A stretch of DNA of 64,000 nucleotides, taken from assembly GCA_964017185.1 (NCBI GenBank), contig OZ024880.1, positions 34,438,329-34,502,328 of the forward strand, in the 5' to 3' direction. Shown here one piece after another: positions 1 through 64,000 of this stretch. The notes under the pieces are model-generated. The model had not been told where the DNA came from and searched no databases. It saw only the letters and a program-made list of their open reading frames with translations. Made by a program: the position numbers and the translations under genes. The DNA comes from Rugalucina vietnamica (Eukaryota > Mollusca > Bivalvia > Lucinida > Lucinidae). Positions within the stretch are counted from its first letter, which is position 1; each line of letters opens with the position of its first letter.

Positions 1-91
1 AACTTCTAGCATTCTTCTGTGACTGTGTAGGCTGATTTGTGCCGTATCTGGTCGGATATCCAAATTGTTGGGTTTCTCATGGGAATGCTCA
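1..91 (-). mobile_element. Partial GAGCCGCC-type foldback MITE, cut by window edge
   Basis: Read on the minus strand, this stretch (TGAGC, then a CATGAGAAACCCAACAATTT-like run and CAGTCACAGAAGAATGCTAGAAG) closely matches plus-strand 29,810-29,895 inside a complete foldback element. Only the first ~90 bases are in the window. Its outer TGA coincides with the stop codon of the adjoining receptor exon, so the insertion may have ended or altered that reading frame. Seen directly: the similarity. Inferred: the class. Confidence 0.6.
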
Positions 92-229
92 TGCACCTAT
101 CTTATAGACGGTCATATAAGCCACACCATCTCCACACGACTGGGTGGTATCCTCACGACAAGTAAGGTTGCAATGACTCCTCGAATACTTCTGAGTCGGT
201 AAATCTTTTAAACAATAGCAGTGGTCGTC
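89..229 (-). CDS. WSC-like domain, last visible exon
   Basis: Acceptor GAAATTTTAG. Peptide DDHCYCLKDLPTQKYSRSHC, NLTCRED, SCGDGVAYMTVYKIGA, then TGA at 91-89. The cysteine pattern completes the WSC-like domain. The stop falls on the first bases of the foldback element at 1-91. Either the gene ends here, or splicing continues from a weak GT at 96-95 (ATAG|GTGCAT). Confidence 0.65.
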   Translation of the reverse strand, partial: DDHCYCLKDLPTQKYSRSHCNLTCREDTTQSCGDGVAYMTVYKIGA

Positions 230-2759
230 CTAAAATTTCACAAGACAATGTTTCAGTTTAACTAAGTCATCATAAGGAAAACATGTCCCTGAAATGAATA
301 CCCCCTTAAACCCCACTTTTATATAGTAAAAATGGGGTTTTCAGGAGTATACCTATTTTTCTTATTTTTGCTCCAAAACATAAGAGAAATATTAAAAAAA
401 ATCCATTGAAAATTTTTATTTTTACAACTTTAAAATTCACTGTATAGAACATGGGGTTGTTTTCGTAATGAGATGGACAATCACTAAATCCCGTCAGTTT
501 TGGTGTCACACTAAATCACCCATAATACTCTAAATATACTTTTCATTGTTTATAAATTAAACATACTATAAACTATCTTGATGACATTTAATCTACACAC
601 AGTAATAAGAAAAGACATAAATTGATAAAATACAAATGGACAAATAGATCCACTGACGACTTATATCAGTGAGAAAATTTTCATTGAAAAGTATTCATTT
701 GAAACAAAAACACTTGTTGTGTAACAAGGTACATGCAGTTTGTCACGAAGTAAAGTCAACTTTATTCTTACCGACAAGCCAAAGTAATCATCATTATAAC
801 ACATTTGACCACATGTTCCGGGACCACTTAAAGTTTTCATCATAATTGCATTCCTCGCAACTGTTGGTATTTCGAAGCAACCTGGAATTAATAACTCGAT
901 ATCAGTTTTGAAACGAGCTCTATTTTAGCTCGTTCTTATCTCTATCGGTTCCAAAACCTTTGCCAGTACTTGAAAAATCTTGTTCTCCTTATACCTAGTA
1001 CATATACACAAGGCAGCATTCCTCGTCGTAAATATGAGAATAAGCAATATAATGCAATTAGTTTAGAGGGTATATACCGGTAAGTCCCTAGTACCTACCT
1101 ACTAAACCGACCCATGGCGTATAGACCTTACTACTCCAGTAGGTTATGGTTTCATTTAGAAAACCATACATGTTCTGAGACATATCAATGATGTCACTGT
1201 CAAGATCGTCGCATGTAGCTTTGGCTTCGAGCCAGGTCATCTGACAATGACTTACAAATGTATCTTTCACATTGTCTGTAAATTTAAAAAGCAAGGTTAA
1301 CCATAAACTGAAATCAACACTTTTCACATCTTTTGCGTCAGATACTAGTGTATAGATGCGAGTAGCAAACCAAACCATTTCATTAAACGCTTTGATTGAT
1401 TTGCTTTGTCCCGAATGACAAGATGCTCTCCTTCTATTACTGAGCCTGCGCTTTATCATTCAATTTCCACTCGTTTTCAGGTGTAAGGCTTCTCCGACTG
1501 ATGGTAAAAGGATTGACAAAGAAAGAGAAGTATGATTAAAATAGAAAGACATGAAACATGAAATACTAAATCCAATTTTAATAGCATTGTTGTCGTCATT
1601 TGACAGCTACTTGCACATAATAACATCAATACGATGTCCGTATGGTTCCCTTTGTTTATATTATCATACATGACATCGAAACGATACCTACCTCCAAACG
1701 ATGAATCATTAGAGCAGCATACACCAGCATAATAGTTCTGAAAGCTGACACAGTGGTGTTCTAGCCAGGGACTATGGCTACATTGTGACAACATTGTTTC
1801 ATTGCCTGAACATGTTATTTCATCCAGAACGAATGTGCTTTTGTGGTCTCTGTAGACGTCGTTGTTAGCTGATCCATATCTATCAACGAAATGGTAATTG
1901 TTTCCATTCATGTTTCTTACCTAATAGTGATAAAAACAACAAAACATTCAAAAGCATAAGCAAGAAAAAACATCAGCATGATTGTCCGTTTTGTCATCTG
2001 GTTTATTGGCAATTGTTTCAGCCTCTGTGTGTTTCAAATTATTATTGTAGATAGTGGTACCTTGTGTGTACCACTGCTCCTACAGTTTAATGTCGTTTCT
2101 CTTGAAACTTCACAGTTGTCATTGCCAAGGTATGAAGATATCTATGTGCTTTGCCTTTAATCCGTATATTATCTTTAACTAAACACATCAAGGCAAGGGA
2201 CATTAATTCTCTGGATTTGCTTATTTTATTCGTATAGATAACGTATCTTTAACGAATCATCAAGGTGAAGTGTACCTATATCCAAGCTGTCGACACACAA
2301 CGTCCGCTTCTGTATTGCCAAACCCATTGTCACAAATGCCTCCCCACATTCCAAGTGTGCCGCCTTCGTCTACTCGCTGAACTTCTACTCGACCAAAGTT
2401 AGACTGACTGGATAGCGTCAGTCTTACGTTTACTAAAGGAATAGATGAGGTAAACAGTAATACGTGCTTATGGAATAATCAACAGTCAGAAAGGAAATAC
2501 AACAACGTTAATATTGCTTAAAATAGAATAAATATTACATTTCCTTTGATATATACTCATAGTTCAACAAGGAGGTCCCTCTAAAGTCACTCTTCAAACT
2601 GGTTAGCTTTATAATATACAGTGACGAATTGGATTATCAAACAATAGTATGAGATACTGTGTTCTCGGTTTTCAAACATCCCCTCAAAACTGCTCTATTG
2701 AATACCTCAAAGAATCAAAATCTACTTACATGTATCCGCACATAAATGGTCCTTGACAT
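89..2759 (-). CDS. SRCR / C-type-lectin-like / WSC-domain receptor gene (partial, 6 exons)
   Basis: Probable host gene. Minus-strand exons in order: 2759-2730, 2432-2276, 1915-1692, 1275-1099, 881-772 and 229-89. Each is bounded by AG/GT and the phases chain without a break (phases 1, 2, 1, 1, 0 at the junctions), which is hard to get by chance. Exons 2-3 encode one SRCR domain: GRVEVQ, a WGGICDNGFG stretch, VVCRQLGY, then a DEITCSGNE stretch and AGVCCS. Exon 4 resembles molluscan C-type-lectin-like exons (TWLEAKATCDDLDSDI, YW, PWVGLVG). Exons 5-6 form a WSC-like cysteine-rich domain (GPGTCGQMC, HCYCL, CNLTC, SCG). SRCR and WSC domains are usually extracellular, so a secreted or membrane receptor is likely. 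Signal peptide, membrane segment and first exons were not found. I do not recognise an orthologue. Codons stay open across all exons, so the gene looks functional except possibly at its 3' end. Confidence 0.8.
772..881 (-). CDS. WSC-like domain, first exon
   Basis: Acceptor AATTCCAG, donor TCG|GTAAGA, 110 nt. Reads GCFEIPTVARNAIM, TLSGPGTCGQMC and YNDDYFGLS. The G.GTC...C....Y.GLS spacing is WSC-like. Ends in phase 0, matching the next exon. Confidence 0.75.
1099..1275 (-). CDS. C-type-lectin-like exon
   Basis: Acceptor TTTACAG, donor TAG|GTAGGT, 177 nt. Peptide DNVKDTFVSHC, MTWLEAKATCDDLDSDIID, then YW and PWVGLVG, continuing as CF in the next exon. The pattern C..TWLEAK..C..L.SDI...YW...W...GC is one I know from molluscan receptor proteins, where it resembles part of a C-type lectin fold. 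It lacks a full lectin domain, so carbohydrate binding is not implied. Confidence 0.7.
1692..1915 (-). CDS. SRCR domain, C-terminal half exon
   Basis: Acceptor GTAAG (rather than the upstream TTAG, which would leave an in-frame stop), donor GGAG|GTAGGT. Encodes FVLDEITCSGNETMLSQCSH, PWLEHHC and AGVCCSND, the expected second half of SRCR with its remaining cysteines. 224 nt; phases match both neighbours. Confidence 0.85.
2276..2432 (-). CDS. SRCR domain, N-terminal half exon
   Basis: Acceptor CCTTTAG, donor AG|GTACAC. Encodes NVRLTLSSQSNFGRVEVQR, then VDEGGTLGMWGGICDNGFG and ADVVCRQLGY: the classical first half of an SRCR domain with its first two cysteines. Length 157 nt, ending with two bases of a codon that the next exon completes to Arg. 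Confidence 0.85.
2730..2759 (-). CDS. 30-nt microexon preceding the SRCR exons (tentative)
   Basis: Flanked by a TTTTCACAG acceptor and a GTAAGT donor. In the frame required by the next exon it reads VKDHLCADT, and its last base plus TA of the next exon gives Leu. Phase fits exactly (2 + 27 + 1 nt). It is too short to prove by composition; transcript evidence would settle it. Confidence 0.5.
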
Positions 2760-3480
2760 CTGTGAAAACTAAACAAATGAAAAACACATGCGCATATTCC
2801 TTTTTAGGCATATTGTGCAATGTGTTTAATTTTAAAGTAGGAAAATAATCAGCTGTATATTTGCTTTAACAATAACCCGATTTAAGCTGTTCATTATAGA
2901 AATAATCGAACCTATGAAATAGTTTCAATTATTTTAAATATTACATGTAAAGCGATTCACAAAGTAATAATTCGAAAGTATGCGTCTCAGTATGGCAAAG
3001 TCTATATCACGTTTGCCATTGTAGACTTTTAAAGGCTAATCCGCCGAGTCTGATTAACGATGCGAATGCGATCATGTTGATATGGCAAATGATCGCAAAA
3101 CGACAGCCCTTATAAGGATGATATGTGGATGGAAAGCCTGATCACACTCGCCTTTTTTGTGATCATTGTTCACTGTTTGCAATGTTTCATTTCCTGGTGT
3201 AGTTTAAAACAAACGGAAATACATACTTACCATTGTGACTGTGCAAATGGCCGTAGTTTACAAAGTATTCAATTAGTTTCCCCGTTCAGCTTTTCTTTAC
3301 TATTTGTAAAAGACAGTATTGTTATTAACACAATCACACCTTGCAGGTGTACTCCACGTGGTATTATTTTAAACAAAAAGCATCATGATGATTGACACTT
3401 AAGAAATGCCTAAGGCCAGTAGAAACCCCTGCGCTAATATAAGCAAACCTTTGTTAGGCGAGGAAAATCGCACGGTCTAA
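2760..3480. other. No gene recognised
   Basis: AT-rich. A plus-strand ORF at 3123-3395 starts with a hydrophobic segment, but has no homologue I recognise and no coding-like neighbours. It may hold upstream exons of the receptor gene that I could not identify. Confidence 0.4.
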
Positions 3481-3925
3481 TCGCTTTAGACGTTCATCTA
3501 GTATCATATGGAAAGGTAAAAGTATGCAATGATCAGAAAAATTGTGCTACTGTATCAGAAAGAAATTCCCACTCCAAAAACCGAGATAGGAAAATAAATT
3601 GACAACGGTAATTATAGTAAGAGAAAATATCGTATTCCAAGTTAACAGCTATTTCCTAAAACGGCGGCCACTAAGTTACCCGAACTTAACAAAAAATATA
3701 AAAACGTCCGATGCAAACATCACAGAAATTCAGCATCAGAACAAAATAATTAGAAACCACAACCGAAGTATCGCCTTTGAACGAAGAGTAATATGAAATT
3801 ACTAGAGGGTCTTAAACCGGTTTTATTATGCCCTGACCTCGCCCCCAGCTTCTGCAGTGATTCACAACATTTAGTGGTTAATCTCAAACTAGTCGACTAA
3901 TCATCAAGGACAAATGTATGAGTAA
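3480..3925 (-). mobile_element. Diverged Naiad PLE 3'-terminal fragment
   Basis: Matches, with many substitutions, the reverse-oriented Naiad 3' region at 48,302-48,720: the AAAGGTAAAAGTA start, CCCACTCCAAAAACCGAG, the AAAGAGCAGCTATTT-like run, and the CAGCTTCTGCAGTG and CTAACTAGTC-like motifs occur in the same order. No coding part is left. Confidence 0.65.
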
Positions 3926-4004
3926 TAATAGACCCAATGTGAAGAATAAATAAAGGAGGACTCGCAGAGTCAATATATCATACCAAATACGTACATGTAT
4001 TACA

Positions 4005-4950
4005 ATCGCATTATTGAACAGTGGACTTAACAATGGCGAATCACAAAGAGGTCAAACGCTATTATTTTAAACACGACCATGTCTAAGCTTTACAGGAAAA
4101 TAATGATTTTATTCATTAATTTCCTAATTGGAGATAACTCTGTTGATATGATACCTCCCGCATTAGACAATGGCGAACCAAACTCGACAATGGTAAATCA
4201 GATAGTCTATAGCCAAAAAGGAACCATTTTAAGGAAGAATTTTTGCACACAAATAATGCGAAACTACATGATGTTCGATTATATTGTGTTAATTTGCTTT
4301 GGTGCTTTGCGTTCGCTGTCATCAGCAAATGCCTTAACGGAAAGGTTTATTATACCGATTTAAGAATGTCTTATTGCTTTAACGAATCTATGTAAGCCTA
4401 AACGCAAGAGGGTTAAACCACGACTTGCATAAATATTAGTTATGCATTGACCAAAACAAATGGTTGCCAGACAAGCCCTTCAAAGGTAGATTATCAGTAC
4501 TTTGTGCACATTCTTTTCACTACACAAGGTATGATTCGCTATTGTCGAATTTACCTGTACATTTTCCACGCTTATATCTACCTTCAGTGTCAAAACTTTT
4601 ATAAAAAAAAATAAAGGCACACTGCATAACTAGGGGTATAAGGCATAAAAGTAATGCAAAAATTGGTCATAAGCAAATGCTTAAAAGCGAGGTAAGAAAC
4701 ATATTCACTTTTTTTTGTCGAACTATAAACTATGTATCTTAGTTGAGGGGTCAAGCATTTCAGCAACCCTGATGATATTTTCCGGTGGAATTTTGACTCC
4801 ATTCTTTTACCAAACCTGAAGAAATCGATGAGAGTAAATGACCGAATTATTTAATGAATAATATTTTGTCAAAGTTTCAAGAAATTCTGCAATATCTCTA
4901 CGAGTGATTCGCTATTGTCGATGAGTCTCCATTGTCGAGTTCATTGTACG
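4005..4950. repeat. Possible foldback element with CAATGGCGAA / TTCGCTATTG ends
   Basis: ACAATGGCGAATCAC near 4031 is mirrored by GTGATTCGCTATTGTCGA near 4906. Further copies of CAATGG.GAA and its complement occur near 4160, 4190, 4540 and 4920. This looks like a non-autonomous element or palindromic repeat with short terminal inversions. ORFs inside (4079-4363, 4599-4802) are not recognisable. Confidence 0.35.
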
Positions 4951-5029
4951 CATTTGAAGCAGTGCGATCACTAAATGCCTATGAATGCCAGAGGTAAACC
5001 TGCAGGCACTATTGCATGCAGGGTAGTTA

Positions 5030-5890
5030 AAAGCCCCTTAAAAACCATTAAAAGCATTAAAAAGTCCCATTAAAAAAACATTAAAAAAAGCATTAAAATT
5101 CCATTAATTTTCCCTTAATTTGCTATACTTAAAAAACCCTTAATTGTAACGGCACTGGAAAAAGTAATGGCCTTTAAAATATCAAAAATTTAAGTATCGA
5201 AAAAAAACATTAAAACAGCAAACAACTTATTTTTCAGTACCATGAAATGACCATTAAAATACCATTAAAAATTAAAAGCATTTTAACGAGACTTTGAAAT
5301 ATGCATTGCACTTTTGTAATGACCATTAAAAATTTCCACAATAAAAATAATGGCCTTTAAAAGTAATGGCCCTTAATTTTTTGCCCCTTAAAACATAGGG
5401 AAAGTATAGCGTGATTAAAAGGGCCCTTAAATTTTAATGGCCTTTATAAACCCTTAAAAATTAAAATCAATTTTAAGTGCTTTTAAACAGAAGCATGTTA
5501 AATTAATGGTACATAATTTAATGGCACTTAAATAAATTCATAATCATTCTAATGGCCTTTAAATAAAAGGAATTTGTTTTAATGGCCTTTAAAAGAAAAT
5601 AATTTAATGGCACTTAAATAATTTTATACTTATTTTAATGGTCTTTAAATAAATGGTATTTATTTTAATGGTCAGTAAAATAAAATAATTTAATGGTACT
5701 AAAATTCATACTTATTTTAATGGCCTTTAAATAAACGGTACTTATTTTAATGGCCTTTAAAAGAAAATAATTTAATGGCACTTAAATAAATTCATATTTA
5801 TTTTAATGGCCTTTAAATAAAAGGTATTTGTTTTAATTTTAATGGCCTTTAAAAAACCCTGAATTTGCAGGTATGACATTTATTTTAATG
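5030..5890. repeat. TTAATGGCCTTTAAA / ATTAAAAA array
   Basis: Dozens of variants of CATTAAAA and TTTTAATGGCCTTTAAATAA follow each other every 20-60 bases. The left end is mainly CATTAAAA and the right end mainly TTTTAATGG, so the array is itself roughly palindromic. A related array lies at 8,995-9,660. Confidence 0.8.
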
Positions 5891-7995
5891 GCTGAAATAC
5901 TGTTGCAGTCCCAGATTTGCATGGCTAAAACCTGCAATCCCCTGAAGTAAATTTGAAAATTGCCATTTAAAATTCAAACATAATTGATTTTGGAATCAGA
6001 AGAGTTCACCGTGTTCATGAAATCATGTTCTCAAATATTTAAACAGGCACTGTGTATGCTATCATTTGAGTATACATAAAAAGAGGTAAACTTAATTGGA
6101 CAAGAACCAAAGGTTGGAAAGTATGTGGAGCTTTTTATGTAAGTTATTTCAAATTTTAAGAACTTCCTCGAGCAATTTTCATAATAATTAAGTGCAGCTC
6201 AAATCTGCTTTACGGTATATAGGCAAATGATAGCACACATAGACTTTGCTTTCTGACACTGAATTGACTTCTCATCAGAATAGACCTTGAACATGTTGAA
6301 AGCCCAAAATCTGTGATAAAATGCTTATGTGTATCTATGACGCATGTATTTTCTGTATTTGAATTTTTTGTGCACATGTATTAACCTTCTTACAGACAAC
6401 CAAGTCCCGCAGTGCTGATATCTGGTCTTCCAGCTAATGAGAAAGTGAAAAAAATGTCAATTGATAAATGCCGAACTGTGAACGGTGATTCAAAATACCT
6501 AAACTTCATTGTCCAAAAAACTGAATCTGCATTTTGACAGAATAATATGGTGAAGGATAAATATTATAAATAATGTCAGACTAATGTTTACAGGAACACA
6601 AATTTACCATGTTTACAGTATGTGAGAAAATCAAGAGGTGTGATGATCGATGATTTATTTAACACCTTGAATAAAGGGAGTCCTAAAATGAGATATATAC
6701 ATATGAAAGTATTGTGCCATTATGGCAAATCAAAGTACACCTCTAGATAAATAAATGACAGAAAAATCTGGATGCAAGCAAGTATAAGCAACTTCCTTGA
6801 TAGATTTATACTTTAGCCTGTAACATTTAATTGCGGTCATGTTTCACAATGCACAGAAGTGAAACATTTTATTTAAATGGATGGAATGGATAAGAACAGT
6901 ATCAACTTATATGAACAAAGCCGATATGAAATAATGGCATCAAGACCTTTGTTCTTACTTGGTTGCATGCTTTAGAATTACACAGACAGTATATCAAGTA
7001 TTTGTGCAGAACACAGAACTATATAGATTAAGACATTTATAAACAAATTCCATTTTCATTGCTTACAAGAAGCTATGCCAAAGAGTTTAAATCTTGCACC
7101 AGAAATATGAAATTAACAGCATTGAACCAAAACAGCTGTTTACTCTGATGTACAATTTTTACCTAAAGTTATAAATTTCATGGAAAATACAGCAATCAGG
7201 AAACATAGATTAACTAAAAAATTACCTGATGTATAATAGAACCCATTTCTTCAATTTATAGAAACTTATGCGAAGCTTACAGTGAAGAAATTGTGATTTA
7301 TTATCAAAGATCATTTCCTTGTTTCCTCAACTTGTATCTGGCGCAAAAGGTGTCTGTGCAGTGTATCTTAAAATGCATGCCATTGGGTTAATATTGGATA
7401 TTTCAACCAATCATATCCATTCTCATAACAACAAAGGGAAGTAAGCCATTATATTTTATTGGATTTAAGGACATTTCATCCCACAGGCCATGAAACCAAA
7501 TTCTGGTCAACTCGACCCCAGAAGAGAAACAATTGCAACAACCTTCCAGCTATATCACAGATCTATTACAATTTAAAAGGCCAGAGATTATTGCTTCAAA
7601 CTTTATAAAATATCACTGTGTGACATTTTTCTGGCATAAATTTTTTATTTGTTAACCGATTTTCAAACTTTTTGTGGCACTTTTTAAGACTTTTGGAATG
7701 CAAAATGGTGACATGGTAATATTTTTCATGAGGTCTTTCAGAAAAGCGAGATTTTGCAATTACTGAATTAAAAAGCCAGATGGGAGAAAAGTGGAAGTTG
7801 AAGTCTGTTTTGTCTGAGAAAATGGACAAGATTCAAGAGTCATTTTCAGATGTAGGGAAAAGGTTGTGTAAGGGTGAGAGAGACAGAATAAGCTTCTCAG
7901 CATTGAATCAATTGCTTTGTGGGCACTCCATTTTGGGAGCACACATGACAAAGATAAATCCAACAGTTCTGAATCTGAATCTGCATAGTTTACTG
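5891..7995. other. No gene recognised
   Basis: AT-rich intergenic or element-internal DNA. The ORFs at 7596-8028 overlap each other on both strands and resemble nothing I know. Lies between the two ATTAAAA arrays and may be the interior of one large element. Confidence 0.4.
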
Positions 7996-7999
7996 GTGA

Positions 8000-8500
8000 C
8001 TAGTCCCTTGAACGCACGAGTGAAGTGAACTTGGACACACAATCATCTGTCATTTCAGCGGTATAAAACACAGAGTCAGGGAGGTCATTCCAGTCCCTGA
8101 TAGTCTGGGGAAAGAAACTACATTTATAGGCCTCTATACTAGCAGATGGAAGCTGAAATGCCTTGGAGTGGTTATTTCTACAAGGCCTAGTCTTTGGGAT
8201 AAGGTCATCTGTAGGTATTCTGGCTTTACCCTTCTGACCTTTGTATAGTAATATAAGTCGATTATCCGTCCTCCTTTTCTTGAGAGATTCCCATTTGAGT
8301 TGTTCAAGAATGCCAGTCATACAACCTTCCTCGAAAGTATAATTCCTAGTTACAAATCTAGCGGCACGATTCTGTACCTTCTGCAATTCCTCCTGGAGGC
8401 ATTTAGCATGAGGATCCTTAACAGAACTTCCATATTCCAGGACTGGGCACACCAGTCCTTTATAAGCTGCTTCTATAAGTTTCAGAGTTGTGTTTATCAT
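8000..8500 (-). pseudogene. 5'-truncated non-LTR retrotransposon, RT C-terminal fragment
   Basis: 166 residues: YKGLVCPVLEYGSS, KVQNRAARFVT, LKWESLKKRR, and RDWNDLP close to the stop. This is the thumb/C-terminal region of a Jockey/CR1/L2-like LINE polymerase, ending at its own stop codon. Palm catalytic motifs are missing (5' truncation). The junction at ~8,500 abuts another truncated LINE of opposite orientation. Confidence 0.8.
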
Positions 8501-8752
8501 GTAAAGTTCCAGAAACTGTGGAACACTATTTGTATGATTGTGATTTGTATAAAGAGGACAATGCAGGACATTCTCAATAGAGAAGGTATGCCAGATGGTG
8601 CAATAGACCTAACACTCATGGCTGGAAACATTGTGACAATGAGCAAAGAGGCTAGGTGTGAGGCAATTGGTGCACTGATACAATTCATCAAGTCCTCAAA
8701 AAGATTACATTAACAAACAAACAAACAAACAAACAAACAAACAAACAAACAT
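8501..8752 (+). pseudogene. 5'-truncated non-LTR retrotransposon 3' end with (AAAC)n tail
   Basis: At 8,501-8,576 one frame reads CKVPETVEHYLYDCDLY, the C-terminal zinc-knuckle of LINE polymerases. After a frameshift, another frame reads NREGMPDGAIDLTLM to FIKSSKRLH with a stop at 8711, the usual LINE C-terminus. The stop is followed by nine or so AAAC units (8,712-8,750), a typical tail. This family differs from the minus-strand fragment beside it, so these are two separate insertions. Confidence 0.75.
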
Positions 8753-8994
8753 TAATCACTTTTGGCTACCAGTCCATATAGAGGTAGTATGAAGACATGG
8801 TTGTAATATATAAGGGTTGGTGTGCTGAGTTGATACAAATGTCGAAATAAATGCTTCATATGGTAAAGGGGAATTTTAAGAAGCACCGTAATTAAAGGTC
8901 ATAGAGATTTGGTAGGATGGCCTACCAGATTACTGATGTAATGTGATGACATTGGATATGATATATTGGATAGAGAGATAGTATGAACTTGATG

Positions 8995-9660
8995 ACCCTT
9001 AATTTTTTGTATACTGTTTTAATTGTGGTTTCAGGGCCCTTAATTTTTTTCTTGCAAAATTTGAAAGCTTTTCATGGCCCTTATTTTTTGTATACTGATT
9101 TAATTGGGGTTTCAGGGCCCTTAATTTTTTCTTGTAAAATTTGAAAGCTTTTCAGTGGCTGGCTTTATCATGTTTCTCCTTAAAATTGATGCTTGAAAAT
9201 TTAATGTTTTGGCATTGTGGTTCCATCCATTAAAAGATACTTAAAATACTTTGAATCAACTATTTAAGTGATTTTAAGGGTCATTTATTGTATAGTTTTT
9301 GGTTTTGGACCATTAAATGCTTGTAATTTTTCTTTTCATGGAAAAATGATCTACTTAAAATCATGAAAGCTGAAGATTAATGGGTCATTGCTTAGTTTAA
9401 TTGCCATTAAAATCCCCTTAAAATATGTTCATACAAAAATTCATGGTTTTTTCAAGGTCCTTAATTTTCCACAGCTCTTATTTACAAAGTTTTAATGCAC
9501 TTTTAAGGGCCTTACACCATTAATTATATTATATTTAATGGGAATTCAGAGGGCCCATTAAATATTAAAACAAGATTTAAAGGTATAAATTGACAGGTGT
9601 TTTGGATTTAACAGCATTTTAATGGTAAATCAATGGAAAATTAATGGATTTTTAATGGCA
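8995..9660. repeat. Second CCTTAATTTTT / TTTAATGG array
   Basis: Begins with a tandem pair of ~85-bp units (CCTTAATTTTTTGTATACTG to TTTGAAAGCTTTTCA, at ~8,997 and ~9,079) and continues with variants of CCATTAAAA and TTTTAATGG. Its right end, reverse-complemented, resembles the left end of the array at 5,030, as expected of paired arms. Confidence 0.65.
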
Positions 9661-9924
9661 GCTACATTCAGTAGTGAGGGTGAAAGATGTCACTCGAATA
9701 TGCCTGTACTTTAAATAAAAATGAAATTGAGACCCTTTAAGAGCAGTGAACATATAAAGGGGAAAAGAAGAATGGGCTATACCGCAGAATAACTTTTTTG
9801 TGGTTTCAGTCAATTCATCCGCAATTCATCATATATGTCAAGTTGTCATTTTGGAACTCTGAAGTGACCGGTGAAAATTAGTCGAAATGTGACGTGAGTA
9901 TTCATTTTAAAATGCACTGTGACG

Positions 9925-10062
9925 ATCGAACAACTAACAGGATCCACCACAGAAGCTGAGGACGAGGTTTAACCCGAAAACAAACGGTATAAGCCACCAA
10001 GTACTTCAACATTACTGACCGTTCCAAGCGGTACTACTGTTGTGATTCTACTTATTTTGAGT
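9925..10062 (+). mobile_element. Naiad-related PLE 3' UTR fragment
   Basis: GAACAACTAAC, CCACAGAAGCTGAGGACGAGG, AACATTACTGACCGTTCCAAG and GATTCTAC follow the same order as 17,565-17,700 of the main Naiad copy. Diverged, and cut off by the next repeat at ~10,066. Confidence 0.55.
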
Positions 10063-10065
10063 TTA

Positions 10066-10800
10066 TTAGCTCACCTGAGCAGATGGCTCACAGGTGAGCT
10101 TATAGGTAGGCAGTTATCCGGCGTCCGGCGTCTGTTGTCCACAATTATTCTGTATCTTGATTTGAAAACATTTAATTTGGCAAAAATAGCTGTATGTATC
10201 AAATAAATTCATCTATTCAATAATTTTCTACAAGTAAACCATTCAATATTGGTGGAAATAAGTATAAATTCTTCAAAGTGGTCCTTCCAGTAGGACGTTT
10301 CCACAAGCTGTGACGAGATGGCAATATTGAAAAATGCACTAAGCCTAATCAACCAATCAAAAACTTGTATAGTTGGTGTTGTCATGGTACTACTAAAGGA
10401 TCACGGTAGTAAGTAAAAATAAATATGAGGTATCGAAATAAACAGCAAGTATCCCTTGATATTGAAATAAACAAATACCTTAAATTCATAATTAATCATT
10501 ATAATATCTTATTAATATCAGCCAATGAAGAAAATTTCTGAAGCCAGTGAGCCAATTTTGGTCAAAAACAATCATTGGGTTGGGGAAATGACTTCACTAA
10601 ATAAGGTTTTAGAGCAGATTTTATCAATATTGTTGTTTCCATGGAAACAGATAGCTCCCATAGTCATACAATTGAAACAAATCTAATCTAAAACCACCAG
10701 GCCCAGAGCGTCTATATTTTGTATGTAGCGATATTTGGAAGTCCCCATCATAAATCCTGTCAACCATACCAAATCGACTATGCCAAGGGGCATCAATCGG
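10066..10800. repeat. CAGGTGAGC-ended dispersed repeat
   Basis: Starts with the near-palindrome TTAGCTCACCTGAGC...CACAGGTGAGC. Contains the GGCCCAGAGCGTCTATATTTTGT module near 10,700, also found in the arrays at 22.8-23.4 and 46-47.5 kb. No coding capacity. Right boundary uncertain. Confidence 0.6.
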
Positions 10801-10899
10801 GTAGGGGAAAGATATTGATTTATAGTTTCTATAAAATTGAAGAGTTTCTATAAATTTATAGAATACACTGTTGCATAAAGTATCTCAGCAGACTCTATG

Positions 10900-11060
10900 C
10901 TATGTATTTATTATGTATTTTGGCGCTTATGACGTCACTTCCTAGTAACATTATGTATACAACCATTTTGAGCACTGAAGAAGGATAATAATAAATCCGA
11001 AACTAGTTTGCTAGAAAAATCTGAGTTGTGCTGATTTATACTGCTATATGTATTTATTAT
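10900..11060. repeat. Possible PLE-like end sequence before the (TA)n tract
   Basis: GCACTGAAGAAGG followed by AATCCGAAACTAGTTTGC resembles the short segment often seen at the ends of canonical PLE copies (CTGAAGAAGG...CGAAACG). It stops exactly at the (TA)n tract. Suggestive only. Confidence 0.35.
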
Positions 11061-11071
11061 GAAATTTCTGC

Positions 11072-11215
<144 letters not shown>

Positions 11216-11284
11216 CCAAAAACGAAAACACATACAGTGCAAAGATATAAAACAAAATAAAGTCCGATTCCACAATGTATTCAC

Positions 11285-11343
11285 TATTTAATTAATTCTC
11301 TACCGGTTTCACTGCTATTTTACAGATCATCAGGAGTTAAATA
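11285..11343 (-). ncRNA. Hammerhead ribozyme motif, type I, minus-strand copy
   Basis: Reverse complement of the copy at 11,528-11,586, with the same core: CTGATGA, a CTG/CAG stem II, GAAA, a minimal CCGG stem III, and GGTA before the expected cleavage site. The stem I halves TATTTAA and TTAAATA are both intact. Confidence 0.65.
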
Positions 11344-11527
11344 TGGCGTTGTTGCGTAGATACTAACTTCACTCAAAATTTTAAAACATATATTATATAC
11401 ATGTTAATTATATCAACCATGGTGCGCACTTTAGTACAAGGCGGTAAATCCTATATTGTATTGTATTGTACTGTTAATGACGTTACGGCCGTAACGTCGT
11501 TAAGTTAGTATCTACGCAACAACGCCA

Positions 11528-11586
11528 TATTTAACTCCTGATGATCTGTAAAATAGCAGTGAAACCGGTAGAGAATTAATTAAATA
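11528..11586 (+). ncRNA. Hammerhead ribozyme motif, type I, plus-strand copy
   Basis: Order seen: stem I 5' strand TATTTAA (11,528-34) plus CTC (35-37); core CTGATGA (38-44); stem II CTG...CAG (46-48/57-59) with a TAAAATAG loop and a U-U pair at its base; GAAA (61-64); minimal palindromic stem III around CCGG (65-68); TA (69-70) as the U-H cleavage site; stem I 3' strand GAG (71-73), a 6-nt bulge, then TTAAATA (80-86). All invariant core bases I know are present. The very short stem III suggests activity as a dimer, as reported for PLE and retrozyme hammerheads. Cleavage is not shown. Confidence 0.7.
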
Positions 11587-11960
11587 GTGAATACATTGTG
11601 GAATCGGACTTTATTTTGTTTTATATATATATATATATATACAAATACATATATGCGACAAGGATTGGGCTTAGGCAAAGCCTATCATTGCCCTCTCCCG
11701 TCGGTATTACAATTTACATTCATTATGAAAATCAATCCTACTATGCATAATAATATCTGTCATATACATTTTATATATACAATCAAAAGTACATGTTAAC
11801 TATGTGAACAGTATGGATAAGGCGAGAATTCATCTGGAACAGATTTTCAAGATCAGTCATAGCAAAGTTGATACACTTACATGTATTCACCGTGCTGGTA
11901 AAACTTAGGCTCGACAGTAATGCTAAAGCTCTGCTCCACAGGAGTTCGATCGTTATCCAT

Positions 11961-11961
<1 letters not shown>

Positions 11962-12022
<61 letters not shown>
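11962..12022. repeat. (TAA)n microsatellite
   Basis: About 20 perfect TAA repeats, followed at 12,053-12,090 by a T- and GTT-rich tract. The poly-Ile and poly-Leu ORFs read across it are artefacts. Confidence 0.95.
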
Positions 12023-12023
<1 letters not shown>

Positions 12024-12549
12024 CCATGAGATCGCACTCCACGAGTGTTGTGATTTTTTTTTTGTTTGTTTTTGTTGTTGTTGTTTCTTCTACAGTGCGA
12101 GAGATAATCTGTATTTTAAGGCTACAAAGATGTATCATCACGTGAAAGAATTGTGTATAAATATTGTTTTATTTTATTTTTGGAATCCCAGGGAGAGAGC
12201 GTAATCTCTAGTCAGTTTCTGATAATGTACATGTTTATGTGCCGACCCACTCTCATGCCAAATAACTAGCAACAATGTAGGATAGTCAGTCACACAATTG
12301 TTAAGTTGTTCCATTCTCATTTTTGCACTATATGTACTTTAAGTTTAGAAAACACATTAACTGCCAGAAGATTTTTTTGATCATATTAATTGAAATGTGT
12401 GTTTTGGGTTTCGCAAAGTTTTTACCCCTAGGTGCGCGATCACGCCCTTCCTACTCCGATTTTGGTATTCCGTAAGGCCGAACAGAAACGACTTATACTA
12501 ATCACTTTCAAATAAAGTATGCCGTGCCACCTCACGTAGGGATGGTTGA

Positions 12550-13003
12550 GGTAGTACTACTATAAAAAATCCTACTAATGCAAAATCAGGTCATTTCACC
12601 AACCTGTCAAATTTTGTCTGGGCTAAATTCACTATTATGAACTGTAACATTCAGCGGACAAGAACATTACTTACCAGTAGCAGTCAAAAAACTATGGGGT
12701 TATGCGGCATTTTTTTTGAGCAAACTGTCATCCAATGTAAACAATGCTGGTCCGCAGTAAATTCCGAGCTGAGATTTTATTGGGCCATATGCAATATATT
12801 TTTTTCTCACTGGAGAGGTTGAAAATGGTGTAAGAAAATAATTTTATTCATTTTATTAAATACTTTGAATAGCTTTCCCAGAAATATTTCACTTTTACCA
12901 ATAACAATAATCAGCAGCCAGAAAAGTTTCATTGTGTGACAGAATGCTCTCCCCAAAAGAGGCGGCGCTTGCATAATGAGAAAATACTTATAGTAGTGCA
13001 ACC
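12550..13003. mobile_element. GGTAGTACTACTATAA-ended MITE, copy 1
   Basis: About 455 bp. The left end GGTAGTACTACTATAA is matched by the reverse complement of the right end (GGTTGCACTACTATAAG), a TIR of ~16 bp. Interior almost identical to copy 2 at 13,891-14,347. No coding capacity; the ORFs in it are chance frames. Superfamily not assigned. Confidence 0.75.
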
Positions 13004-13890
13004 TATACCAGCCCCTTTTTCTTTAAACTCCTATTCTTTCAAGTACAAATTTAACTCTACATCAAACAATATTCAAGACATACATTGATGCTGAGTAAGC
13101 TTGACCTTCTTTATCTTTGCGAAAATGAGCCACAAAGGCTTTCTGCGGCCAAATCTGATTTTGTCGCGATTTGAAGAAAAGTCATTTATTTGACCTCCTA
13201 TTATAGGAAAACACAAGTATTGAATGAATCCAGAGGTACTGAGGAGCTAACTACAGTCTATTTACCTTACAAAATGAGTATAACCAATGACAAGTAGCAA
13301 TTCTACTTGAAGCTATTCAATTTCTCCTATCTATACCCCCAAAATTAGCTAGAATATGATAATTTAGGCCTTTTATGGAAAATTCTCAACCATCTAGAGA
13401 CAAAATCTGCTTTTTCTATTCACAAGACCACAGCAATCAATTGTTTTAACTAAAAAGAAGCACTTGGAACATTTCTTGTGGCTATTTCAGCAAATTAAAC
13501 CCCTGCCGTGTATAAATTTGTCCGTTCAGAACCCGATGTCTAGGAGAATGACGCTGTTAAAAGACATTTTCTTCATTATTCAAACAGTCCGGCCGGATAA
13601 AATTTAATGCGTTACTATGCTTTCATCAAGTTGGAGTACTATTCAACCAATTTCTTTGTCCCATTGCACTTGAAAAGGTGTATCAGAAGAAAATGTTACC
13701 CACCCCCCCAAAAATACATGGAAAATTCCCAAAGTCACAGAAAAAGCAAATTTAAGCCAAGTGTCAGGGTTTGAAATGAATTTCCATGCAGAACCAAATG
13801 TTTTCTTCAACACTGAGTGGAAGGGAATGCTGTAAGCAGAAAAAAATCAGTCCTTCTGGCAAAATGAAGGTACATCCTACTTTCAGTTTA
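13004..13890. other. No gene recognised between the MITE copies
   Basis: About 890 bp of AT-rich DNA with a C-rich spot near 13,700. No ORF or repeat recognised. Confidence 0.5.
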
Positions 13891-14347
13891 GGTAGTACTA
13901 CTATAAAAAAATCCCATTGCTACTAATGCAAAATCAGGTCATTTCACCAACCTGTCAAATTTTGTCTGGGCTAAATTCACTATTATGAACTGTAACATTC
14001 AGCGGACAAGAACATTACTTACCAGTAGCAGTCAAAAATCTATGGGGCTATGCGGCATTTTTTTGAGCAAACTGTCATCCAATGTAAACAATGCTGGTCC
14101 GCAGTAAATTCCGAGCTGAGATTTTATTGGGCCATATGCAATATGTTTTTCTCACTGGAGAGGTTGAAAATGGTGTAAGAAAATAATTTTATTTATTTTA
14201 TTAAATACTTTGAATAGCTTTCCCAGAAATATTTCACTTTTACCAATAACAATAATCAGCAGCCAGAAAAGTTTCATTGTGTGACAGAATGCTCTCCCCA
14301 AAAGAGGCGGCGCTTGCATAATGAGTAAATATTTATAGTAGTGCAAC
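13891..14347. mobile_element. GGTAGTACTACTATAA-ended MITE, copy 2
   Basis: Direct-orientation twin of 12,550-13,003, differing by a few substitutions and short indels (an extra CCATTG near the left end). Same TIRs. The flanks of the two copies differ, so they are separate insertions rather than a tandem duplication. Confidence 0.75.
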
Positions 14348-14710
14348 CTTGAATGAATTTCTAGACAAGACAAGAAGGCAGAAACTATACAGTTACTGTT
14401 CATTTTAAGTATGTAACGGTAAGTTGTGTCAGTTATTGAATTATTGATCATGACTGTGTGTCATGAACTTAACGGACTAGTCAATCAGAAAGTCAGTCGA
14501 CGCAGGTATCAAGCGGATTATGTCCCTTAGAATTTAGATTTATAGTTTTTGTACTTGTTTCATGTATCTGTGTATTTAATTTAAGCCCTGTCTCAGTTTA
14601 TATATATATCGCATTCATTAAAACCGAGCTGTAAGACTTTCTATCTGTTACTGTTAGGTCAAATTTTAGGAGTTATATTCAATACTTTTAGCAGCTTGTA
14701 ACGGATATAA
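14348..14710. other. No gene recognised; possible 5' region of the Naiad element
   Basis: The 5' end of the PLE could not be placed. The endonuclease frame is closed by a TAA at 14,708-14,710. Confidence 0.4.
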
Positions 14711-15685
14711 GTTTACAAAATAAATAGATATAATACCAAGAAGTGCAACTGTTGCAATCATTTATGCTCTAAGACTACTATCACTTCATCTGTGAATGGT
14801 AGGACATTTTCAGTGGTTAATGATTCTGATTTAGACTGAAAATCAATGGATCTTGTATATGTTCTTACTTGAAATACAAACAATTGTAGGATGCAATATG
14901 TTGGACAAACTTGTCGAACTTTGCAAAAACGATTTGGTGAGGACTATCGTAGAATCAGAAAGCCCAAAAATAATGATACCTTTCTGTACCAGCATTTTAA
15001 GCGCACTGGTCATTCTCCCAATAATGTTATAGTTCAACCAGTGGAGAAAATCTCATATGATGAAAATTCTTCTGTTAGATTCAAAAACATCAAATGATTT
15101 GAAACTGAACTTAAATGGATTAAATTATTGCAAACACCCTTTCCACTGGGATTTAACGACAACATTTACCATGAGGGTAATATTTCCAAAATGCCCGATT
15201 TTGATGTACTTACACTTTCAGAGTCTAGTAAACGTAAATCTAGATCTCATGGTATACGGAAAAAGGGTAATGGCAAACGTAAACGGTGCGCTACAATGAA
15301 ATTGAATACTTCCCTTAATGATTTAGCTGTTAAACTAAGGATTCACGGTCGACATCCAATGCTGTCTTATCTTAGTTCTCTACCTATTGCTGTATTACGT
15401 TCCTTGGACACAGAGGCTAATAGATTTTACGATAGAAATCATCAAATGTATGACGCTGCACTGTTAACAAGATGTTATACTCAGCATGCTCTTCGTCCAT
15501 TTATCGATTCCGAATCTAATCACATTAGAAGTTTTATTAAAATTCCTTTCATTAATAAAGGAATTGACTTTATTGATTTACCAAGCATATTCCAGGATAA
15601 ATCAGTGATACAGTCTATACCTACGTACTTCCAAAATTCAGAACCTCCTATTATTTGTTACAAATATCAGAAATACTATTTTTAA
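14711..15685 (+). CDS. Naiad N-terminal part: GIY-YIG endonuclease and linker, with in-frame TGAs
   Basis: One frame, read through three TGAs (14,837, 14,870, 15,095). It begins NTKKCNCCNHLC, then SVNGRTF and DLVYVLT-[TGA]-NTNNC, then MQYVGQTCRTLQKRFGEDY (the GIY-YIG core with catalytic-type Arg), YQHFKRTGH (the His pair of the CCHH motif) and WIKLLQTPFPLGFNDNIYHE. The linker includes HGRHPMLSYLSSLP and FINKGIDFIDLPSIF. The frame is lost at ~15,675 and continues in another frame as TIFNFNKLVSDLDIHANTPK. The frame stays open over 960 bp apart from the TGAs, so TGA is unlike random decay. The endonuclease should nick DNA for target-primed reverse transcription. Confidence 0.8.
14837..14839 (+). 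other. In-frame TGA at a conserved Cys position (candidate Sec)
   Basis: Context DSDLD-[TGA]-KSMDLVYV. Related PLEs carry Cys here (the C in a D.DC.S.N.VY pattern, from memory of the family). A TGC or TGT to TGA change is consistent with selenocysteine recoding. Confidence 0.6.
14870..14872 (+). other. In-frame TGA at first Cys of the CCHH motif (candidate Sec)
   Basis: Context YVLT-[TGA]-NTNNCRMQYVG. PLE endonucleases have Y.I.C..C upstream of YVGQT. The second Cys and both His residues (YQHFKRTGH) are kept, only the first Cys is TGA. Confidence 0.65.
15095..15097 (+). other. In-frame TGA in the endonuclease C-terminal part
   Basis: Context RFKNIK-[TGA]-FETELKWIKLL. I do not remember a conserved Cys here; Arg or His is more usual, so this may be an ordinary CGA to TGA nonsense change. 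It separates this TGA from the other three. Confidence 0.5.
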
Positions 15686-15687
15686 TT

Positions 15688-17318
15688 TCAATAAACTTGT
15701 TTCTGATCTCGATATCCATGCTAATACTCCTAAGTCTTGAGATTGTAAAGATTCTAAATTTGTTTATCAACCAGCCGGACATATAGTTACCGCAAACAAT
15801 GTTGTTGTTGTTTGTAGGCTTCACTACGTTAACACCTTAAAACAGGAGCTTGATGGTACCAGGGCTTATCTGGAGACAGATACTGATGAAATGTCTGTAG
15901 TTAATGCCCACTTAAACGATTTACCTGTTACGTTTTCTGTTTGTGTCAATGAAGACCAAGACAAACTTCCTACGATGTATTGGTTACCTAAGCTTCACAA
16001 AAGACCATACAAAGCTAGATTTATTGCAAATTCTAGCTCATGTACTACTACTGAACTTTCTAAATTATTAACTTCCTGTCTTACTGCTATCAAGTCTCAT
16101 GTTATAAGATACTGTGAGACAGTGTATGAAACTTCAAATAGAAATTGGTTTTGGTCAATAAAAAATTCTGGTGAGGTGCTCAATAAATTGAAGTGTAGAG
16201 GGTTCCGTGCGACGAGCTTGTCCACATATGATTTTTCTACTCTGTATACAACTTTACCACATAATCTAATTAAAGAAAAACTTCTGGATAGAGTGGACCT
16301 TCAAAAGGGCATTAAAAACTATGGTTCACTTTATTTGGCATGTAATGACAGAAAGGCTTTTTTCACTTCCTCTGACCAAAGTCGGTATACACTTTGGTCA
16401 TGTCAGAATGTGTGCGACGCCTTATCCTATCTCCTGGATAATATTCATATTAGATTTGGGACCAAGTTATACAGACAAATTGTTGGAATTCCGATGGGTA
16501 CAAATTGCGCACCTCTCGTAGCTGATTTATTTTTATACTGCTACGAAAGAGATTTCATGAATTCTCTTAATCATGATAATCAAGCTGATGTTATCGAGGC
16601 TTTTAATTCCACTTCTAGGTACCTTGATGACCTTTTGAACATTGACAGCCCTTATTTTGAAGGTATGGTCAATCAAATTTATCCATCTGAACTACAGTTG
16701 AACAAAGCCAATATCTCGGATACCGAAGCCCCCTTTTTAGATCTACATCTTTCTGTTGCAAATGGATTTGTTTCTTCTAAAATTTATGATAAGCGCGATG
16801 ACTTTGATTTTGATATAGTAAATTTTCCGTTTTTGGATGGTGACGTCCCTCGTCGTGCTTCTTATGGTGTATACATTTTGCAACTTATTAGGTTTGCTAG
16901 AGTCTGCAATCATGTTACAGACTTCAACGCTCGAAATAAATGTTTAACGGCCAAACTTCTCCAACAGGGCTATCGGTATCATAAACTTCGAAAAACCTTT
17001 TCTAAATTTTATCGTAGACACTATGAATTGATTTCCAAATATAATGTTGGGTTAAAGACGCTTTTAAGTGAGGGCCTTTCGGAACCAGAATTTTATGGTG
17101 ACTTGGTTTGCAAATTTAAGGAACTTATAGGAAGTAATGAGTTTTCTTTTCAGTTTAGAAAAATCATAACACGTTACAGACGTATAGGTTATAACTTGAA
17201 TGTTATGCGACAGTCTGCATGCTTAGTTTTTAACCCAATCACGGTTGATAACTACGCTGCCTTCTTTAATTGCACGCCGTTGGGTCGGGCGTCAGACTCT
17301 ATGATGGCCCCGACTTAA
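15688..17318 (+). CDS. Naiad linker end and reverse transcriptase
   Basis: Open from 15,741 to the stop at 17,318 and continuous with the linker frame upstream through the TGA at 15,738. Numbering from the Met at 15,891: LPKLHKRPYKARFIANSS (~33-50), RT motif A TYDFSTLYT with Asp 114, motif B GIPMGTNCAP (199-208), catalytic YLDD (244-247), then APFLDLHLS and a ~185-residue thumb/C-terminal region ending ASDSMMAPT. Catalytic residues are intact. The region between PAGHIVT and NNVVVVC lacks the segment present in copy D (KYRFP to VPADKA), probably including the insertion-in-fingers part, so this copy is likely inactive. Confidence 0.85.
15738..15740 (+). other. In-frame TGA at first position of the CxC motif (candidate Sec)
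   Basis: Context ANTPKS-[TGA]-DCKDSKFVYQPAGH. Naiad-type elements have a CxC linker motif here; the second Cys is kept and the first is TGA, exactly in frame with the 15,891 Met. The strongest single case for recoding. Confidence 0.7.
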
Positions 17319-17940
17319 AGCTATTCATTTTAGTTGGTTGGGGCCTGAGCTTCTTGTCTGTTGCTTGGCCCACCGGGGTCCAACTGATGTTTTTCTTTTG
17401 CTCCGGAGTTAGTAAGTTATTCGGCGCCCAGGGATCTCCATCGTCGGGCAGCTTACTGAATCTGTGAGTCCTGGTTTTTTATTCATCAGGATGTTTATCA
17501 TGATTTATTTGTTTGTTCTTGATGATTCATTGACTAGTTAGAGATTCACCACGAGGACCGAAGAACTAACTATATGTTATGAACCACTGCAGAAGCTGAG
17601 AGTGAGGTTATGGCCATGTAAAATCGATTTAAACCCGCCAGTAACTTTGTGTTACTGATCGTTCCAAGTCGATACTTCTGTGGTGGTTCTTTTTGTTTTA
17701 TGTCTTGGTGTTTATAATATTTTTGTGCTGTTGGCGCCTTATGTGTGTTTTCATATTTTTAGTTAAGTTAAGGTAATTGAGTGGCCACCTATTGGGAAAA
17801 TAGCTGCTCATTCGGCTTACGAAATGTTTTCATGGTATAAGTACCTGATTGTTAGTTTGGTTTTCTCCCACCTCGGTTTTTGGAGTGGGAATCTTTTTCT
17901 GATTGCGCCTTTTCCTGATCTTTGCTTACTTAAACCTTTC
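17319..17940 (+). other. Naiad 3' UTR and conserved 3' terminus
   Basis: Noncoding. The last ~150 bases (TTTTCTCCCACCTCGGTTTT, GGAGTGGGAATCTTTTTCTG, CCTGATCTTTGC) recur at 50,380-50,471, 51,740-51,830 and 53,960-54,058, and inverted at 44,473, 48,302 and 48,921, always ending at CTTGTACCTTT or a close variant. This fixes the element's 3' end. Confidence 0.8.
17521..17583 (+). promoter_or_regulatory. Candidate SECIS-like hairpin in the Naiad 3' UTR (unproven)
   Basis: ATGA (17,522-25) precedes, and TGAA (17,580-83) follows, a hairpin: TAGTTAG (17,535-41) pairs with CTAACTA (17,566-72), with outer CAT/ATG pairs. The sequence is conserved in another copy (48,660-48,730, inverted). The apical loop has CACC rather than the usual AA, and helix II is interrupted, so this only partly fits a SECIS. 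Confidence 0.25.
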
Positions 17941-18054
17941 TGTATTTTGATTTATTATTATCATTTTATTAATTTCGTTATTCTCTTATTTTATGTAAGT
18001 CGGTTAGTCTGTTTAATGAATATAAAAACCTGGTTTTGAAGATCACAATTTTTC

Positions 18055-19509
18055 TTAATATGACAAGTTGGAGTTTCCAAAAAGAAGATCATGTACACAT
18101 ACAGTTATCTTACTATATATATTTGGCTTTGTTATCAGTGAATTTATCAGATTTATTCTTTCATTTGAATATTTAGGGCAGTTGAAGATAAAGTGGTCTA
18201 TGGTTTCTGGACAGTTACAGTGGGTACAATTTGGTGAGTCTATTAAATGGTAATCATGCAAGTCTTGATTGAGTTGGCTTTTCCCATTTCTAAGCTGACA
18301 TAGAATAATTTTATCCTTTCTTGTACCGGGTGAATAATAGTTGGAAGGTGTTGGGGCTTGCTTTTTTAATTCTTGTTTACATGAGTGTAAGGAAGTACAT
18401 TTAGCTAAGTTAGGATTAAGGTTATTCCATAAATTAATTGTTGCTGGGAAATAAGATTTTTGAAATGAGGTTGAGTTTGGTTTAGGGTATCTTAAGTTAT
18501 TATTTCTTAAAGAATAAGGTACAGCATGATCATTATAGCTGTCTAATATATTGTTTATATATGTTGGAGTTTCTAAATTTAGGATTTTAAAAAAATAAGT
18601 CAATTTACTGTCCTGTCTACCTTTTGATAGCGAGGTCCATCCAAGTTTATCATAAAGAATATCGTGGGAGGTACCCCGGCGTAATCCTGTTATGATTCGG
18701 GCAGCGTCAAGTTGAATGGATTCCAGAAGTTCTGCCTCGTCTTTGTCACAGTTATCCCAGACAATTCTGCTGTACTCCAGTACGGGTCGAATATAACAGG
18801 TATAGAAACGAGTTAAAGATTTCCTGTCCAGGTCATACTTCAACATTCTTAAGATATTTAACCTTTTTGATGTTTTTTCATAGATGCGATTGATATGATC
18901 CCCCCAGGTTTCATCATATAATAATGTCAGACCCAGATGTGTATGCTGAGTTTCATCTTGAAGTTCAATATTATTAAATTTGACTTTAGGGCATTCCCTA
19001 ATCCGTTTGCGAGTAAATGTCATAGATTTTGTTTTTGTGGGGTTAAGTATGATACACCATGACTCCGCAAATTGGGCAATCTTTTTCAAATCTTCTTCAA
19101 GTAATTTGATTGAATTGTTGTTTTCGAAGACAGTGAATAACGATGTATCGTCTGCGAAGAGTCGAATGTTACAATTAATATCTTTAACAATGTCATTGAT
19201 ATAAATAAGAAATAAGTAGGGACCCAGCACTGAGCCTTGAGGAACTCCAGCTGATGTGTTTTCCCAGTTAGATCTTAAGCCCTCAGTTATCACACGTTGT
19301 TTTCTATTTGACAATTAGCTTTTGAACCAAGAAAATAAGTAGTTAGTATTGCCATATTTTTTAAGCTTAAATAGGAGACCGTCATGCCAAACCTTGTCAA
19401 ATGCTTTACTTATGTCGCAAATTTCTTTCTGTTTGTCTAAACTTTCTATTATTTTATGATATATTTCAAGGAGTTGATTGACTGTGGAAACCTTTTGGAC
19501 GAAAGCCAC
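18055..19509 (-). pseudogene. LINE reverse transcriptase with C-terminal zinc knuckle
   Basis: 19,509-19,315 reads STVNQLLEIYHKIIESLDKQ, CDISKAFDKVWHDGLLFKLK and SWFKS, then a TAA where Tyr is expected (SWFKS-stop-LSNRKQRV). The same frame continues for 419 residues with GVPQGSVLGP, catalytic FADD (~residues 53-56), RPVLEYSRIVW and a CTHCNC...HFIFNC knuckle near the end. A short deletion before CDISKAF removes part of the motif. One nonsense codon splits an otherwise open RT, so decay is moderate. Confidence 0.88.
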
Positions 19510-19819
19510 TTTGAAAACTTGTGATCAGTTGATTGGTTTCCAGGTAATTATACAGATATTTAAAAATTATTTTTTCAAGCATTTTACCAATACAGCTAGT
19601 TATGGAAATAGGTCTATAATGAGTCACCTTTGCCTTTGAAAATAGCTGAAATGTTGGACATTTTCCAATCTGAGGGTACTTGTCCTATGAAAAGTGATTT
19701 ATTGAAAAGTAGCATTAAGGGTTTTGTCAATGCGTTGCCTAGTGCTTTTATAATAAGTTTTGAAGAAATTTCATCCGGACCACCAGGTTTGGAAGTTTTT
19801 AATGCATGGAGTTGGTCTT

Positions 19820-20377
19820 TTACATCTTTTCAGTAACAGTTATACTTTCAAGAGTATATGGAGGGCTTGGTTCTTCCTCGGGTAGGGGCGGAGGGTTATC
19901 TACCTTTGAAATGTTAGCAAAATGTTTGGTTAGTGTTTGGGCTTTATCGAAAGGGTGTATATCTACTGTATTATTATTATTATTTCTTAAGGGCGGTGGG
20001 GGATTTATTCTTAAAACTTGAAATTTCATTAGCAATTTTATACCATTGTTTAGGTGGGGTTTTTGAATCTGAAAGTGTATCTTTTAATTTTTGTAAATAG
20101 TTTGCTTTAGCTTCTCGAATTGATGTGATTACCTAATTTTGTTTATCTTTATAGTTATTTAGATAGTTAACTGATTTTTTAAGTTTAAGAGTCTATCTCT
20201 TTGTCTAATTTGCTTCCTTAAGTTATTATTCATCCATGGCTTGTCAGTGGGGCGCTTTGTATAGTTTACACTTGGAATAAATTGATTAGCAGTGTCAATT
20301 ATAAATTTAGCAAAAATTTCATTTATTTCATCTATATTATTACAGTTATTGATATATGACCAATCAGTGCTATTCAC
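19820..20377 (-). pseudogene. LINE endonuclease-to-RT linker fragments
   Basis: 20,377-20,159 reads FIPSVNYTKRPTDKPWMN then LRKQIRQRDRL, and 20,035-19,820 reads FDKAQTLTKHFANISKVDNP. Both are typical of the segment between endonuclease and RT in Jockey-superfamily LINEs. The ~120 bp between them have lost the frame. Confidence 0.75.
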
Positions 20378-20553
20378 TTTGTTTTCTATACCTTCATTAT
20401 CTGCTTCTTCATATTTTCAGAATTTTGTTTTGTATGTTTTTTCTTTGTAGGTTTTGAATGTGATGTCTGCAGTAATGGTGCAATGGTCACTACAAAAGGG
20501 GGCTAGTATATCAGTGTTCTCAATTATTATAGGTATGGTTTGTGAGGACGAGA

Positions 20554-21243
20554 TCAAGGCATGTTTTTGGTTGTATCGGTAATTCTAGTTGGTTCAGTAA
20601 ACACATTTTCAATATTGAATTTACATATAATTCTTTCTAGTTTGGTTAAATTGTTTTGAATCATTAAGTCATGGTTGAAGTCTCCCATTATTATCATGTC
20701 AAGATTTTGATCTGATGCTGTTTCAAGGCAGCTTTCAAATGATTCCCAGTAATCCACAGTGCTTCCAGGTGGCCTGTAAAATAAGCCCATCAAAATTGTT
20801 TATTTAGAGTGCAGACTTGGATCCATATAGTTTCAATGTATTGATTTTCAATATCAGGGCGCCGTTTAAAGTGAATGTTGTTTTTAATATAAACAAGAAG
20901 TCCAGCACTATTGTTATACTGCCTGTCTCTGCGAATAGGATCATGAAAGCCATCATGTTTCAACAAGATTGTTCCATTTGGTCTCTGAAACACAGATTAT
21001 ATCATATTCAGATAGCTCAACACTAAGTAAATCAACCTTGTTTCTTAATCCATTTATGTTCAGATGAGCAATTTTCATGCTAGATAAGTTATTTAGTTGA
21101 GGGTTATTATTTGTAACCTCTGCTGCAGTTTGAGAAGCATTAGTTGAAGAGGTTGAGACATTTGACTGGCTAATATTTTTACGTTTTCTTATGATCACAT
21201 GGTTATCATTGAATTTTGTATTATTGCGCCTCGTCGATGTCAT
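20554..21243 (-). pseudogene. LINE APE endonuclease region, frameshifted
   Basis: Three overlapping frames: 21,243-20,953 (KIAHLNINGLRNKVD, CVSETKW), 20,993-20,790 (YNNSAGLLVYIKNNIHF) and 20,793-20,554 (GLFYRPPGS, MIIMGDFNHD). These are the standard endonuclease motifs N-G-L, E-T, Y-R-P and G-D-F-N, so the domain was once complete. Confidence 0.85.
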
Positions 21244-21520
21244 TGATTGTTAAATAGGTAATGGATAAGTTTTGAATGGTGACCAGATATTATTTCAGAA
21301 GTCCTATTGATACTTAACATTTTGGCATGAGATTGAGTCAGTTGGAAAGGAGCAGACTCTATAAGTTTTCAGCCCAAAGTTTGAGTGTTTCTAGCAGCTT
21401 CGTGTTAATCGTATAGAATATCTGTTGCATTCTCCGTAAAAAATGAAACAACTTGGAAACCTCTTGATGTTACATACTTGCAGCATAAATCTGTGTCAAA
21501 GGGGGAGGGGATCAGATTTT
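21244..21520. other. No gene recognised; probable LINE 5' flank
   Basis: Upstream of the endonuclease. No ORF1 was identified. Confidence 0.4.
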
Positions 21521-22215
21521 TTTATGCCCCCAACTTTGAAAAAGTTGGAAGGGCATGTTGCTTTCGGCTTGTCTGTCTGTCTGTACATCTGTTACGCTTT
21601 TTTGTAACTTCTGAATGGTGCATGCTAGGGATTTGAAATTTTATATGTATATTCCTCATGAAAAAGTAGTTGACCGGTATTATTTTCATGTCCAAGTTAT
21701 GCCCCTTTGCTGAGTTATGTCCCTTTGAAAACAAAATTTGAAAATCTTGTGTGCAGATATCTCAAAAAGTATTTGAGCTAGAGCCTTTATATTTGGTATA
21801 ATTGTTGGGACTGAGGAGTAGACAAACTGATTAACTTCTGAGAACTTTCCGTCAAATTTTGACAGAAATACGGAATTTGAAATTTTGATTGAATTTTCCA
21901 CTTTTCGGTGAAATTTGAAACTTTTGAATGGTGAATGCTAGTGTTTTGAAATTTCATATACAAATTCCTCTTGAAAAATAGTTGACCCTAATTTTTTTCA
22001 TGTCCGAGTCATGCCCCTTTTCTGAGTTATGTCCCTTTGAAAACAAAATTTGAAAATATGGTGTGCAAGATATCTCAAAAAGTATTTGAGCTAGAGCCTT
22101 CATATTTGGTATACTGGTTGGGGCTGAGAAGAAGATCAACGGACTACCTTTTGAGGACTTTCTGTGAAATTTTGACAAAATTACTCCATTTTGAAATTTT
22201 TACTCCATTTCTAAC
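21521..22215. repeat. Tandem ~310-bp dispersed repeat
   Basis: Opens with the hairpin-like ATGCCCCCAACTTTGAAAAA then GTTGGAAGGGCAT and a (TGTC)n run. Two direct ~310-bp units follow, starting near 21,605 and 21,918; both carry GAATGGTG.ATGCTAG, GTTATGTCCCTTTGAAAAC and TATCTCAAAAAGTATTTGAG. Noncoding; a bivalve-type repeat. Confidence 0.75.
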
Positions 22216-22220
22216 TTGTC

Positions 22221-22740
22221 TGCAAAAAGCATACATTCTGTTTCAGGATCGAGGTAGCAAACCGAACAGCTTCTTCAGGAAATTAAATTTCACTTCATTC
22301 GAGCGAAGTAAATGAATCGTACAAACTGCCAGTTTAGGATAAGCATACAGTTGGAGGCCGAGTGTTTTACAAACACGCATTTCTAGCTTTTAAATATTTT
22401 GTCAGAAAACATCTTTTTTGCCATAGACTATCAAGAAAATACTACAATATGTTATTGTAATCTAAAATTTTGGGTAGAAACCATTTATGCATGCACGAAT
22501 AACAGGTACATCATTTTTATCAGATTTATAACTCTAAATTACACTGTCCATCCCTTTTTGCAAAAACCTGTACCTTAAATATACTATGCAAATAACTAAG
22601 CAACTTTTACTTTGAACAAAGACTCCATATAGTTTTTAGACATTAGGAAAGTTCGTCTGACAATGGCTTGCACGTATCAAAATTAATTAAGGTAAAACTA
22701 ATAGTTGTGTGGTGCTAAAGTGAAACTAGGGTCTACATTA
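22221..22740. other. No gene recognised
   Basis: AT-rich, no ORF or repeat that I can support. Confidence 0.4.
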
Positions 22741-23470
22741 GCCACGATCCGGGAGTGTGAATATCTACCCTGGGCTTAGAAGAAACTTGAAAAAAATCTA
22801 ATCTTCTCCTCTGTAGCAATGTTATATGGTGCTCTACATAATTCCGGTCAATCATGTCCCTTTGGTCAAAAATGGTCCCACCCTGGGATCATTAGCTCCC
22901 ATATACAATGGGAAAACACATACACGTCTTCTTCTGATTAATCATGAGTCCTAGAGCTTTTATATTTTTGGTAGCAATGTTAAGTAATCCTCTTTATAAA
23001 ACCTGCTAACCGTGGCCCTGGGGTCTATACGGGCCACGCCCCAGGCACATCATGATCATGCTAAAAGTAAGAAACATATGGAAGATAAACTACTCTGAAA
23101 CCGCGATACCAAAAGCCTGTATTTCTAATATCCAGCAATGTTACATATATAATGGTTTACATAGACCCCGCACGTGATGCCCCTGGGGTTCAAAATGGCC
23201 CCTCCCCAGTGGACATTAGCTTCCATATACTTACAATGGGAAAACCATACAAAAATCTTATTCTCAGCAACCATGAGTCCCAGAGCTATAATATTTTGTG
23301 TGTAGCAATAAAACAGTAATCATCTTTATAGAATCAACCACCTGTGCTCCTGGCGTCCATGCAGACCACAACCTGGGGCAGGGGTCTTTATATAATTAGC
23401 TCCCTTACAATTTAAAATGTCCAGATCAGATGAGCGTTTACAGAACCATTGGTCCTCTGGTATCGATAAT
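22741..23470. repeat. Diverged tandem array of ~190-bp CCTGGGGTC units
   Basis: About three to four units with the order CCTGGGGTC, GGCCAC/CCCC, CATTAGCTCCCATA, ATGGGAAAAC, GAGCTTTTATATTTT, GTAGCAATGTTA. Same family as 46,100-47,470. Ends with ACCATTGGTCCTCTGG, the module also ending the 52.4-53.9 kb array. Confidence 0.7.
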
Positions 23471-23756
23471 GTAACTGTTGAAGACTTCTTTTATATGTAC
23501 ATAATGGACACTTAACTTATTTGACTGGCATGCGTTGTCGCATATGTTTTCAACTTATATGCATATACGTATATTTTATCTGATGAAAGCTTTCTGACTT
23601 TTTTCATCCGTGATGTTTCTTTAAAAATATGATACTAAGCGTGGCCGGCAGGGGCCGTGAGAGTAGCTCGGCTTGTGCCTCTAGGCAAACTTTATGAATT
23701 ACTGACTGGCCGTCTGATGACTGATTAGCCACTCTGAATGTCTGAGCCTGCCTAGG

Positions 23757-23793
23757 ATAGAATATAATAGAATAGAATAGAATAGAATAAAAT
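23757..23793. repeat. (AATAG)n microsatellite
   Basis: Six or so AATAG units, slightly imperfect. Confidence 0.85.
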
Positions 23794-23969
23794 TTAATTC
23801 CAATTATGGACCACCACATAGTAGCATATGAATCACATAAATAACTTCGAAATAAAAGAGTATAACATTAACAATAGGGTAACAAACGCTTGATTCTGAT
23901 TAGGTAAAACAATTAACTAAAGCACATAAACAATACATTCGAAATACATTTAAAACAATACATTTGAAA

Positions 23970-24678
23970 ATGGTTTAAGGGGATGTCATTTGTAAAATCT
24001 AATACTTGTTTATTTTACACGACAATTTTACAAAGGTGACTAGATATTCTTGAAATAAAAATGTATGGGAATTCAAACATTGAATACAGATTATTGTTTG
24101 CCCAAATTTCCTAGCTCTAGAGGGCTCAGCAACATGCTTATCAGTAGTGCTCATGTTACTTACTGGTTTGATTCCGTTTTTATCCGTGTGGCTTGCAGTG
24201 TAAATTTTAGGAAAAGCCATCACCTTAGATATGATCTCCAATTTCTTGACTACAGTCTGTGAGAGTATTTCGAACGAAAATTCAATGTTTGGGAGAAATC
24301 ATACTATTTACGATATCTGCTGTAAAAGGTTTTCAGCGCATATAATAAATAACATGTTTTCCTCAATAAAAACTTTCAAAGATTGTAGTCAGGCACTTTG
24401 AGAATATGTTTATTTTGATAGCTTTTACTAAATTTTATCCAGCGTGCCGGACGGATGAAAACGGAATCAAACCAGAAAGTAACTTTCACACCGCTGATAA
24501 GCGTGTTGCTGACCCTCCCAAGATGAGTATTTGGGCATAAAACAATCTGTATTTGATGTTTGAATGGCCCATACAAAAATAATCCATAAGAGCCAATCTT
24601 CTAAGTAAAATTGTCATTTTTCTTTATACAGGTAAAAATGATACAAGTATTAGATTTTGACAATTGACATCCCCTTAC
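23970..24678. mobile_element. Foldback element, ~285-bp imperfect inverted arms
   Basis: AAGGGGATGTCATTTGTAAA at the left is matched by the reverse complement of the right end (TTGACATCCCCTTA). The arms (23,970-24,256; 24,373-24,678) stay alignable throughout; both contain the GGTTTGATTCCGTTTTTATCC and GCTTATCAG/CGCTGATAAGC modules. Flanking TTAA / TTAC would fit a piggyBac-type site weakly. Both-strand ORFs here are palindromic shadows. Confidence 0.65.
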
Positions 24679-24891
24679 GTCAAGACATCCGGACATATAA
24701 GATTCAGTTGTTCACTGGGCTGATTAAAAGACATGTATGTCTTCAATCACATTTTGGTTATCAAGACATCCTGCTGTTGGTTAGAAGTCCCATAAAACGA
24801 AGACAACATCCTGACACGACTGTGAATGTTGACAAATGAAATATAACTGTTGACAATGCCACTCAATAATCTTTTCCTTACAATCTCACTT

Positions 24892-24892
<1 letters not shown>

Positions 24893-24924
<32 letters not shown>
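24893..24924. repeat. Poly(A) tract
   Basis: 32 A residues. No retrotransposed gene recognised upstream. Confidence 0.9.
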
Positions 24925-24927
<3 letters not shown>

Positions 24928-25007
24928 AAGCGGTATTCATGGGTGTGATTTAAATGATGCTATAATACCTGTGTGGTCGTCCGAGTCATTTCAAGGATAC
25001 CATTACC

Positions 25008-25425
25008 ACCCTATAGGTTCATTGTACGACAGAAAAAGAGAGAAGTAGCCGTCACTAGTGGATTAGCACATTTTTGGACAAAATTTGCGCGGTAGTGGTA
25101 AGTATTTTGCATGTTTTCTGGTAATCGGATTTGTTTATTTGCCACTTTTTACCTGTGATTGCTTTTACACATGCATGCGTGCCGTGCAATGGCAAAATTA
25201 CCACAAAAGATGTTTGTAGGAGCGTGCGGAAGGCATTCATTTTTGATGGCAGTTGAAAATTGCAACATTGTCTCTTCTGGTTTGACAATCGAACACTTTT
25301 GTAGAAAATGAATGAAACCAGAAGTATGCGCTTCCTTGGATCTTTCAACATGCCAAATCGCAGTCTGGTTTGATTGGTCTCTTTTGAGATTTTCAGCAAT
25401 CAGTGACGGTACTAATATTTTATAA
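25008..25425 (-). repeat. ~400-bp dispersed repeat, copy 1
   Basis: The reverse complement aligns almost end to end with 42,968-43,388: GACTGCGATTTGGCATGTTG, AAGCGCATACTTCTGGTTTC, CTCCTACAAACATCTTTTGT and AAATCCGATTACCAGA are shared. Outer sequence CCCTATAGGTTCATTGTACG. ORF 25,055-25,399 exists but is broken in the other copy, so coding is unlikely. Confidence 0.7.
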
Positions 25426-25434
25426 TAAGTGCGC

Positions 25435-25810
25435 GACTGGCGCAGTGGCGTAGAGCCATTGTACGAAGTAAGTATGTACTTAGATAAGTATCTACTTAGA
25501 TAGCTGTTTTGTACCCAGTGATATTAGAAATCGTTCGTGTATTCCATTAATTCTGAAGTGATAAATGCTCACGCGGCGAAAGAAATATGCGCAAATGGTA
25601 TTTGATAGCATACACTATGGTGCTACAGTGTTTAGCAAAGTAGTAAATGCAGTTTGTATTATTTCTCATTTCTTCATATATTTGGATGCCATTCATATAA
25701 CTCTCCTTAGCCGGCATCTCTGTCCGTCTGTGCGTCCGTCCGTCCGTGGAATTTTCGGAGATCGCATTGGGCACCGTTGGGCAAAGAAAAAATATAGGAA
25801 ACATGACTAC
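25435..25810. other. Short dispersed repeat with (CCGT)n, no gene
   Basis: Contains CATCTCTGTCCGTCTGTGCG and (TCCG)n near 25,720-25,745, a feature common at the start of bivalve tandem repeats. Two overlapping opposite ORFs (25,547-25,897) are unrecognisable. Confidence 0.4.
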
Positions 25811-25819
25811 AGGAATATA

Positions 25820-26172
25820 TTAAACATATCAAAAAATCGAATTTGTGATATCAAAAAATCAGGGTTATTTCTTGATATCAAAAAATCGATTTCTTGATAT
25901 CAAAAATTCGAATTTTTGATATCAAAAAATCGAATTTCTGATATCAAAAAATCAAAGCGAATTTTTTATATCAAAAAATCGATTTTCTGATATTAAAAAT
26001 TCGATTTTCTGATATCAAATAATCGAATTTGTGATATCAAAAAATCAAAGCGATTAATTGATATCAAAAATTCGATTTTCTGATATCAAAAATTCGATTT
26101 TCTGATATCAAAAAATCAAAGCGATTATTTGATATCAAAAATCCGATTTTTTGATATAAAAAATCTGGAAAA
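25820..26172. repeat. GATATC palindrome array, left
   Basis: Tandem 18-30-bp units of the type TTTGATATCAAAAAATCGAA, each centred on GATATC and often alternating with an AATCGATT or ATTCGAAT centre. Strongly self-complementary. A sister array lies at 30,330-30,590. Confidence 0.9.
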
Positions 26173-26254
26173 TTTTCCATCCAAGAAATGATGGCTCCCT
26201 AAGAAGAAACAATTAGAGTAGTTTCCCATGTAAAGAAAACAGTTTATGGGTTAT

Positions 26255-26325
26255 TTCGGGTGTTAGCTATTGTCACGATAGTGCAACCAAGAGGTTGGGT
26301 TTTCGATTCCCGATCGGCCATATAT
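26255..26325 (+). repeat. Possible tRNA-like SINE fragment
   Basis: CCAAGAGGTTGGGTTTTCGATTC then CCGATCGG resembles a box-B region. Box A is not clear. Confidence 0.3.
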
Positions 26326-27020
26326 GCATTTTATGTCGGTGGTAAATGTTAATTCTCACTAATGAAAGGCAACTCGCTCAACTATCTGTCCCATAGTTTG
26401 ACCTTTCGCGAAACGCTCTGTACCAGTCGCACCTCGTGGCATCCACGTGGTTCCTTTACCGGATGGACCTAAATATCGGAATGACCTAACTGCTGTGTAA
26501 TTGTGTAGTATTTCATATGCATAAAATACAAGTACCAGGTGTGTTTCATTTGAACATAATAAAATTAACCTCCTGCAGTTGCATGGCAGAAGGAGGTGGA
26601 GTGGGAATAATTGTTCTATGTTAACGCTGATTCAACGGTTTCTTCGATCAAAACTATGACCAGACCTCATATCAGGGGTTGTTTTATAAAGAACAAAGGC
26701 AAACATTGATAGAAATGGGTAAGGAGTGGTGAAAATGTGACGGTAGTCTTCAGGTGCAGATGGGGCTCGTTAGCCTTGGAAGGCAACTCATCTAGGAGTT
26801 AAGCTAGTTCTCTACACAAAAATCTAGCTGGGCAGGGGGAACTCATTAGTCTTGGTTGACAGTCCTCCTAGGAGTTTACAGGTCTCTAAACAAAACCTAA
26901 GAAAGGGTAGATGGAGCTCTTCAGCTGTGGCCAGCAATTCATCTAGGAGAAGGAAACTCAAAAATCAAACCTGTGTGTCTGGATATGCCTAGTCCAGATA
27001 TGCAAAGACTGTTTCGGTAG

Positions 27021-27203
27021 ATGGAGCGGAAGAAATCACCTGATTCAACGGTTCAGAAAGCGATACAGCAACATGTTGTGGAACATGCAGAGCGTGACAA
27101 GGCACTAAAGATGTTACGGTCATCCACTGCATCTAAACCCAACTCCAGACGTCTTGACCTGTGTCTTGCCTCTGGGCGCAGCTGGGCGAGGACTAGAGAG
27201 TGA
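27021..27203 (+). CDS. Short ORF before the LINE RT (uncertain)
   Basis: 60 residues, Ser/Arg/Lys rich (TVQKAIQQHVVEHAERDKAL), no domain recognised. It may be the remnant start of the element's own ORF before the endonuclease deletion. Confidence 0.35.
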   Translation: MERKKSPDSTVQKAIQQHVVEHAERDKALKMLRSSTASKPNSRRLDLCLASGRSWARTRE

Positions 27204-27312
27204 GGTTGACGTTGCGCACCTCTTCCTCACTATAATCTAATTTCATAGCGCATGTCATCTTATTTCTCAACACACAAGTTTCTTAACAGACGTTTGCAAC
27301 CAACTGGATGCA

Positions 27313-29625
27313 ATGAATCTCAGTTCAGAGGACCCCGAAGAAAACTGGACAGTTTTCCATAAAACAGTTCTTTCTTCAGCTGCAAGCACCTTAGGCCATC
27401 CATCTCGCAAACATCAAGACTGGTTTGATGAGAATGATGACGAAATTCAGAGGCTTCTTGAAGAAAAGCACCGATTGCACAAGGCACATCAAGATGATAC
27501 TAGCTCAGTATCAAAGAAAGCAGCCTACAGCAACATTTGTAAGACAGTCCAGACCAAGCTTAGGGACATGCAAGATTCCTGGCTGAGGAAGAAAACAGAA
27601 GAAATTCAGTCTTTTGCGGATAGAAAGGACATGAAGAAATTTCATGATGCACTGAAAACCATTTATGGTCCAAAGAGTTCTGGAGCCACCACATTGCTCA
27701 GTGCAGATGGTAACACTCTTCTCACAGATAAAGAAGCTATCTTGGAAAGGTGGGCAGAACACTTCAATAGTGTGCTTAATCGACCATCAAGCATCAATGA
27801 GGATGCAATCGACAGACTTCCACAGATAGAGTGCAATGTTCTGTTAGATGAATTTCCTACCGTTACGGAAACAAGAAAAGCAGTTCAACAACTATCATCT
27901 GGCAAAGCCCCAGGTGCAGATGCAATTCCTGCCGAAGTTTACAAGGCTGGGGGGCTACCCATGGCAGAGAAACTGACAGAGTTGTTTCACTGTATGTGGA
28001 GAAAGGAGGCTATCCCACAAGAATTTAAGGATGCATCCATAATCCACCTATACAAGCGGAAAGGAAATCCTCAAGTCTGTGACAATCACAGAGGCATCTC
28101 CCTCCTATCAATTGCTGGGAAGATACTTGCAAAAATTCTGTTGAATCGTCTGAATGTTCATCTTGATCAGACGGGACTTATCCCAGAAAGTCAATGTGGA
28201 TTCAGAAAAGACAGAGGGACAATAGACATGATCTTCACAGCAAGACAGCTTCAGGAGAAATGCCAAGAACAGAATGTAGATCTATACATGACGTTTGTTG
28301 ACCTCACCAAAGCTTTTGACACTGTTAGTCGTGATGGACTCTGGAAAATCATGGCCAAGTTTGGCTGTCCACACAGATTCATAGCAATGGTGCGGCAGTT
28401 TCATGATGGCATGCAGGCACGTGTGCAAAATGATGGAGAGTTCTCTGAACCATTTGAAGTAACAAATGGGGTCAAACAAGGCTGTGTTCTGGCACCAACA
28501 CTGTTCAGCATGATGTTTTCTGCCATGCTTATGGATGCTTTTCAGGACAGTGACACTGGTTTTCCAATCAGGTACCGTTTTGATGGCAACATATTCAACC
28601 TCAGAAGGTTGCAAGCCAAAACTAAGGTCCAGACTGATGTGCTAGATGAGCTCCTCTATGCAGATGATATGGATAAGAATGCCAGCACAGAGGCAAAAAT
28701 GCAAAGAGCCATGGATCAAGTCTCACAGTCATGTGATAACTATGATCTCACAATCAGCACAAAAAAGACAGAGGTTGTACACCAACCAGCGCCCGGAAAG
28801 CCATATAATGAACCAACCATCACTGTGAATGGGCAAAAACTGAAAGTTGTTGACAAGTTCACCTACCTGGGAAGCACTCTCTCCAGAGCAGTGCATATTG
28901 ATGATGAGATCACTGCCAGAATTGCAAAGGCTAGTGTGGCATTCGGACGACTCCGTGCAAATGTCTGGGAGCGAAATGGAATCAAGCTTGACACCAAGCT
29001 GAAAGTCTACAAGGCTGTGGTACTGCCAATCCTCTTGTATGCATGTGAGACCTGGACAGTATACCAACGCCATGCAAAAAGACTTAACCATTTCCACGTA
29101 AGCTGTTTGAGAAAGTTGTTAAAAATCAAGTGGCAGGACAAGATTCCAGACACAGAGGTCCTGACGAAAGCAGGGATGCAAAGCATGCATACAGTCTTAA
29201 AGCTAGCACAGCTAAGATGGACTGGCCATGTTATAAGAATGCCTGATGCGCGACTTCCAAAGAAAGTTTTCTATGGAGAACTACAGGAGGGAAAGCGCTC
29301 TCAAGGTGGCCAGAAGAAACGCTACAAAGACACCCTCAAAGCCTCTCTGAAGGATTTCGAAATACCAATGGGGTCCTGGGAACAGACTGCACAGGAGCGA
29401 TCAAAGTGGCGAGGTCTCATCAACAAAGGAGCAGCTCTTTATGAAAAGAAGAGAATCTGTGAAGCTGAAAGAAAGCGAAGAGAGCGCAAAGCCAAAACAA
29501 ATGTGCCACCATCAGACTCTATGACATTGACTTGCTCTACTTGCAACCGACAGTTTAGAGCCAGAATTGGCCTAGTCAGCCATCAAAGAACTCACCAACA
29601 CACATCAGCACTATTCAAGAAATAA
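27313..29625 (+). CDS. LINE reverse transcriptase with C-terminal C2H2-type finger
   Basis: 770 residues from the first Met, but the same frame is open upstream (SFLTDVCNQLDA precedes it), so the Met is not a proven start. Domains: linker with RKHQDWFDEND (~33-43) and RWAEHFNSVLNRP (~146-158), KAPGADAIPAEVY (198-210), GISLLSIAGKILAKILLNRL (261-280), motif A FVDLTKAFD (328-336), GVKQGCVLAPTLFS (386-399), catalytic YADD (449-452), thumb with KFTYLGSTLS and YACETWTVY, then a basic stretch and CSTCNRQFRARIGLVSHQ at the C-terminus. After YADD the usual CALNA is replaced by MDKNA. Automated annotation often calls such proteins craniofacial development protein 2-like; they are LINE polymerases. No in-frame stop, so this is a fairly young copy. 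Confidence 0.88.
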   Translation: MNLSSEDPEENWTVFHKTVLSSAASTLGHPSRKHQDWFDENDDEIQRLLEEKHRLHKAHQDDTSSVSKKAAYSNICKTVQTKLRDMQDSWLRKKTEEIQSFADRKDMKKFHDALKTIYGPKSSGATTLLSADGNTLLTDKEAILERWAEHFNSVLNRPSSINEDAIDRLPQIECNVLLDEFPTVTETRKAVQQLSSGKAPGADAIPAEVYKAGGLPMAEKLTELFHCMWRKEAIPQEFKDASIIHLYKRKGNPQVCDNHRGISLLSIAGKILAKILLNRLNVHLDQTGLIPESQCGFRKDRGTIDMIFTARQLQEKCQEQNVDLYMTFVDLTKAFDTVSRDGLWKIMAKFGCPHRFIAMVRQFHDGMQARVQNDGEFSEPFEVTNGVKQGCVLAPTLFSMMFSAMLMDAFQDSDTGFPIRYRFDGNIFNLRRLQAKTKVQTDVLDELLYADDMDKNASTEAKMQRAMDQVSQSCDNYDLTISTKKTEVVHQPAPGKPYNEPTITVNGQKLKVVDKFTYLGSTLSRAVHIDDEITARIAKASVAFGRLRANVWERNGIKLDTKLKVYKAVVLPILLYACETWTVYQRHAKRLNHFHVSCLRKLLKIKWQDKIPDTEVLTKAGMQSMHTVLKLAQLRWTGHVIRMPDARLPKKVFYGELQEGKRSQGGQKKRYKDTLKASLKDFEIPMGSWEQTAQERSKWRGLINKGAALYEKKRICEAERKRRERKAKTNVPPSDSMTLTCSTCNRQFRARIGLVSHQRTHQHTSALFKK

Positions 29626-29798
29626 TGATGGTCTTTCTCATTAGTGAGAGACGAACTATCAGTCTTCAGGGACCCTAGCATAGGCAATTGATGCCAGCTA
29701 TTACCCCCATTGTATGCCGCAGCACACACTTGTATGGTACTTATATCAGGCTAATAATAGCATTAATTATCTACATTTAAGCATATAATATTAAACAT

Positions 29799-30047
29799 AT
29801 GAGCCTGTGCGTGAGAAAACCAACAATTTGGGTTCCGACCAGGTCCGACATAAAACGGACTATACAGTCACAGAAGCATGCTAGAAGCTTGGAATTTCAG
29901 ATCTAGAAAGTAGAGGAACTGATGATGTACTATCCCTGTAGCGAAAACAAAGGCGCTGATCAGCTACGCGTTTACTGCGAAGCTGATCTGCGCCTTTGTT
30001 TTCGCCTATGCAGATTGATGGTTTTCTCATGCGGCGGCTCATATTAT
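29799..30047. mobile_element. GAGCCGCC-type foldback MITE, complete copy A
   Basis: The left end ATGAGCC.TG.CGTGAGAAAACCAAC inverts to the right end GGTTTTCTCATG then CGGCGGCTCAT. Interior hairpin: GCGAAAACAAAGGCGC (29,941-) pairs with GCGCCTTTGTTTTCGC (to 30,005). Related to 30,762-31,016 and to the fragment at 1-91. Confidence 0.75.
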
Positions 30048-30329
30048 ATTCTGACTTCACGAAAGAAAAGAAAAAAAGTACCTCAAGACACATACGAGTG
30101 TTCATTAATTATAGGCACATTCTGGTCCATTTCAATAAAGAAACGCATCGGAAACCGTGTATATTCTGCTGCGCATGTTTCAAGTCTGACCATGCCGCAT
30201 ACACGGCGGATTTTAAGTAGATTTTCGCGATAACTATAGTGGCCATAGTTAAACACCTGAACTCAGCCCATGCAAGCCTATAAATAAGTTGAGGGATCTA
30301 TCAGTTTTTCTCAGCAAAGGAAGGCCTAA

Positions 30330-30592
30330 AAGATTTTTTGATATCACAAAATCGAATTTCAAAAAATACTCTCCATTTTTGATATCAAAAAATCAAATTA
30401 TTGATATCAAAAATGGATTTTGTGATATCAAGAAATTGTAATTATTTTTTGATATCAGAAATTCGATTTTGTGATATCAGAAATTCGATTTTTTGATATC
30501 AAAAAATCGAATTTGTAATATAAAAAAATCAGGGTTATTTTTTGATATCAAAAATTCGAATTTCTGATATCAAAAATTGATATAGAATAAAG
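30330..30592. repeat. GATATC palindrome array, right
   Basis: Same unit family as 25,820-26,172 (TTGATATCAAAAAATCGAAT, TTTTTGATATCAGAAATTCG). The two arrays lie ~4.2 kb apart around the LINE and the foldback MITE. Confidence 0.88.
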
Positions 30593-30761
30593 CACGGACT
30601 ATGAACGTTTAGTAGAGCGTGTCTCTGGTCACAAAACATGTCTGGTGAATTAAAAATGTCAAAATTAAGTTCAGGTTATTATATTAACCGTATATGAATT
30701 TATCCTTGTTATTTTATACCATTATATCGACTCAAGTATTAACTAATTGTTGCTAGCAATT

Positions 30762-31016
30762 GAGCCGCCTCGTGAGAAAACAAATAATTTACATATAAAT
30801 TATGCGAAAACAGAGGCGCAGATCAGCTTCGCAGTAACTGCGAAGCTTTACTGCGAAGCTTTCGGGTGCCTTTGTTTTCGCTACACGTATAGTACTTTTC
30901 CTCTACTTTCGAAATCCAAAATTTCCAGGCTGTAGCCATCTTCTGTGCTTGTATAGCCTGGTTTATGTTGGACCTTTTCAAAAACCACATTGTTGGTTTA
31001 TTCATGAGGCGGCTCA
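30762..31016. mobile_element. GAGCCGCC-type foldback MITE, complete copy B
   Basis: TIR TGAGCCGCCTCGTGAGAAAA versus the inverted ATGAGGCGGCTCA at the right. Interior carries GCGAAAACAGAGGCGCAGAT, paired AACTGCGAAGCTT repeats and TTTGTTTTCGC. No ORF. Confidence 0.78.
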
Positions 31017-31560
31017 TTTATAAATATTGCCTGATGCACAGACAAAGTTTGAAGAATAACAAGAAAAGCTATAACATGTAGCCACATGTAATAATTGGGC
31101 GGTGTGATAAAAGTGGTAGAAATACTAAAAAGAAATATGGCTTGATTTGCTAAGGTTTTACTACGGAAACGGCTCCGTGTTAAAATTCCTTCATTCACCG
31201 GACTGCTTTCCACTGATTCGGGCGTTTCGGTCAATTACCAAATAGATACAGACATTAATGATCCGGTTCCGACTATGACTACACACTCAGTTTATGCAAA
31301 TAAAATGTATAATCGGTATACTAACTCGAGCGATGTAGTCACATAAAAAGAAATTTAAAAAATTCAAAAGAGCAGTCATCCTTTAATTTAATAATTAATG
31401 CAGTATTTCTGAACAAGATCATGATTGAAGAATAAGACTGAATGCAAAACTTAAGAATGGTAAAGAAATATGTGAGGGTCGGGTGATGAACCCCTCCCCT
31501 CTTGATTTCTTTTGGTGGTGAGCAAAAAAGTGTTAAGAAGCTACGAAATGTCAATTCAAT
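31017..31560. other. No gene recognised
   Basis: Two minus-strand ORFs (30,998-31,234 and 31,339-31,671) have no recognisable features. Confidence 0.4.
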
Positions 31561-31594
31561 CCGGACATGATGTTTGAATATTATAGTCATATAC

Positions 31595-32112
31595 ATGTAT
31601 ATAGCCCCGGTGCAGGGGCAGACAACCCCCTGGGGCCAAAATGTTTTTGTAAACATAAATATTCCATCCATTTGCCCATGTCCTGCAATTTTTGCCCTTC
31701 AAATCACATTTTAACAATTTTCCCCATTCAAATGCATGGGCGACCTATGTTGACCTTGCAGTTAATTAGGTCAAGGTCATCAGAGGGCCATGGATTGATT
31801 TATACAAACTTTGTAGAGCTCCATTGCCTGATGCTTCATGCCAAGTTTCAAAATCATAGGCCTTATGGTTCTGGAAAAGAAGATTTTTAAAGGTTTTGCT
31901 ACTTATAGCCATGGCGGCAATAACTTTTGTTCCCCCTTCCTGAGGATGCTCCATATAAAGTTTGGCTTTGATTGGCCCAGTGGTTTTAGAGGAGAAGCTG
32001 TTTCACTGAACATTGTGGACAACAATGACTACACCGACGACGGTCGATGGAGCATGGGTATACTACATGTATAAGCTCACCTTGTGAACATAACGGCTCA
32101 GGTGAGCTAAAA
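31595..32112 (+). repeat. CAGGTGAGC-ended dispersed repeat
   Basis: Includes GGTCAAGGTCATCAGAGGGCC, CATGCCAAGTTTCAAAATCAT and GATTGGCCCAGTGGTTTTAGA, and ends ATAAGCTCACC...GGCTCAGGTGAGCTAA. A bivalve repeat; ORFs across it are not conserved. Confidence 0.6.
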
Positions 32113-32154
32113 ATGGGACCTGGCGCGTATACTAGCATACAAATATGCATTCAA

Positions 32155-32375
32155 AGGAGCATGTTGGCTTGGTGGTTAGTGCATCAGACTCTGGTTAGGG
32201 AGGTAGGGAGTGGATCCCCACTGGTGGCTGGCTTATATCACTGCACGATGAGCAAGGGACATTGACTCTGGAAAGTACTGGTTAATACACACAAAGGAGT
32301 GTCCCAAGCTGGGGACATGACAGAAATATTGTTGACTGGGATGTCACATCCATACCTAAATCAAACCAAAAGGTT
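32155..32375 (+). repeat. tRNA-derived SINE, plus strand
   Basis: Box A-like TGGCTTGGTGGTTAGTG, box B-like AGTGGATCCCC, then the core GATGAGCAAGGGACATTGACT and TTGTTGACTGGGATGTCAC. Same architecture as 41,193-41,401, but diverged. Confidence 0.65.
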
Positions 32376-32487
32376 GCACAGTTCAAATGAGGGTTGTACA
32401 TTTTGTAAAGTGTTGTTTCTTAGTCTTTCTTAAAAATCTGACAGCTGCTGACTACGCCATTTTAGCTCTAAAAATTCTGGTGTTTGA

Positions 32488-32755
32488 TTTAAGGTCTAAC
32501 ATTCCTTCTTGGTCATCAATTTTTCAGTTATGTCCGGATGGTGCGACGGTTTTCTGGGTATCAACGAGGGTGAAAATCATGAGAGCCATGGACTAATTTC
32601 CCTCCTGGCGCACCCCCGGTGAAGTATTGTCAATTTGGCGTGTCACCAGTAAACCATTCAGATTCAGATGTGTCTTGCTCAAGGACGCAACCAAGTCCCA
32701 GTGGGGTTTGAACCCAGAACTTTGTGATTCAACACTACGCCATTGCCCTCACTAA
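32488..32755 (-). repeat. tRNA-derived SINE, minus strand
   Basis: On the minus strand: TGGCGTAGTGTT (box A), GGGTTCAAACCCC (box B), then TCCTTGAGCAAGACACAT and a core with CCAGAAAACCGTCGC. Old copy. Confidence 0.65.
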
Positions 32756-32802
32756 GTACATGACTGTAATGTGCTAAACCTCGGCTGCAGCAATCATGCC
32801 TG

Positions 32803-33149
32803 CAGTGGCAGAGCTAGAAGGGCGTCAAAGGGGGGAGCACCCTGCCCTCATTTTGAAAATGGGAAATGCACCCTGCCCTTTTGGACTCCAGAAGGTGGCA
32901 CCCTGTCCTTTTCAGAACCTTTAAATATTGAAAAATACATAATATATGATATTTCTGATTAAGATTTTTGTTATCTTTTGATTATAAAGCCTTTAAATGA
33001 GAGGAAATAGCTAAAAGTAGCCAAAAGGTGCCCTTTATCATGAGACGAAGATGCTTTGTGTGCCCTCATAGCAGAATTTCACGCAATAAGTGCCCTTGTA
33101 CTGACAATATGCACCCCCCTGCCCTCTCTAAAACTCAGCTCTACCACTG
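32803..33149. mobile_element. hAT-like MITE, CAGTGG-ended
   Basis: Left TIR CAGTGGCAGAGCTAGAAGGG; the right end inverted reads CAGTGGTAGAGCTGAG. TGCCTG flanks both ends (candidate TSD of at least 6 bp). The interior repeats CACCCTGCCCT. No transposase. Confidence 0.7.
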
Positions 33150-33490
33150 TGCCTGTATAGCTCAATTTCAGGAACATACTCTGAATCCCTGGCGACAGGT
33201 TTTCTTGCACCCCGACTCACCTACTGATCTCGAAGTCATAAATTTTAAAACCAACAAATATGTCATGAAATTTCATGTATTTATTTCTGTTTATGCACAC
33301 TAGGAAAGAACATTAATGCACTATTTACATATATAATACATGTACATGTTTGTACAAAACACATGCAATGTTTGTTTTTGTTTTTTGTTTTTCGAATTTA
33401 AGCATGAAAACTCCATGTGACCTGCATTGTCATGTTTGTCCATTAATGGGTCATGAAAGAAAGTCAACCTTGATAAACATATCCATATTG
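33150..33490. other. No gene recognised
   Basis: AT-rich with a G/T-rich run near 33,370. Nothing supported. Confidence 0.4.
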
Positions 33491-33494
33491 CAAG

Positions 33495-35520
33495 TATTAT
33501 AATCTACTAGTAAATTTTACCCGTCTCGACGTAGCAGTAAGATGATTGCGGCGATGAAGACAAATAAGACACACACATACACACACACACAATCTCAAAT
33601 AAGACATACACAGAGGAAAAGAGAAAAAAAATGACAAATTTGACCTTTGACCTCGATGACCTTGACCTTTCAAAAATGAACCCCTCAAGCTAATATTCGG
33701 GGCCGCCGTCCACCTTCCCTCCAAGTTTGGTGAAGATCGGCCCAAGGACCTGGGAGGAACAAACAGAAAAACAACATAAATTTGACCTTTGACCCAATTG
33801 GACCCATAAATCTTAATCAGGGATCAACCCGTATACACTCACCAAGTTTCATGCAAATCAGACTAAGGACTGCCGTGTTACAGAAATTTGACCTTTGACC
33901 TCGATGACCTTGACCTTGAACCCCTCGAGCTAAAATCCAGGGCCTCCCTCAACCTTCCCACCAAGTTTGGTGAAGATTGGCCCAAGGACCTGGGAGGAAC
34001 AAACAGAAAAAACCATAAATTTGACCTTTGACCTCGATGATCTTTGACCCAATTGGACTTAATCTTAATCAGGGATCAACCTGTATACACTCACAAAGTT
34101 TTATGTAAATCGGACCAAGGACTGCTGAGATATAGAAACTTGACCTTTGACCTCGATGACTTTGACCTTTAATAAATGAATCCCTCGAGCTTATATCCGG
34201 AAGTTCGGTGAAGATCGGCCCAAGGACCTTGGAGAAGTAGGGGAACAAACAGAAAAAAAAAACATGACCAACAGAAAATAAAACATAAATTTGACCTTTG
34301 ACCTTGATGACCTTTGACCCAATTGGACCAATAAATCTTAATCAGGGATAAACCTGTATACACTCAGCAAGTTTCATGCAAATCGGACCAAGGACTGCTG
34401 AGATACAGAAATTTGACCTTTGACCTCGATGACCTTGTCCTTTTAAATAATTAACCCATCGAGCTAATATCCGGGGCCGCCCTGTATACACTCACCAAGT
34501 TTCATGCAAATCGGACCATGGACTGCCGAGATACAGAAATTTGACCTTTGACCTCGATGACCTTGACCTTTGGAAAAATGAACCCCTCCAGCTAATATCT
34601 TGGGCCGCCCTCAACCTTCCCACCAAGTTTGGTGAAGATTGGCCCAAGGACCTGGGAGGAACAAACAGAAAAAAAAAACAAATTTGACTTTTGACCTCGA
34701 TTACCTTTGACCCAATTGGACCCATAAATCTTAATCAGGGATCAACCTGTATACACTCACCAAGTTTTATGTAAATCGGACCAAGGACTGTTGAGATATA
34801 GAAATTTGACCTTTGACCTCGATGACCTTGACCTTTAATAAATGAATCGCTCGAGCTAATATCCGGAAGTTCGGTGAAGATCGGCCCAAGGACCTGGGAG
34901 AAGTAGGGGAACAAACAGAAAAAAACATGACCAACAGAACAAACCCCATAAATTTGACCTTTGACCTCGTTGACCTTTGACCCAATTGGACCCATAAATC
35001 TTAATCAGGGATCAACCTGTATACACTCAGCAAGTTTCATGCAAATCGAACCAAGGACTGCTGAGATACAGAAATTTGACCTTTGACCTCGATGACCTTG
35101 ACCTTTTAAATAATTAACCCATCGAGCTAATATCCGGGGCCGCCCTGTATACACTCACCAAGTTTCATGCAAATCGGACCAAGGACTGCAGAGATACAGA
35201 AATTTGACCTTTGACCTCGATGACCTTGACCTTTGGAAAAATCAACCCCTCGAGCTAATATCTGGGGCCGCCCTCAACCTTCCCACCACGTTTGGTGAAG
35301 ATCGGCCCAAGGACCTGGGAGAAGTAGGGGAACAAACAGAAAAAAAATATAAATTTGACCTTTGACCTTGATGACCTTGACCTTTCAAAAAATGAACCCC
35401 TCAAGCTAATATCCGGGGCCGCTCTCCACCTTCCCTTCAAGTTTGGTGAAGATCGGCCCAAGGACCTGGGAGGAGTAGGGGAACAAACAAACAGACAAAC
35501 GTTGCTCAAATTATAGTATG
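33495..35520. repeat. GACCTTGACC tandem array
   Basis: Units of ~265 bp built around TTTGACCTTTGACCTCGATG, followed alternately by a GAACCCCTCGAGCTAATATC/CAAGTTTGGTGAAGATCGGC half and an AATCTTAATCAGGGATCAAC/CAAGTTTCATGCAAATCGGA half. Units at ~34,149, 34,419 and 34,548 recur at ~34,813, 35,081 and 35,214, so a ~664-bp higher-order period is visible. A (CA)n run at 33,572-33,590 sits near the left edge; the right edge is GGGGAACAAACAAACAGACA. Open minus frames over it are not genes. Confidence 0.9.
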
Positions 35521-35600
35521 ATATCACACTGGTTTATATTCAGAGAGAATTGTGAATAAAAACAAACAATGTCGATGCCATGATAAATACCTGTGTGGAG

Positions 35601-36910
35601 TATGGCAAGCCGTTTTACTATTTATTATGCTTATTAGATATCTTGAATAGTAAATAAGATATCTTAATTAGGATATAAGATATCTTATGTAGCAATAAAG
35701 ATATCTTCTTTATCAAAAAAGATATCTTATATCCTAAATTAGATATCTTATATAGTAAAGAAGATACCTACTGTAATATGCTAAATAAGATATCTTATTT
35801 GATCCCACAATTAAGATATCCAAAATAGCATATAAGATACCTTATTTGATAATTTAGATATCTAATATACTAAATAAGATATCTACTATACCTAAAAAAG
35901 ATATCTTCTTTACAAGATTAATTAAGATATCTACTTTCGTAAATAAGATATATATCTTCATTGCTAAACTAGATATCTTATATAGCAAATAAGATATCTA
36001 AAGTGGTAAATTTAGGTATAATAGATATCTTATTTAATATATATGATATCTTATTTAGTATATTAGATATCTAAATCATCAAATAAGATATCTTGATTAA
36101 GGCTATAAATAAGATATCTGTATTGGTATAGTAGATATCTTATATAAGTATCAGAAACCAATTGTGATTGGGTAAAACAAATAAGATATCTTATATACTA
36201 AATAAGATATCTGATTTGTTAAACCTAAATAAGATATCTAATATAGGATATAAGATATCTATTTTTGTGTATACATAAGATATCTAATTTGTCAAATAAG
36301 ATATCTACTTTAGCATAGTAGATATCTTATTTGTGAATGCAATTAAGATATCTTATATGTTGAAGAAGATATCTTATTTGACAAATAAGATATCTTATAT
36401 GATAAAATAGATATCTTATATACTTTTTAGATATCTTATATGTTAATTAAGATATCTTATTTAGAAAAAAACATTATAGATATCTAATTTATCATATTAG
36501 ATATCTAATTTGTTAAACGAGATATCTTAATTAACAAATTAAATGCTATATCAGATATCTATATTAATTAAGATATCTTACATATTTTTCAAATAAGATA
36601 TCTAATATATCAATCAAGATATCTTATTTGTTAATGTAGATATCTAAATTAACAAATAAGATATCTTGATTGATATATTGGATATCTTATTGTTTAGTTA
36701 AAAAGATATCTTATACACTATATAAGATATCTTAAATGACAATTTAGATATCTAATATAACAAATCAGATATCTTATTTGCTATATAAGATATCTTCTTT
36801 ATAACAGATATCTAATAAAATAAAGTAGATATCTTATTTATTAAAGAAGATATCTTATATACAATATAAGATATCTGTTTGTTTGAATAAATAGTAAAAC
36901 GGCTTGCCAT
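35601..36910. mobile_element. TIR element filled with AGATATCT palindromes
   Basis: TIRs of ~24 bp: ATGGCAAGCCGTTTTACTAT continuing TTATT, inverted at 36,886-36,910. TGTGGAG lies directly outside both ends (35,594-35,600 and 36,911-36,917), a good candidate 7-bp target duplication. Between them nearly every 20-30 bp carries AGATATCTTAT or its complement, with no ORF. A non-autonomous DNA element whose cargo is a palindromic satellite. Superfamily unknown. Confidence 0.8.
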
Positions 36911-36917
36911 TGTGGAG

Positions 36918-37842
36918 ACAACTTTCCACAGATCACAATTTTTTTTTGTAAAGTTGTTCTAAGGCACGTAATTGCATACTACAGTCTTTGAGTCTTTTAC
37001 TGATTTTATCCGTATTGGCTGTTCTCAGTTCTGGATAATTGGTTTGGTATTCTTACTATATATCACTGAAACATGTTTCGTGCACATGCACATCTTTGTT
37101 AACAGCTTCTCACCATGGTCTAATGTCACAGACAGCAAGATCCTTCATGCAGAAGAAACATACATACACATACGAGTATTTAACAACTGTCAGAGAATCA
37201 GACTAAATCCTCGCTTCAATAAAACGCCTATGGGAAAGGACACAAGAATAGATCTTGTCAATGACACTGTCACACTGAATCCAGTATAGCCCAGCCTTTT
37301 TATAGCAGGGCTTTAAAACTAAACTTTAATGATTTTTGCTTTGTAATATCAACTATATCTTGATTTCTTCACAGTATTACTATAACTCATGTCCACTTCA
37401 AAACACAGATTGTATTAAAGTCCATTATTTATCATTTAAGTTAGGGTGAACAGTTTATTGTACATGCAGTCATCCACTCTAATTGACTTTAAATATAAGT
37501 TTTGTGTTGTGGTTCACTACCTGCTCGATTTCCTGTTGATGAAATAAGCTCTCTCCCCTCTGAAAATAAATTAATACACGCATCAGTAATACATGTATTA
37601 TGTTCACTAGAAACACAAAATAACAAAACAATGACATTTTCACATATAAAAATTGGACATACATGCAGTCACTTTCTGAGTACTATGAAAGGGCTCCTAA
37701 AAACAGTTCCTCCTTGTGACGTTTCCTCCAGGACTATTTGTGCAAAAAATTGAATGGGGCTGTTTGCTAAAAAAGGTGAGACGATTCGCTCAAAATCAAT
37801 TTTATGGGTAGGTTCACCAATTATAGTTTTAGAAGTCCTTAA
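36918..37842. other. No gene recognised
   Basis: A 105-residue plus ORF (36,972-37,289) has a hydrophobic start but no family I know. Short ORFs at 37,479-37,948 overlap on both strands. Confidence 0.4.
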
Positions 37843-39079
37843 TGTTACGCCTACACAGGACCACGTTCTCACTACGTCCTTACCACGTTCTAAAAATTCA
37901 AGAACGTGGCGAGGACGGGGTCAAAATGAAACAATTTCGGATTTCTAAGTTCCCACTACGTCCTTACTACGTCCCCGCCACGTTCTTATTACGTCCGCAC
38001 CACGTCCTTACTACGTCCTTCACGTTTCCACTACGTCCTCAATACGCGCTCACCAAGCTCATCCCGTTTCCACTACGTCCTTGCTACGTCCTCACAAAGA
38101 CCAAGCAGTTCATACCACGCGCGAACTACGTTTCCAGTACGTTCTAACTGTAAATATATTAATCAGTCGTGTATTAAGAGTCAGATAAGTTGCGAAACAG
38201 CTTGAAATTGCAGAAAGAAAATGATGGGCGGACAACATTTCCGGTGGTATTCGCATGAAATTGAAGAATGCCTCTATCCTCAACTCCGCTAGTAGTCGGT
38301 CGTAATGCCCATACTGAAGCCTCCTTTCAGCTGATAGCCAATGGCGCACCCAACAAGATCTTGCCCTTCTATTCCTCCTCTTGTGAAATAGCACAAGTGC
38401 AGCCTGTGCACCAAGTAAGGCATGGTGTCCTTGAAGGAGAGCAAGTTACAAGAGTACTTCTCTGTTCATGTTTCGATTTCGATATGATTTAAATAAAAGC
38501 GAAAGCAATTGCTTGAGGGTACGGGACAATTAAAACAAAATTAATAAAACGTGGAGGACGTAGTTCGAACCTGGTGTGGACGTGATAAGAACCTACTAAG
38601 GACGTGTTAGGAACCGCTAGGACGTGATAAGAACGCAGTGCAGTCTTCTAGGACGCGGTAAGGACGTACAAGAAGCGTGGTATGGTCTCGTCGAGAACTT
38701 GATGGACGTAGCGAGGACGTAGCGAGGACGTAGTAGAAGCGTAGCGAGGTCTTGATGGTCTGCAACAAATTTGCATCGCGTCCACGAAGACCGCACTACG
38801 TTTGCACCACGTTCTTTCTACGTCCTACAAGTTCCTACTACGTCCTTACCACGTCCTTACTACGTCCTTACTGCGTTCTAATTCCACCCCGTCCTCGCCA
38901 CGTACCTTTTGAGCATGTTCAAAATTTGACCAAGACCTCCGCGTCCATCAAGACCTCACTACGTCCTTACTACGTTCCTACCACGTCCTACAAGACCGTA
39001 CCACGTCCTCACTACGTCCTTAATTTTTCTAGGACGTAGTAAGGACGTAGTGAGAACGTGGCCCGGTGTAGACGTAACA
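37843..39079. mobile_element. Non-autonomous PIF/Harbinger-like element with CTACGTCC-module arms
   Basis: Ends TGTTACGCCTACAC / inverted TGTTACGTCTACACC, with TAA on both sides (37,840-42 and 39,080-82), the TWA target duplication of PIF/Harbinger. Arms consist of reiterated ACTACGTCCTT / CCACGTTCT modules, both direct and inverted (37,860-38,145; 38,550-39,055). The interior (38,195-38,430) holds a transposase-like N-terminal remnant on the minus strand. Confidence 0.8.
38195..38430 (-). pseudogene. PIF/Harbinger transposase N-terminal remnant
   Basis: Minus-strand frame: ALLGAQAALVLFHKRRNRR, CWVRHWLSAERRLQYGHYDR, LLAELRIEAFFNFMRIPPEM. The pattern RRR..R..WVR.WL..R...G.Y..L..EL R.E...F.NF.R..P.M is the usual start of HARBI1-like transposases. 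The DDE domain is absent: after PPEM the sequence returns to terminal modules. Confidence 0.75.
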
Positions 39080-39295
39080 TAAGCGACTTGTTTATTCTAT
39101 TTGGATGTCTTAGTTCGTTGAAATGACATTAAAAAATAAATAATTTCAATGAAAAAAAAAAAAAAACATTAAAATCAATTTTTTTAAAACATGCGGCACT
39201 CTTCGGGAGTAAATGTCCTGTTCGAAAAATATTTTTTTACGCAAACAGTCCCGGGAGGAACTGGTTTGTGCGTGAAACATCCTGTAACCCCATGA

Positions 39296-39378
39296 AAGCC
39301 ATGTCTACTATGTCTATCGAACCCAGGACCTCTTTATTTAGAGTCCAACACTCTACCATTACGCCACCCCGCTCCCTA
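39296..39378 (-). repeat. SINE tRNA-head fragment
   Basis: Minus strand GGGAGCGGGGTGGCGTAATG, GACTCTAAATAAAGAGG, CCTGGGTTCGATAG: box A and box B are present. Not a tRNA gene: the 3' acceptor side does not pair. Same head as 41,320-41,401. Confidence 0.6.
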
Positions 39379-39481
39379 CTACGGTATGTAATGTGATGAC
39401 TAATATCACTAAAGATGATCTTACCAAAAACTGTTACAGGGAAAGATCCAGGTATGGGTCGTGTAGCAAAATACATATAAT

Positions 39482-39806
39482 TTGGCACTGGCACCTAGGC
39501 ATTATACTAAGGAAATTGCATACGAAACATTGGTTCGACCTCAACTCGAGTATGCTGCTCCTATTTGGTATCCCTATAATGATACTCAGACTGCTAAGAT
39601 AGAGATGGTGCAAAGGACTGCAGCCAGGTGGACCTGTAGGACAGTAGCGTTGGTGATATGCTAGACAAACTTGAGTGGCCATATTGGCTTGAGTCCCGCA
39701 GGGAGCGGTCCTCCTAAGACACACTCTGGTACAGTATATCTTGATAAAAACAAATACCTGACCCCAGCACCCAACCTTAAAGAAATGCACAAGACAATTT
39801 ACCTAT
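39482..39806 (+). pseudogene. LINE RT C-terminal fragment
   Basis: APRHYTKEIAYETLVRPQLE, YAAPIWYPYNDTQTAKIEMV, QRTAARWTCR, then, in shifted frames, DKLEWPYWLESRRE-like and LDKNKYLTPAPNLK. Typical thumb region of a CR1/Jockey-like LINE; both ends truncated, frameshift near 39,640. Confidence 0.75.
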
Positions 39807-41190
39807 AGTCAGGTCTGGTACACGTCAGGATTGAGGTCAGGGATTTTTTGTGTGTGTCTCAGGGGCCGAAATTAGGCCTCATTCCCATTGCAAATTACTA
39901 TTAGGTGTCTTTTTCCCCAGTCTGGAGAAAAAAATCCCAATTACAGCTGAAAATAATTTTCAACAGTTCCATACATTGTGAAATTCAAACTTTGCTGTTA
40001 GAAATGTTATTTAACTTTTGACACTTTTGATTATGAATTATTATATAATTATTCTAAATGAAATCCATTCTTAAGCTATGTCACTTTGGAAAATATCAAT
40101 TTTGAATGTCTAGAACTTGAAATTTCCCAATTCCGAATTTACTTTATTTCCCAATCAGAAAGGCCCTAGGGCCCCTTCCCAAAATTGTCAAAAAAATCCC
40201 TGGAGGTAAGGTTTTTAACCTCATTGAGGTTTGAAAATGTACGTGAAATTACTAAATCTATATTGAGAAAAACAAATACATGTAGCTATGCAAAAATTGC
40301 AACATCATTCCGGGCCCGGCCAATGTTGCTTGCAAAATGTGCAGCTTTCAAATGAAAAATTTTTCAGCAAAATCTGTTTGAGAATTCTTTGCATATCCTC
40401 CAATTTCATAAGTGGAAGGGGTAATTTTTGAATTTTGAGATTTAAAATAATAGTCTTCAATGTATGGCATGTATTTGAATAGTTTTTCTGCTGCTTTCTG
40501 TATATTTTATACTTTTTCCTAAGAATATCATCATTTTGATGTTTAACATTGCTGAAATAATATTAAACAAAAAATGAAAACAAATATAAAACTTAAAAAA
40601 ATATATTACCACTTACACCTGATGTCAGTGGCAGAAACCAGGTTTGTGTCAATCAGAAAGACATCAATGACGGACAGTTAAGAAGTAAGCAGAAAACAAT
40701 GGTAACATTAGGTAAAAACATGTTTTGTAAAAAAATATTCTCAGATTAATTTTCAAAACAGTTGTATCAAAAATAAGTAAACGACCAAGGTTAACAGATT
40801 TATCAAAGCAGAATTTTGCATTTTTTAACATAAGCTGTAAAATAAAAATAGCCTTGTTTCCGCTAACATGCCGAAGACGGGGTAGAGTCGGTAGGTCGGA
40901 AAATCTTTTTATTTTTTGTGTATTTTTATCTTTCTTGAAAATGGGTAAAGAGGTAGAAACGTGCTAAAATTAATCATACATGTAAGTACTCGAAACAAAC
41001 ATGCGATGAAGTTTAAAACCAGTAGAAAGCTGAATGAGATTGTTGAAATTATAGCAGTTTTTAAATCATTATTGAGGCAGTTGTTTTAGTGTAAACAGTT
41101 TTAATGGTCCACCCCAAAACTTAGAATTTTCCCCTTGACTAAATTCTAAATTTAGCCAACCACCCCACACCTGAGGTGATGATCAGAAAT
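39807..41190. other. No gene recognised
   Basis: AT-rich, no ORF of note. GGGGCCGAAATTAGGCC near 39,862 and AGGCCCTAGGGCCCCTTCCC near 40,165 could be ends of a small element. Confidence 0.4.
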
Positions 41191-41192
41191 TT

Positions 41193-41401
41193 TGTGTTTT
41201 TTTTTGTATTGAGGCTTAACGTCCCAGTCAACAATTTTTCAGTCAAGTCGGGACGGAGCCAACTCTTCCTGGGTTTAACCAGTACTGTAAGGAGTTAATG
41301 TGTCTTGCTCAAGGACACAACACCGTGACGCCTGTGGGGATCGAACTCAGGACCTCTCGATTCGGAGTCCGACACTCTACCACTACGCCACCGCACTCCC
41401 T
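41193..41401 (-). repeat. tRNA-derived SINE, best copy
   Basis: Minus strand: GGGAGTGCGGTGGCGTAGTG (box A), TCCTGAGTTCGATCCCC (box B), CCTTGAGCAAGACACATTAA, TTGTTGACTGGGACGTTAAG, then CCTCAATACAAAAAA tail. Complete head, core and tail; RNA polymerase III internal promoter expected. Confidence 0.82.
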
Positions 41402-41455
41402 AAAGATCAGAAATTGATCGACTCAGAAGATAGGTAGCTTCTTCATCTGCACCCA

Positions 41456-41621
41456 CAGGGGCGGATCCAGGATTTCTGAAGAGGGGGTTCAAATGCAGAA
41501 ATGGTGGGTTCGTTTGCCTAATTTCAGACAAATTTCTTTAAATTCCCTATGAAAATGAAATAATTTTGGTCCTGAGGGGAGTTCGAGCGAACCCCTTGAA
41601 CCCCCTCTAAATTCACCACTG
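41456..41621. mobile_element. hAT-like MITE, short
   Basis: Left CAGGGGCGGATCCAGG...GAGGGGGTTC; right end inverted CAGTGGTGAATTTAGAGGGG. ACCCA abuts both sides. 166 bp, no coding. Confidence 0.65.
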
Positions 41622-42960
41622 ACCCACCTTCTCTGGAAGTCACCAAGCCTAGTGCCACCAACAGAACAGTTCCCAAGAGTGTGAAAGATGAAAAACAGAT
41701 TTTTTTAATAAAACAAATGGTTATGTAATACACGGTATGCGTGTCGATTATTTCCAATGGGGTCCTGTTGGTTAGAATCTCCAACACTACCAGACACCAA
41801 GCGTCCAGACCAAGATGGCTAGATTCCTGGTCTGAAGAGGCTAGACACTGCCTTTTTGAAAAGCTTATACTTGTATAACATTGCATTCCAAATGCATTAC
41901 AGTAACATTTGGTAAATACTACCTACTGTAGTGACCAAAAATTCATGAAATGCCCACAATTCTATTTCCAAGTATTCAACAGTCTCTAGATTGACAATCA
42001 AATAGAAAGAGTGATACAAACCTTGAGTCATTTCTTTCGTCGTAAACATCCATCACAGTGGATTTTGATACTCTACGGTACCAACTTCAATACCAGTAGG
42101 TTTAACAAAGAAAAACTAAATATTAATTATAGCAAGATATTCAACATCTGGCAAACCATGCAAGTCCTATGCTATTCAAAACTGGACTTTACCAGTGGAA
42201 TTTCCTTGGTCAAGTTATACAACTGAAAGTAGGTCAGCTTGTACAGTCACAGTCAATAGACACCTGTTGCAAAATAAAAATCATTAATAACAACTATTCT
42301 ATTGTTAGAAAATTTAAGCAAATATAAATACTTCTCTCCAACCTCTTATACGACAAAACTGATATCCACTAACTAATAAAACAAAAACAAAATATTTCCA
42401 ATTGATTCAAGTAAGTAAAATTCCTTTAGCTGTGGAGGCAAATAGAGGCCCCATATAGGGAAAACAAATTGAATATGAAAAACAGACACAGCAATGCAAA
42501 GCTATTAAAATCCAAATAAATAATCAAAACACCGATAAACATAACATCAACGAGAAGAAGAAAAATTCTCAAACACATACATGGAACCATCTGGCAAAAC
42601 AACGTGCTAATAAAGCAAATTCCAAACAATCTCCACAGGAGCTAAATTTAGGCAATTTCATGAACCCCCTATTGAGCCTTTTTTTCCTAAACCAAATGGA
42701 CTGTTTATTAATATCTTGCCAAACATTGTTTATCAATTCACTGATATGACAATTTCTTATCAATTAATTAATATTTTATGAATAATTCCGCCCAGAAAAA
42801 TGTAACTTTGCCTAACAGAATGAATTATTGACCGAAACTTATGCAGATTTATGCTGGTACCGCGCAAATTTCCTTATCAACGATCTCGATATTTCACACA
42901 GTCTGTAGTCACTACTGGGTTCAAAAATAAAACACCCTCTACTCCAGTGCGACAGTCGCG
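41622..42960. other. No gene recognised
   Basis: Short unrecognised ORFs only (41,524-41,886, 42,011-42,226, 42,426-42,629). Confidence 0.4.
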
Positions 42961-42964
42961 CACT

Positions 42965-43390
42965 GCTTCTAAAATCTTAGTACAGTCACTAATTGCTGAA
43001 ATAGACAAATTACACCAGACTGCGATTTGGCATGTTGACAGGTCCAAGGAAGCGCATACTTCTGGTTTCATTCATTTTTTTTTTTTCAAATGTGTTCGAT
43101 TGTCAAAGTAGAATAGACAATGCTGCGATTTTCGACCTTTTTTTTTGACTGCCATCAAAGAAGAATGCCCTCCGCATGCTCCTACAAACATCTTTTGTGG
43201 TAATTTTGCCATAACCCGGCACGCATGCATGTGTAAAAGCAATCAAAGGTAAAATGTGGCACATAAACAAATCCGATTACCAGATAACATGCAAAAAACT
43301 TAAATCTCGCAAATTTTGTCCAAAAATGCACTAATCCACTGGTTACAGCTACTTCTCTCTTTTTTTTTACAATGAATCTATAGGGTGATT
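42965..43390 (+). repeat. ~400-bp dispersed repeat, copy 2
   Basis: Opposite-orientation partner of 25,008-25,425. Small insertions of T-runs (43,070-43,086; 43,138-43,147) break the reading frame that is open in the other copy. Ends ATGAATCTATAGGGTG. Confidence 0.7.
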
Positions 43391-44290
43391 ACATACAAAA
43401 GCTTACAAACGTCGGAGTATATCGGCAGCCGTACCATGTCTCGGACGATAGGAAAATCAATAGTATCATATAACGACCGCCGATCATATGCTTTGGCGAC
43501 TGCTGTTTTGAATTATATTTGCCATTACTTCAACCCGATGTTATGCCGTGTTATGGCCCTCAAAGTATGCCCGTACATCATCCATAGTGCAGAAAATAGT
43601 TCTGTTTTGGTCCTTTGAGATCAGCGAATTTTGTCACACTCGCGCTTGAAAACGGGTTTGTAAATTCTTTCATATTAAACGCAATATGTTTGACATGAGG
43701 AAGTAGTCACATTGTGCCGTCATATTGTGCCACGAAAATTGTTGTTTTATTATTTTTTATATAAATATATTTCTTAAATGGCGTGAATGAAATAGAGTAC
43801 TTCGGCTGAAATCGCCACACCACTTCCATTACATAGTTTAAAATCAGTACAGTCATGTAAGCAATGTCATTTTAAGACTTTATCAATATAGACATGAGTG
43901 GGTGGGGTATGTTAAAGAGACATCTACTGTTTTTTTCATCTGCCAATCAAATGATAATGTGCATTTATTGCTAATAGACGTCACAGATACTAGGAATGAC
44001 TCAATATAGTTATTCTTTAAAATTTTAAATAGCTTGGTTTAGAATTGGAAATGCAACTGGGTTTCTTGGGACCCATTTCCTGGGAAATTAAATGCATTTG
44101 AATAAAAATTATACAAAGCGTACATGTCTAGGATACATAATTTAGAAAATTAAGTATTATTTTGGGGTCATGGAAATGTATTTCTCCGGGAAAAGTTAGT
44201 GTAAACATGTTTTTCTGGAAAATCTTCAAAGTGGGTAACTTTGGGCGGCATGTATGCGCTTATTGTTTGCTGAAAGATGATATGCCATTT
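43391..44290. other. No gene recognised
   Basis: A small ORF at 43,385-43,618 is not recognisable. AT-rich otherwise. Confidence 0.4.
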
Positions 44291-44293
44291 GTT

Positions 44294-44735
44294 TCGATGG
44301 TGTAAACGAGAGGGTGTTGAGGATAATGCTCTTAAAGAATGGAAAAGAAGTATCTTCACTATCGTGGATAAACGTATATAGTTTTATTCACAAAATACTA
44401 ATCTTTTACCTCCTAAACCCAAATCGTAATTAAGGCATTTGAAGCAGGGTATCCAAGAATTTCACAGAAAGGTACAAGTAGGCAAAGATCAGGAAAAGGC
44501 GCAATCAGAAAAAGATTCCCACTCCAAAAGCCGAGGTGGGAAAAACTAACCATATCGTAAGCCGAAAGAGCAGCTATTTTCCCAATAGGTGGTCACTCAG
44601 TTACCTAAACTTAACTAAAATATGAAAACATACATAAGGCGCCAACAGCACAAAAATTGAAACACCAAGACATAAAACAAAAAGAACCACCACAGAGGTA
44701 TCGCCTTACACAAATGAAGGCCAAGACAAACTTCC
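44294..44735. mobile_element. Naiad mosaic fragment
   Basis: Three joined pieces: 44,294-44,472 plus-strand, fingers region (WCKREGVEDNALKEWKRSIF, NTNLLPP, LKQGIQEFHRK, with two TAA/TAG stops); 44,473-44,700 inverted 3' terminus starting AGGTACAAGTAGGC; 44,708-44,733 plus-strand GAAGGCCAAGACAAACTTCC (the GQDKLPTM region). The internal-to-inverted-terminus junction matches those at 48,301 and 50,472. Confidence 0.75.
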
Positions 44736-44739
44736 TACG

Positions 44740-45905
44740 ATATTTTGCATTTGATATTTGAATTTTGTTTTTACATAAATGTTTATTGAGTAGTCCTTCA
44801 CGTTTAAAGCAAATTTTGTAAAAATCACTTTATCCGTTTGGTTGCTATAGCAACATAAAGGGTAAATTTTCGAAAAAAATATTCAAAAATCTTCTTCTCA
44901 GAAGCCGTATGTAGGAAGCAGGTGAAATTGAGCATTACATGCTTATGACATTAGCCTGTACAAAGTTTGTGTTTTTATTGTCTTTGTCCAACTACTTTGG
45001 TTGCTATGATAACTTGAAGTTGCCATTGACTTATAAGGCAAACAGTGAAAATTTGCAATTTATGCCGTTTCATTGAGGGTATTGAAATTTTGTTTTTACA
45101 TAAATGTTTATTGAGTAGTCCTCCCCGTTTTAGGCAACTTTTGTCGAAATCGCTTTATCCGTTTGGTTGCTATAGCAACGTAAAGGGTAAATTGTCGAAA
45201 AAATATTCAAACATTTTCTTCTCAGAAGCTGTAAGGCGTATGGAGATGAAACTTTGCATATATGCTTATGATATTAGCCTCTACAAAGTTTATGTTTTTT
45301 ATTGTCATTGTCCCATTACTTTGGTTGCTTTGGCAACTTAAAGTTTCCACTGACTTATATGACGAAAAGCGGAAAGTTGCAATTTCTGCCATTTCGCTTG
45401 AAATATTTGAGTTTTGTTTTTACGTAAATGTTTGTTGACTAGTCCTCCACAATGTTGGCAATTTTTGTCATAATTGCATAATTATTTTGGTTGCTATAGC
45501 AACGTAAGGGTGAAATTTATGAAAAATTATTTAAAAATCTTCTCAAAGGCTGTAAGAAGGATAACGCTGAAACTTTAAATGTATGCTTATGGCATTAACC
45601 TCTACAGAGTTTGTGTTTTTATGTTGTCCTTGTCCAACTACTTTGGTTGCTTTGGCAACTTGAAGTTTCCATTGTCTTATACGGGGAAAAGTTGGAATTG
45701 TCATTTTCTGTTGCTTCAAAGGGGATATTTGAATTTTATTTTTACATGAACATTTGTTCAGTGGCCCTCCATATTTTTATGTGACTTTTGTTTAAATTGC
45801 GTAATTTAATAGGTTGCTGTCAACATAAAGGATGAATTTTTGAAAAAATTCAAACAACTTCTTTTCTGAGCCATGAGGCGGATTCTCTCCAAATTTCACA
45901 TATAC
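44740..45905. repeat. Tandem ~310-bp array with GTTGCTATAGCAAC palindromes
   Basis: About three and a half units, each with TTTTTACATAAATGTTTATT, a GGTTGCTATAGCAACGTAAA palindrome, CTTCTCAGAAGC, TATGCTTATG.CATTAGCC and a second GGTTGCTTTGGCAACTT. Decays to the right, then runs into (CCGT)n at 45,925. Confidence 0.85.
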
Positions 45906-45919
45906 ATGTGGTGTCTGTC

Positions 45920-47475
45920 TGTACGTCCGTCCGTCCGTCCGTTCACATTTTCAAACTTGAATATCTCTAAGACAACAAGGCCAATCGTGATCAAATTTTA
46001 TCATAAGCATCATTGAGGAGGGGGAAAGGTTGCATAAGGTTTTGGGCCAGGTCGGATCAGAACTCAGGTTTCCATGGCAACAGATAGATCCCAAAGACAA
46101 ACAATAGGAAAAACATAAAAAAATCTTCTCCGAAACCACAAGGCCCAGAGCCTTCATATTTTGTGTGTAGCATTGTATAGTAGTCCTCTCTATATATCCT
46201 GCCAACCGTGCCCCCCAGTGTCCAAACAGGTGCCGCCCCAAGGGCATCATTGGCAAAACCAAAAAAATCTTCTTCGTGGTCCTCTTTATATATCCTGCCA
46301 ACCATACCCCTGGGGTCAAAAATGGCCCCGTCCCGGGGAGTCATTAGCTCCCATAGACATATAATGGGAAAAACATAAAAAAAATCTTCTTCTTCGAAAC
46401 CACAAGACCCAGAGCTTTCATATTTTGTGTGTAGCAATGTATAGTTGTCCTCTTTATGAATCCTGCCAACTGTGCCCCTGGGGTCCATACGGGCCCCGCC
46501 CCGGGGTTGTCATGGGAAAACATAAAAAATCTCCCTCTCCGAAACCACAAGGCCCAGAGCTTTTATATTTTGTATGTAGCAATGTGTAGTGGTCCTCTTA
46601 ATGAATCCTGCCAACTGTGCCCCTGGAGTCAAAAATGGCCCCGCCCAGGGGCTCCCATAGACATACAATGGAAAAAAAACCATAAAATATCTTCTCCGCC
46701 ACCACAAGGCCCAGAGCTTTCATATTTTGTGTGTAGCAATGTATTGTGGTCCTCTTTATAAATCCTGCCAACCGTGCCGCTGGGGTACATACAGGCCCAA
46801 CCCTGGGGGGTAATGGGAAAAACATAACAAAACTTCTTCGAAACCACAAGGCCCAGAGCTTTCATATTTTGTGTGCAGCAATGTATTGTGGTCCTCTTTA
46901 TATATCCTGCTAACCGTGGCCCTGGGGTCCATACAGGCCCCGCCCTGGGGGCATTATTATCTGCCATAGGCTTGCAATGGAAAATACATAAAAAATCTTC
47001 TTCTCTGAAACCACAACTGCTACAGCCAATGCTTCTATATTTGGTATGCAGCATTGTTATGTGGAGCTTTACATAAATCTTGTCAAGCATGCCCCTGGGG
47101 TCAGAAATGGCCGCACCCCGGGGGGTCAAAACCTCCCTTAGACTTTATTGAAGAAAAAAAAAACACATAAAAATCTTCTTCTCCAAAACCTTATTGCACA
47201 GAGCTTTCATATGTTGTGTGGACTAATGTATAATACTCTCCTTTATAAATGCTGTCAACGGTACCCCTGGGGCCCATACAGGCCATGCCCAAGCATGTCA
47301 TTATCTACCATAGACTTATAATGGAAATACATGTAATAATCTTCTCTGCAACAGCATGACACAAAGCTTGTATATTTGATTTACAACAATGTCATGCGGA
47401 GCTCTACATAAATCCTGCCAATCATGCCCCTGGGGTCAAATATGGCCCTACCGCGGAGGTCATTATAGGACCCTG
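45920..47475. repeat. Tandem ~190-bp CCTGGGGTCC array
   Basis: About eight units: ATCCTGCCAACCGTGCCCCT, GGGGTCCATACAGGCCCCGC, CATTAGCTCCCATAGAC, AATGGGAAAAACATAAAAAA, AAACCACAAGGCCCAGAGC, TTTCATATTTTGTGTGTAGC. Begins with a (TCCG)n leader and CAAACTTGAATATCTCTAAG. Many mutually overlapping ORFs of both strands here are artefacts of periodicity. Confidence 0.9.
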
Positions 47476-47514
47476 ACCTTGTTAGATGATTTTTTTATGT
47501 GAACCAAAATGGCA

Positions 47515-47775
47515 GACAAGAGGATACACAATCCAGACAAGAGCTATTATGCTGATGTAGATAGGGTTTCAAGGTCACATGACCAAGATGCCACCATACC
47601 CATATATGGTAAAAATCCCAATTACTTTGTCACAATCCAGACAAGAGCTATTCTGCTGATGTAAATAAGGTTTAAAGGGCACATGGCCAAGATGCCACCA
47701 TACCCATATATGGTAAAAATCCCAATTACTTTGTCCAGTGAGTGTACTTGTTGACTCTCAGGTGAGCGATCGTTG
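47515..47775. repeat. ~105-bp tandem duplication and CAGGTGAGC terminus
   Basis: CACAATCCAGACAAGAGCTA to CCCAATTACTTTGTC occurs at ~47,529 and again at ~47,631. Followed by GACTCTCAGGTGAGCGATCG, the terminal module of this repeat superfamily. Probably the right end of the element containing the two arrays to the left. Confidence 0.75.
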
Positions 47776-47790
47776 CCCTTGTGCTACTTG

Positions 47791-48301
47791 TTTCACTTCC
47801 TCTGACCAAAGTCGGTATACACTGTGGTCATGTCAGAATATGTGCGACGCCTTATCCTATCTCCTGGATAATATTTATATTAGATTTGGGACCAAGTTAT
47901 ACAGACAAATTGTTGGAATTCCGATGGGTACAAATTGCGCACCTCTCGTAGCTGATTATTTTTATACTGCTACGAAAGAGATTTCATGGATTCTCTTAAC
48001 CATGATAATCAAGCTGATGTTATCGAGGCTTTTAATTCTACTTCTAGATACCTCGATGATCTTTTGAACATTGACAACCCTTATTTTGAAGGTATGGTCA
48101 ATCAAATTCATCCACCTGAACTACGTTTCGCAACCTATTAGGTTTGCTAGAGTCTGCAATCATGTTACAGACTTCAACGCTCGAAATAAATGTTTAATGT
48201 CCAAACTTCTCCAACAGGGCTATCGGTAACATAACCTTCGAAAAACCTTTTCTAAATTTTATCGTAGACACTATGAATTGATTTCCAAATATAATGTTGG
48301 G
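47791..48301 (+). pseudogene. Naiad RT fragment B
   Basis: Starts inside FFTSSDQSRYTLWSCQN, has GIPMGTNCAPLV and YLDDLLNID, a 1-nt deletion near 47,960 (ADYF for ADLFLY), an internal deletion near 48,125 and ends at ISKYNVGLK. Joined at 48,301/48,302 to an inverted 3' terminus. Confidence 0.82.
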
Positions 48302-48920
48302 TTAAAAAGGTAAAAGTAGGCAAAGATCAGGAAAAGGCGCAATCAGCAAAAGATTCCCACTCCAAAAACCCGAGGTGTGAAAAAAAAACTAACAATCAGG
48401 TACTTATACCATGAAAACACTTCGTAAGCCGAAAGAGCAGCTATTTTCCCAATAGGTGTCCAATCAGTTACCTTAACTTAACTAAAAATATGATCACATA
48501 CATAAGGCGCCAACAGCACAAAAATATTAAACACCAAGACATAAAACAAAAAGAACCACCACAGAAGTATCGACTTGGAACGATCAGTAACAAAAAGTTA
48601 CTGGCGGGCTTAAATCGATTTTACACGGCCGTAACCTCACCCTCAGCTTCTGCAGTGGTTCATAACATTTAGTTAGTTCTTCGGTCCTCGTGGTGAATCT
48701 CTAACTAGTCAATGAATCATCAAGAGCAAACAAATAAATCAAGATAAACATCCTGATGAATCAAAAACCAGGACTCACAGATTCAGTAAGCTGCCCGACG
48801 ATGGAGATCCCTGGGCGCCGAATAACTTACTATGTCCGGAGCAAAAGAAAACCATCAGTTGGACCCCAGTGAGCCAAGCAACAGACAAGAAACTCCGGCC
48901 CCAACCAACTAAAATGAATA
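48302..48920 (-). mobile_element. Naiad 3' UTR/terminus, inverted
   Basis: Full reverse complement of 17,325-17,940, from AAGGTAAAAGTAGGCAAAGA to CCAACCAACTAAAATGAATA. Includes the conserved hairpin region (48,660-48,730). Directly followed by another inverted terminus. Confidence 0.82.
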
Positions 48921-50205
48921 AAAAGGTACAGATAGGCAAAGATCAGGGAAAGGCGCAATCAGAGAAATATTCTCACTCCAAAAACCGAGGTGGGAAAATA
49001 ACAAAGTAACAATCAGGTACTTATACCATAAAAACATTTCGTAAGCCGAATGAGCAGCTATTTTCCCAATAGGTGGCCACTCAGTTACCTTAACTTAACT
49101 AAAATATGAAAACATACATAAGGCGCCAACAGCACAAAAAATAACTTACTAACTCCGAAGCAAAAGAAAAACATCAATTGGACCCCGGTGGGCCAAGCAA
49201 CAGACAAGAAGCTCCGGCCCCAACCAACTAAATTGAATAGCTTTAAGTCGGGGCCATCATAGAGTCTGACGCCCGACCCACCGGCGTGCAATTAAAGAAG
49301 GCAGCATAGTTATCAACCATGATTGGGTTAAAAACTAAGCATGCAGACTGTCGCATAACATTCAAGTTATAACCTATACGTCTGTAACGTGTTATGATTT
49401 TTCTAAACTGAAAAAGAAAAATCATTACTTCCTATAAGTTTCTTAAATTTGTAAACCAAGTCACCATAAAATTCTGGTTCCGAAAGGCCCTCACTTAAAA
49501 GCGTCTTTAACCCAACATTATATTTGGAAATCAATTCATAGTGTCTACGATAAAATTTAGAAAAGGTTTTTCGAAGTTTATGATACCGATAGCCCTGTTG
49601 GAGAAGTTTGGCCGTTAAACATTTATTTCGAGCGTTGAAGTCTGTAACATGATTGCAGACTCTAGCAAACCTAATAAGTTGCGAAATGTATACACCATAA
49701 GAAGCACGACGAGGAACGTCACCATCCAAAAACGGAAAATTTACTATATCAAAATCAAAGTCATCGCGCTTATCATAAATTTTAGAAGAAACAAATCCAT
49801 TTGCAACAGAAAGATGTAGATCTAAAAAGGGGGCTTCGGTATCCGAGATATTGGTTTTATTCAACTGTAGTTCAGATGGATAAAATTGATTGACCATACC
49901 TTCAAAATAAGGGTTGTCAATGTTCAAATGGTCATCGAAGTACCTAGAAGTGGAATTAAAAGCCTCGATAACGTCAGCTTGATTATCATGGTTAAGAGAA
50001 TCCATGAAATCTCTTTCGTAGCAGTATAAAAATAAATCAGCTACGAGAGGTGCGCAATTTGTACCCATCGGAATTCCAACAATTTGTCTGTATAACTTGG
50101 TCCCAAATCTAATATAAATATTATCCAGGAGATAGGATAAGGCATCGCACACATTCTGACATGACCAGAGTGTATATCGACTTTGGTCAGAGGAAGTAAA
50201 AAAAG
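48921..50205 (-). mobile_element. Naiad copy C: RT C-terminal half plus 3' terminus
   Basis: Minus strand. RT from KAFFTSSDQ (50,205) through GIPMGTNCAP and the SKIYDKRDDFDFD region to ASDSMMAPT (49,247), with the frame changing at ~49,415, then a 3' UTR with an internal deletion near 49,140, ending at 48,921. The catalytic motif reads YFDD followed by His, rather than YLDDLL, an unusual substitution. No TGA codons in this part. Confidence 0.85.
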
Positions 50206-50471
50206 CCTTCTGTGGTGGTTCTTTTTGTTTTATGTCTTGGTGTTTAAATTTTTTTTGTGCTGTTGGCGCCTTATGTATGTTTTCATATTTTTAGTTAAGT
50301 TAAGGTAACTGAGTGGCCACCTATTGGGAAAATAGCTGCTCATTCGGCTTACGATATGTTTCATGGTATGGGTACCTGACTGTTAGTTTGGTTTTTTCCC
50401 ACCTCGGTTTTTGGAGTGGGAATCTTTTTCTGATTGCGCCTTTTCCTGATCTTTGCCTACTTGTACCTTTT
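50206..50471 (+). mobile_element. Naiad 3' terminus, plus strand
   Basis: Matches 17,680-17,940: TGTGGTGGTTCTTTTTGTTT, CCCACCTCGGTTTTTGGAGT, CCTGATCTTTGCCTACTTGT. Both ends are joined to minus-strand RT sequence. Confidence 0.82.
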
Positions 50472-51389
50472 TTGTCATTACATGCCAAATAAAGTGAACC
50501 ATAGTTTTTTAATGCCCTTTTGAATGTCCACTCTATCAAATCCAGAAGTTTTTTCTTTTATTAGATTATGTGGTAATGTTGTATACAGAGTAGAAAAATC
50601 ATATGTGGACAAGCTCGTCACACGGAACCCTCTACACTTCAATTTATTGAGCACCTCACCAGAATTTTTATTTGAAGTTTCATACACTGTCTGCCAGTAT
50701 CTTATAACATGAGATTTAATAGCAGTAAGACAGGAAGTTAATAATTTAGAAAGTTCAGTAGTAGTACAAGAGCTAGAATTTGCAATAAATCTAGCTTTGT
50801 ATGGTCTTTTGTGAAGCTTAGGTAACCAATACATCGTAGGAAGCTTGTCTTGGCCTTCATTGACACAAACAGAAAACTTAACAGGTAAATCGTTTAAATG
50901 GGCATTAACAACAGACATTTCATCAGTATCTGTCTCCAGATAAGCCCTGGTACCATCAAGCTCCTGTTTTAAGGTGTTAACGTAGTGAAGCCTACAAACA
51001 ACAACAACATTGTTTGCGGCTTTGTCTGCCGGTACCAAGACATACTTTCTGTGAAATTCTTGGATTCCCTGCTTCAAACGCCTAAATGACGATTTATGTT
51101 TAGGAGGTAAAAGATTAGTATTTTGTGAATAAAACTTTATACGTTTATCCACGATAGTGAAGATACTTCTTTTCCATTCTTTAAGAGCATTATCCTCAAC
51201 ACCCTCTCGTTTACACCATCGACTACCGAAATCATTCAATGCAGATGCAATCTCCTCTCTACATTTGTCGAAATTGATGTAGGAAGGGAATCTATATTTC
51301 GGACCTTTAGAAACAATTTTGCGAATTCTAGAATCCGAAATTATCTTTAAATTTACAGTAACTATATGTCCGGCTGGTTGATAAACAAA
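50472..51389 (-). pseudogene. Naiad copy D: fingers and first half of RT
   Basis: About 305 residues open. Starts at KFVYQPAGHIVT just after the CxC site, then KIISDSRIRKIVSKGPKYRF, WCKREGVEDNALKEW, FHRKYVLVPADKAANNVVVV, LPKLHKRPYKARFIANSS and STYDFSTLYT (motif A), then a frameshift after IKEK. It keeps the ~115-residue segment deleted in the 15.7-kb copy. The 5' junction with 51,390 shows a CTAAA microhomology. Confidence 0.85.
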
Positions 51390-51537
51390 TTTTAGGTCGG
51401 GACCATCATAGAGTCTGACGCCCGACCCACCGGCGTGCAACTAAAGAAGGTAGCATAGTTATCAAACAATGATTGGGTTAAAAACTAAGCATGCATACTG
51501 TCGCATAACATTCAAGTTATAACCTATACGTCTGTAA
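51390..51537 (-). pseudogene. Naiad copy E: RT C-terminal tail
   Basis: Minus strand: GTTACAGACGTATAGG to the RASDSMM end, with stop at the fusion. Fused head-to-tail to copy D, so an ORF starting MHAGGSGVRLYDG is a frame-shifted chimera. At 51,537 it abuts a plus-strand terminus. Confidence 0.75.
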
Positions 51538-51830
51538 CTGTGTGTTACTGATCGTTCCAAGTCGATACTTCTGTGTTGGTTCTTTTTGTTTTATGTCTTG
51601 GTGTTTGAATTTTTGTGCTGTTGGCGCCTTATGTGTGTTTCATATTTTTAGTCAAGTCAAGGTAACTGAGTGCCCACCTATTGGGAAAATTGCAGCTCAT
51701 TCGACTTACGAAATGTTTTCTTGGTATCAGTACCTGATTGTTGGTTTGGTTTTTTCCCACCTCGGTTTTTGGAGTGGGAATGTTTTTCTGATTGCACTTT
51801 TTCCTGATCTTTGCCTTCTTGTACCTTCTT
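51538..51830 (+). mobile_element. Naiad 3' terminus, plus strand
   Basis: GTTACTGATCGTTCCAAGTC to TTTGCCTTCTTGTACCTTC, as at 17,655-17,940. Confidence 0.8.
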
Positions 51831-52400
51831 ATATGATTGAAGTCAATGACTACATCGAAAAATCTGGGTATTTTTTTTTTCAAAAAGCTGAGAAAAATAG
51901 GTCCCACGATTTCAACCCGGAAGAAACTGAAAAATGACTCACTTTCTCTGAGCTGACCACTTATTTCACAATCATGTATACACAAATCCATGTATTTGCA
52001 ACATATTCAACAGGCCCATGATATAGCATGCTAAAAATGTATTATTGTTGACAAAAATAAATAAATTGTATGGTTTTTTTATACAGGTAAATCTTCAAAC
52101 ATGCATATACATTGACCACACATAAGTCCTTAATGCGTCAGTTCAGTGTAAATCAATTGAGGCAATGCCGTAAACCTTCCTTTAAGTATGATTATTCACT
52201 GTCTGTCCCATTTGCACAAAATTTCATCTGTTAATTCACCAAAAGGGACACCGCCATCGCCAGCACTGTCAAGCTACTGCTCAACACTGAAATAACAAGA
52301 AAATGGAAGTTAGCTTTTAATTGATGCGTTATCTCGTGTCGCTTTTGTACATGAAGCTATTTAATTCGTTATATATGGAGCCTCCTTGTGTAGTGGCATT
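51831..52400. other. No gene recognised
   Basis: AT-rich. No supported feature. Confidence 0.4.
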
Positions 52401-53915
52401 GAAAGTTTGATCGCGAAATCTGGGTCACATGACCAAGATGGCCGCCACGCCCATATATGGTAAAAAGCACTCAAAAATCTTTTTCTCCAGAACCGGCGGG
52501 CCGATTTTCATGAAACTTGCTGTTTAGCATTTGGGACTTCAGCCCATCATAATTTGATAAAATGATGACTCTATGAAGACCTTGACCTATTTTACGACAA
52601 GGTCAATTTTGGAAACATATGCTTTTACAAGGGAAAAAGTCAAAACTATAGAATTTTTGAAAACTATTGCAGCCTGAGACCTGAAAAGTGGTAGATGCAA
52701 ACAACTAACGGAGAAGATGAAGGTATGTGATTAAGTTAGGTCAAGGTCATATCTTGACCTTGGCCAGTCTGTTGTCCATACACACTTTTTCAAAAATCTT
52801 CTTCTCTGGAACTGCTTGGTCAATCAAAGTGAAATTTTATGTGGAGCATCCATGGGTAGGGGAGACGAAAGTTTGATCGCGAAATTTAGGTCACATGACC
52901 AAGATGGCCGCCACGCCTATATATAATAAAAACACTCAAAAATCTTCTTCTCCAAAACCGTTCGGTCGATTTTCATGAAACTTGGTATGTAGCATTTGGG
53001 ACTTCAGCCCATCATAGTTTGATCAAATGATGACCCTAGGATGACCATGACCTATTTCACGGCAATGTCAATTTTGGAAACATAGGCTTTTACATGGGAA
53101 AAAGTGAAAACTATGGATTTTGTGAAAGCTATTGCAGCCTGAGGCCTGAAAAGTGGTAGATGCAAACAACTAATGGAGTAGATGAAGCCAAAGGTATGTG
53201 ATTAATTTAGGTCAAGGTCATCTCTTGACCTTGGCCTGTCTGTCGTCCATACACACTTTTCAAAGATCTTCTTCTCTGAAACTGCTTGGTTAATCAGTGA
53301 AATTTTATGTGGAGCATAAGTGGGTAGGGGAGACGAAAGTTTGATCGCGAAATCTAGGTCACATGACCAAGATGGCCGTCACGCCCATATATGGTAAAAA
53401 ACACTCAAAAATCTTCTTCTCCAGAACCGGCAGGCCGATTTTCATAAAACTTGGTATGTAGCATTTGGAACTCTAGCCCATCATAGTTTGTTGAAATGAT
53501 GACCCTAGGATGACCTTGACCTATTTTACGGCAGGGTCAATTTTGGAAACATAGGCTTTTACATGGGAAAAGGCGAAAACAATGGATATTTTAGAAACTG
53601 TTGCAGCCTGAGACCCGACAGTTGCTAGATGCAGACAACTTATGGCGTCAATGAAGGTAAGTAATTAATGAAGGCCAAGGTCATTTCTTGACCTTGACCC
53701 AAGGTCATTTAAATATCAAAATTAAAATTATGGTTTTCTCAGAAATCACTGGGTTTGGAAACTATTGCAGCCTGAGACCTGAAACTTTGCAGATGCATAC
53801 AACTTATCAAGTCAATAAAGGTGTGTGAGTATTCAAGGTCAAGGTCATTTCATAATGACTTAATACTCCAAGATCAGGCTTCAGGTGAGCGTTCTCAGGA
53901 CCAATGGTCCTCTGG
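52401..53915. repeat. Tandem ~465-bp array with CAGGTGAGC terminus
   Basis: Units start at ~52,401, 52,866 and 53,335 (GAAAGTTTGATCGCGAAAT, CACATGACCAAGATGGCCGC, CCAGAACCGGCGGGCCGATT, GATGACC..GACCTTGACCTAT), with a fourth partial unit. Ends GGCTTCAGGTGAGCGTTCTC then AGGACCAATGGTCCTCTGG. Noncoding. Confidence 0.88.
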
Positions 53916-53937
53916 TTACATGTTTGTTACTATTTTA

Positions 53938-54058
53938 TTACATGTTTTCTTGGTATCAGTACCTGATTGTTGGTTTGGTTTTTTCCCACCTTAGTTTTTG
54001 GAGTGGGAATCTTTTTCTGATTGCACTTTTCCTGATCTTTGCCTACTTGTACCTTTTC
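53938..54058 (+). mobile_element. Solo Naiad 3' terminus
   Basis: ACATGTTTTCTTGGTATCAG to CTACTTGTACCTTTTC: only the last ~120 bp of the element, immediately after the array end. Confidence 0.8.
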
Positions 54059-54099
54059 ATTCGTGAAGTAAATATACTCGATTAATATATACAGGTATA

Positions 54100-54245
54100 T
54101 GTTCCGCGCAAAGTAGGAATTGTTGCTATTCCGGAATAACACCTGCGCAAAGTAGGAATTCCTACTTTGTTCTCCGATTCTAGAATTGTACCGGACAATT
54201 CTAGAATTGTACAAGGGAAATATAAGAGCTGATATACTTTGTGCG
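54100..54245. repeat. GCGCAAAGTAGGAATT repeats
   Basis: CGCGCAAAGTAGGAATT near 54,106, 54,151 and (TGCGCAAAGTA) 54,241, plus paired TTCTAGAATTGTAC repeats. Adjacent to the hairpin at 54,252 and possibly part of one element. Confidence 0.5.
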
Positions 54246-54251
54246 CAAAGT

Positions 54252-54478
54252 AAACTGCTGCACAATATAACACATTTTAGCCATAGGCTATATCTAGGCG
54301 AGCTGTGGTAGAATTTACAGTTGTCTTATTAAATATCCAATATTAGAATCGGGACAGTGAGAACCGGGCTGTATCGCCATTTTGAATATTTAATAAGACA
54401 ACTGTTAATTCTACCACAGCTCGCCTACATACTGTATGGCCTATGGCTAAAATGTGTTATATTGTGCAGCAGTTTACT
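54252..54478. repeat. Large hairpin, ~90-bp near-perfect arms
   Basis: Left arm AGTAAACTGCTGCACAATAT through GGCGAGCTGTGGTAGAATTT to GTCTTATTAAATAT; the right arm (54,386-54,478) is its inverse with a short ACATACTGTAT change. Loop ~45 bp. No ORF. A recent foldback element or hairpin RNA locus. Confidence 0.8.
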
Positions 54479-55255
54479 TGGAGAATTAGCGTGTCGCTAC
54501 TTTATGCCCTTTTGATGTCATTAGTGACGTCAACTATCCCATCAAGCAGTGTAATCTTGACGTTAGACAGAGAAACGTCTCTTTAGCGCATATTAATTGA
54601 CCTACCTTAAAACTGAATTATTACTCAACAAATCACTGCTAGAAATGATCTATTTCTTTATTCTAACACACATGGACAGAGACCAGTAATTGTAACGTTG
54701 CATGTGATTGGCCCGAAGTGTGGGCAGATCTGCCGCGGTAAATTTAAGATGTAACGCTACCTACGATTGGTAATAAATGCGTAGCTATCAACCGTCTTTT
54801 GTCACATGATAGTATAAGCTTTCTCGCATATTTTGCTACATTGTGTGATTTAATTAACTGCTGTTTTGTCATACAATGGCCAAATTGCGGATGTAGTGAT
54901 TTTTGAATAATCAAGTGTTCATTGTTGAGCGATTTTGGGGTGTCCCTAAACAGCGAAAAATACCGTCCTTAAATGCTGGCTAACACCCTATTTTTCCCCT
55001 GCACTTGTACACGGCCTGGGGCGTTCTCTCGTCTGCTGAATGTGTTGGGGTCCACTATAAGTCCACTATCAGTTCAAATGCGTGAATTGTCAGTCAGTTG
55101 TACGCGCTCGTGATTTGATCTTCTTTACAACTGACCTCCAATCAGTGAATTATTACTCAACAATTCACAGCTAGAGCTGATCTATTTCAGTATGTATTCA
55201 TTGTCTTTATTTTTTAAAAGCAGATCATCTCTAGCAGTTATCTGGTGAGTTACAT
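54479..55255. other. No gene recognised
   Basis: Contains weak repeats of AATTATTACTCAACAA (54,612; 55,148) with nearby AGATGATCT-like palindromic pieces. Nothing coding. Confidence 0.4.
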
Positions 55256-55367
55256 AATATTTGTTTACATGCTTTCTGCTATTGTTGATTACTGTTATTT
55301 TACTGTTAATATGAAAAAAAAAACCATCAGTGATTAACAATAGCAGAAAGCATTTAAACAAATATTA
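55256..55367. repeat. Hairpin, ~38-bp arms
   Basis: ATATTTGTTTACATGCTTTC, TGCTATTGTTGATTACTG on the left pairs with CAGTGATTAACAATAGCAGA, AAGCATTTAAACAAATAT on the right; loop ~30 nt. Confidence 0.8.
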
Positions 55368-55429
55368 ATAAACTACGATTTCTTGTTTAAAATCGCAAAA
55401 TACAGTATAATGTTCTTTCAAAATCATGA

Positions 55430-55475
55430 TAAATAAATAAATAAATAAATAAATATATAACTAAATAAATAAATT
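55430..55475. repeat. (AAAT)n microsatellite
   Basis: AAAT units with one TATAACT interruption. Confidence 0.9.
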
Positions 55476-55564
55476 ACCATTGTGTATAACCTTAAAGGCG
55501 CATATGTATTGCGCTACAATACATTGCCAACGATTTGACTATGATGCACCTTAAGCTCCACGCG

Positions 55565-55789
55565 CTAGACTGAATGCGTAGTCTTACCCTTGGTTTGTCC
55601 TGACGTTTTGATGGGATGATTCTCCTTCACTGTAAACACGGTTTGGACTTTATGGCCTGATGGTTTGGCAGGCTTCTGTGGCATCAACCTGCTTCTACGC
55701 CTTCTGTTAGATCCACCTGTAGTTGTTTGTGCTGGTTTGGCTGTGTAGCCAGCGAGAGTCGGCTGAAACGGCAATGCGGTTCTCATCAT
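55565..55789 (-). CDS. Unrecognised small ORF (doubtful)
   Basis: 74 residues, basic and Thr/Gln rich (TTTGGSNRRRRSRL, KPSGHKVQTV). No domain or splice context was identified. Composition is less AT-driven than surrounding frames, so an exon is possible. Confidence 0.2.
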   Translation of the reverse strand: MMRTALPFQPTLAGYTAKPAQTTTGGSNRRRRSRLMPQKPAKPSGHKVQTVFTVKENHPIKTSGQTKGKTTHSV

Positions 55790-55894
55790 GTTTTGTTTGT
55801 TCTTCCACTCTTGTATGATATGATGTATCAGTCACATGGTGCTACAAGTACCTTAAAGGACCATATACATGTAATTCTGCCCAGAAAAGCTATT

Positions 55895-55895
<1 letters not shown>

Positions 55896-55948
<53 letters not shown>
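55896..55948. repeat. Poly(T) tract
   Basis: 53 T residues. Could be the reverse of a retrotransposed poly(A), but no body was recognised on the left. Confidence 0.9.
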
Positions 55949-55949
<1 letters not shown>

Positions 55950-56906
55950 TAGTAACTAATGTATACAAACAAAGTCATCGCAAAACTAAAACCAATTACA
56001 AACTAAGTAACGAATATAGCCTTAGAAGCATTGTCGAGCCGGCGGCCTTGCTGTTAGGTCATCGGTTTCCGCCATGTGCACTTTGCCTCATTCACAGTAC
56101 AAATATAGACTGATGTATTTTTTATGTATAAACACTCTCAGAATCTTCTCAGTTTTTGAAACAGAATTTACCTTTCTTTAAATTTCTGTTTACAATGTTT
56201 TAGGTCTTTACCAATGATAGCCTCTTGTGTAAAGATAGTTCGTTCCGCAGTTTATCACAGAAATCGAAAGCATTTTAAAGGCAAAAATAAACTAAGGAAG
56301 CAAGCCTGTATCCGCATGGTTTAGTGACCTGGAGTTATGTTTTTGAACCTAGAGGATTGTGGGAAGGCTTTCCTGATTCATGACACGTCATGACCATGTA
56401 CACTTGATTTGGTTCAATGTAATTCAGTATCAATTAAATAAATCATGCATTTTTGTTAGCTCGTAATAATTATGCATACTAATTGATGTTATCAATTTGC
56501 AATAAATGGATAAGTATTATTATTGTGGAATCACCATTCATGATAAACTCAGGTTTTGGCCGATATTTTAGTGGCATCTTAAATTACTTCATTTTCAGTT
56601 TGCAAATATAATATAGTTTTGAAAAGCGTATCTTCAATTTTCTATGTGAAGCCAGTTTCGCTGTGATAAGATGGATTTTTACTTGTATTTTCATTTTTAG
56701 TGTTATGATATTCCCTTATTGTACCTGAACGGGGTGTGGCTTGTAAGGTTCACTGAACTGGGCTGAAACTTAAAATGTATATGCTAGCACCATAAATACA
56801 GATAAACTGTTTTACCTGGTAAAATTTTGCTGAAATACTTATGCAGTATATGTCAGAGCAAATGGCACACAAACTGTATAATACATATAAATTGTTCCAT
56901 AATATA
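55949..56906. other. No gene recognised
   Basis: AT-rich. No ORF beyond chance. Confidence 0.4.
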
Positions 56907-57847
56907 CGAAGGGCGTTCAAAAAGTTCGCAAAAATGGTATCATATTCTTATTTTGTAAATCAGCTGAATTAAACTATTACAGTTATATAGACAAACATGA
57001 TTTGTACTTATACAGCAACTTTTGGTACTCTGGCATGAATACAATGTGAACAGTGGTTGCTATGGAAACCGTGCATCACGATTACCGGCCCACTTTTGTT
57101 CATTTTTGCAAAAAGTCGATGTTTAATGATGACGTTGCATTTGATAGTTTACCGTGCTTTTCTCGCCAAACTTTGTATGAGCAAAGTTCAATTTGTTTCC
57201 GGTGAGCACATGACGTCATATGTGTGACGTCATTTGGGCGTAATGCGGCTATACTGTTTAGTGGATATGCCTTAAATGCGAAGCGAACAACAGTATTCGA
57301 TAAATTGTGTGTTTGAAACACTGCTAAGAGCAGAAAGCGCATATGGCAACAAAGGAATTTAGAAAACGGCAATCAACAAGTAGTATGCATGATTTCTACA
57401 CGACCAGAAAAGCGTCCATGTCGACTCGCGCAGCGTAACGTCAAATAACGTCATACTGTCGAAAATGATCATCGTGATAGAAAAGAGTAGATTTCGTGAA
57501 ATACACAACATATCGAATTGCAGTTTGGGCACAATTCATCGCATTATACACAAAGAACTGACAATTAGACGCACGTATGCCTGGTAGATTCCGAAATGCT
57601 TAAGAGCAATGTAAACCATCAGCGGCATGAATGCGTATAGCATGACGTTGTTATGACGTTGGGCCGGTTTTACTGTTCTTACCTTAGAAACGCACGTGAT
57701 ATAATGCCTAATTTTCATCCGATTTTATTCAAATTTTGAGCATATGTTAACTATATGTTAATTTACAACTTGCTCAGAAAACGTAAATTTCCCATGACAA
57801 TTACAAATTGTGTAGCACTTTTCCTCGAACTTTTTAAACCCCCCTCG
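56907..57847 (+). mobile_element. Decayed mariner-like transposon
   Basis: Left end CGAAGGGCGTTCAAAAAGTT; the right end inverted reads CGAGGGGGGTTTAAAAAGTT. TA flanks both sides (56,905-06; 57,848-49), the Tc1/mariner target duplication. About 940 bp, shorter than a full mariner. Contains a remnant of the transposase helix-turn-helix at 57,510-57,605. Confidence 0.82.
57440..57620 (+). pseudogene. Mariner transposase HTH remnant
   Basis: Frame reads ISNCSLGTIHRIIHKELTIR, RTYAW-stop-IPKCL. This fits the mariner pattern LGIS.GSVH.ILH..L...K..ARW.P..L. The catalytic domain is missing; stops are present. Confidence 0.65.
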
Positions 57848-58089
57848 TACTAAATGAAAAAGAAGTGAACACAATGTGATAAGTCTCCAGGAGGAAAATT
57901 ACCAGTTCTTAATGCAAACATCTTTCATTACTAACTGACAAAAATAGCACGGAATCAGCATGACTCCGGCATGAAGATTTTCATGTTACAGTTTTCATGA
58001 AACAAACGTGCCGGACAAGAAGATTGAACGGTTTTGTACGAAATGCCACCGATAAAAAACTTAAAAATCCAATAAACTGGATATCTGTT

Positions 58090-58266
58090 TGCATGTATTG
58101 AGGTTCTAATGTCCTAGTCAATAATTGTTCAGGTAAATCCGGATGAACTCACCATTTCCTTGGTATTGACCAGCATTTCGGGAGCAACATGGTGCCCCGA
58201 GCAGGAATCGAACACAAGTCCTTCCGATTCGGAGTCTGGTGTTTCTCCACCAGGCCACCGCGCTCC
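58090..58266 (-). repeat. tRNA-derived SINE
   Basis: Minus strand: GGGGAGCGCGGTGGCCTGGT (box A), TTGTGTTCGATTCCTGC (box B), a GGTGCCCC middle, and a core ending in CATTAGAACCTCAATACA. Shorter core than at 41,193. Confidence 0.75.
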
Positions 58267-58884
58267 CCTTAAACTAGGGAGAATTCTATATTAATCAGGG
58301 AAGCGAGTTAAAATTAATTACATTACAGCTTAACATAAATTGCTTTTTGTTTCATTGATTTCCTGCTCAATATCCAAGTCGGGAATTTTCCACAATTTTA
58401 TGTGATTTCTACCCGACCTACCACGATATTCGCAATGTGCTGTAAATATATTATTTGTTTGATTTTTTGTTTGATTTGTGGCTTAGTCAGCAGTAATGGT
58501 CATGTTGGAATGTTGCCTCCATTTTAATGGACTTCTATCCCATATTAGGATAGCAAGACACCCAAAATGCGCCTGAAAATATAACCACCATTGTAAAAAA
58601 ATAAATGTATGGGTGGTTTGACTTGAATGACTCTTTCTGGGCAGGGTCAGACCTTCTGAGCGGTTAGCCAGTAATTGTTTGGTCAGTAGTCAGTAGTTTA
58701 TAAGCATTGCCTGAAGACACAAGCAGCTCATCTATTTCTCACGGCTCGAATACACCTAGCAAAATATTTATTTCCATGATAAATAGCCAAGGTGATGTTG
58801 AGACGATCGTTTATCCAAAAGACTGGTACATCACATTCGATAAACCTTCAAAGCCCTTTATACACTGTATATACTGATGGATAA

Positions 58885-59100
58885 ACAAAACTACAACAAA
58901 AGGGTTGACAGTTCTGTCAACAATTTTTCAGTGATGTTGAGATTGCGCAAGTTCGTTTCCTTGTTGTTAGCAAAATTTCTGAGGACCTAGGATGTCTTGC
59001 TCAAGGTCACAACACAACAAAAGTAGGTTTCGAGTCCAGGAACTCTATCTCTGTTGTTTTGTACTCTGCCACTAGGCTACCCTGCTCATCTAGGACATGG
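58885..59100 (-). repeat. tRNA-derived SINE, old copy
   Basis: Minus strand: GAGCAGGGTAGCCTAGTGGC (box A), GGACTCGAAACC (box B), CCTTGAGCAAGACATCC and TTGTTGACAGAACTGTC. Confidence 0.6.
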
Positions 59101-59690
59101 ATATAAAGTCACGTCCAAAGAACAGTAAAGCATGCGAGAAGTGTTCCAACTACACGATAGAGTGTTTCTTTCTATAAATGCATGGACTTATAAGTTGGCA
59201 TTAACTATTTACCTGTAAGCACCTGTAGTTACTATACTTCACTAAATTATTAAGTTAGCATTTCTTGTTACAAGTTATGTTATGGTTGTGTTGCAAACAG
59301 AAAATTATTTGAGCCATCTCATGTGCCAACTGGTTTTTGCCAAAGAAGGTATCCGAGTAGCTTCCTAAGTGCATATGCAATTACTGTACTTTGTAATTAA
59401 GTCTCATGCTGTTTTCATTTGATTTTCAGTATGTGTGCATTTAGCCAGTGAAGGTATTTACACCATGGATGTACTGATTATATTACTTTGGTAATTATGA
59501 AGTGAAAAACAAAACTAAGTTATTATTTTTTTCAAGATACTGCTGCAGCTGTAAGTAAAGTAAATTTTGTAATGAAAAAAATATATTAGTTGCGCTTTGT
59601 TATTTATATTGATATCCAAAATTTCTACAAGAAATGATTATCCATTTCCAACTGAGAGCAAAAAACCTAGGTTTATTATGAATGGTGATC
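59101..59690. other. No gene recognised
   Basis: AT-rich, no ORF of note. The segment GAATGGTGATCCCACA near 59,680 also occurs inverted near 56,530. Confidence 0.4.
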
Positions 59691-62190
59691 CCACACTAGT
59701 TTTTACACTTGCTGTTTAATTATGTCCAGATAAACAATTTTCATATTGCCCTGTTCATATACTTAACCAAATAACATTGCCAGGTTGACAGGGACAGTTA
59801 TATCACCCTGTCCATGTTAATATTTTTTTTTATTTGACCATGTTAACATGTACAATTTAAGTCACCACATGAACACTATTTTGTATTCTTCTCTGTGTAA
59901 ATGAACAATTTTCAATTGGCCCGTTCCATATGAACATTTTGGTTCTGTGCACACGAACAATTTTCATTGTGTCTGATTCACATGATAGACAAGTTTTATT
60001 AGATCCTTTTTTCTAGACGGAATATTTCCATCGGTATTCCGTTAGACCTCTCCATACCGACGAAAATAACTTCTATTGAGCCCTTGGTCGAAAATAAAAA
60101 CAATCATTGAAGACTCCAAAGAAAATGAAAATTATGTTGTTATATCTTTTCTGACTGATAGGACTTAATTAAAAAAATCCAGATGTCAAAAGTACGCAAA
60201 TTAATAAAATAATTTGTGTTTTCTGTGGAAAATAGCACATACGTCTATAAATAAATAAGGGGAGACTACTGTATAATATCGGTCACAAAGTAGAAAATCA
60301 ATTGTTTTTTGCAAATTTATTGACATTCTGCAGGCTAACCAGATGTTTACTGAAAGATTTATGCATTTTCTAACAAAACATAACATAAATTCTAACAATT
60401 CTTACCAAATAAAGCAGATAAAGCTTCATACGAAATCCATAATCTGTTCGACCATAGTTTAAAGGCAACCTATGCTAAGCTGTCACGGGAGAGGAGCGCG
60501 GTCACGAAGTGTATCGGAGTGCAGGTTAGCCAGATGATCTACCTTTTTTCATGAACATTTGTCATTTGGGCCAGTTCACAAGAACGAATTTAATTTGGTC
60601 ATGTTCACAAAAACGACTGTCGCTTTGCCCCGTTCACATAAACAAATAACATTTTGTCAGTACATTTAGAAATTGGTCTTGTTCACATAAATAATTATTA
60701 TGGTCGTTCTTGTCTCACTAATGAGAAAGGTCATCATTACTTCATGAATAAGGTTCATGTGTGTAGGTGAGTTCGTTGATAGCTAGCTCTAAACTGTCGG
60801 TTGCAAGTAGAGCAAGCACATGTCATGGAATCTGCTTGAGGCCCATTGGTCTTGGCTTTGCGTTCTCTGCGCTTTCTTTCAGCTTCACAGATTCTCTTTC
60901 CTCCATAGAAAACTGCTCCTTTGTTGATGAGACCTTGCCACTTTGACAGGCTCTGTGCAGTCTATTATATATTACCAAGACCCCATTGGTATGTAGAAAT
61001 CCTTCAGAAAGGCTTTGAGGTGTCTTTGTAGCGTTTCTTCCATCCAACTTGCATATCTGAACTAGGCATATCTAGACACACAGGTTTTTTATTAATAACC
61101 TATTCCATCTACCCTTTCTAATGTTTTGTTTACAGACCTGTGAACTCCTAGTAGGCGGAATGTCGACCAAGACTTATGAGTTCTCCCTGCCCAGCTAAAT
61201 TTTTGTATAGAGAACTAGCAAAATCCTAGATGAGTTGCCGTCCAAGGCTAACGATCCCCATCCACACCGCATGACAACAGGTGGTACTGATTACATGTTA
61301 CAGTAGCTGTTAATCTGACCGAATTATTATTACTGCCTTGTTAACATGTACTTGAAAACTATTCATGCGTTCACCGCAAACTTACACTGTTTGTGAAAAA
61401 AGGATCAAATGAAAATTGCAGCGCAACTCTGCATATTGACAAGGTAATATAAAACTATTCGTCTGAACATTACAAAATGACAGCTTCCAATCTTAGCATG
61501 GCCAAATGAAAAAAAAAAAACTTTTCATGTGAACGTAACACAATGGAAACCGTTCATGTGCGTACCGACAAATGAAATTATTAATATAATCAAAACATAG
61601 TGAAAGTATTCATATTGATACAACAAATTGAAATTATTCATAAGCACAGGGCAAAAAGAAAACTGTTCATGTGAACAGGGCAAAACAAAAGTTTGTATGT
61701 GAACAGGAGAATTAAAAATGTTTTTGTGAACCATGCACATTAAAGTAAAATGCTGATAGGACAAAATGAAGATAATTCATGTGAACAGGGCGAAAATGAA
61801 CATTGTTTATGTGAACAGATCAAAATAAAAATCTTCATCGGAAAAAGGCCAAATGAAAATTGTCCTCATGAACAGAAAAGCAAACAAAAGTGTACATTTG
61901 AAGAGAAAAAAGTGCTCATCTAGACAGAATTAAGTAAATACGTAATGTTGATAAGAAACGGAAAAAATGAATTAATCATAGAAACAAAGGAAATGAACTC
62001 CATAAGCCATAGGCTTTCGTTCTGATCCTAATGTACACTGTATGCATTTATATGTGTTTCAAATTTGCTTGAGTTCAAATAAAAATTGTTTAAACCAACC
62101 ATGAAAACAGGGCAAAATACAACCGTTCATGTGCACATGGTAATATGAGGTGTGCAAGTGAACTAAAACACTCCCAATGCCAGTGTGCTG
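59690..62190. mobile_element. Element with GTTCACATGAACAATTTTCA-module arms
   Basis: Left modules (59,720-60,000 and 60,545-60,700) read GTTCACATGAACAATTTTCA with GCCC between them; right modules (61,280-62,150) are the inverse, TGAAAATTGTTCATGTGAAC with AGGGCAAAA. The outer ends TTTTTACACTTGC and (inverted) TTTTAGTTCACTTGC are similar. A LINE derivative lies inside the right half. Exact ends and class unknown. Confidence 0.55.
60690..61285 (-). mobile_element. Internally deleted LINE derivative (5' leader joined to 3' end)
   Basis: Minus strand: 61,285-61,055 matches the leader of the 26.7-kb LINE (GGCAACTCATCTAGGA, TAGCTGGGCAGGGAGAACTC, CTGTGTGTCTAGATATGCCT), then at ~61,050 jumps to GGAAGAAACGCTACAAAGAC, matching 29,315 onward, through the C-terminal finger (GCTCTACTTGCAACCGACAG) to the ATGACCTTTCTCATTAGTGA 3' UTR at ~60,705. 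About 2.3 kb of ORF is missing. The remaining frame is broken. Confidence 0.8.
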
Positions 62191-62692
62191 AGTTATTTTA
62201 TCACTTATTCATACCACTGATCTAATGCCTAAGTCACACTAGCACTTACGTTCGCTGCGGACGCTTCGGATAGGGCTTCCGTATTTGTCCGTCCTGTCCG
62301 TAACGATTCGCATCATATCCGTAAAGTCCGTATCTGTACGTGCATTATTGACAGGGCCCGGAAGATCCGCAGCCAAGCTTTGATAATTGTCAAAAATCAG
62401 GAACGGATGAAAAACCCGTAATTGTAGGTAATTGTAGGTAATATTATTCGAATTTGTCCGTATCTAATCGGTATCAAAAACCGTTTCTATTCCGTAACTA
62501 AACGTATCTTGTCGTAAGCATTTGATGCGGATCGATACTGTTTCATATGTGCTGTTTCGTTCGGTTACGGTCTTTGTCGGCGTACGGTTATGTAATGAAG
62601 AGTAAACCGCTTACTCACTGAATCGCACGTGCGCCCAATGCTCACAAATATGCAGGTGCTTTCAATGCATTCCTTTCGACAGTATGAAAAAT

Positions 62693-62812
62693 ATGGATTC
62701 CTCAGGAGATTTTGCATTGCTTTTCCTAGCTGAGAAGCAGGCTGCAATTTCTAAGAAAAATAGGGGAACCAACAAACGAACAAGCAAACACACTAAAATT
62801 ATAGTATCATGA
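62693..62812 (+). pseudogene. Possible PIF/Harbinger transposase N-terminus
   Basis: ATG, then MDSSGDFALLFLAEKQAAIS and KKNRG. An acidic start, a Leu/Ala-rich stretch, then a basic stretch resembles the first residues of HARBI1-like proteins. After ~62,762 the sequence becomes GGGGAACCAACAAACGAACA...ATTATAGTATCATGA, like the end of the GACCTTGACC repeat at 35,470-35,520, so the exon is interrupted. Confidence 0.4.
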
Positions 62813-62859
62813 GAAATTATTTCCGTTGCCTTACGACTATCACTCGATTTTGATCAATC

Positions 62860-63110
62860 ACTCGATCGATCCGTCAAGATATCAATCAATCGATCGATCG
62901 CAATCGATCAATCACTCGACAGATCGATCGAAGGAACGATCACTCAATCGATCAATCACCCGATCGGCCTTGATCGATCACTCGAGCTTTCGATCAATTA
63001 ATCACTCGATCGATCAATTGATCAATTAATCGATCGACCGAGAGAACGATCGCGATCGAGCAATCAATAGACCGATTAATCAATCAATCGACCAATCAAT
63101 CAAAACATAT
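62860..63110. repeat. ATCGATCA/CAATCACT simple-repeat tract
   Basis: Degenerate 4-bp repeat of (ATCG/ATCA)n with many GATCGATC palindromes, inside the PIF/Harbinger-like element. Confidence 0.85.
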
Positions 63111-63657
63111 TATGTTCTATGATTTCTTCACGCGCAGATACGGATGTTTCGTCCATATCGTTCGAAATTTTGACTTTTTTAAAATTTGGGCGCGGATTCT
63201 ACGGATCCTGTGGATACAATATGTACAGCTACGGTCATATACGCATACGATACGAATTGTTACGGATATGACGGATAGATACGTAAGACTTGTCCGCAGC
63301 GTCCGTCGCATCCGTATGTGGAAGTGTGACAGTCACTGTACTTTGACAATCAACAGCGGTTACTTACATCACATTGCACCGTTTTATACGCAAGTGAGCG
63401 TAACAAATGCGTATCTGAAGGTGCATGTCCGTGTCTAAATATAAAATATTGTATCGAAAGGTATGTGGACAAGTTACTTTCCGTAGGTATCCGAATATAT
63501 CCGTAACTATACCGTATGCATTCGTATTTATAGGTAATTATCATAACGTAAATTCATTAAGAACAGTTAGTCCCGCCCACTTATTTCTGCGGATTGCTAC
63601 GTATAGTATCCGCAACTATCCGCAGCGTGCGTAATTGCTAGTGTGACCTAGGCATAA

Positions 63658-64000
63658 CAAATTGATAACATTGCTATTAGTTGAAGGAAACTATCAAGCC
63701 AGAAGTATCACCATTAGCGATTGTTCTATAGCTACATGTAAATTTGAAATTGGAGGAGTTAGTAAACGAACATGTCTTAGTACACTTTTGTCAAAAATTG
63801 AGTTTTTGGTGTCACTTGGTTCTGCGCAGGAAACACTACATTCCGATTCATAGTTCATGCTGCCTTTTAAATTTTGATTGTATAAAATTTGTATTTTATT
63901 TTTTAAAGGGTGCTAAGTTCATTTCAGCGCAAGAACATACGTAAGTCTGCACATTGCACAGTGTTTATAATGCAAGAACGAACATGCATAAGTCCAAAGC
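63658..64000. other. No gene recognised
   Basis: Short ORFs (63,662-63,944) overlap in two frames and resemble nothing known to me. Confidence 0.4.

Follow-up and report, generated by a model that had tools for sequence, protein, structure and literature searches.

The window analyzed herein is a stretch of 64,000 nucleotides (C12:34438329-34502328) from the genome of Rugalucina vietnamica, and it carries a damaged member of a repeated retrotransposon family along with several other pieces of that family (Table 1). As the intact reference for alignment of this focal copy, we used an element found elsewhere in the genome (L034) that is 4,585 bases long, has 369-base pseudo-LTRs (pLTRs) at both ends that are 100% identical, and carries one open reading frame (ORF) of 1,101 residues from stop to stop, or 1,077 residues from the first ATG. 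The focal copy retains pieces of this ORF, corresponding to an endonuclease, a linker, and a reverse transcriptase (RT), as well as a SECIS element and the 3′ pLTR, and its alignment with L034 reveals that it lacks both the 5′ pLTR and the first part of the ORF. The original prediction set the beginning of the element at 14711, but similarity to intact copies begins at 14732. The alignment falls into two BLAST pieces, between which 332 positions of the element have no match and which share seven window bases (15790-15796), and further deletions of 5 and 1 bases are present near 16290 and 16318. Because it is truncated at its 5′ end and carries deletions, the focal copy is a dead member of this repeated retrotransposon family.

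Table 1. Features of the putative Naiad element and its relatives in the window
Feature	Position	Strand	Evidence or remark
Old pLTR copy	3511..3975	-	Shares ~70% identity with the 3′ end of the focal copy
Focal copy of the putative Naiad	14732..17939	+	~97% match to L034 element positions 1019-4582, in two pieces
TGA no. 1 (D-U-KS), family-wide	14837..14839	+	TGA in 14/14 copies
TGA no. 2 (LT-U-NTNNC), presumed first residue of C..C pair	14870..14872	+	TGA in 15/15 copies
Private TGA, Arg in relatives: nonsense, not Sec	15095..15097	+	CGA 14, AGA 6, TGA 1 (n=21)
Junction of frameshifting 11-base deletion in the focal copy	15665..15666	+	Alignment with L034
TGA no. 3 (KS-U-DC), presumed first residue of linker CxC	15738..15740	+	TGA 27/28, TGG 1/28
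Junction where the focal copy has lost ~339 bases in frame	15790..15796	+	Alignment with L034
SECIS, overlaps last ORF codons	17293..17360	+	Rfam RF00031 (SECIS_1), 40.6 bits
TAA stop, inside A-rich apical motif of SECIS	17316..17318	+	TAA in 38/38 copies
3′ pLTR	17574..17939	+	Corresponds to L034 element bases 1-366
Structured RNA in pLTR, with two palindromes and two hairpins besides a long outer stem	17581..17690	+	Fold, covariation
Palindrome A of pLTR RNA	17610..17617	+	8 bases; five different perfect versions among copies
Palindrome B of pLTR RNA	17621..17630	+	10 bases; three different perfect versions among copies
Weak type-P1 twister matches	17626..17689; 48553..48616	+; -	Rfam, ~23 bits
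Cluster of truncated and inverted same-family pieces	44464..54056		Similarity to focal copy
Second copy: RT end and SECIS (49201-49268)	49140..50213	-	97% identical to focal copy
Further piece with linker stretch lost from the focal copy	50469..51393	-	Alignment with L034

The frame that first drew attention to this locus had been described as open for approximately 1 kb except for TGA codons, and this description holds: in the frame spanning 14711-15685, the only stops are TGAs at 14837, 14870, and 15095, and neither TAA nor TAG occurs ahead of the frameshift. From 14735 to 15664, the coding frame contains three TGAs and no other stop, and the other two frames contain 9 and 45 stops. The frameshift is likewise present, and alignment with L034 reveals that it is caused by the 11-base deletion at about 15666 in the focal copy, which rules out programmed frameshifting. 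Four TGAs had been noted in all. Three of them share this frame, and the one at 15738 lies in the next frame, which runs on to the TAA at 17316-17318. Only three of the four are common to the family, and the original prediction erred in grouping the remaining one with them. The TGA at 15095 is private to the focal copy, with an Arg codon in 20 of 21 copies, and therefore a fourth selenocysteine (Sec) at this site is ruled out.

The status of the remaining TGAs was assessed by searching the genome (1.09 Gb in 47 contigs) with ORF queries in which TGA was read as Cys. Exactly three in-frame TGAs are present in 43 of 43 scored copies from the full ORF search (one also has a TAA), and exactly two in 119 of 119 scored copies from the search with the endonuclease part (one also has a TAG). 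These are the best-matching 43 of 33,817 and 119 of 2,944 first-look candidates, respectively, and hence are neither random nor independent samples. Since the queries carried Cys at the TGA columns, Cys-bearing copies should have scored higher, and yet not one scored copy in either set lacks TGA.

The genome searches report the number of TGAs per copy rather than their places, and codons were thus tabulated by column from fetched copies, with the repeated loci L001, L003, and L004 removed and array units counted singly. This tabulation returns TGA 14/14, 15/15, and 27/28 times at the three columns, with TGG as the one departure at the third. L062, one of the places fetched after the genome search based on L031 (see below), has kept all three TGAs despite frameshifts. 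The TGAs belong to the family and not to the focal copy alone. A reading of the focal stretch as a random pseudogene with chance TGAs would fit its truncation, its deletions, and the one TGA in four that is private, but the other three are shared by the family, and we give this explanation no credence.

The three UGAs correspond to residues 157, 168, and 461 of the L034 frame when counted from stop to stop. Around the first two, L034 reads D-U-K-S-M-D-L-V-Y-V-L-T-U-N-T-N-N-C-R-M-Q-Y-V-G-Q-T, in which we take LVYVLT and QYVGQT to be the GIY- and YIG-like motifs of an endonuclease. The second UGA is preceded by the GIY-like motif and followed by the YIG-like motif. By eye, these motifs are located ahead of GIPMGTNCAP...YLDD, such that the endonuclease is N-terminal to the RT within one ORF. 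If U is replaced by C, then U168-x4-C173...H209-x5-H215 and the U-D-C at 461-463 fit CCHH and CxC patterns, which presumably represent the endonuclease CCHH site and the linker CxC motif. We also presume that all three UGA columns are occupied by Cys in related elements. A Cys-bearing relative with the endonuclease was not found among viral contigs, prokaryote genome contigs, plasmids, or in the same genome by using L031 (see below) as a guide. Pfam returned no GIY-YIG or RT domain match, and sequence searches of the PDB yielded nothing useful.

Perhaps the UGAs might serve as regulated stops, or be read through without Sec, to give separate N-terminal, endonuclease, and RT products by a process such as internal initiation. 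Indeed, beyond the third UGA the RT piece stays open for 640 residues in 66 of the 82 copies scored, as such an arrangement would allow. However, the second UGA sits between the GIY- and YIG-like motifs, and so no endonuclease can be made without reading through it. A SECIS element that scores above the cut-off is also unexpected under this scheme, which we regard as most improbable.

Such a SECIS is present. The original prediction proposed a search of the 3′ UTR, and the element found overlaps the end of the ORF and lies outside the interval that had been marked. It begins 23 bases upstream of the stop codon. The Rfam cut-off for RF00031 is 35 bits, and the matches in the focal copy, in the second copy of the window (39.0 bits, minus strand), and in L034 (39.0 bits) all exceed this value. 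Furthermore, the region 17289-17370 folds with a z-score of -3.88, and none of 200 shuffled sequences is as stable. Among 20 old 3′ ends, which are 78-87% identical to L034 over their 3′ part, nine have a whole but decayed SECIS, and Rfam lists three of these nine at 24-28 bits, below the cut-off. By eye and with pairs uncounted, the changes among aligned SECIS copies look like decay and not compensation.

The host genome carries two candidate genes for tRNA-Sec, each with the anticodon TCA (79 and 71 bits). A scan of the same genome for SECIS elements, in which 150 of 42,234 candidates were scored and which is therefore no measure of the number of Naiad SECIS elements, returned 16 matches over the cut-off. 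These have spans of 62-67 bases, and none has the 68-base span of the Naiad SECIS matches.

Evidence for protein-level selection comes from dN/dS ratios, which were calculated by Nei-Gojobori counts with TGA treated as a sense codon. L034 was compared with the arrays L032 and L033, the only other loci that are complete from the ATG. The ratio is 0.09-0.10 for the whole ORF, 0.06-0.15 ahead of the first UGA, 0.13-0.20 from the first to the third, and 0.06-0.07 beyond the third, and dS between the subfamilies is approximately 0.09. For 13 loci chosen as more diverged, the ratio for the whole stretch is 0.06-0.10 in 12. The outliers are L024, with 0.33 overall and 0.98 between the first and third UGAs on the basis of few changes, and L021, with 0.37 between the first and third UGAs. 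Pooled shared substitutions amount to nine changes in all, which are too few to use (ratios of 0.30 upstream of the UGAs, 0.52 between them, and 0 downstream). Purifying selection is thus evident before, between, and after the UGAs, which indicates that one frame has been selected as a protein while the UGAs stayed in place.

These ratios bear most directly on another explanation, wherein the TGAs are ordinary nonsense mutations in a master copy that is itself non-autonomous and has been multiplied in trans by other elements. Descent from one master predicts a number of TGAs common to all scored copies, as is observed, and many copies score alike. However, a dN/dS of approximately 0.09 between subfamilies, with low values on all sides of the UGAs, largely refutes this proposal, and a SECIS at the end of the ORF also speaks against it. 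In addition, the 1,077 codons of L034 hold only TGA and never TAA or TAG. By a rough single-change count that assumes ancestral Cys codons, three stop codons gained at random would have a probability of about 0.02 of all being TGA, and of about 0.0002 of all arising from Cys codons. We consider amplification of a nonsense-bearing master to be very unlikely.

Our preferred reading, to which we assign a probability of about 0.93, is that this lineage encodes a single selenoprotein of approximately 1,077 residues in which three UGAs are read as Sec. The original suggestion of a probable Naiad selenoprotein is supported in this respect. Neither of the two observations named in advance as contrary to it was made, since the three TGAs are not confined to the focal copy and a SECIS above the cut-off is present in three copies. 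Translation would start at the ATG, proceed through the UGAs at 157, 168, and 461, and end at the TAA. The SECIS that straddles this stop codon would recruit SBP2, eEFSec, and tRNA-Sec from the host, and the UGAs would be decoded as Sec, and not as some other residue, at positions otherwise occupied by Cys. One Sec would be located ahead of the GIY strand, another would open the C..C pair of the CCHH site, and the third would be the first residue of the linker CxC. The element might also derive some gain from Sec at these columns.

From its sequence features, the element is very probably a Penelope-like retroelement of the Naiad type, with an N-terminal GIY-YIG domain and with the selenoprotein as its product. 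Naiads of spiders and clams have reportedly come to encode, independently, selenoproteins with several Sec residues. Selenium-using elements have thus reportedly been encountered before, and the family described herein is a new, well supported case of such an element. The Naiads of Craig et al. 2021 (Mol Biol Evol 38:5005) are reported to combine a GIY-YIG domain N-terminal to the RT with pLTRs, copies in tandem and inverted arrangement, more than one in-frame UGA, and a lack of the canonical hammerhead, and the present family resembles them in each of these. Their linker CxC would have its counterpart here in U-D-C, if U stands for C. Specifically, identical pLTRs are observed in L034, a tandem unit in L032, and inverted pieces in the window. 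L032 (C15:40643000-40652900) is a tandem array with a spacing of 4,226 bases, and its units are 100% identical, which suggests a recent tandem insertion or amplification. L033 (C11:53183000-53192900) is a head-to-tail array of the whole element with the same spacing of 4,226 bases.

Canonical Penelope/Poseidon elements, as described in PMC11167929, also form tandem arrays with pLTRs and encode RT and GIY-YIG in one ORF. However, that account places the endonuclease at the C terminus and a hammerhead ribozyme at the pLTR/ORF, whereas the endonuclease motifs here are N-terminal and Rfam lists no hammerhead family for the focal copy and L034 at E values up to 10, or in a second search of the window at E values up to 5. 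Selenoprotein P (PMC8230778) likewise carries several Sec residues in one protein, but it is a host protein, whereas the putative multi-Sec protein here belongs to a mobile element. Among the papers that a literature search listed, none is, judging by titles and the beginnings of abstracts, about a Sec-coding transposon. Sequence evidence from dozens of copies and two subfamilies would now indicate that a mobile element depends on Sec decoding, and does so at presumed metal-binding positions. The reasons for which a retroelement might favor Sec can thereby be tested, as can a control of its movement by selenium status.

A second Naiad-like family is also represented in the host genome. L031 is a decayed Naiad-like RT (3246-3585, minus strand) on a contig binned as a Bathymodiolus symbiont, and this RT piece is most likely host DNA. 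Four places in the clam genome carry RT sequences that are 74-77% similar to it, and the two of these that were read (L057 and L058) are RT-only and decayed. Further places from the same search (L059-L061) lack the endonuclease.

The pLTR begins with a structured RNA of 110 bases, in the place that a hammerhead takes in canonical Penelope elements, and the region 17573-17695 folds with a z-score of -4.50. We evaluated this structure with 37 distinct pLTR variants (loci up to L056), from which the structure had itself been written down. Its pairs are kept in 95.1% of pair cells, and nine pairs are changed on both sides, a number that is reached by one of 500 shuffles. The covariation score is 0.163, compared with 0.087 +/- 0.005 for shuffled alignments and at most 0.062 when the structure is slid. 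In its number of further pair types, the structure is unexceptional, as 44 of 500 shuffles reach that number. When RNAalifold is left free, the outer stem and one hairpin are kept, and neither palindrome is drawn as a helix.

Two palindromes are conspicuous in this RNA, in that each varies in sequence and remains mostly perfect. Palindrome A is perfect in 25 of the 30 variants where the pattern found it and occurs as ACGGCCGT, ATGGCCAT, AGGGCCCT, AGGCGCCT, and AGGTACCT. Palindrome B is perfect in 29 of 35 variants, a count in which one row is a mis-located A, and occurs as AAACCGGTTT, AAATCGATTT, and AAACTAGTTT. The variants are often related by descent, and so there are fewer independent events than these counts. 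Neighboring bases covary, an observation for which a hairpin offers no explanation. It could reflect the pairing of two molecules, the pairing of two pLTRs in one transcript, or a palindrome that acts at the DNA level. Our guess is that the pLTR RNA pairs two RNAs. The covarying palindromes suggest that Naiads make use of a step at the RNA level, and no description of such a step was found in the literature examined, which comprised hammerhead papers without the main Naiad paper.

Two known ribozyme classes were considered for this RNA and rejected. The twister match in the focal pLTR scores 23.3 bits against a cut-off of 67.2, its GAGGG strand falls in an alignment gap, and twister is not listed among Rfam matches with E up to 1 in 20 older copies. 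The hammerhead core has the form CUGANGA ... GAAA. By eye, the junction topology of the pLTR RNA is similar to that of hammerheads and the core is not, its counterpart being mostly CUGAGGG or AUGAGGG, together with UAAAA. Copies with AACCGGTT also have, by eye, an imperfect helix at what would be stem III.

Small Penelope hammerhead variants are known to cleave as dimers (Lunse et al. 2017, cited in PMC10085705), and these too are structured RNAs of Penelope-like elements. The palindromes described here similarly suggest pairing between two molecules, although the canonical hammerhead core is missing. Amphibian hammerheads with a palindromic tetraloop also act as dimers (PMC7229834). An ambitious and rather unlikely extension of the selenoprotein reading is that movement of this retrotransposon is tied to the selenium supply of its host, with three Sec residues per protein and a stop codon placed inside the SECIS such that the two are inseparable. 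In this doubtful scheme, the palindromic pLTR RNA would replace the hammerhead by pairing two transcripts or two ends of one, perhaps as a new or strongly diverged ribozyme.

Several other features of the window deserve brief mention. Within the cluster of same-family pieces at 44464-54056, the majority of those extending to the 3′ end share one terminus (focal 17938-17943), and a break near the SECIS occurs in two pieces (focal 17319 and 17322). Directly downstream of the focal element, an open frame of 419 residues (18055-19314, minus strand) resembles the RT of a non-LTR (LINE) element by eye. Upstream of the focal element is a direct repeat of approximately 460 bases (12545-13004 and 13886-14349) whose copies are 96% identical. 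An inverted repeat at 11245-11372 and 11499-11626, which has 128-base arms that are 99% complementary and is located beside an (AT)n run, is perhaps a small inverted-repeat element.
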